The notes under the pieces were generated by a model. It was not told the origin of the DNA and did no database searches. It saw only the letters and a program-made list of their open reading frames with translations. A program made the translations under genes and the position numbers. This document shows, in pieces, positions 1 to 43,304 of a DNA stretch of 43,304 bases. Within the stretch, counting starts at the first letter, position 1, and every line of letters starts with the position of its first letter. Origin of the DNA: Escherichia albertii NBRC 107761 = DSM 17582 (GTDB lineage: Bacteria; Pseudomonadota; Gammaproteobacteria; Enterobacterales; Enterobacteriaceae); assembly GCF_000759775.1 (NCBI RefSeq), contig NZ_BBMY01000030.1:1-43304 (forward strand), read 5' to 3'.

Positions 1-33
1 ATCTGTGTGGTAAGGGAATCACCTTTTATTTAC

Positions 34-53
34 TGTGCGGAAAACCGCGCACA
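34..53 (+). promoter_or_regulatory. Palindromic DctD/KguR-type activator site
   Basis: TGTGCG and CGCACA half-sites are separated by 8 bases (GAAAACCG). The site lies about 90-105 bases upstream of the start predicted from the sigma-54 promoter at 114-129. This is the usual position for an NtrC-family enhancer site, and the half-sites resemble rhizobial DctD sites. Binding by the KguR encoded at 2743-4101 is inferred. Confidence 0.6.
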
Positions 54-113
54 AAATAAAAAGAATAAATAATAAAATCATTAAATAACAAAGTGTTATT
101 AAAAAATTAAAGA

Positions 114-129
114 TGGCATAGCTCCTGCA
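114..129 (+). promoter_or_regulatory. Sigma-54 (-24/-12) promoter of the transporter operon
   Basis: TGGCATAGCTCCTGCA has the invariant GG (115-116) and GC (127-128) exactly 12 bases apart, as in the TGGCA-N7-TGC consensus. Transcription should start near 140, leaving a leader of about 30 bases before the ATG at 170. An AT-rich stretch (54-113) separates it from the activator palindrome and could allow bending. Confidence 0.75.
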
Positions 130-169
130 ATAGCCCGGCGGGTTTTTTATTTTTCACAATGAGGTGAAT

Positions 170-1669
170 ATGTCATCAATATCTAACGACGCGCCACAAA
201 AGCGCCGAATTATTCCTAACCCCGGCTTGTGGTTGGCGATCATTGCCGGAATTATTATTACCCTTCTGCCGTTAGGCGATACATTGCCCGTCGCTGGACA
301 AAATATGATCGCCATTCTGGTGTTCGCCATTATTGTCTGGATCAGCGAAGCGATGGATTACACCGCCAGTGCAATTGTGATTTCCGCACTGATTATCTTT
401 ATGGTTGGCTTTGCCCCGGATATGAATCACCCGGAAACTATTCTCGGCACCGCGAAAGCGCTGAAAATGACTCTGTCGGGTTTTTCTAATTCTGCTCTGG
501 CGCTGGTGGCAGCAGCAATGTTTATCGCGGCGGCAATGACCATTACCGGGCTGGATAAACGCATTGCGCTGTTTACTATGTCGAAAATAGGTGCCAGCAG
601 CCGCAGCATTATTATCGGTGCCATTGTGGTGACCATCGTCCTGAGCCTGGTCGTACCCAGTGCCACTGCCCGTACGGCTTGCGTGGTGCCGATTATGATG
701 GGGGTCATTGCGGCATTTAAGGTGGATAAACATTCACGTTTAGCGGCGTCAATGATGATTGTTATCGCCCAGGCGACCAGTATCTGGAACGTTGGTATTC
801 AAACTTCGGCGGCGCAAAACCTGCTTTCTATCGGTTTTATCAATAAAACTTTCGGCGCCGGGCATTCTGTTAGTTGGCTGGATTGGCTGTTAGCGGGCGC
901 CCCCTGGAGCCTCGCTATGTCGGTTATCCTCTATTTTCTCGCACGTAAATTATTGCCACCCGAAACAGAAGCCGTTGAAGGCGGTAGCGAAGCCATTAAA
1001 AAAGCACTTGCAGAGTTAGGGCCAACTACCGGGAAAGAGAAACGCCTGATCGGTATTTCGCTGCTGCTGCTGTTCTTTTGGTCTACGGGCGGAAAATTAC
1101 ACAGCATTGATACCACCTCTGTCACCCTTGCCGGACTGGCGATTATGCTGCTGCCGGGGATTGGCGTTATGAGCTGGAAAGACGTTGAAAAACGTGTGCA
1201 GTGGGGAACGTTGCTGATGTTTGGTATTGGTATCAGCCTGGGGTCCACGCTGCTTGATACGCAGGCAACTTCATGGATGGCGAACTATGTGGTGAAAGGT
1301 TTTGGTCTCGACGGCTTGCCATCATTAGCCATCTTCGCGATTCTCGCCGCTTTTTTAATCATCATTCACCTGGGCTTTGCCAGCGCTACTGCGCTAACGG
1401 CTGCATTGCTGCCTATCCTGATTAGCCTGTTAAGTAGTCTGCCGCCTGAACTCGGTGTTAACCCGGTCGGTATGACTATTTTGCTGGCTTTCAGTGTTAG
1501 TTTCGGCTTCATTCTGCCGATTAATGCGCCACAAAATATGGTCTGCATGGGCACGGATACCTTCACGCCGCGCCAGTTTACCCGTGTCGGGCTGTACCTG
1601 ACGGTGATTGGCTACCTGTTGTTACTGTTGTTTGCCGCCACCTGGTGGAAAATTTTAGGTCTGATGTGA
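170..1669 (+). CDS. DASS-family (SLC13-like) di/tricarboxylate transporter
   Basis: A 499-residue inner-membrane protein of the divalent anion:Na+ symporter family, which imports or exchanges C4/C5 di- and tricarboxylates. About a dozen hydrophobic segments are visible. The two pseudo-symmetric substrate/sodium motifs are recognisable: FSNSALALVAAAMF followed by VPSATART in the first half, and LGFASATALTAALLP followed by INAPQN in the second. I chose ATG 170 because GAGG (161-164) sits five bases upstream; the in-frame GTG at 164 would overlap that site. The dehydrogenase gene starts 11 bases after the stop, so the two are co-transcribed, probably from the sigma-54 promoter at 114-129. The exact substrate cannot be read from sequence. 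The linked KguS/KguR system suggests 2-oxoglutarate, malate or a related hydroxy acid. It resembles YbhI/TtdT-type transporters. Confidence 0.88.
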   Translation: MSSISNDAPQKRRIIPNPGLWLAIIAGIIITLLPLGDTLPVAGQNMIAILVFAIIVWISEAMDYTASAIVISALIIFMVGFAPDMNHPETILGTAKALKMTLSGFSNSALALVAAAMFIAAAMTITGLDKRIALFTMSKIGASSRSIIIGAIVVTIVLSLVVPSATARTACVVPIMMGVIAAFKVDKHSRLAASMMIVIAQATSIWNVGIQTSAAQNLLSIGFINKTFGAGHSVSWLDWLLAGAPWSLAMSVILYFLARKLLPPETEAVEGGSEAIKKALAELGPTTGKEKRLIGISLLLLFFWSTGGKLHSIDTTSVTLAGLAIMLLPGIGVMSWKDVEKRVQWGTLLMFGIGISLGSTLLDTQATSWMANYVVKGFGLDGLPSLAIFAILAAFLIIIHLGFASATALTAALLPILISLLSSLPPELGVNPVGMTILLAFSVSFGFILPINAPQNMVCMGTDTFTPRQFTRVGLYLTVIGYLLLLLFAATWWKILGLM

Positions 1670-1680
1670 GGAAACCAACG

Positions 1681-2754
1681 ATGTCATTACAAATTGCCGT
1701 GGAAAAAGTGCGTTGGTTAGCTGCCGGGCTGCTGGAACTTAATGGCTGTGATGCCGATATCGCTCAGGATGTGGCGGAACATATGATTGAAGCGGAACGT
1801 TATGGCTTTGCCAGCCACGGCGTCACGCTGCTACCGAAGTATCTGGAAAATATCGCGCGTGGCGATGTAACCGCGAATGCCCGCCCGGAATGCTTAACAA
1901 GTGAAGGTAATTTACAGCGTTTTCATGCCCACAATGGCTTTGGTCAACATGCGGGAAAAGTGGCGGTAAATGCTGCCATTGAACAAGCAAAACACCGCGG
2001 TTTTTGCCTGTTAACGTTGTGCCATGCGCATCATTTAGGGCGTATGGGGCATTACGGGCAAATGGTTGCTGATCAAGGCCTGGCGATGCTGGCCATGAGT
2101 AACGTCACCGGGCGTCCGGCACTGGTCGCCCCGTGGGGCGGTGCAGAACCGCGTATGACCACTAACCCTTTCTGTTTTGCCTGGCCGTTCAGTGATGGGC
2201 GTCCGCCGATTCTGGTCGATTTTGCCACCAGTAGCATGGCGCTAAATAAAGCACGGGTAATGTCGTCCGCCGGAAAGCAGGCTGCGCCGGGACAATTGAT
2301 CGATGCACAGGGAAATCCGAGTATCGATCCTGGAGTGCTATTCAGCAATCCGCCAGGTGCGTTATTGCCCTTTGGTGAGCATAAAGGATTTGGCCTGGCG
2401 CTGATGATTGAGATGATGGCGGGGATCTTATCTGGTGGCGACACGATCGCCGAAGATCACCAGGCGGATGGATCGGCACATAATCATCTTTTTGCTTTGG
2501 TGCTCGATCCTGATCAATTTACCGATCTGGCGGGGGAGAAAGGGCAGTTCTTTGCGGATTATCTATTAGCCACGCAGCCTCAGCCGGGCGGTCATCCGGT
2601 GATTTACCCCGGGATGCCGGAAGCGGCTAATAGGGAACGCAATGCGACAATGATTACGATCCCGGTGTCATTCTGGTCCTGGGTGGTTGAGCATTACGCC
2701 CGTAAAGGCATCGATCTGGGCCTGCATACACAAAAATCCGCATTAGCTGGATGA
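1681..2754 (+). CDS. YbiC-like (Ldh2/MDH2 family) NAD(P)-dependent hydroxycarboxylate dehydrogenase
   Basis: A 357-residue cytoplasmic oxidoreductase of the malate/L-lactate dehydrogenase 2 family, which interconverts 2-hydroxy and 2-oxo acids with NAD(P) and is unrelated to Rossmann-type LDH. Family signs are SHG at residues 45-47, the His-rich loop CHAHHLGRMGHY (114-125), TNPF (161-164) and EHKGFGLALMIE (233-244). The pattern is closest to E. coli YbiC (HcxB) in loop spacing and in the EHKG...SGG segment. ATG 1681 has a GAGG site from 1669; a longer reading from 1645 would run back into the transporter gene. Paired with the transporter, it probably oxidises the imported hydroxy acid or reduces the imported oxo acid. 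Its last 12 bases overlap the convergent kguR gene. Substrate is unknown. Confidence 0.85.
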   Translation: MSLQIAVEKVRWLAAGLLELNGCDADIAQDVAEHMIEAERYGFASHGVTLLPKYLENIARGDVTANARPECLTSEGNLQRFHAHNGFGQHAGKVAVNAAIEQAKHRGFCLLTLCHAHHLGRMGHYGQMVADQGLAMLAMSNVTGRPALVAPWGGAEPRMTTNPFCFAWPFSDGRPPILVDFATSSMALNKARVMSSAGKQAAPGQLIDAQGNPSIDPGVLFSNPPGALLPFGEHKGFGLALMIEMMAGILSGGDTIAEDHQADGSAHNHLFALVLDPDQFTDLAGEKGQFFADYLLATQPQPGGHPVIYPGMPEAANRERNATMITIPVSFWSWVVEHYARKGIDLGLHTQKSALAG

Positions 2755-4101
2755 TTCCAGACGATAAACCTGCGGCTGAATTTGATGCTTGTTGAGCTTG
2801 TCGTATAACGTCTTGCGCGGCAGTTGTAATAGCCGCGCAGTCAAACTGACCTGGCCTTCTGTTTGCCGTAGCATATCTTCGATTAACTTTTTCTCGAATG
2901 CGTCAAGGCAGGCGGTAAGGCCGCTTTCTTCTTGCTGTGTCATCGGTACTGGCTGATGCTGAGTCAGTAAACCGAGCACGAAGCGTTCAGCGTTATGTTT
3001 GAGTTCACGTACATTTCCAGGCCAGCTTTGTGATTGTAGCCAGGCCAGCAACATCGGAGAAATATCGGGTAGGGGGCGATTGTATTTTTGCGCCGCCTGA
3101 CTGGCGAACCAGTAAAATAGCTCAGGAATATCTTCTCGCCGCTGACGAAGAGGGGGAATATTCAGACTGACTACATTCAGACGATAATAGAGATCGAGGC
3201 GAAACAGATGCTCTTCACTGCGACGTAGTAAATCTTCTTTAGTGGCGGCGATGACACGACAATTAACGGGAATTAATTGATTGGCGCCTAATCTTTCGAT
3301 GCTTCTTTCCTGCAGCACACGTAGCAGTTTGACCTGCATACCTGATGGCATCCCCTCTATTTCATCGAGAAATAATGTGCCGCCATTCGCATGTTCTATT
3401 TTACCGATACGTTTTTTGACCGCCCCGGTAAATGCCCCCGCTTCATGCCCAAATATTTCACTTTCAAAAAGCGTTTCGGGTAATCCTGCGCAGTTTAAAG
3501 CAACAAACTGCCCCTGACGACGAGTGCTCCAGTGATGCAACATTCTGGCGACAACTTCTTTGCCACAGCCTGTTTCACCGTAAATAAGCACATCGGCATC
3601 GGTATCTGCAACGTTGAGGATCATCTTTCTCAGTTGCTGTATTTGTGGGCTGCGACCAATCAGTACCGGACCATTTTCCTGTTGCAGATTCACCAGTAAC
3701 TGTTGATTCTCTAAAATCAGTCGTCGTTTTTCCACTGCTCTGGCAATAATGCTAAGTAATTTATCTGAACTGCTGGGTTTCTCAATAAAATCAAATGCCC
3801 CATTGCGCATTGCTTCAACGGCCATTTCTACGTCACAGTGCCCGGTAATTAAAATAACTGGAATTTTGTTATCCATCTCACTGATGTAATTGAGTAGCTC
3901 CAGTCCCGATATTCCGGGGAGTCTGACATCAGTTAGTACAATAATATTCTGCAGACTTTGAATCAAAGGGAGACTGTGTTCCGCATCGCAACAGGAAATG
4001 ACACGATAACCCGCTAACGTAAGTGTTTGTTCACAGGCAAAACGAACATCGTCGCTGTCTTCAATATAAATAATTGTAATTTCATCAGGCTTATTTTCCA
4101 T
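2743..4101 (-). CDS. kguR: NtrC/DctD-family sigma-54 response regulator KguR
   Basis: A 452-residue activator with three domains. The receiver domain (about 8-120) has the acidic pocket in EDSDD, phospho-acceptor Asp58 in LTDVRLPG and Lys108 in FIEKPS. The AAA+ domain (about 145-375) has Walker A GETGCGKE (175-182), the sigma-54 contact loop GAFTGA (222-227) and Walker [11 protein letters not shown] (241-250). A C-terminal Fis-type helix-turn-helix spans about 405-447. It overlaps the end of kguS by 11 bases, so the pair is translationally coupled. The intact GAFTGA motif fits the sigma-54 promoter found at 114-129. I assign the symbol because the locus (DctBD-like pair beside aphA with an organic-acid module) matches my memory of the uropathogenic E. 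coli 2-oxoglutarate utilisation regulator. By sequence alone it is a DctD homologue. Confidence 0.87.
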
Positions 4102-5914
4102 GATCTTCTCTCCATTCTGGCCAGGTTAATGTCATCACCGCGCCGCCTTCAGGATGATTACTGGCGTGGAGAGTACCGTTCGAATTACGGACAATTTCGC
4201 TGACGATCGCCAACCCCAGTCCCATTCCTCTGCGTTTAGTGGTAAAAAAAGGTTCAAATATGCGATCGATAACTTGCGGAGCAAACCCGGCGCCACTGTC
4301 TTTAATTGTAATAATGACCTTGTTATCGGTCTGGCGGATAGCGATATCCAGTCTTTTATAAGAACACCCTTCCATAGAGTCTAAAGCGTTGCTAATTAAA
4401 TTACTGAATATCTGCTCAAGGCCGAGTTCATCGCAATTCACAAATAGCGGCATGGAGGCGGCTTTAATTCGTCTCTCAACATTATTTTTCTCCATACTGT
4501 GATTTAGCAATGACACGGCGCTATACATCACTTTGATGACATCGGCAGATCCTTTTGGTACACGGTGACGCGAAGCAAATGCTTTAAGTTCAGAGATGAG
4601 CTGTGTCATTCGCTCAATCACTGAAATAATGTGCTTCAGATTCTGTTCAACCTGTGGATACATCTCTTTTTTCAGCATAATACGTGCATTATCGGTGAGT
4701 GCATGAATAGCCGCTAATGGTTGATTTTGCTCATGAGCAATTTCGGTCGCCATTTGCCCGAGCGCAGCCAGTTTGCTGGATTCTGCCAGTTCACTACGCG
4801 TGATTTGCAACACTTGCTCGGCCTGGCTACGTTCTTTTATCTCCTGCAGTAATTTTTGATTGATCAATTCCAGCGCCGAGGTGCGTTCTTTCACCTGTTT
4901 TTCTAAAGTCTCATTGGCCTGTGTTAATAATTGTTGTGCATGAGAGCGTATTCGCCAGTATTTAATAAATAATAGAAATAGCAAATAGATAATTAATGTG
5001 ACGACCAGAGAAATAGCCCATGACAAGTATAGATTATCTAAGGGCGCCATAATCGTCATTTTCCAGTTAAACTCTGGGATGGCAATTTGCTGTGTATAAT
5101 ATTTAGGGAATAAGCAAAATTGTTCTTTCTTTTCTTTTAAGAAAAGAAAATTGTTTAAAGTGTAACAAGGATAGTAATCGGCAGGCAGCAGGTTATCGAG
5201 GCTGTACTGACGTGTAGATTGTAGCTTTTGTTTTGCCTGTATAGGTAATGGTTGCAGGGTACGCATTCGCCAGAGAGATTTTGAACTTAAAAATATAATC
5301 CCGTGTTCATCATTGACGATAATGTTTTCAGGTCCTTCAGACCAGGCCTTTTCAATTTCATTAAGACTTATTTTAACGACCACTACACCAATGACTTTCC
5401 CTTTATCTTTAATACTGGTTGAGAGAAAAAATCCCGGTGTGTTTGTGGTGCTGCCAATACCGTAAAAACGGCCATTTAAACCAGCCATTGCCTGTTTATA
5501 ATAAGGACGGTAACTATAGTTTTGCCCTACATAGCTGCCGGGGGCCTGCCAGTTGCTGGAAGCGATAGCCTTTCCTTGCGTATCAAGAATAAATATTGCT
5601 GCAGTTTTGAGTTGTGTATTGAAATGCGCAATTCGCTGATTAAGTTCGCTGGACGTCATGTCTGATGGGGCAATAACGGCCTGACGGATGATATGATCTG
5701 TTGAGAGCATATAGGGTAAAACATAAAATTGTTCAATGGTGGAATATAATGTGGACTTATACATCTCAAGCCGCATTTTATCGGTAGCGGATAACGTAAT
5801 AAAACGAAAGTGCAAAAAGATGATTGAAACGGCGAAACTGAACAGTAAAAGAGAAATACTTGTAATATGAAATCGCCATTTGTTCTTAAATATATAAGCA
5901 CATGGTATTTTCAT
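4091..5914 (-). CDS. kguS: DctB-family membrane sensor histidine kinase KguS
   Basis: A 607-residue sensor. A first membrane helix (about 17-38) and a second (about 297-318) bracket a periplasmic PDC-type sensor domain that carries the DctB-like segments SYRPYYKQAMAG (134-145) and GFFLSTSI (161-168), typical of dicarboxylate-binding PDC domains. A coiled-coil linker (about 325-380) leads to the dimerisation/phosphorylation helix with His394 in IAHEQNQPLAA. The C-terminal ATPase domain has N box NLISNALDSME, DSGAGF and FTTKRRGMGLGLAIV. Two periplasmic cysteines (C250, C267) could form a disulfide. It lies upstream of kguR on the same strand and overlaps it. It should sense an external C4/C5 carboxylate and phosphorylate KguR Asp58. 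The symbol rests on locus similarity to the uropathogenic KguSR system. Confidence 0.85.
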   Translation of the reverse strand: MKIPCAYIFKNKWRFHITSISLLLFSFAVSIIFLHFRFITLSATDKMRLEMYKSTLYSTIEQFYVLPYMLSTDHIIRQAVIAPSDMTSSELNQRIAHFNTQLKTAAIFILDTQGKAIASSNWQAPGSYVGQNYSYRPYYKQAMAGLNGRFYGIGSTTNTPGFFLSTSIKDKGKVIGVVVVKISLNEIEKAWSEGPENIIVNDEHGIIFLSSKSLWRMRTLQPLPIQAKQKLQSTRQYSLDNLLPADYYPCYTLNNFLFLKEKKEQFCLFPKYYTQQIAIPEFNWKMTIMAPLDNLYLSWAISLVVTLIIYLLFLLFIKYWRIRSHAQQLLTQANETLEKQVKERTSALELINQKLLQEIKERSQAEQVLQITRSELAESSKLAALGQMATEIAHEQNQPLAAIHALTDNARIMLKKEMYPQVEQNLKHIISVIERMTQLISELKAFASRHRVPKGSADVIKVMYSAVSLLNHSMEKNNVERRIKAASMPLFVNCDELGLEQIFSNLISNALDSMEGCSYKRLDIAIRQTDNKVIITIKDSGAGFAPQVIDRIFEPFFTTKRRGMGLGLAIVSEIVRNSNGTLHASNHPEGGAVMTLTWPEWREDHGK

Positions 5915-6026
5915 TCATCATCCATTGAATGTATTTATATTTATCTTCAGTATATTCCCTGAACAAGGCTTGCGAGAACCAAAAGAGTGTCATTGTGTGA
6001 ATGTGTAAGCAGAATAGCGGCACCGA

Positions 6027-6044
6027 TGTGCGGTTTATCGCACA
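6027..6044. promoter_or_regulatory. Second TGTGCG-N6-CGCACA palindrome, between kguS and aphA
   Basis: A perfect inverted repeat, TGTGCG-GTTTAT-CGCACA, with the same half-sites as the palindrome at 34-53. It lies 113 bases upstream of the kguS start and 148 upstream of aphA. I found no correctly spaced GG-N10-GC sigma-54 promoter on either strand nearby. It may mediate autoregulation of kguSR by KguR or affect aphA; this is inference. Confidence 0.55.
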
Positions 6045-6167
6045 GGTATTCCAAATGTGATCGTGCTCTTTTTCTGTAACAAAGCCGCAGATAATCCTTC
6101 CTTTCCCCTACAACTGGCGTTATGGTCAGATGGTTTTTTCAACAGATCTCACAATAAAACGTTTTAA

Positions 6168-6905
<738 letters not shown>

Positions 6906-7015
6906 TAGAGTGAGAAAGTGTTAGTTTCTCTCTGGTGCTGTTTTTTTAATCACACCTTTATCCTTTTACTATCTTGCTGCAAACTGATTAAGAGAGTTTT
7001 ATCAAGGAGCAGCAT

Positions 7016-7432
7016 ATGTGGTATCAAAAGACGCTCACGCTTAGTGCCAAATCTCGTGGATTTCATCTGGTAACGGATGAAATCCTGAATCAACTGGCTG
7101 ATATGCCGCGTGTTAACGTCGGTTTACTACACCTGTTGTTGCAACATACCTCCGCCTCTCTGACACTCAATGAGAATTGTGACCCCACTGTACGCTATGA
7201 CATGGAGCGTTTTTTCCTCCGCGCGGTTCCCGATAACGGAAACTATGAGCATGACTATGAAGGGGCAGACGATATGCCTTCTCATATTAAATCCTCAATG
7301 CTGGGGGTATCGCTCGTATTGCCAGTACATAAAGGGCGTATTCAGACCGGCACCTGGCAGGGTATCTGGCTGGGGGAACATCGCATCCACGGCGGATCGC
7401 GTCGCATCATCGCGACACTACAAGGGGAGTAA
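7016..7432 (+). CDS. yjbQ: UPF0047/YjbQ family protein
   Basis: A 138-residue cytoplasmic protein of the secondary thiamine-phosphate synthase YjbQ family. Members form a compact beta-rich trimer, and some replace thiamine-phosphate synthase weakly; the physiological role is not settled. Conserved family segments are [36 protein letters not shown] and [12 protein letters not shown], whose His residues are the likely metal or anion ligands. An AAGGAGCAGC ribosome site precedes ATG 7016. The stop is followed three bases later by yjbR, so the two form an operon. About 110 bases separate it from aphA, with a weak GAGAAA/TTTCTC inverted repeat at 6911-6932. Confidence 0.95.
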
Positions 7433-7435
7433 AAA

Positions 7436-7792
7436 ATGACCATTTCGGAGTTGCTACAATATTGCATGGCAAAACCAGGCGCAGAACAGAGTGTGCATAG
7501 TGACTGGAAAGCAACGCAGATCAAAGTTGAAGATGTCCTTTTTGCAATGGTGAAAGAGGTAGAAGGGCGCCCGGCCGTTTCTCTGAAAACCAGCCCGGCG
7601 CTGGCGGAATTATTGCGTCAGCAGCACAGCGATGTGCGTCCCAGTCGGCACCTGAATAAAGCGCACTGGAGCACCGTTTATCTCGACGGCTCGTTGCCTG
7701 ATTCGCAAATTTATTATCTGGTGGATGCGTCTTATCAGCAGGCAGTGAATTTGCTGCCGGAAGAGAAACGTAAGCTGTTGGTGCAACTCTGA
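7436..7792 (+). CDS. yjbR: MmcQ/YjbR family protein
   Basis: A 118-residue protein of the MmcQ/YjbR (CyaY-like fold) family, in which a DNA-binding function has been suggested from structure. Recognisable features are the N-terminal helix with CMAKPGAEQSV, the strand VLFAMVKEVEGRPAVSLKTSP, and SRHLNKAHWSTVYLDGSLPDS followed by the terminal helix LVDASYQQAVNLLPEEKRK. A GGGGAG site, part of the yjbQ end, precedes ATG 7436, so translation is likely coupled to yjbQ. It converges on uvrA. The GC-rich hairpin at 7799-7819 just past its stop is its probable terminator. Function is not established. Confidence 0.94.
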   Translation: MTISELLQYCMAKPGAEQSVHSDWKATQIKVEDVLFAMVKEVEGRPAVSLKTSPALAELLRQQHSDVRPSRHLNKAHWSTVYLDGSLPDSQIYYLVDASYQQAVNLLPEEKRKLLVQL

Positions 7793-7798
7793 AGATAA

Positions 7799-7819
7799 AG
7801 GCCGCTCAGAAAGCGGCCT
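7799..7819. terminator. Terminator hairpin, copy 1, after yjbR
   Basis: AGGCCGCT-CAGAA-AGCGGCCT makes a perfect 8-bp GC-rich stem seven bases after the yjbR stop. No long U tract follows. An identical 21-base copy occurs at 7971-7991 next to the uvrA stop, and the REP-type element at 7828-7962 lies between them. Confidence 0.7.
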
Positions 7820-7827
7820 GAGAATGA

Positions 7828-7962
7828 TGACAAACGCAAAATGGCCTGATGCGCTACGCTTATCAGGCCTGCGTGATCTCTGCAATATATTGAAACTGCA
7901 TGTTTTTGTAGGCTGGATAAGGCGTTCACACCGCATCCGGCAAGGACAAAGCGAACTTGTCA
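7828..7962. repeat. REP/BIME-type composite repeat, copy A
   Basis: Two REP palindromes (about 7843-7870 and 7911-7942) flank a spacer containing CTCTGCAATATATTGAAACT. The whole 135-base unit recurs in opposite orientation at 11709-11847 with only scattered differences by eye. It lies between the convergent yjbR and uvrA genes, between two identical hairpins. Confidence 0.85.
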
Positions 7963-7970
7963 ATAATCAG

Positions 7971-7991
7971 AGGCCGCTCAGAAAGCGGCCT
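7971..7991. terminator. Terminator hairpin, copy 2, after uvrA
   Basis: Exact 21-base duplicate of the hairpin at 7799-7819 (8-bp stem, CAGAA loop), ending six bases from the uvrA stop codon. It probably terminates uvrA transcripts. The direct duplication around the repeat element is unusual. Confidence 0.7.
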
Positions 7992-7997
7992 TAGCGA

Positions 7998-10820
7998 CTA
8001 CAGCAGTGGCTTGAGGAAGCGCGCTGTATGTGAAGCTTCGCACTCTGCGACAGTTTCTGGCGTGCCGGAGACGAGGATCTCGCCGCCGCCGCTACCACCT
8101 TCCGGTCCCAGGTCGACAATCCAGTCAGCGGTTTTAATCACGTCGAGGTTGTGCTCAATTACCACAATGGTGTTGCCCTGATCGCGCAGTTTATGCAGTA
8201 CGTCGAGCAGCTGCTGAATATCGGCAAAGTGCAGGCCGGTGGTTGGCTCGTCGAGAATATACAGCGTCTGCCCGGTGCCGCGTTTTGACAGCTCACGCGC
8301 CAGCTTCACACGCTGGGCTTCACCGCCGGAAAGTGTGGTGGCGGACTGACCCAGACGAATGTACGTCAGGCCAACATCTATCAGCGTTTGCAGTTTACGC
8401 GCCAGCGCCGGAACGGCATCAAAGAACTCACGCGCCTCTTCGATGGTCATATCCAGCACTTCGTGGATGGTTTTACCTTTGTACTTAATCTCCAGCGTTT
8501 CGCGGTTATAGCGTTTACCTTTGCACTGGTCGCACGGTACGTAAATATCCGGCAGGAAGTGCATCTCCACTTTGATTACGCCATCGCCCTGGCAGGCTTC
8601 ACAGCGTCCACCACGGACGTTAAAGCTGAAACGTCCGGGCGTATAACCGCGCGCACGGGATTCCGGTACGCCAGCGAACAGTTCACGCACGGGCGTAAAT
8701 ACGCCGGTATAGGTCGCCGGGTTAGAACGCGGAGTTCGACCAATCGGGCTTTGGTCGATATCGATCACTTTATCGAAATGCTCCAGCCCCTGAATATCGC
8801 GATACGGTGCTGGTTCCGCGATGGTTGCGCCATTCAACTGGCGTTGCGCTATCGGGAACAGTGTGTCGTTAATCAGCGTGGATTTACCGGAACCAGAAAC
8901 CCCGGTGATGCAGGTGAACAGGCCGACCGGCAGCGTTAACGTCACGTCTTTCAGGTTGTTGCCGCGCGCGCCCGTCAGTTTTAGCACTTTTTCTGGATTC
9001 GCAGGTACGCGTTTCTTCGGCACTTCAATCTTGCGTTTACCGCTCATGTACTGCCCGGTCAATGACTCCGGCACAGCCATAATCGCTTCCAGCGGACCTT
9101 CCGCGACCACTTCACCGCCGTGAACACCCGCGCCCGGGCCGATGTCGATCACATGGTCAGCCGCGCGAATGGCGTCTTCGTCGTGCTCCACCACAATTAC
9201 GGTATTACCGAGATCGCGCAGGTGGATAAGCGTTCCCAACAGACGTTCGTTATCGCGCTGATGCAAGCCGATGGAGGGTTCATCCAGAACATACATAACG
9301 CCAACAAGGCCTGCGCCAATCTGGCTCGCCAGACGGATACGCTGGGCTTCGCCGCCGGAAAGTGTTTCTGCCGAGCGGGAAAGAGTCAGGTAATTCAGCC
9401 CGACGTTAACGAGGAATTTCAGGCGATCGCCAATCTCTTTAAGGATTTTTTCCGCAATTTTCGCTCGCTGGCCGGCGAGTTTGAGATTGTTGAAGAACTC
9501 CATCGCATGACCGATGCTCATATCGGAGATAGCGGGCAGCGGTGTATTCTCGACATAGACGTGGCGCGCTTCACGACGCAGACGCGTCCCTTCGCAACTG
9601 GCGCATGGACGATTGCTGATAAATTTGGCCAACTCTTCGCGTACCGCGCTGGATTCCGTCTCTTTATAACGGCGCTCCATATTGTGCAGCACGCCTTCGA
9701 ACGGATGACGACGGATAGAGGTATCGCCACGATCGTTCATGTACTTGAATTCGATATTTTCTTTGCCGGAACCGTACAGCACCACTTTTTGCACGTTCGC
9801 GCTCAGGCTGCCCCACGGCGCTTCGACGTCGAATTTATAGTGATCTGCCAGTGATTTCAGCATCTGGAAGTAGTAGAAATTACGCCGATCCCAGCCGCGG
9901 ATCGCGCCGCCTGCCAGCGACAGCTCAGGGTTTTGGATCACACGATCGGGATCGAAATATTGCTGTACGCCAAGACCGTCACAGGTCGGGCAGGCGCCCG
10001 CCGGATTGTTAAACGAGAACAGACGCGGTTCCAGTTCGCGCATACTGTAGCCGCAGATCGGGCAGGCGAAATTCGCGGAAAACAGCAGCTCTTCCGCTTT
10101 CGGGTCGTCCATATCGGCGACGACCGCCGTGCCGCCGGAAAGCTCCAGCGCAGTTTCAAACGACTCCGCCAGACGCTGGGTAAGATCGTCACGCACTTTG
10201 AAGCGATCAACCACGACTTCAATAGTGTGTTTCTTTTGCAGTTCCAGTTTTGGCGGATCGGAAAGATCGCAGACTTCGCCGTCAATGCGCGCGCGGATAT
10301 ACCCCTGACTAGCCAGATTCTCCAGCGTTTTGGTGTGTTCGCCTTTGCGCTCTTTAATGATTGGCGCAAGCAGCATCAGACGTTTACCTTCCGGCTGCGA
10401 CAGCACGTTGTCCACCATCTGGCTGACGGTTTGCGCCGCCAGCGGAACATCGTGGTCCGGGCAGCGCGGCTCGCCGACGCGGGCGTACAGCAGTCGCAAA
10501 TAGTCGTGGATTTCGGTGATTGTCCCCACCGTGGAGCGCGGGTTATGAGACGTCGATTTCTGTTCAATTGAGATGGCGGGTGAAAGCCCCTCAATATGAT
10601 CGACGTCCGGCTTTTCCATCAGTGACAGAAACTGCCGCGCATAGGCAGAAAGGGATTCAACGTAACGACGCTGCCCTTCGGCATATAAGGTGTCGAAAGC
10701 GAGCGAGGATTTGCCAGAACCCGAAAGCCCGGTCACGACAATCAGTTTGTCGCGGGGGATAACGAGGTTGATATTTTTGAGATTATGGGTGCGGGCGCCC
10801 CGAACTTCGATCTTATCCAT
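7998..10820 (-). CDS. uvrA: Excinuclease ABC subunit UvrA
   Basis: A 940-residue damage-recognition ATPase of nucleotide excision repair; a UvrA dimer with UvrB scans DNA and loads UvrB at lesions. The tandem ABC arrangement is complete. Walker A1 is [14 protein letters not shown] near residue 31, followed by zinc module CPICGY...CPTCDG, signature [12 protein letters not shown] and Walker [11 protein letters not shown]. In the second half are Walker A2 [13 protein letters not shown], zinc module CEACQG...CDQCKG, signature [12 protein letters not shown] and [10 protein letters not shown]. Full length matches E. coli UvrA. ATG 10820 is preceded by AAAGGTGA. It is transcribed divergently from ssb, and the LexA box at 10904-10923 makes it SOS-inducible. 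Confidence 0.98.
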
Positions 10821-10903
10821 TCACCTTTCCCGGATTAAACACTTTCTTGCCCGGCGGCATGGCGCTACCGGCGGTCACAAACGGTTAATTATGACACAAA
10901 TTG

Positions 10904-10923
10904 ACCTGAATGAATATACAGTA
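10904..10923. promoter_or_regulatory. LexA (SOS) box shared by uvrA and ssb
   Basis: CTG-N10-CAG at 10906-10921 (CTGAATGAATATACAG) within an AT-rich 20-base site. Read on the minus strand it begins TACTGTATATTC, an excellent LexA operator. It lies 84 bases upstream of uvrA and about 150 upstream of ssb. Control of uvrA is established in E. coli; ssb is affected through its distal promoter. Confidence 0.92.
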
Positions 10924-11071
10924 TTGGAATGCAAAACCCACAATACAGTGTAACAATGTCGGGCCATGTTTGTTTACCGGAACCGAGGCCACATCGTGGT
11001 AAAAGCGCTATTGGTAATGGTACAATCGCGCGTTTACACTTATTAGAACGTTTTTTTCAGGAGACACGAAC

Positions 11072-11608
11072 ATGGCCAGCAGAGGCGTAAACAAGGTTAT
11101 TCTCGTTGGTAATCTGGGTCAGGACCCGGAAGTACGCTACATGCCAAATGGTGGCGCAGTTGCCAACATTACGCTGGCTACTTCCGAATCCTGGCGTGAT
11201 AAAGCGACCGGCGAGATGAAAGAGCAGACTGAATGGCACCGTGTTGTGCTGTTTGGCAAACTGGCTGAAGTGGCCAGCGAATATCTGCGCAAAGGTTCCC
11301 AGGTTTATATCGAAGGTCAGCTGCGTACCCGCAAATGGACCGACCAATCCGGCCAGGATCGCTACACGACAGAAGTTGTCGTAAACGTCGGCGGCACTAT
11401 GCAGATGTTGGGGGGGCGTCAGAGTGGTGGCGCTCCGGCTGGCGGCAATATCGGTGGCGGTCAGCCGCAGGGTGGTTGGGGTCAGCCTCAGCAGCCGCAG
11501 GGTGGCAATCAGTTCAGCGGCGGCGCGCAGTCTCGTCCGCAGCAGTCCGCTCCGGCAGCGCCGTCTAACGAACCGCCGATGGACTTTGATGACGATATCC
11601 CGTTCTGA
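11072..11608 (+). CDS. ssb: Single-stranded DNA-binding protein SSB
   Basis: A 178-residue tetrameric ssDNA-binding protein that protects exposed single strands and recruits replication and repair enzymes. The OB fold covers residues 1-110 ([45 protein letters not shown]). A Gly/Gln/Pro-rich disordered linker follows (about 113-168). The acidic tip MDFDDDIPF, which docks RecO, PriA, ExoI and other partners, is intact. A CAGGAG site precedes ATG 11072. It is divergent from uvrA. The sequence is nearly identical to K-12 SSB; the linker has RQSGGAP where I recall RQGGGAP. A hairpin at 11675-11699 downstream is the probable terminator. Confidence 0.98.
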
Positions 11609-11674
11609 TTTGCCATTAAGAAAACAGGTTATGTTTTCTTAAGGCGGGCAATTAAAGCGCCGTCAACCATAAAA

Positions 11675-11699
11675 AGAAGCCTCCTTTGCGGAGGCTTCT
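11675..11699. terminator. Hairpin downstream of ssb
   Basis: AGAAGCCTCC-TTTGC-GGAGGCTTCT is a perfect 10-bp stem 66 bases after the ssb stop. It is followed by only a short T-rich stretch. A degenerate relative lies at 11852-11879, so the repeat element at 11709-11847 again sits between a pair of hairpins. Confidence 0.65.
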
Positions 11700-11708
11700 C
11701 AGATTTGC

Positions 11709-11847
11709 TGACAAAGTGCGATTTGTTCATGCCGGATGCGGCGTGAACGCCTTATCCAGCCAACAAAAACATGCAGTTTCAATATATTGCAGAGATTGTG
11801 TAGGCCTGATAAGCGCAGCGCATCAGGCTATTTTGCGTTTGTTATCA
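11709..11847. repeat. REP/BIME-type composite repeat, copy B (inverted)
   Basis: Inverted counterpart of the element at 7828-7962. Its reverse complement starts TGATAACAAACGCAAAATAG and contains the same spacer (CTCTGCAATATATTGAAACT) and both REP palindromes. It occupies the space between ssb and the end of yjcB. The two copies are about 3.9 kb apart and bracket uvrA-ssb. Confidence 0.85.
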
Positions 11848-11851
11848 GTCC

Positions 11852-11879
11852 CAGAAGCTTCTCTTTGCGGAGACTTCTG
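11852..11879. terminator. Degenerate hairpin downstream of yjcB
   Basis: CAGAAG...CTTCTG arms surround an inner CTTTGCGG segment, echoing the hairpin at 11675-11699 imperfectly. It lies five bases beyond the yjcB stop, which is read on the minus strand, and could terminate yjcB or stabilise its 3' end. Confidence 0.45.
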
Positions 11880-11883
11880 TTTA

Positions 11884-12165
11884 TCAGGTCAAAATCATCG
11901 GCCACTGTGGTGGCGCCTGATTCATTCCTTCCACCATCACGGACTCAATATTGCTCCAGATGGCGGTAATGTCCGCCATTGTGATGCCAAGCAATCCCAT
12001 CGCGAACCAACAGGCGGAAACGACCCCCAGACCACTGCTGATTACTGCAAGCCCGATGTAATCAGAGCGACGAAAACGAATGTTGAGCGTACTGGCCAGA
12101 AACATCAGTACGGCGCTAAGAAGTTGCCAGCGGAGAAGAACCACGCCAGTGGTGAGGGTAGCCAT
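11884..12165 (-). CDS. yjcB: Small inner-membrane protein YjcB
   Basis: A 93-residue protein with two to three hydrophobic helices (GVVLLRWQLLSAVLMFLAS, YIGLAVISSGLGVVSACWF, then MGLLGITMADITAIW) and no recognised enzymatic motif. Its sequence and length match E. coli YjcB, whose function is unknown. I set the start at ATG 12165, where AGAGGAA lies about seven bases upstream. A longer in-frame reading to 12264 adds an N-terminus with no hydrophobic or conserved character. It stands alone between copy B of the repeat element and the long pdeC leader region. A CRP-like site lies 131 bases upstream of its start. Confidence 0.85.
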   Translation of the reverse strand: MATLTTGVVLLRWQLLSAVLMFLASTLNIRFRRSDYIGLAVISSGLGVVSACWFAMGLLGITMADITAIWSNIESVMVEGMNQAPPQWPMILT

Positions 12166-12295
12166 CGAAAAATTCCTCTGAAAATAGCCGATGCTCTGGA
12201 CAGCGCGACGTTGCTCACTGGAGGCGTGGTACACTCTGGCTATCGTGGGGCTTGCAGAACACAAAAATGAAACGCTAAATCTGTTTCATTATTTT

Positions 12296-12311
12296 TGTGA
12301 ACTATATCACA
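12296..12311. promoter_or_regulatory. Consensus CRP-type site between yjcB and pdeC
   Basis: TGTGA-ACTATA-TCACA matches the symmetric cAMP-CRP core TGTGA-N6-TCACA at all ten positions. It lies in the 447-base non-coding gap 12166-12612, 131 bases from the yjcB start and about 300 from pdeC. No other convincing element was found in this gap, except an AT-rich possible promoter near 12520-12545. Confidence 0.6.
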
Positions 12312-12612
12312 CTTGATTGTTTGTTAGCCAGATTACGCCATCGCTTTTATTTCTGTACTTATTATGTGGTTTTTCAGTGGCATTGAAGGAACGCCAAATA
12401 ACAAAATGTTGTAACTTCCTGCCTTTTTTCTCTTTTTCAGGAAAGCTCTTTTGATATCAGCGAGTTATTTTTATTAGAACAACAATCATAAAGGTATCAA
12501 TTTCAAATCAGGCAAAAGTGCTATTTATACCGTAAGATTTATCTAACGTCGTCGGTAGTCAGGGTTTTCACCTTGCAATGACCAGATATAACCAGGCAGG
12601 GAATGAATAGAA

Positions 12613-14199
12613 ATGAGTCATAGCGCACGACACAAATTGCTGGCGTTGCCGGGCATTGTCTTTGTAGTACTTCTTCCCATCATTCTGTCGCTATGGATTG
12701 CTTTTCTTTGGGCGAAATCAGAAGTTAATAGTCAGCTTCGTACCTTTGCGCAGTTGGCGCTGGATAAATCCGAGTTGGTTATTCAACAGGCAGATTTGGC
12801 GAGCGATGAGGCGGAGCGTTATCAGGGACACGTTTGTACTCCCGCCCATCAAAAGCGAATGTTGAATATTATTCGCAATTATCTTTATATCAATGAACTG
12901 ATATATGCCCATGATAATCATTTTTTATGCTCATCGCTTATGGCCCCTGCTAACGGCTATATGATTGCACCTGCAGATTATAAGCGTGCTCCCAATGTTT
13001 CTATTTATTATTACCGTGATACGCTCTTTTTTTCAGGTTATAAAATGACCTATATGCAGCGGGGAAATTATGTGGCAGTTATCAACCCTCTATTCTGGAG
13101 CGAGGTGATGTCTGACGATCCAACGCTGCAATGGGGCGTGTATGATACGGTAACGAATGCTTTTTTCTCGTTAAGTAAATTGGCTTCGACAGAAACATTT
13201 TCACCTCTGATTCATCAGAATGAGTTAACTCTGGAGCGGAACGGTTACTTATATGCAATAGCCCATTCAACAAAACGTCCGATTGCCGCCATTGTTGCCA
13301 CCTCAAAACAGCGTCTTCTCTCCCATTTTTATAACCATCTTATCTTTGCTTTACCCGCAGGTATTTTGGGGAGTCTTGTACTGTTATTGCTCTGGTTGCG
13401 TATAAGCCAGGAGTACCGCTCTCCCAAACGAAAATTACAGCGCGCACTCGAAAAACGGCAACTCTGTCTTTATTACCAACCCATTATCGACATTAAAACA
13501 GAAAAATGTATTGGCGCCGAAGCGTTGTTGCGGTGGCCCGGAAATCAGGGACAGGTGATGAACCCGGCAGAGTTTATTCCTCTGGCGGAAAAAGAAGGAA
13601 TGATTGAACAGGTGACTGATTATGTCATTGATAACGTATTCAGTGAGCTGGGCGCGTATCTGGCAACCTATGCCGATCGCTATATTTCCATTAACTTGTC
13701 GGCTTCCGATTTTCATACTTCACGTGTGATTGCGCGAACCAATCAAAAAACAGAGCAATACGCGGTGCGCCCACAGCAAATTAAATTTGAAGTGACGGAA
13801 CATGTGTTTCTTGATGTCACCAAAATGACGCCGATTATTCAGGCCTTCCGCCAGGCGGGTTATGAAGTGGCAATTGATGACTTTGGCATTGGTTACTCCA
13901 ACCTACATAACCTTAAATCATTGAATATCGATATTTTAAAAATCGATAAATCGTTTGTTGAGACGCTGACTACCCACAAAACCAGCCATTTAATTGCGGA
14001 ACATATTATTGAACTGGCACATACTCTGGGGCTAAAAACGATCGCAGAAGGGGTAGAAACTGAGGAGCAGGTTAACTGGTTGCGTAAACGTGGCGTGCGC
14101 TATTGCCAGGGCTGGTTCTTTGCAAAAGCGATGCCGCCGCAGGTATTTATGGCATGGGCGGAGCAAGTACCCGCGCGCGAGTTAACGCGCGGGCAGTGA
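12613..14199 (+). CDS. pdeC: CSS-EAL cyclic-di-GMP phosphodiesterase PdeC
   Basis: A 528-residue inner-membrane enzyme that hydrolyses c-di-GMP to pGpG and so opposes biofilm matrix production. Membrane helices at about 11-33 and 242-264 bracket a periplasmic CSS domain with Cys75 and Cys106 (the latter in CSS). In the E. coli homologue these form a DsbA-dependent disulfide that restrains activity. The cytoplasmic EAL domain (about 270-515) keeps [33 protein letters not shown] and KIDKSFV, so it should be catalytically active. ATG 12613 follows a weak AGGGAATG site. It converges on soxS with two bases between stop codons. Formerly yjcC. Confidence 0.95.
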
Positions 14200-14201
14200 A
14201 A

Positions 14202-14525
14202 CTACAGGCGATGGCGATAATCGCTGGGGGTGCGATCAAACTGCCGACGGAAAACGCGAGAAAAGGTCTGCTGCGAGACATAACCCAGATCCATCGCGAT
14301 ATCAAAAATAGGGCGCTCGGTGGTGCGCAACTCGACGGCGGCCAGCAACAGGCGGCGTTGACGAATGTAATCGCCAAGCGTTTGATGCGTCACCGCGCGG
14401 AACATCCGCTGCAAGTACCACTTTGAATAGCCTGATTTTTTCGCGACGATGTCAATGTTCAGCGGCTGGTCGATATGTTCGTCAATCCATGCAATAAGAT
14501 CCTGAATAATTTTCTGATGGGACAT
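14202..14525 (-). CDS. soxS: Superoxide-response AraC-family activator SoxS
   Basis: A 107-residue monomeric AraC/XylS activator that consists of the two helix-turn-helix subdomains only, with no effector domain. It switches on the superoxide and redox-drug regulon (sodA, zwf, fumC, micF, acrAB). Visible motifs are IDIVAKKSGYSKWYLQRMF (first HTH) and IFDIAMDLGYVSQQTFSRVFRRQF (second HTH). The protein appears identical to the K-12 one. An AGAGG site precedes ATG 14525. Its only input is SoxR, bound between the -35 and -10 elements of the soxS promoter at 14573-14603. Activity is limited by rapid turnover in known strains. Confidence 0.98.
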   Translation of the reverse strand: MSHQKIIQDLIAWIDEHIDQPLNIDIVAKKSGYSKWYLQRMFRAVTHQTLGDYIRQRRLLLAAVELRTTERPIFDIAMDLGYVSQQTFSRVFRRQFDRTPSDYRHRL

Positions 14526-14572
14526 AAATCTGCCTCTTTTCAGTGTTCAGTTCGTTAATTCATCTGTCGGGG

Positions 14573-14603
14573 AGTATAATTCCTCAAGTTAACTTGAGGT
14601 AAA
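14573..14603 (-). promoter_or_regulatory. soxS promoter with SoxR operator
   Basis: Read on the minus strand: -35 TTTACC, a 19-base spacer and -10 TATACT. The spacer carries the perfect 18-base palindrome CCTCAAGTTAACTTGAGG (14582-14599). The over-long 19-base spacer is the hallmark of MerR-family activation, in which oxidised SoxR distorts DNA to realign the elements. The same site overlaps the soxR promoter region. Confidence 0.92.
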
Positions 14604-14610
14604 GCGATTT

Positions 14611-15075
14611 ATGGAAAAGAAATTACCCCGCATTAAAGCCTTGCTCACCCCAGGCGAAGTTGCGAAACGCAGTGGTGTGGCGGTATCGACGCTGCATTTT
14701 TATGAGAGCAAAGGTCTGATTAGCAGTATCCGTAACAGCGGCAATCAGCGGCGATATAAGCGTGATGTGCTGCGATATGTTGCAATCATCAAGATAGCTC
14801 AACGCATTGGCATTCCACTGGCGACTATTGGCGAGGCGTTCGGCGTATTACCTGAAGGGCATACCTTGAGCGCAAAAGAGTGGAAACAACTTTCGTCGCA
14901 ATGGCGAGAAGAGCTGGATCGCCGCATACACACCCTGGTGGCGCTGCGTGATGAACTGGATGGTTGTATTGGTTGCGGCTGCCTTTCACGCAGTGACTGC
15001 CCGTTGCGTAACCCTGGCGACCGTTTAGGAGAGGAAGGAACAGGCGCGCGTTTGTTGGAAGACGAGCAAAACTAA
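14611..15075 (+). CDS. soxR: Redox-sensing MerR-family activator SoxR
   Basis: A 154-residue dimeric sensor of redox-cycling compounds. The winged HTH (about 12-80; [20 protein letters not shown]) binds the palindrome at 14582-14599. A dimerisation helix leads to the [2Fe-2S] ligands C119, C122, C124 and C130 in [12 protein letters not shown], all present. Oxidation of the cluster activates soxS. Compared with K-12 as I remember it, residues 27 (Thr for Ala) and 38 (Ser for Thr) differ. T38S is a common natural variant; residue 27 lies in the DNA-binding domain. The stop codon is part of the terminator stem at 15072-15096, and the 3' end is overlapped by the antisense SraL RNA. Confidence 0.98.
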
Positions 15076-15203
15076 AGCGCCGCAAGGGCGCTTTAGTTTG
15101 TTTCCGGTCTTTGTCTTTCTCTCTATCCCGCTGGTACACGGGAGGGTTTCCCCCGACGTCAACACACCTCATTCGAGCACGTGGTGGAGGTTCCGGTTTG
15201 TGT
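15068..15203 (-). ncRNA. sraL: SraL (RyjA) small RNA, antisense to the soxR 3' end
   Basis: In E. coli and Salmonella a stationary-phase, RpoS-linked sRNA of about 140 nt is encoded here opposite the soxR terminus and pairs with trans targets such as tig mRNA. On the minus strand the hairpin CTAAAGCGCC...GGCGCTTTAG followed by TTTT ends at 15068. A candidate extended -10, TAGTATATC, lies at about 15205-15213, giving a transcript of roughly 135 nt. The 5' end is approximate. Identification is by position and terminator. Confidence 0.65.
15072..15096. terminator. Bidirectional terminator of soxR and SraL
   Basis: CTAAAGCGCC-GCAAG-GGCGCTTTAG forms a perfect 10-bp stem. On the plus strand it includes the soxR stop codon (15073-15075) and is followed by TTTG. 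On the minus strand it is followed by TTTT and serves as the intrinsic terminator of SraL. Confidence 0.85.
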
Positions 15204-15347
15204 CGATATACTAATTGTATGTCACCCTTGTTTCTTCGCCAGTGCAAAGCGGTGCTTTTTAGCCGCAATGTTTTTGCCCTCTTGCGCGATTTTTTGCTGC
15301 AACTCTTCGCCACAAAACGTCTGTAAATGCCGTCATTTTGCGCACTG

Positions 15348-15363
15348 ACGATAACGTTTGCGC
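15348..15363. promoter_or_regulatory. PurR-like operator 1 upstream of ghxQ
   Basis: ACGATAACGTTTGCGC matches the purine repressor operator ACGCAAACGTTTGCGT at 13 of 16 positions, including the central CG and AACGTTTGCG. It is 257 bases upstream of ghxQ. Weaker AACGTTTGC-type repeats follow at 15451-15462 and 15490-15505. Confidence 0.5.
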
Positions 15364-15489
15364 ATCAATTGCCTGGTTTTTCATCGTTAATACAAGAAAA
15401 GGGAAAAAAGCAACAAACTTTGGTTGAAAAAGCCGCTATGATCGCCGGATAATCGTTTGCTTTTTTTACCACCCGTTTTGTATGCGCGG

Positions 15490-15505
15490 AGCTAAACGTT
15501 TGCTT
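15490..15505. promoter_or_regulatory. PurR-like operator 2 upstream of ghxQ
   Basis: AGCTAAACGTTTGCTT matches the PurR operator at 12 of 16 positions and sits 115 bases upstream of ghxQ, nearer to where a promoter would be. Purine-repressor control of ghxQ fits its role in hypoxanthine/guanine uptake. The rest of the gap 15204-15619 holds no credible gene. Confidence 0.5.
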
Positions 15506-15619
15506 TTTTGCGACGCCCCAGATTGTCGCAAACCTGAAGCAGGAAGATAACGTTTTGCTGGCAGGGGATTGTCCGCCACGCATCTTGACGAAAAATAAAC
15601 TCTCAGGGGATGTTTTCTT

Positions 15620-16969
15620 ATGTCTACGCCATCAGCGCGTACCGGCGGTTCTCTCGACGCCTGGTTTAAAATTTCACAACGTGGAAGCACTGTCCGTCAG
15701 GAAGTGGTTGCCGGGTTAACAACATTTCTGGCGATGGTCTATTCGGTTATCGTTGTTCCGGGCATGTTGGGTAAGGCGGGTTTCCCGCCAGCAGCGGTTT
15801 TCGTAGCGACCTGTCTGGTCGCCGGACTGGGTTCTATCGCAATGGGGCTGTGGGCCAATCTGCCGTTGGCAATCGGCTGCGCCATCTCCCTGACCGCATT
15901 TACGGCATTCAGCCTGGTATTGGGACAACATATTAGCGTTCCGGTTGCGCTGGGCGCCGTATTTTTGATGGGCGTGCTGTTTACGGTCATCTCGGCAACG
16001 GGCATCCGTAGCTGGATCTTACGCAACCTGCCACATGGCGTGGCGCACGGTACAGGGATTGGTATCGGCCTGTTCCTGCTGCTGATTGCCGCCAATGGCG
16101 TTGGCCTGGTGATTAAAAACCCGCTTGATGGTCTGCCCGTCGCGCTGGGTGATTTCACGACTTTCCCGGTGATGATGTCGCTGGTCGGCCTGGCGGTGAT
16201 CATCGGACTGGAAAAACTGAAAGTGCCTGGTGGTATTCTGTTGACCATTATCGGTATCTCGATTGTTGGTCTGATCTTCGATCCTAATGTCCACTTCTCC
16301 GGCATTTTCGCCATGCCTTCATTGAGCGACGAAAACGGCAATTCGCTGATTGGTAGCCTGGATATTATGGGCGCGCTGAATCCGGTAGTCCTGCCAAGCG
16401 TGCTGGCGCTGGTGATGACGGCGGTTTTTGATGCTACCGGGACTATCCGTGCGGTAGCCGGGCAGGCTAACTTGCTGGATAAAGATGGGCAAATCATCGA
16501 CGGCGGGAAAGCACTGACCACTGACTCTATGAGCAGCATCTTCTCTGGTCTGGTGGGGGCAGCTCCGGCAGCGGTATACATCGAGTCTGCGGCGGGTACG
16601 GCGGCGGGCGGTAAAACCGGTTTGACGGCTATCACCGTTGGCGTGCTGTTCCTGCTGATTCTGTTCCTCTCTCCGCTCTCTTATCTCGTTCCGGGGTACG
16701 CAACGGCTCCGGCGCTGATGTACGTTGGCCTGCTGATGCTGAGCAACGTGGCGAAAATCGACTTTGCTGATTTTGTCGATGCGATGGCGGGACTGGTCAC
16801 GGCGGTGTTCATTGTCCTGACCTGTAACATCGTGACTGGCATCATGATTGGTTTCGCAACTCTGGTGATTGGTCGTCTGGTTTCCGGCGAATGGCGTAAG
16901 TTGAACATCGGTACGGTCGTCATCGCCGTGGCACTGGTGGCCTTCTACGCAGGGGGGGGGGCTATCTGA
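15620..16969 (+). CDS. ghxQ: Guanine/hypoxanthine:H+ symporter GhxQ
   Basis: A 449-residue inner-membrane permease of the AzgA-like NCS2 family, importing guanine and hypoxanthine with protons. It has about 13-14 hydrophobic segments and the family motifs [19 protein letters not shown] near the N-terminus, [30 protein letters not shown] and [21 protein letters not shown] site lies nine bases before ATG 15620. The coding sequence ends in a run of ten G residues (16952-16961) encoding most of AGGGAI, so replication slippage there would alter the last residues and the stop. PurR-like operators lie upstream. The terminator at 16987-17015 separates it from yjcE. Formerly yjcD. Confidence 0.94.
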
Positions 16970-16986
16970 TTTTTAATATGATTCTG

Positions 16987-17015
16987 AAAACGGGCGACAA
17001 GTGTTGCCCGTTTTT
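16987..17015 (+). terminator. Intrinsic terminator of ghxQ
   Basis: CGGGCGACA-AG-TGTTGCCCG stem (one G-T pair) with flanking AAAA and TTTTT, 18 bases after the ghxQ stop. Strong U tract (TTTTTATTTT). Confidence 0.85.
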
Positions 17016-17119
17016 ATTTTCCCCGCACATTGTGTGAGCTTTTGCGATATTCTGAAAAACTGAGAATCCGGGTATAACGCCTTTCTCAGATCATAAAAAA
17101 CATCGCAAACAGGGAACAC

Positions 17120-18769
17120 ATGGAAATCTTCTTCACCATACTGATAATGACCCTCGTGGTCTCGCTGTCCGGGGTAGTCACTCGTGTCATGCCCTTTCAG
17201 ATCCCGCTTCCGCTTATGCAAATCGCCATTGGTGCGCTACTGGCGTGGCCGACATTTGGTTTGCATGTGGAGTTTGACCCAGAACTCTTTTTAGTCTTAT
17301 TTATCCCGCCGCTGCTGTTTGCGGATGGCTGGAAAACGCCGACCCGCGAATTTCTCGAACATGGTCGGGAGATTTTCGGCCTTGCGCTGGCATTGGTGGT
17401 GGTTACCGTCGTCGGCATTGGCTTTCTTATTTACTGGGTTGTGCCGGGTATCCCGCTGGTTCCTGCCTTTGCGCTGGCGGCCGTTCTCTCTCCAACCGAT
17501 GCCGTAGCGCTCTCCGGGATTGTTGGTGAAGGGCGCATTCCGAAAAAAATCATGGGCATTTTGCAGGGCGAAGCGTTGATGAATGACGCCTCCGGTCTGG
17601 TGTCGCTGAAATTTGCTGTGGCAGTCGCGATGGGAACCATGATCTTTACCGTCGGCGGTGCGACGGTTGAATTTATGAAAGTGGCGATTGGCGGTATTCT
17701 CGCGGGCTTTGTGGTGAGTTGGTTGTATGGTCGCTCGTTGCGTTTCCTGAGCCGCTGGGGCGGCGATGAGCCTGCAACGCAAATCGTACTGCTGTTCCTG
17801 CTGCCGTTCGCTTCTTATCTGATTGCTGAACATATTGGCGTTTCCGGCATTCTCGCGGCGGTTGCCGCTGGGATGACCATCACTCGTTCCGGCGTAATGC
17901 GCCGTGCGCCGCTGGCGATGCGTCTGCGTGCTAACAGCACCTGGTCGATGCTGGAGTTTGTCTTTAACGGCATGGTGTTCTTGTTGTTGGGGCTGCAATT
18001 GCCTGGCATTCTGGAGACATCGCTGATGGCGGCTGAAATCGACCCTAACGTCGAAATCTGGATGCTGTTTACCGACATTATCCTGATTTATGCGGCGTTA
18101 ATGCTGGTTCGTTTTGGCTGGCTGTGGACGATGAAAAAGTTCAGCAACCGTTTCCTGAAGAGGAAGCCGATGGAGTTTGGTTCGTGGACCACACGAGAAA
18201 TCCTGATCGCTTCTTTCGCTGGGGTGCGCGGGGCGATCACTCTGGCCGGTGTGCTCTCTATTCCGCTGCTGTTGCCGGATGGCAACGTCTTCCCGGCGCG
18301 TTATGAGTTGGTCTTCCTGGCGGCTGGCGTCATTCTCTTCTCGCTGTTTGTCGGCGTGGTGATGTTGCCTGTTCTGCTGCAACACATTGAAGTCGCGGAT
18401 CATTCGCAGCAGTTGAAAGAGGAGCGCATTGCGCGTGCTGCAACCGCAGAAGTAGCAATTGTAGCGATCCAGAAAATGGAAGAACGACTGGCGGCAGACA
18501 CCGAAGAGAATATTGACAACCAGTTGCTCACTGAAGTCAGCTCTCGTGTCATTGGTAACTTGCGTCGTCGCGCCGATGGGCGGAACGATGTCGAAAGTTC
18601 AATTCTGGAAGAAAACCTGGAGCGGCGTTTCCGTCTGGCGGCGTTGCGTTCCGAACGCGCAGAACTGTACCACTTGCGCGCCACACGGGAGATCAGCAAT
18701 GAAACACTGCAAAAATTGCTGCACGATCTCGATTTACTGGAAGCGTTGCTGATTGAGGAAAATCAGTAG
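17120..18769 (+). CDS. yjcE: CPA1-family Na+/H+ antiporter YjcE
   Basis: A 549-residue monovalent cation:proton antiporter of the NhaP/NHE (CPA1) family. About 12 membrane helices occupy residues 1-420. Key motifs are LFADGWKTP, AVLSPTDAVALSGIV, the ion-binding pair in EALMNDASGLVSLKFA and GVRGAITLAGVLSIP. A charged cytoplasmic tail of about 130 residues (EERIARAATAEVAIVAIQKM onward) is predicted to be helical or coiled coil. ATG 17120 has AGGGA upstream. The stop is followed by the hairpin at 18807-18830. In K-12, as I remember it, yjcF comes next; here the convergent actP follows after 82 bases. The physiological cation is not established. Confidence 0.93.
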   Translation: MEIFFTILIMTLVVSLSGVVTRVMPFQIPLPLMQIAIGALLAWPTFGLHVEFDPELFLVLFIPPLLFADGWKTPTREFLEHGREIFGLALALVVVTVVGIGFLIYWVVPGIPLVPAFALAAVLSPTDAVALSGIVGEGRIPKKIMGILQGEALMNDASGLVSLKFAVAVAMGTMIFTVGGATVEFMKVAIGGILAGFVVSWLYGRSLRFLSRWGGDEPATQIVLLFLLPFASYLIAEHIGVSGILAAVAAGMTITRSGVMRRAPLAMRLRANSTWSMLEFVFNGMVFLLLGLQLPGILETSLMAAEIDPNVEIWMLFTDIILIYAALMLVRFGWLWTMKKFSNRFLKRKPMEFGSWTTREILIASFAGVRGAITLAGVLSIPLLLPDGNVFPARYELVFLAAGVILFSLFVGVVMLPVLLQHIEVADHSQQLKEERIARAATAEVAIVAIQKMEERLAADTEENIDNQLLTEVSSRVIGNLRRRADGRNDVESSILEENLERRFRLAALRSERAELYHLRATREISNETLQKLLHDLDLLEALLIEENQ

Positions 18770-18806
18770 GCCGAAAGCGACGTGACTTTGCCCGACTTAA
18801 TCTGAA

Positions 18807-18830
18807 AAAGGTGCGATAAATCGCACCTTT
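18807..18830. terminator. Bidirectional terminator between yjcE and actP
   Basis: AAAGGTGCGA-TAAA-TCGCACCTTT is a perfect 10-bp stem with A and T tracts on the two sides. It lies 38 bases after yjcE and 22 bases after the convergent actP end, so it can serve both. Confidence 0.88.
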
Positions 18831-18851
18831 TATCGGTTGGACGATGGGAAA

Positions 18852-20812
<1,961 letters not shown>

Positions 20813-20899
20813 CACAGATTCTCCAGAGGTAATGTAGGGATTGTTTTAGTTCCTGCTCCCTTATGGGAGAAGGTTAACGCTTGGGTAACCCTTGCCGAA

Positions 20900-20979
<80 letters not shown>

Positions 20980-21011
20980 ACCGTTACCGACTCGCATCGG
21001 GCAATTGCGGG

Positions 21012-22970
21012 TTATGAGGGCATTGCGATAGCCTGCTTTTCTTCAAGCAGCTTCTCGACTACGCCAGGATCGGCAAGCGTCGAGGTATCGCCCAGGTTGC
21101 TGGTATCGCCCGCCGCAATTTTGCGCAGAATACGGCGCATAATTTTGCCGGAGCGGGTTTTTGGCAGGGAGTCGGTCCAGTGCAGCACGTCTGGCGTCGC
21201 CAGCGGGCCAATCTCTTTACGCACCCAGTTGCGGACTTCTGCGTACAGTTCTGGTGACGGCTCCTCCCCGTGATTAAGCGTGACGTAGGCGTAAATCGCC
21301 TGACCTTTAATATTGTGCGGAATACCCACTACGGCGGCTTCGGCAATTTTCGGATGCGCTACCAGTGCCGACTCAATCTCCGCTGTCCCCAGACGATGAC
21401 CGGAGACGTTCAGCACATCGTCCACACGCCCGGTGATCCAGTAATAACCATCTTCATCACGACGCGCGCCGTCGCCGCTGAAGTACATATTTTTGAAGGT
21501 GGAGAAATAGGTCTGTTCAAAGCGTTCATGATCGCCAAACAGCGTACGTGCCTGACCCGGCCAGGAATCGGTGATCACCAGACTGCCTTCGGCTGCGCCT
21601 TCCAGCGGGTTACCTTCGTTATCAACTAGCGCAGGTTGTACGCCGAAGAACGGACGCGTCGCTGAACCGGCTTTCAGTTCGGTAGCGCCAGGCAGCGGTG
21701 TGATCATGAAACCGCCAGTTTCGGTCTGCCACCAGGTATCGACTACCGGGCACTTCTCATTGCCGATCTTTTTCCAGTACCACTCCCACGCTTCCGGGTT
21801 AATGGGCTCGCCCACGGAACCGAGAATACGCAGCGACGAGCGGTCGGTGCCTTCAATCGCTTTATCGCCTTCTGCCATCAACGCGCGAATTGCTGTAGGC
21901 GCGGTATAGAGAATATTGACCTGATGCTTGTCCACCACCTGCGCCATACGGGCAGGCGTCGGCCAGTTGGGCACGCCTTCAAACATTAACGTGGTTGCGC
22001 CGCAGGCCAGCGGACCGTAAAGCAAATAACTGTGCCCGGTAACCCAGCCCACATCGGCGGTGCACCAGTAGATATCGCCAGGATGATAATCAAAGACATA
22101 TTTAAAGGTGGTCGCCGCGTACACCAGATAACCGCCGGTGGTGTGCAGCACGCCTTTCGGCTTACCGGTAGAACCGGAGGTATAGAGAATAAACAGCGGA
22201 TCTTCGGCGTTCATCTCTTCCGCCTGGTGCTGATCGCTCGCTTGCGCAATCAGGTCATGCCACCACAGATCGCGCCCTTCCTGCCAGTCGATTTTTCCGC
22301 CAGTGCGCTTCAGTACCACCACATGTTCTACGCTGGTGACGTTCGGATTTTTCAGCGCATCATCGACGTTCTTCTTCAGTGGAATGCTACGCCCGGCGCG
22401 CACGCCTTCATCGGATGTGATAACCAATCGTGAGCTGGAATCGATAATGCGCCCGGCAACCGCTTCCGGCGAGAAGCCGCCGAAAATCACCGAATGCACC
22501 GCACCAATACGCGCGCAAGCCAGCATCGCAACTGCGGCTTCCGGTACCATCGGCATGTAAATTGCCACCACATCGCCTTTTTTAATGCCGAGATCGAGTA
22601 GGGTATTGGCGAAGCGACATACATCGCGGTGCAGTGTTTTATAGCTGATATGTTTGCTCTGGCTGGCGTCGTCGCCTTCCCAGATGATGGCGGTACGATC
22701 GCCGTTTTCTTGCAGGTGGCGGTCAAGGCAGTTCGCCGCCAGATTCAACGTGCCGTCTTCGTACCATTTAATTGAGACATTGCCAGGGGCAAAAGAGGTG
22801 TTCTTCACCTTCTGATACGGCTTGATCCAGTCGAGAATTTTTCCCTGTTCGCCCCAAAAAGTATCTGGTGCGTTAATAGATTGTTGATACATCGCCTCGT
22901 ACTGCTGAGGGTTTATCAGGCAATGGTCTGCGATGTTGGCAGGAATAGGGTGTTTATGAATTTGACTCAT
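21012..22970 (-). CDS. acs: Acetyl-CoA synthetase Acs
   Basis: A 652-residue AMP-forming acetate:CoA ligase that converts acetate, ATP and CoA to acetyl-CoA through acetyl-AMP; this is the high-affinity route for acetate scavenging. Adenylate-forming motifs are [12 protein letters not shown] (P loop), the aromatic TWWQTETG segment, [20 protein letters not shown] with the hinge Asp, and the C-terminal [11 protein letters not shown] holding the catalytic lysine (Lys609 in E. coli numbering), which is inactivated by acetylation. GGAGAAC precedes ATG 22970. It is the first gene of acs-yjcH-actP, is divergent from nrfA, and has CRP-like sites upstream. Confidence 0.98.
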
Positions 22971-22995
22971 GCTTTTGTTCTCCTTGTTGGATGTT

Positions 22996-23117
22996 AATAA
23001 TATGTGGCATAAGAGTTAAATGTAGGGGTATTGGTAGTTTTGTTTAGTATTTGGGCGGCAGATCACGCAAAAGCAGAATTGTGCAAATAAGAGGCAGGGG
23101 AATTTTTGAAGGTCACC
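22996..23117 (-). promoter_or_regulatory. acs P2 promoter region with two CRP-like sites
   Basis: Read on the minus strand: -10 TATTAT (22996-23001), then CGTGA-TCTGCC-GCCCA centred at 23059.5 and GGTGA-CCTTCA-AAAAT centred at 23109.5. A start near 22990 puts the first site close to -69.5, the position known for CRP I of E. coli acsP2. The second is about 50 bases further upstream, near CRP II (-122.5 in K-12). Each has one good half-site only. Confidence 0.5.
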
Positions 23118-23221
23118 AACAAAAGTTGATTAATTCTTTGAGGAACATGCAGTTATGCATCTGCTTGAAAAAGGGGATAATAATCACTAACTCTAAAGTG
23201 GTATTTTACATGCACTTACAA

Positions 23222-23235
23222 TTGATTAAAAACAA
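23222..23235 (+). promoter_or_regulatory. FNR site of the nrf operon
   Basis: TTGAT-TAAA-AACAA matches the FNR consensus TTGAT-N4-ATCAA at 9 of 10 positions. If centred at -41.5, transcription starts near 23270, with -10-like TACACA just before it. That gives a leader of about 94 bases. TACACAT at 23259 also resembles a NarL/NarP heptamer. Anaerobic activation by FNR is established for nrf in E. coli. Confidence 0.6.
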
Positions 23236-23339
23236 CATTCTAAGTGTGGTTATTTGTTACACATAAGGGCGAGCAATGTCATGGCAGTGTATGTGCGGTT
23301 ACTGTCATGAAAAAACAATAAAAACTGCCATTGCCTTAA

Positions 23340-24800
<1,461 letters not shown>

Positions 24801-24845
24801 CCCCCGTTCCGCCTCGTAAGGGGCGGAAAACACAATGGAGTGAAT

Positions 24846-25412
24846 ATGAGCGTATTACGTTCGTTATTAACTGCTGGGGTGCTGGTGTCGGGCCTGTTGT
24901 GGAGCCTGCACGGAATTACCGCTACCCCTGCGGCACAGGCATCTGATGATCGCTACGAAGTCACCCGGCAGCGTAACCCGGATGCTGCCTGTCTGGACTG
25001 TCATAAGCCAGACACTGAAGGTATGCATGGCAAACATGCTTCCGCTATCAACCCAAATAACAAGCTGCCGGTCACCTGTACCAACTGTCACGGCCAGCCG
25101 TCACCACAACACCGCGAGGGGGTGAAAGATGTGATGCGCTTTAATGAGCCGATGTACAAGGTCGGGGAACAGAACAGCGTTTGTCTGTCCTGCCATTTAC
25201 CGGAACAGTTGCAAAAAGCGTTCTGGCCGCACGATGTTCACGTGACCAAAGTGGCGTGCGCCAGCTGCCATTCCCTGCATCCTCAGCAAGACACGATGCA
25301 GACGTTAAGTGATAAAGGACGGATTAAGATTTGCGTCGATTGCCATAGCGATCAACGTACCAATCCGAACTTTAACCCGGCGTCTGTTCCATTGCTTAAG
25401 GAGCAGCCATGA
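24846..25412 (+). CDS. nrfB: Pentahaem cytochrome NrfB
   Basis: A 188-residue periplasmic electron carrier between the NrfCD quinol dehydrogenase and NrfA. A signal peptide (about 1-33, ending PAAQA) precedes five CxxCH haem sites: CLDCH, CTNCH, CLSCH, CASCH and CVDCH. Little other secondary structure is expected, as in other small multihaem wires. GAGTGA lies just before ATG 24846. An in-frame GTG at 24840 is possible, but the ATG gives the E. coli length. The stop overlaps the nrfC start (ATGA at 25409-25412), so translation is coupled. All haem ligands are histidines. Confidence 0.96.
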
Positions 25413-26080
25413 GTTTGTCACGTCGCCAGTTTCTCACCGGCGTCGGCGTGTTGGCGGCAGCCAGCGGCACTGCAGGGCGTGTGGTGGCGAAAACGTTGAA
25501 TATTAACGGCGTGCGTTACGGCATGGTGCATGACGAGTCGTTATGTATCGGCTGTACCGCTTGTATGGATGCTTGTCGGGAAGTCAATAAAGTGCCGGAA
25601 GGCGTCTCGCGGCTGACAATTATTCGCAGTGAACCGCAGGGCGAATTTCCTGATGTGAAATACCGTTTCTTCCGTAAGTCGTGTCAGCACTGCGACCATG
25701 CGCCGTGCGTTGACGTCTGCCCGACTGGCGCTTCTTTTCGCGATGCCGCCAGCGGGATTGTCGATGTTAACCCGGATCTCTGCGTCGGTTGCCAGTATTG
25801 CATCGCTGCATGCCCGTACCGCGTACGCTTTATCCATCCGGTCACGAAGACTGTGGACAAATGCGACTTCTGCCGCAAAACCAATCTGCAGGCAGGTAAG
25901 CTGCCCGCCTGTGTTGAGGCATGTCCAACGAAAGCGCTGACTTTTGGCAACCTGGACGATCCCAACAGTGAAATTTCAAAACTGCTGCGTCAGAAACCCA
26001 CTTACCGCTACAAGCTGGCGCTGGGAACCAAACCGAAGCTGTATCGCGTGCCGTTTAAATACGGGGAGGTGAGTCAATGA
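25409..26080 (+). CDS. nrfC: Tat-exported iron-sulfur protein NrfC
   Basis: A 223-residue periplasmic ferredoxin-like subunit with four [4Fe-4S] clusters that passes electrons from the NrfD quinol site to NrfB. The twin-arginine signal [10 protein letters not shown] at the N-terminus is followed by AAASGTAG. Four cysteine groups follow: [37 protein letters not shown] and CDFCRKTN...CVEACP. Together they supply the 16 ligands typical of the PhsB/PsrB/NrfC family. Both ends overlap neighbours by four bases (ATGA with nrfB upstream and with nrfD downstream). Confidence 0.96.
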
Positions 26081-27033
26081 CCCAGGTTTCCGCATTTCAT
26101 TTTGAATCGTTGGTATGGGACTGGCCGATTGCCATCTATCTGTTTTTAGTTGGTATTTCCGCCGGTCTGGTCACGCTGGCGGTACTGCTGCGCCGTTTCT
26201 ACCCACAGGCAGGCGGCGCGGACAGTACGCTACTGCGCACTACGCTGATTGTCGGGCCTGGCGCGGTGATCCTTGGTTTATTGATCCTCGTTTTCCACCT
26301 GGCACGTCCGTGGACTTTCTGGAAGCTGATGTTCCATTACAGCTTTACCTCAGTGATGTCGATGGGGGTGATGCTGTTTCAGCTCTACATGGTGGTGCTG
26401 GTGCTGTGGCTGGCGAAAATCTTTGAACACGATTTGCTTACCCTGCAACAACGTTGGCTGCCGAAGCTGGGGATCGTTCAAAAGGTTCTGAACCTGCTGA
26501 CGCCCGTACATCGTGGACTGGAAACGTTGATGCTGGTACTGGCGGTATTACTGGGGGCGTATACCGGCTTTTTGCTGTCGGCGCTGAAATCGTATCCGTT
26601 CCTCAATAACCCGATCCTGCCGGTGCTGTTCTTGTTCTCCGGGGTTTCATCCGGCGCGGCGATGGTGCTGTTAGCGATGGCGATACGTCAGCGCAGTAAT
26701 CCGCATTCCACGGAAGCGCACTTTGTTCACCGCATGGAAATTCCTGTGGTATGGGGAGAAATTTTCCTGCTGGTGGCCTTTTTCGTCGGTCTGGCGCTGG
26801 GCGATGACGGTAAGGTACGTGCGCTGGCAGCGGCATTGGGCGGCGGTTTCTGGACATGGTGGTTCTGGCTTGGCGTCGCCGGGCTGGGACTGATTGTGCC
26901 GATGTTGCTCAAACCGTGGGTAAATCGCAGTTCAGGCATATCTGCCGTACTGGCGGCGTGTGGCGCCAGCCTGGTTGGGGTGTTGATGCTGCGCTTTTTC
27001 ATTCTCTACGCCGGGCAGTTGACGGTGGCGTAA
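26077..27033 (+). CDS. nrfD: Quinol-oxidising membrane subunit NrfD
   Basis: A 318-residue integral membrane protein of the NrfD/PsrC family that oxidises menaquinol at the periplasmic face and hands electrons to NrfC. Eight or so hydrophobic helices are visible, from YLFLVGISAGLVTLAVLL through VLLGAYTGFLLSALKSYPF and VLFLFSGVSSGAAMVLLA to LVGVLMLRFFILYAG. The motif YTGFLLSA...FLNNPILPVLFLFSG is characteristic of the family. It overlaps nrfC by four bases. Downstream, nrfE has no clear standard start codon close to the nrfD stop. Confidence 0.95.
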   Translation: MTQVSAFHFESLVWDWPIAIYLFLVGISAGLVTLAVLLRRFYPQAGGADSTLLRTTLIVGPGAVILGLLILVFHLARPWTFWKLMFHYSFTSVMSMGVMLFQLYMVVLVLWLAKIFEHDLLTLQQRWLPKLGIVQKVLNLLTPVHRGLETLMLVLAVLLGAYTGFLLSALKSYPFLNNPILPVLFLFSGVSSGAAMVLLAMAIRQRSNPHSTEAHFVHRMEIPVVWGEIFLLVAFFVGLALGDDGKVRALAAALGGGFWTWWFWLGVAGLGLIVPMLLKPWVNRSSGISAVLAACGASLVGVLMLRFFILYAGQLTVA

Positions 27034-27091
27034 GCCAGAAAAGAGGTGGTTTCTGGACGTATTCCTTCCTGAAGTCGGTTTTCTGGCGCTG

Positions 27092-28771
27092 TTGTTAAGT
27101 CTTGGGGTCAATGTGTTGACCCCTCTGACGACTGTCGTGGGCGTGAGGTTGCGCTGGCCTGGTATGATGCGGCTTGCCTGCATTGGCATTCTGGCGCAGT
27201 TCGCGCTGCTACTGCTGGCGTTTGCCATTCTTACTTTTTGTTTTCTCTCCAGCGATTTCTCGGTCATTTACGTCGCCCAACATAGTTACAGCCTGCTGTC
27301 GTGGGAACTCAAACTGGCGGCAGTATGGGGTGGTCATGAAGGTTCGCTGTTGCTTTGGGTGCTGTTGCTTTCTGCCTGGAGCGCATTGTTTGCCTGGCAT
27401 TATCGGCAGCAAACCGATCCGCTATTTCCACTCACGTTAACGGTTTTATCGCTGATACTTGCCGCGCTGCTGCTGTTTGTTGTCGGATGGTCCGATCCTT
27501 TTGTGCGGATATTTCCGCCCGCAATAGAAGGGCGCGATCTCAACCCAATGCTGCAACATCCAGGTCTTATCTTCCATCCGCCGCTGCTTTATCTCGGCTA
27601 TGGCGGTTTGATGGTGGCGGCGAGCGTGGCGTTGGCGAGTTTATTGCGTGGCGATTTTGATGCCGCCAGTGCCCGGGTTTGCTGGCGATGGGCGCTGCCT
27701 GGCTGGTGCGCATTAACCGCAGGGATCATTCTCGGTTCCTGGTGGGCTTATTGCGAACTGGGCTGGGGCGGTTGGTGGTTTTGGGATCCGGTTGAAAACG
27801 CGTCGTTATTACCCTGGCTTTCATCTACCGCGTTGCTACACAGTTTGTCTTTGACACGTCAGCGGGGAATTTTCCGTCACTGGTCTCTGCTGCTGGCGAT
27901 AGTTACCCTGATGCTGTCGCTACTGGGCACGTTGATTGTGCGTTCCGGCATTCTGGTTTCAGTCCATGCGTTCGCGCTGGATAACGTGCGTGCCGTGCCG
28001 TTGTTCAGCCTGTTTGCGCTGATTAGCCTGGCGTCTCTGGCTCTGTATGGCTGGCGAGTGCGGGACGGTGGCCCGGCGGTGCGTTTTTCGGGGTTATCGC
28101 GGGAAATGTTAATCCTCGCTACGCTGTTGCTGTTTTGCGCAGTGCTACTGATCGTGCTGGTGGGAACGCTTTATCCGATGATTTACGGCCTGCTGGGCTG
28201 GGGACGCCTCTCCGTTGGCGCGCCGTATTTTAACCGTGCGACGTTGCCGTTCGGTTTGCTGATGTTGGTGGTGATTGTGCTGGCGGCGTATGTTTCTGGC
28301 AAACGCGCACAGCTTCCGGCGCTACTGGCGCATTCCGGTGTGTTGCTGTTTGCCGCCGGTATCGTGGTTTCCAGCGTTAGTCGTCAGGAAATCAGTCTGA
28401 ATTTACAGCCGGGGCAGGAAGTGACGCTGGCAGGCTACACCTTCCGTTTTGAGCGTCTCGATCTACAGGCTAAAGGCAATTACACCAGCGAAAAAGCGAT
28501 AGTGGCGTTGTTTGACCATCAGCAACGCATTGGCGAATTGACGCCAGAGCGGCGCTTTTATGAGGCACGCCGTCAGCAAATGATGGAACCGTCGATTCGC
28601 TGGAACGGCATCCATGACTGGTATGCGGTCATGGGAGAGAAAACCGGAGCGGATCGTTACGCATTTCGTTTGTATGTACAAAGCGGTGTGCGCTGGGTTT
28701 GGGGCGGTGGATTGTTGATGATTGTGGGCGCGTTATTAAGCGGATTGCGGAGGAGAACGCGCAATGAATAA
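27092..28771 (+). CDS. nrfE: CcmF-like haem lyase subunit NrfE
   Basis: A polytopic membrane protein of the CcmF/NrfE family. With NrfF and NrfG it attaches the special lysine-ligated haem to the CWSCK site of NrfA. The haem-handling WWD domain reads WGGWWFWDPVENASLLPW. Other family segments are WGGHEGSLLLWVLLL, HPGLIFHPPLLYLGYGG and the C-terminal RRFYEARRQQMMEPSIRW. The listed start is a TTG. The CcmF-type N-terminus (FLPEVGFLALL) is encoded in frame just upstream, from about 27062, beyond any ATG, GTG or TTG. An AAAGAGGTGG ribosome site (27040-27049) and an in-frame CTG (27053) suggest a longer protein of about 572 residues. The gene overlaps nrfF by eight bases. Confidence 0.9.
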   Translation: MLSLGVNVLTPLTTVVGVRLRWPGMMRLACIGILAQFALLLLAFAILTFCFLSSDFSVIYVAQHSYSLLSWELKLAAVWGGHEGSLLLWVLLLSAWSALFAWHYRQQTDPLFPLTLTVLSLILAALLLFVVGWSDPFVRIFPPAIEGRDLNPMLQHPGLIFHPPLLYLGYGGLMVAASVALASLLRGDFDAASARVCWRWALPGWCALTAGIILGSWWAYCELGWGGWWFWDPVENASLLPWLSSTALLHSLSLTRQRGIFRHWSLLLAIVTLMLSLLGTLIVRSGILVSVHAFALDNVRAVPLFSLFALISLASLALYGWRVRDGGPAVRFSGLSREMLILATLLLFCAVLLIVLVGTLYPMIYGLLGWGRLSVGAPYFNRATLPFGLLMLVVIVLAAYVSGKRAQLPALLAHSGVLLFAAGIVVSSVSRQEISLNLQPGQEVTLAGYTFRFERLDLQAKGNYTSEKAIVALFDHQQRIGELTPERRFYEARRQQMMEPSIRWNGIHDWYAVMGEKTGADRYAFRLYVQSGVRWVWGGGLLMIVGALLSGLRRRTRNE

Positions 28772-29147
28772 ACGGTTTCTCATGTTACTGCTGCTGTTTG
28801 CTGGCTTTGTACACGCTCAGGTCGTAGACACCTGGCAATTCGCCAATCCGCAACAACAGGAACAGGCGTTAAGTATTGCCAGCCAGTTACGTTGTCCGCA
28901 GTGCCAGAATCAGAACTTACTGGAATCCAACGCGCCGGTGGCGGTCAGTATGCGCCATCAGGTTTACAGCATGGTGGCGGAGGGGAAAAGCGAAGCTGAA
29001 ATCATTGGCTGGATGACCGAACGCTACGGTGATTTTGTTCGCTACAACCCACCGTTAACCGGTCAGACACTGGTGTTATGGGCGCTGCCAGTGGTGGTGT
29101 TGTTGATGGTGGCGCTGATCCTCTGGCAGGTGAGGAAGAAGCAATGA
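28764..29147 (+). CDS. nrfF: CcmH-like haem lyase subunit NrfF
   Basis: A 127-residue thiol-redox subunit of the NrfEFG haem lyase, homologous to the N-terminal domain of CcmH. It reduces or holds the apocytochrome cysteines for haem attachment. A signal peptide ([18 protein letters not shown]) precedes the redox motif [17 protein letters not shown] (CPQC). The three-helix bundle ends in [16 protein letters not shown], and a C-terminal membrane anchor ([18 protein letters not shown]) follows. It overlaps nrfE by eight bases and nrfG by four (ATGA at 29144). Confidence 0.95.
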
Positions 29148-29740
29148 AACAGCCTCAAATACCAGTGAAAATGCTGACAACACTCACGATTTTGATGGTA
29201 TTTCTCTGTATCGGCGGTTATCTGCTAAGTCCGAAATGGGCGGCAGTGCGTGCGGAGTATCAACGTCAACGCGATCCGTTGCATCAGTTTGCCAGCCAAC
29301 AAACGCCGGAAGCACAGCTTCAGGTATTGCAGAATAAAATCCGCGTCAATCCACAAAGCAGTGAACAGTGGGCGTTACTGGGCGAGTATTACCTGTGGCA
29401 AAACGATTATAGCCACGCGCTGCTGGCATACCGCCAGGCGTTACGACTGCGCGGTGAAAATGCTGAATTATACGCGGCGTTGGCAACGGTGCTTTATTAC
29501 CAGGAGGGTCAGCATATGACCGCTCAGACTCGCGCGATGATCGACAAATCCCTCGCGCTGGACAGTAATGAAATCACCGCTCTGATGCTGCTGGCCTCCG
29601 ATGCGTTTATGCAGGCAAACTACGCGCAAGCCATCGAACTATGGCAAAAAGTGATGGATTTAAACTCATCTCGGGTCAATCGGGCACAACTGGTGGAGTC
29701 GATTAATATGGCAAAACTGCTGCAGCGGCGATCGGAATAG
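29144..29740 (+). CDS. nrfG: TPR haem lyase subunit NrfG
   Basis: A 198-residue membrane-anchored TPR protein that presents the NrfA C-terminus to the NrfEF lyase. One N-terminal membrane helix ([18 protein letters not shown]) precedes helical repeats: [40 protein letters not shown], then [20 protein letters not shown] and [15 protein letters not shown] set the start at ATG 29144, within the nrfF stop (ATGA), which gives the E. coli length. A longer in-frame reading back to 29078 overlaps nrfF and lacks sense. It is the last gene of the operon; I see no clear hairpin terminator before gltP. Confidence 0.95.
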
Positions 29741-30081
29741 TCACTGTATGTTGAAGATTATGTTATTGAGTTGTTTAAATAATAACCGAATGAACGTAGT
29801 TAAAAAATAATCACAAAACACAATTATTGCATTTTAAACAAATAAAAATCTTTCCATAACAAATAGTTATTCAACTATCTTGCCATAAACTCGCGTTATT
29901 ATGCATTAATGCAGCGAAAAGCTCTGTTGTTAAAGGGTTGCGCAACATGCCGCGCAAATGATACTGATCATAAGCGTTAAAAAACTCTACAAACCAACGC
30001 AACACAATTCATGCCCTGGCAGTATGTCACGTTCTCACGTTTCTGAACGGGGAACGGCGCTCCATTGAGGAAGTCATTCAT
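29741..30081. other. Non-coding gap nrfG-gltP
   Basis: 341 bases with no credible reading frame. The first half is very AT-rich (29750-29910). A loose candidate promoter, TTGCCA at 29879 with TATTAT about 12 bases later, is poorly spaced, so I do not call it. GAGGAAG at 30067-30073 is the gltP ribosome site. Confidence 0.5.
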
Positions 30082-31395
30082 ATGAAAAATATAAAATTCA
30101 GCCTGGCCTGGCAGATTCTGTTTGCCATGGTGCTGGGCATTCTCCTGGGAAGCTACCTGCACTACCATAGCGATAGTCGCGAATGGCTGGTTGCCAATTT
30201 GCTTTCTCCGGCGGGTGATATCTTTATCCACCTGATCAAAATGATTGTGGTGCCAATTGTCATCTCCACGCTGGTGGTGGGTATCGCGGGTGTTGGTGAT
30301 GCCAAACAGCTCGGGCGCATTGGTGCGAAAACCATTATCTACTTCGAGTTGATTACTACTGTTGCCATTGTTCTTGGGATCACGCTGGCGAATGTTTTTC
30401 AGCCCGGTGCCGGGGTGGATATGTCGCAGCTGGCGACCGTCGATATCTCGAAATACCAGAGCACGACGGAAGCGGTACAAAGCAGTTCCCACGGTATTAT
30501 GGGGACGATTTTGTCGCTGGTGCCGACGAATATTGTGGCGTCGATGGCAAAAGGCGAAATGCTACCGATTATCTTCTTCTCGGTACTGTTTGGTCTTGGG
30601 CTTTCGTCTCTGCCTGCGGCGCATCGTGAACCGCTGGTCACCGTGTTTCGTTCCATCTCTGAAACCATGTTTAAAGTTACCCATATGGTGATGCGTTACG
30701 CGCCGGTGGGTGTGTTTGCGTTGATTGCCGTGACGGTGGCCAACTTTGGCTTCTCTTCCCTGTGGCCGCTGGCGAAGCTGGTACTACTGGTGCATTTCGC
30801 CATTCTGTTCTTCGCGCTGGTCGTGCTGGGGATTGTGGCGCGAATTTGTGGGTTAAGCGTCTGGATCCTGATTCGTATTCTGAAAGATGAGTTGATTCTG
30901 GCGTACTCCACTGCCAGCTCTGAAAGCGTGCTGCCACGAATTATTGAGAAGATGGAAGCTTACGGCGCGCCAGCGTCGATCACCAGTTTCGTGGTGCCGA
31001 CCGGGTATTCTTTTAACCTTGATGGTTCAACGCTGTATCAAAGTATTGCCGCCATCTTTATTGCTCAGTTGTATGGCATCGACCTGTCTATCTGGCAGGA
31101 AATCATTCTGGTGCTGACGCTGATGGTGACCTCGAAAGGGATTGCTGGCGTGCCGGGCGTGTCGTTTGTGGTGCTGCTGGCAACGCTGGGTAGCGTGGGG
31201 ATCCCGCTGGAAGGTCTGGCGTTTATTGCCGGTGTTGACCGCATCCTGGATATGGCGCGTACCGCGCTGAACGTGGTGGGTAACGCGCTGGCGGTGCTAG
31301 TGATTGCCAAGTGGGAGCACAAATTTGACCGCAAAAAGGCGCTGGCCTACGAGCGTGAAATGCTGGGCAAATTTGATAAGACAGCGGATCAGTAA
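30082..31395 (+). CDS. gltP: Glutamate/aspartate:proton symporter GltP
   Basis: A 437-residue inner-membrane carrier of the DAACS (SLC1-like) family that imports L-glutamate and L-aspartate with protons, independent of sodium. The transport-core motifs are present: the serine-rich re-entrant loop STASSESVLPRI (HP1), TGYSFNLDGSTLYQSIAAIF (helix 7, NxDG region) and SKGIAGVPGVSFVVL (HP2), then DRILDMARTALNVVGNA (helix 8). N-terminal scaffold helices cover the first 230 residues. ATG 30082 is preceded by GAGGAAG. Length equals E. coli GltP. The hairpin at 31402-31431 right after the stop is the probable terminator, followed by REP repeats. Confidence 0.97.
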   Translation: MKNIKFSLAWQILFAMVLGILLGSYLHYHSDSREWLVANLLSPAGDIFIHLIKMIVVPIVISTLVVGIAGVGDAKQLGRIGAKTIIYFELITTVAIVLGITLANVFQPGAGVDMSQLATVDISKYQSTTEAVQSSSHGIMGTILSLVPTNIVASMAKGEMLPIIFFSVLFGLGLSSLPAAHREPLVTVFRSISETMFKVTHMVMRYAPVGVFALIAVTVANFGFSSLWPLAKLVLLVHFAILFFALVVLGIVARICGLSVWILIRILKDELILAYSTASSESVLPRIIEKMEAYGAPASITSFVVPTGYSFNLDGSTLYQSIAAIFIAQLYGIDLSIWQEIILVLTLMVTSKGIAGVPGVSFVVLLATLGSVGIPLEGLAFIAGVDRILDMARTALNVVGNALAVLVIAKWEHKFDRKKALAYEREMLGKFDKTADQ

Positions 31396-31401
31396 TTGAA
31401 G

Positions 31402-31431
31402 ATTGCCGGGGGATTATATCCACCCGGCAAT
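31402..31431 (+). terminator. Hairpin after gltP
   Basis: ATTGCCGGG...CCCGGCAAT, a perfect 9-bp stem with a 12-base loop, starting six bases after the gltP stop. It lacks a following U tract, so it may be a processing or stability element. Confidence 0.6.
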
Positions 31432-31439
31432 GTGTGGAT

Positions 31440-31588
31440 GCCTGATGCGACGCGTAACGCGTCTTATCAAGCCTACGCCAGACTGAGCAATAGCTCGATT
31501 TAGCATGATTTTTGTAGGTCGGATAAGGCGTTTACGCCGCATCCGACATCAATGCCTGATGCGACGCATAACTCGTCTTATCAGGCCT
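31440..31588. repeat. REP/BIME cluster between gltP and yjcO (three units)
   Basis: REP palindromes at 31440-31473 (GCCTGATGCGACGCG...CGTCTTATCAAGCC), 31514-31548 (GGTCGGATAAGGCG-TTTA-CGCCGCATCCGAC) and 31554-31587 (GCCTGATGCGACG...CGTCTTATCAGGCC), in alternating orientation. They lie between convergent gltP and yjcO. Confidence 0.88.
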
Positions 31589-31591
31589 ACT

Positions 31592-32281
31592 TTAACCGTT
31601 GGTTAATTTCTCAAACTCTTCACATCCGGTATCAAACCCTTCCATACAGCTCAGGTTCAACCAGTGCAGCGCCTTTTGTTTGTTCTTCTCAATAAACCCC
31701 TCTTCACCGTTTAAGAACATCATTCCCGCCCAGTACTCGGAATAACCGGTGCGGGAAATTGCGGAGCTGCGTTTGAAATACCAGGTCGCTTTGTCATCGT
31801 CGGCCTTAATGCCCACGCCATTAGCGTAAATCAAACCAAGCAACATCTGGGCATCGACGGCGGAGTCGTTTTCCAGATCTTCCGAGGCGTTTTCTAACAG
31901 CGAAATCGCCTTCGGATAATCCGGTTTACCCGCCTGGGTATTCACCAGAATATGCGCCAACGTCACTTCACCTTCTTTACTGCCTGCTTGCGCGGCTTTC
32001 TCGGCAAGCACTTTTGCTTGTGGATAGTCCAGGCTGACCGGATTGGTGATTTTGATCTGCGCCAACAGCGCGCAGGCATCGGCATCACCGCTGTCAGCGG
32101 TTTTCTGTGCCCAATATTCGGCTTTGCTCAAATCGCCGGAGCTAAACCAGCTGTCGGCAAGAAAATATTGTGCGCGTCGGTCTCCGGCTTCTGCCGCCTT
32201 TACATATTGGCTGCCAGGTTCGGAATCGTTCGCGTGGGCAAAGAATGTTAAAAACAACATCAAAGTGATAATTTTTTTCAT
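31592..32281 (-). CDS. yjcO: Sel1-repeat protein YjcO
   Basis: A 229-residue exported protein made of Sel1-like (TPR-related) repeats. A signal peptide (MKKIITLMLFLTFFAHA) is followed by helical repeats with the AEAGDRRAQYFLADSWFSSG, DSGDADACALLAQI, AQAGSKEGEVTLAHIL and AQMLLGLIYANGVG patterns. Two cysteines near the C-terminus (in LSCMEGFDTGCEEF) could form a disulfide, as in periplasmic Sel1 proteins. I chose the ATG at 32281, where the signal peptide begins; in-frame codons to 32335 lie before it. It matches E. coli YjcO. Function is unknown; Sel1 proteins usually mediate protein contacts. Confidence 0.92.
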   Translation of the reverse strand: MKKIITLMLFLTFFAHANDSEPGSQYVKAAEAGDRRAQYFLADSWFSSGDLSKAEYWAQKTADSGDADACALLAQIKITNPVSLDYPQAKVLAEKAAQAGSKEGEVTLAHILVNTQAGKPDYPKAISLLENASEDLENDSAVDAQMLLGLIYANGVGIKADDDKATWYFKRSSAISRTGYSEYWAGMMFLNGEEGFIEKNKQKALHWLNLSCMEGFDTGCEEFEKLTNG

Positions 32282-32390
32282 TTTGATAATGAAGTCTGGT
32301 AGGGAATAGACAGTATAAAGTGTTCGGCTGGACAAAAAAACAACTGTAAAAAGACTCGCAGGCCGAATGATTTAATGCGATGTAAGGTGG

Positions 32391-33095
32391 TTAATCCATC
32401 CGATGCTCACCTTTTTCCAGGGCGTTGCGATCGAAAAATCGTTGAATTTTCCCCCCGGTCATCATTGCCGCACGGTCAGACATATGTGCGATGACATCGG
32501 CATCGTGGCTGACCAGCAGATACGTCATTTGGTGCTCCCGCTTCAGTTGATTCAATAAATTAAGAATTTCCGCTTGTACCGACATATCCAGCGCCGAGGT
32601 GGGCTCATCCAGCAGGAGAAGCTGTGGCCGTAACAACAGCGCGCGGGCGATAACCACGCGTTGCCGCTGACCACCGGAAAGCCGATGTGGGTAGCGACGA
32701 GCGGCGTCGAAAGGTAAGCCAACCTGTTCCAGTACAGTCTGGACGCGTTTTTCTATTTCGCTTTCGCCACGAATTTTGAGTGGTTCAGCCAGTGTTCGCC
32801 ACAAAGTATGGTTGGGATGCAGCGAGGCGTAGGGATCCTGAAACACCATTTGCACATTGCGGCGGAGATCGCCCTGAAAACGCATTCCTGGTTTGATGGC
32901 GTGCCCAAGCAGTGATACCTGACCGTGCCAGTCGCGTAGTAATCCAGCCAGTACGCGTAAGATGGTGGATTTTCCGCAGCCAGATTCGCCAATTAAACTA
33001 AATGTCTCGCCAGCATTAACTGAAAAACTGGCGGCGGAAACTGCGGTTTTCTCAGCAAAAGTAACCTGCAAGTGATTAATTTCAACGACCGTCAT
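32391..33095 (-). CDS. Peptide/nickel-type ABC importer ATPase 2 (DppF/NikE-like)
   Basis: A 234-residue ATP-binding subunit. Walker A is GESGCGKST, the signature LSGGQRQRVVIAR, Walker B LLLLDEPTSALD and the switch His lies in LLVSHDADVI. It is short for the family: the C-terminal oligopeptide-transporter extension of DppF/OppF (about 330 residues) is missing, so it is closer in size to NikE. It is the last gene of the five-gene cluster and overlaps the preceding ATPase gene by 14 bases. It forms a heterodimeric motor with that ATPase. Downstream lies yjcO in the same orientation after 109 bases. Substrate is unknown. Confidence 0.88.
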   Translation of the reverse strand: MTVVEINHLQVTFAEKTAVSAASFSVNAGETFSLIGESGCGKSTILRVLAGLLRDWHGQVSLLGHAIKPGMRFQGDLRRNVQMVFQDPYASLHPNHTLWRTLAEPLKIRGESEIEKRVQTVLEQVGLPFDAARRYPHRLSGGQRQRVVIARALLLRPQLLLLDEPTSALDMSVQAEILNLLNQLKREHQMTYLLVSHDADVIAHMSDRAAMMTGGKIQRFFDRNALEKGEHRMD

Positions 33096-33918
33096 GGTAT
33101 TTCTCCTGCGTCATCGCCGTCCTGTCCAGCGTTGGTAATATCTGCCCGTAAGTTTGCGCATTCGGGCGGCAAGTCCACAGTGTGCGTGTGTAAGGATGCG
33201 TTGCCGTGGGGAGTGCGTCGGCGCGCATTTCATCTATCTTATTTCCCTGATACATCACCATCACCCGATGGCAAAATTGTGCGACTAATGGCAGGTCGTG
33301 ACTGATCAGCAACATTGCCATCTGCCGTTGTTCACATTGAGTAACCAGGAGTTCCAGAATCTGATTGCGCAGGCGAACATCCAGTGCCGATGTCGGTTCA
33401 TCGGCAATCAACACCTGGGGATCGTTGATGAGCGCCATTGCAATCATCACTCGCTGTCCCATTCCGCCAGAGAGTTCACGGGGATAGTTTTGTAACACTC
33501 GAGTATTGAGGCCGACGGCCTGAATCGCGGTATTTATTTTCTCTTCTTTTTCGCAGCGATTAAGGCGTTGATGGAGCGTAATTGCCTCTTCCAGTTGCGC
33601 TTTTACCGTCTTCACTGGATTAAGTGCATAACGCGGATCTTGCAATACCATCGCGATATCGTTACCGCGCAACTGCTGCCATCCACGCGCATTGAGAGTG
33701 AGCGCATTGCGCCCCAGAATGTTAAGTGTGTCTGCGGTTACCCTGCCGGGTTTGCGAATCAGCCCCATCAGGGCGCGGGCGGTCATTGATTTGCCTGAAC
33801 CCGACTCACCAACCAGCGCCAGGCGCTCATTGCCTAATGTAAAGCTGACATTATTGACGACCCGGGAACCCGGGTAATCGACGCAGAGATTCTTAATATC
33901 AAGACGTGAGTCAGTCAT
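33082..33918 (-). CDS. Peptide/nickel-type ABC importer ATPase 1 (DppD/NikD-like)
   Basis: A 278-residue ATP-binding subunit. Walker A is GESGSGKSM, the Q loop lies in VLQDPRYALNP, the signature is LSGGMGQRVMIA, Walker B is VLIADEPTSALD and the switch His lies in LLISHDLPLV. It ends with a partial C-terminal extension (THPYTRTLWTCRPN) like that of NikD/DppD. I set the start at ATG 33918, preceded by CTGGAG; this leaves an eight-base overlap with the permease gene and removes an unlikely N-terminus encoded up to 33978. It works with the ATPase at 32391-33095. Confidence 0.88.
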   Translation of the reverse strand: MTDSRLDIKNLCVDYPGSRVVNNVSFTLGNERLALVGESGSGKSMTARALMGLIRKPGRVTADTLNILGRNALTLNARGWQQLRGNDIAMVLQDPRYALNPVKTVKAQLEEAITLHQRLNRCEKEEKINTAIQAVGLNTRVLQNYPRELSGGMGQRVMIAMALINDPQVLIADEPTSALDVRLRNQILELLVTQCEQRQMAMLLISHDLPLVAQFCHRVMVMYQGNKIDEMRADALPTATHPYTRTLWTCRPNAQTYGQILPTLDRTAMTQEKYHDGR

Positions 33919-34744
33919 GTTGCGGCTCCAGAACATCGCGCAAGCCATCACCCAACAGATTAAAGGCCAGACTGGCAATTAAGATAATTGCGCCGGGCGC
34001 GGCGGCAATCCACCATTGATCAAAAATGACCTGCATACCGTCGGCGATCATGGCTCCCCATTCTGCCATTGGCGGACGAGCACCAAGACCAAGAAAGCCC
34101 AGACCAGCAGCCGCCAGAATGATACCCGCTAAATCCAGCGCCAGACGGACAATGGCGGATGGCAGGCACAATGGCAAAATATGACCAGTCAACAGACGCC
34201 CACCGCGGATACCCATCATCTCTGCGGCGGCAAGATAATCACTGTGTCGTAGGCGTTGAATTTCACTCCGTGCCTGGCGCGCATAAGCAGGCCAGGTGGT
34301 TAACGCCAGCGCCAGTGCGCCGTTAACCAGCCCCGGTCCCAACATGGCGACAAATGCAAAGGCCAGAATCAAACGCGGCATTGACATTACCACGTCAGTA
34401 AAACGCATCAGTACGCGTTCCAGCCAACCGCCGTAGTACCCGGATAAAATGCCAATTAACAGGCCAACCGGGAGCGTAATGATTGTCACCAATGCGACCA
34501 GCCCCAGCGCCGGGCGGCTGCCGTAGATTAAACGTGAAAGTAGATCTCGCCCGTAACTGTCCGTACCGAGCCAGTGCTGACTGTTCGGCGCTTGTAATCG
34601 TGCCGCCGCATCCTGCCAGTTAGGATCGTGAGGCGCCAGCAACGGCGCGAAGAGCGCAATTAGTATCAATAACAGGATAATTATCAACCCGCCGAACGCG
34701 GCGGGCGAACGACGTAAACGGCGTAAAAAGAGAAACATCGGCAT
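33911..34744 (-). CDS. Peptide/nickel-type ABC importer permease 2 (DppC/NikC-like)
   Basis: A 277-residue inner-membrane permease of the OppC/DppC/NikC type. The N-terminal helix (GGLIIILLLILIALFAPLLAP) is followed by DPNWQDAAARLQAPNSQHWL and GTDSYGRDLLSRLIYGSR, the typical N-terminal family signature. Four or five further helices follow. The ATPase-docking EAA loop is recognisable around DYLAAAEMMGIRGGRLLTGHILP. The length is the same as NikC. Its ATG overlaps the permease 1 stop as TGATG at 34742-34746, so the two permeases are made together. Confidence 0.9.
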   Translation of the reverse strand: MPMFLFLRRLRRSPAAFGGLIIILLLILIALFAPLLAPHDPNWQDAAARLQAPNSQHWLGTDSYGRDLLSRLIYGSRPALGLVALVTIITLPVGLLIGILSGYYGGWLERVLMRFTDVVMSMPRLILAFAFVAMLGPGLVNGALALALTTWPAYARQARSEIQRLRHSDYLAAAEMMGIRGGRLLTGHILPLCLPSAIVRLALDLAGIILAAAGLGFLGLGARPPMAEWGAMIADGMQVIFDQWWIAAAPGAIILIASLAFNLLGDGLRDVLEPQHD

Positions 34745-35793
34745 CAGCGCAACCCCGGTTCGGTCAGCCTGACCAGCAGGTCGGTGAGGTTATTTATCAA
34801 CACAAAGCAGATGCCAGTCAGTAACGTACCGCCCATGATTGCGGTGGTATCGCCAGCGAACAGCGCCGTAGTGAGATAGCGGCCAATACCAGGCCAGGAA
34901 AAGACGGTTTCTGTCAGTACCGCGCCTTCCAGCATTGATGTATAGGCGAGGGCGATGACGGTGAGCAAGGTGCCGCGAATGTTGGGTAAAACATGGCGTA
35001 GCAAAATGGTCATCTCGCTGGCCCCTTTGGCGCGCGCCAACAAAATATATTCTTTATTCATTTCGCCAAGACAGGCCGAACGTGTCAGGCGCGTAATACT
35101 GGCGAGCGAGAAGTACGCCAGTAACAAAACTGGCAGCATCAGATGATTGATTGCATTGATAAATGCTTCACGATCGCCCGAAAGCCAGGTATCAAACAGC
35201 GCAAATCCGCTGCGGGGAACAATGGTGAATTGATAAATATCATCCAGTCTGCCCGGTCCGGCACTCCATTGCAGTCTGGCGTAGAACAGCGCCAGCATTA
35301 GCAGACCAAGCCAAAAAATGGGGACGGAATTTCCCAGCAGAGTTAATGTTCGCACGGTGAAATCCAGCGGCGAACCAACATAACGGGCGCAAAGTACACC
35401 GGCAATGACACCGATAGTAGCACCGACAATAAGTGCTAACGTTGCCAGCTCAATGGTTGCCGGAAACACCGATAGCAAGTCCTGGAGTACCGGTTGCCCG
35501 GTGGCGCTGGCGATGCCGAGATCGCCGTGCGCCAGATTTACCAGGTAATGCCAGAACTGGACAGGTAATGGCTGATCCAACCCTAACTGGTGGCGCACCT
35601 GAGTATAGGTGGACTGGCTGGCGTGATCGCCAACGATTTGCAATACCCGATCGACTGGTGAGAGAGCCGAAAGCGCAAAGGTAATCAGCAGCAGGCCGAG
35701 CAGCGTCAGAGCAACGGTAAACAATCCCTGCAACAGTGCGAGCAGAGGACGTTTACATCGCCATTTCATGCGAGTGGAAAAAACAGCAGACAT
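34744..35793 (-). CDS. Peptide/nickel-type ABC importer permease 1 (DppB/NikB-like)
   Basis: A 349-residue inner-membrane permease of the OppB/DppB type. The N-terminal helix (ALLQGLFTVALTLLGLLLIT), the periplasmic segment with QLGLDQPLPVQFWHYL and HGDLGIA, and the docking loop AKGASEMTILLRHVLPN followed by EGAVLTETVFSWPGIGRYL are all standard for the family. I chose ATG 35793, which has GGAAAG upstream. The frame stays open to 35886, but that extra sequence codes across the hairpin at 35821-35845. A second possible start is ATG 35769. It lies 99 bases after the binding-protein gene and overlaps permease 2 by one base. Confidence 0.88.
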   Translation of the reverse strand: MSAVFSTRMKWRCKRPLLALLQGLFTVALTLLGLLLITFALSALSPVDRVLQIVGDHASQSTYTQVRHQLGLDQPLPVQFWHYLVNLAHGDLGIASATGQPVLQDLLSVFPATIELATLALIVGATIGVIAGVLCARYVGSPLDFTVRTLTLLGNSVPIFWLGLLMLALFYARLQWSAGPGRLDDIYQFTIVPRSGFALFDTWLSGDREAFINAINHLMLPVLLLAYFSLASITRLTRSACLGEMNKEYILLARAKGASEMTILLRHVLPNIRGTLLTVIALAYTSMLEGAVLTETVFSWPGIGRYLTTALFAGDTTAIMGGTLLTGICFVLINNLTDLLVRLTEPGLR

Positions 35794-35820
35794 GATCTTT
35801 CCATACAGTGAGAAATCAGC

Positions 35821-35845
35821 GGCTGGCCTGCAATACAGGCCAGCC
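35821..35845 (-). terminator. Intercistronic hairpin between binding-protein and permease genes
   Basis: GGCTGGCCTG-CAATA-CAGGCCAGCC is a perfect 10-bp GC-rich stem. No U tract follows on the minus strand. Such hairpins after binding-protein genes commonly protect or attenuate mRNA, so that the binding protein is made in excess over the membrane parts. Confidence 0.7.
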
Positions 35846-35892
35846 CTGGTATCGCCCCCGATAACGTAGCCGGGAGCGAGTTGCATACAGGA

Positions 35893-37461
35893 TTATTTGG
35901 TTACCTGATCAAACCAGACCATATCGGCATTCAAGCCTTGTTGATAACCCTGCACATTATCACGCAGAACAATTTGCGTTTTGCCTTGATCAATAAAGAC
36001 ATACGGGGAACTACGTTGCAGTTCCTGTTGCATCTTTTTATACAAATCAAGACGTTTTGCGTTATCCGGTTCAGCAATTGCCGCCAGCGTTTCTTTGTTT
36101 AGTTCCGGGATTTTCCAGCTATTTAACCCAGCAACGGTGCTGGATTTGCCATCGTTATAGGCGAAAGAGCTGGCGTTGGAATGTGCGTCAAAATAATCTG
36201 GCAACCACATCCGAATGGCCCCCTGATGCTGGTGGGCGCGAACGCGAGAGTAGACCTGACTCCCCGCGGCTGGCAGCAAATCAACTTTTACACCGCCCTG
36301 AGCAAAGCTGGCCTGAATTGACTGCGCGATGGTAATAAATGGTGGTTTATTTTCGACATCAAGCGTGAAGTGCGGGTCTTTGATTCCGGCTTTAGCGAGG
36401 ATCTCTTTGGCTTTAGCTGGATTAAAGGTAAACGGTGTTTCTTCCAGAGCTCCAGGAAAGCCCACGGGCAGGAAACTTTGATGAGTAAAATATTGTCCTT
36501 TCAGTAGATTTTTGGTGATACCGTCGTAATCGACTAACCAGCGAGCGGCTTCCCAGAAAGCAGGATTACCCATCAACGGGTTATCCTTGTTACCGGTATT
36601 AAAGGCCAGATAGTTCTGTTCGGCGGAGGCAATGCTCATCACCTTGACGCCAGGTTTACCCTGTAGTGCATCGATTTGATCGGCACCCAGATCGCGTGCC
36701 ATATCAGCATCGCCTTGTTGGATCAGCAGGCGGCGCGTTGCTGGATCGGGGACATTTTTGATGATGACGCTTTTCAGCTTCGGTGCGCCGGTCGGTGAGG
36801 TCGCGTTGGCTTCCATTACGATGGCCTGATGCGGTTGATAAGTGCGCATTTTAAACGCACCGCTGCCTGCAGAATGCATCTTCAGCCATTCATTGCCAAA
36901 GTCGTTATTTTTGGCGTTTGGCGCAACCAGCTTCTCGTCAACAATTGAGGCGATAGGCGTGGAGAGAATATTCAGCGCCAGCGCTGGGCTTACGTCAGCG
37001 CTCCATTGCACCTGGACGGTATGATCGTCGATTTTCTTTAACTGACTGGCGATATTTTCTGGCCGCCAGCCCAGCACATTGAGAATAAACGCACCAGATT
37101 TATTCAGTGTGACTGCCCGGATATAAGAGTAAATCACATCTTCCGGGCGCACCGGGTTACCGGAGGCAAATTTCGCATCGCTTTTGAGTTTTATGGTCAG
37201 CGTTTTTGCTGCGGGGTCAGCCTGCCAACTTTCCGCCAGAATCGGCGTGATTTTCGCGGGATCGTTACGGTCCGGCTGTACTACGCGTTGATACAGGCTT
37301 GGTACCGTCTGAATACTGGAGAGTTCGTTAGCTTCTGCCGGGTCCAGACTCACAATATCATCCAGTCCCTGGGCAACAACCAACGTATTTGGCGGTGTAG
37401 CGGCAAAGGTGGTGGCGGAAATTGCGCTTAATACCAGTAAAGGTAATAGTTTTTTAATCAT
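35893..37461 (-). CDS. Peptide/nickel-type ABC importer substrate-binding protein (SBP family 5)
   Basis: A 522-residue periplasmic binding protein of the DppA/OppA/NikA superfamily. A signal peptide (MIKKLLPLLVLSAISATTFA) precedes ATPPNTLVVAQ. Family marks are the N-terminal SLDPAEANELSSIQTVPSLY, ILAESWQADPAAKTLTIKLK, the SGAFKMRTYQPHQAI region, AFWEAARWLVDYDGITKNLL and WLPDYFDAHSNASSFAY near the C-terminal lobe. The size is similar to NikA, but I do not see NikA-specific sequence, and overall it looks more like uncharacterised peptide or opine binders. It is the first gene of the cluster; the promoter must lie in 37462-37747. Substrate is unknown. Confidence 0.9.
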   Translation of the reverse strand: MIKKLLPLLVLSAISATTFAATPPNTLVVAQGLDDIVSLDPAEANELSSIQTVPSLYQRVVQPDRNDPAKITPILAESWQADPAAKTLTIKLKSDAKFASGNPVRPEDVIYSYIRAVTLNKSGAFILNVLGWRPENIASQLKKIDDHTVQVQWSADVSPALALNILSTPIASIVDEKLVAPNAKNNDFGNEWLKMHSAGSGAFKMRTYQPHQAIVMEANATSPTGAPKLKSVIIKNVPDPATRRLLIQQGDADMARDLGADQIDALQGKPGVKVMSIASAEQNYLAFNTGNKDNPLMGNPAFWEAARWLVDYDGITKNLLKGQYFTHQSFLPVGFPGALEETPFTFNPAKAKEILAKAGIKDPHFTLDVENKPPFITIAQSIQASFAQGGVKVDLLPAAGSQVYSRVRAHQHQGAIRMWLPDYFDAHSNASSFAYNDGKSSTVAGLNSWKIPELNKETLAAIAEPDNAKRLDLYKKMQQELQRSSPYVFIDQGKTQIVLRDNVQGYQQGLNADMVWFDQVTK

Positions 37462-37636
37462 ATGCTTCCCAATCCCTGAAGTTACTTTGAGGTTATAAAC
37501 ATGCTATTTTCCGGGATGTTACTGCATTTGTTGCGCCAGAATATCCCATGAATAGAACGTGTTAGACGGACGATGATTTCTCACCTTGCCGAAATTTTGA
37601 TCGCCAAATGTAAAGTATTATTACGTTAGGCCGCGA

Positions 37637-37662
37637 TGAGAATTGAGTAAAGATAATTCTCA
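37637..37662. promoter_or_regulatory. Inverted repeat upstream of the ABC importer
   Basis: TGAGAATT and AATTCTCA, perfect 8-base arms 10 bases apart, lie 176 bases upstream of the binding-protein start, in the 373-base gap with fdhF (37462-37834). It is a plausible regulator site; the regulator is unknown. Apart from the fdhF terminator and the hairpin at 37799-37838, I see nothing else in this gap. Confidence 0.4.
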
Positions 37663-37747
37663 TTTGCAATTGTGACTGGAGAGGAATAACAACTGAAAAG
37701 ATGTCGCTGATAACCAACATGGGCTGGTTTGGCTGCACGGGTATGTA

Positions 37748-37781
37748 TAAAAAATCCGGAAACGGCTGATCGTTCCCGGAT
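37748..37781 (-). terminator. Intrinsic terminator of fdhF
   Basis: On the minus strand ATCCGGGAACG-atcagc-CGTTTCCGGAT (11-bp stem, one G-T pair) runs into TTTTTTATAC. It is a strong Rho-independent terminator about 55 bases after fdhF. A further inverted repeat, GTAATACCGC...GCGGTATTAC (37799-37838), overlaps the fdhF stop codon. Confidence 0.9.
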
Positions 37782-37834
37782 TGATACAAAGGCATTGGGT
37801 AATACCGCCGCCTTTAACGTAAGTTTAAGCGGTA

Positions 37835-39982
37835 TTACGCCAGTGCTGCTTCGCGCAGGCGAGTTTTCAACTTGTTGTACTCGTCAATCACGTACTGCTC
37901 GGCGGCGCGCTGATCGGCGATCGGTTCGACGCGCACGGCGCAGTATTTGTACTCCGGCGTTTTCGTAATCGGGCTTAAGTTCTCGGTGACCAGCTCGTTA
38001 CAGGCACCAATCCACCACTGGTAGGTCATGTAAATCGCCCCTTTGTTCGGACGATCGCTGACCTGCGCGCGGGTGATAATTTTGCCTTTACGTGAGTGCA
38101 CCCAAACTAATGCCTCATCTTCAATACCCAGACGTTTGGCGTCTTCGGTATTGATTTGCGCGTAGCCTGGTTCATCAGCCAGTGCCGCCAGCGCCGCACA
38201 GTTACCGGTCATCGAACGGCAAGAGTAGTGACCGACTTCACGCACCGTTGACAGTACCATCGGGTACTCTTCAGTGAGTTTGTCGATAGGCGCTACCCAG
38301 TCGCAGGTGAAGAACTGCGCCAGACCATTCGGGGTATCAAACTTCTCTTTAAACAGATAAGAAGTCCCCTGATCGGCATCTGAAGTATCGCGGCAAGGCC
38401 ACTGAATGAAGCCCAGTTCGCCCATTTTCTCGTAAGTCGCACCGTAGAAATCCGGGCACAGATGACGCAACTCGTCCCAGATTTCCTGGGTGTTGTTGTA
38501 GTGCATCGGGTAACCCATACGGGTGGCGATTTCACTGATAATCTGCCAGTCCGTTTTCAGATCCCACTTCGGTTCAACCGCTTTGAAGAAGCGCTGGAAG
38601 CCACGGTCCGCCGCAGTAAACACGCCTTCATGCTCGCCCCACGAGGTTGACGGTAAAATAACATCCGCCGCCGACGCGGTTTTGGTCATAAAGATATCCT
38701 GAACGATGACCAGCTCCAGATCTTCAAACGCTTTACGTACTGCCGACAATTCCGCGTCAGTTTGCAGCGGATCTTCGCCCATAATGTACGCTGCACGCAC
38801 TTCGCCATGCGCCGCACGGTGCGGCAGTTCGCTGATGCGATAACCGGTATGGGCCGGCAGGCTTTCTACGCCCCAGGCTTTAGCGAATTTCTCGCGGTTA
38901 GCCGGATCTTTCACGTACTGATAGCCCGGATATGTATCCGGCAGCGCGCCCATATCACAGGCACCCTGTACGTTGTTCTGACCACGAACCGGGTTAACAC
39001 CAGCATGCGGCTTACCGAGGTTACCGGTCAGCATCGCGAGGCTGGTCAGAGAACGCACGGTTTCCACGCCCTGATAGAACTGGGTCACACCCATGCCCCA
39101 CAGGATAGATGCGCTTTCTGCCTGGGCATACATCCTCGCCGCCTGACGGATCTCACTGGCGCTAACGCCGGTGATATCTTCAACCGACTCCGGCGTGTAG
39201 CCTTCAACGATTTTGCGATACTCTTCAAAGCCTTCCGTACGGGAAGCAACGAATGCTTTGTCGTACAGATTTTCTTCAATAATGACATGGCCCATCGCAT
39301 TCAACAGCGCGATGTTCGAGCCGTTTTTCAGCGCGATGTGCATGTCAGCAATGCGCGCGGTTTCAATTTTGCGCGGATCGCAGACGATAATTTTCGCGCC
39401 GTTACGTTTAGCGTTAATCACGTGATTCGCCACGATCGGGTGGGAATCAGCCGGGTTGTACCCGAAGACGAACACTAAATCGGTATTGTCAATTTCGTTA
39501 ATGGCATTGCTCATTGCGCCGTTACCGACCGATTGGTGCAGACCTGCAACCGATGGGCCGTGTCAGACGCGAGCGCAGCAGTCAACGTTATTGGTACCAA
39601 TAACGGCGCGCGCAAATTTTTGCATTACATAGTTGGTTTCGTTACCCGTACCGCGCGAGGAGCCGGTCGTCTGGATGGCATCCGGACCGTACTTCTCTTT
39701 GATGGCGCTCAGGCGCTCGGCAACGTAATTCAGTGCCTCATCCCAGGAAACAGGTTCGAGTTTGCCGCCACGCTGGCGACGGATCATGGGGGTTTTCAGG
39801 CGCGGGGTCAGGATCTGGGTATCGTTAATGAAATCCCAGCCATAATAACCCTTCAGACACAGGGTTCCCTGGTTGGTTTTCCCCTGCGCTGCCTCCGCCC
39901 GGACGATTTTGCCGTTATCGACGACCAGGTTGATTTTGCAACCTGATGCGCAATATGGGCAAACCGTGACGACTTTTTTCAT
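37835..39982 (-). CDS. fdhF: Formate dehydrogenase H, selenoprotein FdhF
   Basis: A 715-residue molybdopterin enzyme that oxidises formate to CO2 in the formate hydrogenlyase complex. The N-terminal [4Fe-4S] ligands are C8, C11, C15 and C42, with Lys44 in LCLKGYYGWD. Reading is interrupted by an in-frame TGA at 39563-39565 (codon 140), after NVDCCARV and before HGPSV. This is the selenocysteine of the active site, followed by the conserved histidine. A SECIS hairpin follows directly. Bis-MGD-binding segments (FVFGYNPADSHP, LWGMGVTQFYQG, GEDPLQTDA, LPSTSWGEHEG) and the C-terminal YEYKYCAVRV-type end are complete. GGAGCGAG precedes ATG 39982. A sigma-54 promoter and FhlA-like site lie upstream. 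Automated callers may split it into two genes. Confidence 0.97.
39524..39565 (-). promoter_or_regulatory. SECIS element and selenocysteine UGA of fdhF
   Basis: On the minus strand the TGA (39563-39565) is followed by CACGGCCCATC and the apical stem-loop GGTTGCAGGTCTGCACC (39535-39551), whose GGUCUGC loop region binds SelB-GTP-Sec-tRNA. It matches the known fdhF SECIS in sequence and spacing. Confidence 0.93.
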
Positions 39983-40034
39983 CGGTCTCGCTCCAGTTAA
40001 TCAAATCACGCATACGCGCTCTCGACCACAGTAT

Positions 40035-40049
40035 GCATCTTTTATGCCA
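40035..40049 (-). promoter_or_regulatory. Sigma-54 promoter of fdhF
   Basis: Minus strand TGGCATAAAAGATGC has GG and GC exactly 12 bases apart. It starts fdhF transcription near 40024, about 42 bases before the ATG. FhlA with formate activates it in E. coli. Confidence 0.88.
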
Positions 40050-40132
40050 CATTTTATTTGGGGCTATTTCCTGATATTACGGGCACTCTTTATTCAAAAC
40101 TCTGACGAAAAACAGGCTGTCGTCAGTTTTGA

Positions 40133-40144
40133 CGTGACGAAATG
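40133..40144 (-). promoter_or_regulatory. FhlA-like upstream activator site of fdhF
   Basis: CATTTCGTCACG on the minus strand, followed by GTCAAAACTGACGAC, lies about 110-120 bases upstream of the predicted start, where the FhlA upstream sequence of fdhF is known to be. It sits only three bases from the mdtP terminator hairpin. Confidence 0.6.
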
Positions 40145-40147
40145 AAA

Positions 40148-40173
40148 TGCCGCGTGACAGCCATCACGCGGCA
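40148..40173 (-). terminator. Terminator of mdtP
   Basis: TGCCGCGTGA-TGGCTG-TCACGCGGCA, a perfect 10-bp stem, lies seven bases after the mdtP stop on the minus strand and is followed by TTTCATTTCG. It separates the mdt operon from fdhF. Confidence 0.8.
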
Positions 40174-40179
40174 GAGGTT

Positions 40180-41646
40180 TTATTTTTTCTCGACGATGGG
40201 CGCTGCCTGATACCCGCCGCCCAGCGATTTCATCAACTGAATGCTTTGAATCACACGACGACTATCCAGCATCAGTAACGCCATCTCTTCAGAAAGCACG
40301 GGTAATTGGGCTTCAGTGGCCTGCAAGCGACTGGTTAAACCGCGTTTATATGCAGCGTCGGCGGCGCGTTGGGTAAAACGGGTTGCTTCCACGCGTTCTG
40401 CCTGCATTTCTCGTTCTTCATTGAGCGTTTGCAGACGCGTACCATTGACTGCGACATCACGGACGGCATTCAGCACCGACTGGTTGTAACGTTCAATCAT
40501 CATATTGCTGGTGGCGCGGGTGCCTTCAAGGTTAGCATTCAACCTTCCGCCATCAAACAGCGGTAATTTCAGGCCCGGGATGAAGTTAATCTGTCGACTG
40601 GTGTTTTTGAATAAGGTATCCAGGTGGATGGAATCCAGACCGAAAAACGCTTTGATATCAAAGCTCGGATAGAACAGTGCACGTGCTGCATCTACCTGAT
40701 TTAGCGATGCCTGAACATACCAGCGCATGGCTTGTAGATCCGGGCGTCTGGCGAGTAAATCATATGGGAGCGTCGCAGGAATGCCGGTCTGAACCTGTGG
40801 CAGCGCCGTCGATTTGATCTCTGGCATATCGCTGGCGCCTGCGCCAGTTAACGCCCGCAGGGCTTCACGGGTTTCGGTAATTTGCCCTTTGACGGCGGCA
40901 ATTTGTTTTTCCACAGCCAGAATTTGCGCTCGTGCGCCGTGGAAAGGTACTTGCGCTTCCAGGCCGTGTGCGACTTTGCTCTGGTGCGCCTTCACCGCAT
41001 AATCAATAACGTCATGAGTTTGCTCTAACAGATCGAGCATCTGGTCACTGGCCTGAATGCTGTAATAAAGCTGTGCGACGCCAGTGGTCAGCGATAACTC
41101 AACCGCTGCTGTTTCTGCCAGCGCGGCGTTATGTGCGCCAATAGCGGCAGCAACCGATGAGCGATGCACGCCCCACAGATCGAGATCCAGGCCAGCGAAT
41201 AGCCCTACGGTGGCTTCTGTGTAGTACGGTCCGTCCATACCCAGTGCAGGCGCATCCATCGCATAAGGGCTTAAAAATCCGTTCGCCGAGACGCGCTGGC
41301 GATTGAGCATCCCTAACGCCGCCACCTGTAATTGCGAACCTGCATCTAACAGATCGGCTTGCGACTGTGCTTTTTCTTCCCGCAATTTCGCTTCAGCGAG
41401 GGTGTGTGAACCGCTTAGTGTCCGCTTAATCAGGGCGTCCAGTTGTGGATCGTTAAATTGTTTCCACCATTGCGCTTGCGGCCAGCCGGAACTGGCCAGA
41501 TGAATATCATTGGCCAGTTTGATTTGTTCCGGTTTAAGCTGTTGATGAGGCGCGGAATCCTTGCGAATCAACGCACAGCCGGACATCAGCGTCGCGCTGC
41601 CGAGAATGCCGCACAACAGCAGGCGTGAAAGTTGATGATTGATCAT
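40180..41646 (-). CDS. mdtP: Outer-membrane efflux lipoprotein MdtP
   Basis: A 488-residue TolC-like outer-membrane channel of the NodT/OEP family and the outer part of the MdtNOP efflux system, implicated in resistance to puromycin, acriflavine and tetraphenylarsonium. A lipoprotein signal ends in LMSG-C (Cys24). Two OEP repeats follow, with long coiled-coil helices (for example AEAKLREEKAQSQADLLDAG and AAVELSLTTGVAQLYY), and the family segment LPYDLLARRPDLQAMRWYVQA. The length equals E. coli MdtP. Its ATG overlaps the mdtO stop (ATGA at 41643-41646), so it is translationally coupled. Confidence 0.95.
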   Translation of the reverse strand: MINHQLSRLLLCGILGSATLMSGCALIRKDSAPHQQLKPEQIKLANDIHLASSGWPQAQWWKQFNDPQLDALIKRTLSGSHTLAEAKLREEKAQSQADLLDAGSQLQVAALGMLNRQRVSANGFLSPYAMDAPALGMDGPYYTEATVGLFAGLDLDLWGVHRSSVAAAIGAHNAALAETAAVELSLTTGVAQLYYSIQASDQMLDLLEQTHDVIDYAVKAHQSKVAHGLEAQVPFHGARAQILAVEKQIAAVKGQITETREALRALTGAGASDMPEIKSTALPQVQTGIPATLPYDLLARRPDLQAMRWYVQASLNQVDAARALFYPSFDIKAFFGLDSIHLDTLFKNTSRQINFIPGLKLPLFDGGRLNANLEGTRATSNMMIERYNQSVLNAVRDVAVNGTRLQTLNEEREMQAERVEATRFTQRAADAAYKRGLTSRLQATEAQLPVLSEEMALLMLDSRRVIQSIQLMKSLGGGYQAAPIVEKK

Positions 41647-43304
41647 TGCGTGGCTCCTTGTGCCTGTTCCGTGGCGGGCGTTAATGCCGGGGCTGTCCAG
41701 TCTGGCAGGCGAGCGATGAGCTGGCAGACGTGTTGCTCCTGTTTTTCTAAGGTGGAGAATGCGGCCTGCGAGGCCGTTATCTCTTCCGCTGTGATTTGTG
41801 GAGGGCGGCTGGAGGCTGTCGCCAGACCAGCAGTGTATTTTTCCAGCGCATCGGCAAATTGACTGGCGCGATCTGGTTGTAGCGCGTTATCCATTATTTG
41901 CGCCGAGTTCCAGGTGACGTCCCAGGCGTGCAGAATATCGCGTCCCTGACGAATGATGCTTTGTGCACGTACAACCAGCGCAACGCGTTCTTCAGCATCC
42001 AACTGACGTTCCAGTGCTACGCGGTCACACATTTCTTCGCAGGCATTGAACGCCGCATGTAAACCGATGCGAATTTGCAGATAGCTTCGCAGAGTGGATG
42101 TTTCATGCTGGCGTGGAATACGCATCATCTTGCTTAACATTCCCAGCGCTGCCGCCAGTTTTGACGGTAAAGCACGAGCTTCGCTTTCTGGCCAGACAAA
42201 GGTGTAGATCACCGCAGATACCACGGTACCAATGATGATACCGAAGGCGCGATCGCGGATCTCAACCAGGTCATAGACGGGACCAAAGACGTTTTCGAGC
42301 GTGGCGAGTGCAAAGGTCACCACCAGTTGCGTACCGATATAAGAAGAGCGTTCGGAGCTGGTGGCAATCCACGCGCCCAACAGGAAAATCGGAGCAAGAG
42401 CAAACAGTAATTCGACAATATTATCCAGCCAGGGCATAACCAGCAGCGTGAATAACAATGCCAGAATCGCCCCGCAGAAGGCTCCGCCAAAACGCAACGC
42501 CATCTTCTGGTATGATGAACCGATGGTCGGGTTGGCGACGATCACGCAGGTCAACATACAAGTGTGGATGCCTTCCCAGTCGACGCCGCTATAGAAGGTG
42601 TAACAGATCAAACAGGCGAGCAGCGTTTTCACCGCATAGCGCATATAGTCCGGGTTCGTAAAGGCGTCGGGCACCATTGATGGTGGTTTAGCGGCAGGCG
42701 TTGGCGGTGTGTTGGGATCCATCTGTCCCAGTTGCATCAGTGCCTGGCAGATATTCTCCAGGTTGCATACCCGGGCCGCCACGGCTTCTTCTTCGCTAAG
42801 ACGCCAGTCACTTTGCCAACTTTCACCTTGCGCAATAGCTTGCTGAAGTTTTTCGATTTCAGCCGCTAATTTTTGTCGCAGCTCTTTCGTGGCCTGTGAT
42901 TCAGCAAAATCGGCGGGATGGTAGCGATTTAGCGTAGAGTAAATGTAGGTCACCGTCGCTACGCAACTTTGCCACCATGCGCTTTTCTCTCGCCAGTTTG
43001 CGTCGTCTGCGAGGCAAAATACGTTCAGTTTTTGCAACGCCAACGCCTCTCTTTCAACCTGTTTTTCCGGCAAAGGCGTGAGATTTTCTGCCAGATGGCT
43101 TAAGGCATCGTCCAGTCTGTCATTAAGGGCTTGATGCATCTGGCTGATAGCCCGACTGGGAAACCACAGCACGCCAATTAAGGTCATCAGCAGTGTCGGG
43201 TAGAGACCAACAACGATGCACCATAGTGTTAAGCGCACGACAATTTCCGGGTAGTCGAGCATTCCGGGAAATGTTTGCCCGTAAATAGCGACAATGGCAA
43301 CGGC
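41643..43304 (-). CDS. mdtO: Inner-membrane efflux component MdtO (5' end beyond window)
   Basis: The C-terminal 553 residues of a FUSC/ArAE-family inner-membrane protein that works with MdtN and MdtP. The frame is open to the window edge: the 14 codons before the first internal ATG (43262) read AVAIVAIYGQTFPG, which continue a membrane helix, so the true start lies outside. Two blocks of membrane helices are visible: VVRLTLWCIVVGLYPTLLM at the visible left end, and LLACLICYTFYSGVDWEGIH through FGIIIGTVVSAVIYTFVWP in the middle. Hydrophilic helical domains follow each block, the first with ALNDRLDDALSHLAENL, the second with the AFNACEEMCDRVALERQLDA segment. E. coli MdtO is about 683 residues, so about 130 are missing. 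Confidence 0.93.
   Translation of the reverse strand, partial: AVAIVAIYGQTFPGMLDYPEIVVRLTLWCIVVGLYPTLLMTLIGVLWFPSRAISQMHQALNDRLDDALSHLAENLTPLPEKQVEREALALQKLNVFCLADDANWREKSAWWQSCVATVTYIYSTLNRYHPADFAESQATKELRQKLAAEIEKLQQAIAQGESWQSDWRLSEEEAVAARVCNLENICQALMQLGQMDPNTPPTPAAKPPSMVPDAFTNPDYMRYAVKTLLACLICYTFYSGVDWEGIHTCMLTCVIVANPTIGSSYQKMALRFGGAFCGAILALLFTLLVMPWLDNIVELLFALAPIFLLGAWIATSSERSSYIGTQLVVTFALATLENVFGPVYDLVEIRDRAFGIIIGTVVSAVIYTFVWPESEARALPSKLAAALGMLSKMMRIPRQHETSTLRSYLQIRIGLHAAFNACEEMCDRVALERQLDAEERVALVVRAQSIIRQGRDILHAWDVTWNSAQIMDNALQPDRASQFADALEKYTAGLATASSRPPQITAEEITASQAAFSTLEKQEQHVCQLIARLPDWTAPALTPATEQAQGATQ

Follow-up and report, generated by a model that had tools for sequence, protein, structure and literature searches.

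The DNA analysed here (hereafter, the window) is a stretch of 43,304 nucleotides that makes up an entire contig, C206, of a 4.42-Mb genome, and the KguS/KguR island on it is that of an Escherichia lineage close to E. coli. The uvrA gene of the window is 99.5% like that of one record, 14EC007, which bears the label E. coli; the next on the list reaches 92.8%, and all others fall in the 90 to 95% band, so the window genome belongs to an Escherichia lineage that stands beside E. coli proper. Contig C145 of this genome holds the other, upstream half of the island (tyrB, odhA, odhB, lpdA, and sucCD). The gene order is that of the CFT073 island, with tyrB and aphA flanking both, and the region upstream of the transporter gene is present in 1037 of 5426 complete E. 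coli genomes. Around the transporter, we distinguish the following features:

Positions 4 to 21, plus strand: probable KguR site 1, TGTGTGGTAAGGGAATCA, upstream member of a tandem pair, recognised by conservation and a genome-unique spacing.
Positions 34 to 51, plus strand: KguR site 2, core 18-mer TGTGCGGAAAACCGCGCA, backed by published EMSA and site deletion; in print as 34-53, TGTGCG-N8-CGCACA.
Positions 86 to 98, plus strand: possible, weak IHF site TAACAAAGTGTTA, one mismatch to WATCARNNNNTTR.
Positions 114 to 129, plus strand: sigma-54 -24/-12 element TGGCATAGCTCCTGCA, GG-N10-GC, backed by sequence, conservation, and published RpoN dependence and binding.
Position 140, plus strand: start of transcription, G in the window; in CFT073, it was published as A at -30.
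Positions 170 to 1669, plus strand: DASS-family transporter, ortholog of c5038, ATG at 170.
Positions 1681 to 2754, plus strand: Ldh_2-family dehydrogenase, ortholog of c5039, start taken from the L009 annotation.
Positions 2743 to 4101, minus strand: KguR, ortholog of c5040, sigma-54 activator with GAFTGA at residues 222-227.
Positions 4091 to 5914, minus strand: KguS sensor kinase, ortholog of c5041, with a dCache sensor and H-box His394.

The initial annotation had credited the linked regulator with an intact GAFTGA motif, and the protein bears this out. KguR is an intact protein of 452 amino acids with D58, GETGCGKE at 175, and GAFTGA at 222, and it combines a receiver domain (PF00072), a sigma-54 activator domain (PF00158; AAA+, with Walker A and B), and a Fis-type HTH (PF02954), which marks it as a bEBP. 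KguS is an open frame of 607 amino acids with its dCache sensor. As annotated, the picture differs in 14EC007 (L009, positions 4975-19681), the nearest sequenced relative: there, a stop codon interrupts kguR, an IS1 divides kguS, and an odhA-like gene and aphA are both frameshifted. The island seems to be undergoing decay in L009, and the broken kguR together with the IS1 in kguS indicates that the KguS/KguR system can decay within the lineage.

Conservation was assessed over ten promoters: that of the window and those of L009, G297, G295, G094, G207, G281, G134, G087, and G002, three of which share one genus. CFT073 (L048) was compared apart and stands outside all counts of ten. Counts for kguS cover eight genomes, with G295 and G297 left out as their stretches end before kguS; column counts were made without L009, i.e., over nine rows for DASS and odhA and seven for kguS. 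Of 295 family genomes, 12 encode a KguR relative (E up to 1e-120), and the promoter region was found in 2 of 11 other members of the genus. Six KguR relatives besides that of the window are 73 to 90% identical and keep the order odhA-odhB-lpdA-sucCD-DASS-Ldh with kguRS. Five further genomes with KguR-like proteins of 48 to 49% were left out of the comparison; in the stretches of three of these five, no matches to the transporter, odh, or suc genes were found. We built a KguR matrix on 17 sites (8 distinct), each a DASS site 2 or a kguS site A, and these positions score high by construction; the kguS site of G002 was missed by the pattern and left out. The fractions quoted for matrix and consensus matches are those of first-order Markov samples that equal the match.

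A promoter had been placed ahead of the DASS transporter by the initial annotation, and the open reading frame indeed begins with the ATG at 170, downstream of the -24/-12 element. The description of that element as "textbook" was slightly generous: GG and GC are present with 10 bp between them, and the element has one mismatch to TGGCAYRNNNNTTGCW and, by reading, three to TGGCACGNNNNTTGCA. Taken alone, its sequence proves little. The pattern TGGYAYRN5TGCA has two matches in the window for 0.25 expected, a number reached by 4 of 100 shuffles, and across the genome it barely exceeds its reversed control (24 versus 19); a stricter sigma-54 consensus with two mismatches allowed gave 382 genome-wide matches versus 399 for its control, i.e., no enrichment. 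The case for the -24/-12 element must therefore rest on context and conservation. The second match in the window is the following:

Positions 40034-40049, minus strand: second sigma-54-like element TGGCATAAAAGATGCA, about 50 bp before the open reading frame 37835-39982 on the minus strand.

This open reading frame reads as a formate dehydrogenase, its TGA read through as Sec140, and we take it to be fdhF, a classic sigma-54 gene controlled by sigma-54 and FhlA. The match thus serves as an internal positive control for the pattern.

The GG at -24 and the GC at -12 are kept at their 10-bp distance in all ten orthologous promoters, and, by genome, the sigma-54 consensus match in the DASS upstream stretch is equalled by 0 to 1.5% of first-order Markov samples. 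Over the nine aligned sequences without L009, 11 of the 16 columns of the element are invariant, versus 40 of 138 other upstream columns. Upon ranking the 16-mers of this alignment, the -24/-12 element came out as the most conserved and the KguR site as the second.

The transcription start had been expected at 140. This is exactly the published c5038 start, as the A at -30 that was mapped in CFT073 by 5' RACE corresponds to position 140 of the window. All ten DASS promoters have a purine at -30; in G002, where the -12 and the ATG are one base further apart, counting from the -12 would lead to a C. A hairpin at 132-144 followed by a T tract (a feature of 132-148 that spans the start) was considered as an attenuator or operon terminator and rejected: it is weak (z 0.28), and its stem bases C136 and G140 are both A in CFT073. 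Since it begins upstream of the published start, its 5' arm would be absent from the sigma-54 transcript.

Upstream of the element, the palindrome and the AT-rich spacer of the initial annotation are both present, the former as TGTGCGGAAAACCGCGCACA at 34-53. Its extent requires revision, for the conserved right half-site stops at 51 rather than 53. The 20-bp form TGTGYG-N8-CRCRCA occurs in only 2 of the 10 promoters, whereas an 18-bp TGTG..CA unit occurs in 10/10, which makes the 18-mer at 34-51 the better recognition unit. The alignment of the ten DASS promoters displays three blocks, namely, the -24/-12 element, the published KguR site, and, another 30 bp upstream, site 1. The starts of sites 1 and 2 are exactly 30 bp apart in every one of the ten, and site 1 retains TGTGYG and the final CA throughout. 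The matrix gives site 1 a modest score (shuffle fractions 0.01-0.09, with a position 2 bp further along scoring higher in G087), and its right half is weak in most genomes, while G087 and G002 have TGCGCC-N4-GGCGCA palindromes there. Across the whole genome, the spaced motif TGTGYGG-N23-TGTGYGG has a single match, at window positions 4-40, and its reversed control has none. Allowing two mismatches gave two window matches versus 1.38 expected, which is no enrichment, so that only the exact form is distinctive. Activator sites upstream of sigma-54 promoters often come in pairs. From these alignments, the transporter enhancer is probably the tandem pair 4-21 and 34-51, and the span 34-129, which had been called complete, would then not be the whole unit, as the probable second KguR site falls outside it.

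Between the enhancer and the promoter, where sigma-54 promoters commonly but not universally have an IHF site, the candidate IHF site at 86-98 was judged against WATCARNNNNTTR, which we take to be the IHF consensus. The aligned place has at most one mismatch in 9 of the 10 promoters, is perfect in G087 and G002, and is missing in L009, a count that concerns AT-rich DNA and was made without a shuffle control. Two other one-mismatch matches lie near 86-98 in the window. The odhA spacer holds perfect matches in G094, G207, G281, and G134 and none in the other six genomes, likewise without a shuffle control. These patterns suggest an IHF site at 86-98 that is plausible but weak; neither "IHF" nor "integration host" occurs in the available text of PMC3694859, PMC5318444, and PMC8716947.

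The promoter as such is already known, having been mapped in E. coli from 2013 to 2021. According to the available parts of these papers, TGTGCG-N8-CGCACA was named as a potential KguR site of c5038, KguR shifts the c5038 and c5032 promoter fragments, and the induction of c5038 by ketoglutarate depends on KguR (PMC3694859). The -24/-12 motif was recognised together with the mapped start, complementation rescues the rpoN deletion, and RpoN shifts the c5038 promoter (PMC5318444), while deletion of the site abolishes KguR binding at both c5038 and kguS (PMC8716947). The main checks that the initial annotation had proposed are thus in print for CFT073 c5038: besides the mapped start, in an rpoN deletion, the ketoglutarate induction is abolished (PMC5318444), and upon loss of kguR, expression drops to background (PMC3694859). 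As for the proposed DNase footprint, the word "footprint" is absent from the available text of PMC3694859 and occurs in that of PMC5318444 only as the name of a program. The c5038 EMSA probe of 2013 begins at -163, which is window position 7 and thus inside site 1 (PMC3694859). This probe could not have shown site 1, and as it was shifted by KguR, site 2 is sufficient for binding in vitro.

The sister operon, which begins with odhA (c5032), has an architecture that resembles that of the transporter promoter, a likeness that we count as support. Its element in the window genome is the following:

Contig C145 (G000), positions 7518-7533, minus strand: odhA -24/-12 element (TGGTAYG..TGCA), conserved in 10/10 genomes.

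The T of this element lies at -51 in eight genomes, at -55 in G087, and at -67 in G002. Judged by the consensus score only, it falls short of significance (fractions 0.045-0.155 of first-order Markov samples), and the case for it therefore rests on conservation: 12 of its 16 columns are invariant versus 41 of 269 elsewhere (nine rows, L009 dropped). Apart from this element, the best-kept 16-mer in the odhA alignment, with 10 of 16 columns, is the same KguR-type site that gives the best matrix match, located at -122 in 8 of 10 genomes, at -166 in G087, and at -176 in G002 (fractions 0.00-0.07). In 10/10, this best match is paired with a second TGT-unit at a distance of 31 bp; the partner scores poorly (0.52-0.70 where listed, and outside the top four in G297, G087, and G002), and both members score well only in G134. 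From sequence comparison, two KguR-type sites at this distance likely precede odhA.

The c5032 site in print, TGTGTG-N13-CGCGCA (the available part of PMC3694859), falls within the tyrB coding sequence, and it occurs in CFT073 and in one of the ten genomes (G295). We rejected it as a general c5032 enhancer, because it is found in 1/10 although tyrB precedes odhA in 8/10. The 2013 probe for c5032, from -272 to +32, covers the tyrB site and the intergenic pair alike (PMC3694859). The data suggest that the c5032 enhancer shifts from tyrB to the conserved intergenic pair, and c5032 is predicted to need RpoN. The available text of PMC3694859, PMC5318444, and PMC8716947 holds no statement on sigma-54 control of c5032, "RpoN" occurring in PMC5318444 only and for c5038; in a review that mentions KguS, RpoN occurs only in the title of a reference.

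The promoter of kguSR itself has the following features:

Positions 6027 to 6044, minus strand: KguR site of the kguS promoter, TGTGCGATAAACCGCACA, with published EMSA; the site or its aligned counterpart is found in 8/8 genomes.
Positions 5996 to 6013, minus strand: possible, weak second KguR-type site, TCTGCTTACACATTCACA, 31 bp from the first.
Positions 5949 to 5954, minus strand: TATACT, sigma-70-like -10 of kguSR, at -40 to -35 from the ATG; ATATA[C/A]T in 8/8.

Downstream of the KguR sites, no GG-N10-GC was found in any of the eight kguS promoters, and their best sigma-54 consensus match was no better than shuffles (fractions 0.32-1.0). The most conserved kguS 8-mers are these two blocks and the ATATA(C/A)T at about -40. 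The second block, T(C/G)TG-N10-CACA, occurs in all eight promoters; the matrix prefers its register +33 in 7/8 (fractions 0.12-0.43), while register +31 is among the top four in 4/8 (0.38-0.45), and G134 has neither. If ATATA(C/A)T is a sigma-70 -10, then transcription would start near -28, and -93 and -62 would be the approximate centres of the blocks. No full sigma-70 promoter emerged from a consensus scan at kguS, which could fit activator dependence. FNR is a sigma-70 activator. PMC5318444, in its available part, cites Barbieri et al. 2014 for a direct action of FNR on kguSR expression, which fits a sigma-70-like kguSR promoter.

KguR raises kguSR expression (PMC8716947, available part), and this poses the question by what means a GAFTGA activator raises its own promoter where the -24/-12 is lacking. 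The second block might serve another regulator, and the KguR effect on kguSR could possibly arise indirectly. Tentatively, and with less than even confidence, we propose that GAFTGA-intact KguR serves two polymerases: it would act through paired sites on the sigma-54 promoters of c5032 and c5038, with the intergenic pair rather than the tyrB site as the true c5032 enhancer, and directly from about -93 and -62 on a sigma-70 promoter of kguSR.

Taken together, the reading in the initial annotation is essentially right: the window promoter, which serves the ketoglutarate transporter operon (c5038-c5039), almost certainly depends on sigma-54 and is activated by KguR. As a mechanism, we propose that KguS would sense ketoglutarate or a linked state and phosphorylate KguR, which would then occupy the site at 34-51 and probably also the tandem site at 4-21. 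The AT-rich spacer would loop, perhaps with the help of IHF at about 86-98, and the GAFTGA loop of KguR would drive open-complex formation by sigma-54 RNA polymerase at 114-129, with the start at 140. We infer the looping, the role of IHF, the use of both sites, and that the window copy behaves as that of CFT073.

It is very improbable that the transporter is instead read from a sigma-70 promoter in the AT-rich stretch, the -24/-12 being a chance match. Such a reading can draw on the near-background frequency of the pattern in the genome and on the promoter regions that the 2013 paper predicted with BProm (PMC3694859, available part). However, a scan of the plus strand of positions 1-200 gave no sigma-70 consensus match, the -24/-12 element surpasses even the KguR site in conservation, and for CFT073, the loss of induction upon rpoN deletion and the binding of RpoN refute it (PMC5318444, available part). 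Just as slight is the chance that the operon is mostly read through from the upstream sucCD, with its own promoter being minor. The end of sucD lies 211 bp before the transporter ATG on the same strand in L009 and CFT073, but L009 has a terminator-like GGGAGC..GCTCCC-T7 after sucD; moreover, prediction and RT-PCR divide the CFT073 region into two operons (PMC3694859), and 5' RACE places a start at -30 (PMC5318444), both per the available text.

A somewhat larger, though still low, probability attaches to the idea that site 1 at 4-21 is unused or belongs to another regulator, e.g., FNR or ArcA. Deletions of fnr and arcA lower c5038 expression (PMC5318444, available part), the right half of the site is weak in most genomes, and a probe beginning within it was still shifted by KguR (PMC3694859). 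Set against this are the invariant TGTGYG and CA at a spacing of exactly 30 bp, the palindromes at site 1 in G087 and G002, and the like pairing at odhA, 31 bp apart; furthermore, the c5038 probe was not shifted by ArcA, and the effect of FNR is described as running via kguSR (PMC5318444, available part).

The locus, which has been tied in print to urinary-tract fitness, offers a compact model for how sigma-54 governs the use of carbon sources. To the published picture, our analysis adds a probable tandem enhancer, an 18-bp recognition unit, a second, predicted sigma-54 promoter with a moved enhancer, and a kguS promoter lacking a -24/-12.

Among known systems, the CFT073 c5038-c5039 promoter is the closest, sharing the island position between tyrB and aphA, the KguR site, the -24/-12, and the start position. 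It differs from the window in 4 of 175 bases (at 15, 94, 136, and 140), including the start base, which is A in CFT073 and G in the window, whereas the half-sites of sites 1 and 2 and the -24/-12 are identical. The fdhF promoter of the same window is alike in its -24/-12 pattern TGGCATAAAAGATGCA and differs in that it presumably uses FhlA sites, not KguR. The ketoglutarate transporter PA5530 of Pseudomonas aeruginosa resembles the operon in being controlled by a sigma-54 activator (MifR) and RpoN (as cited in the available part of PMC5318444).
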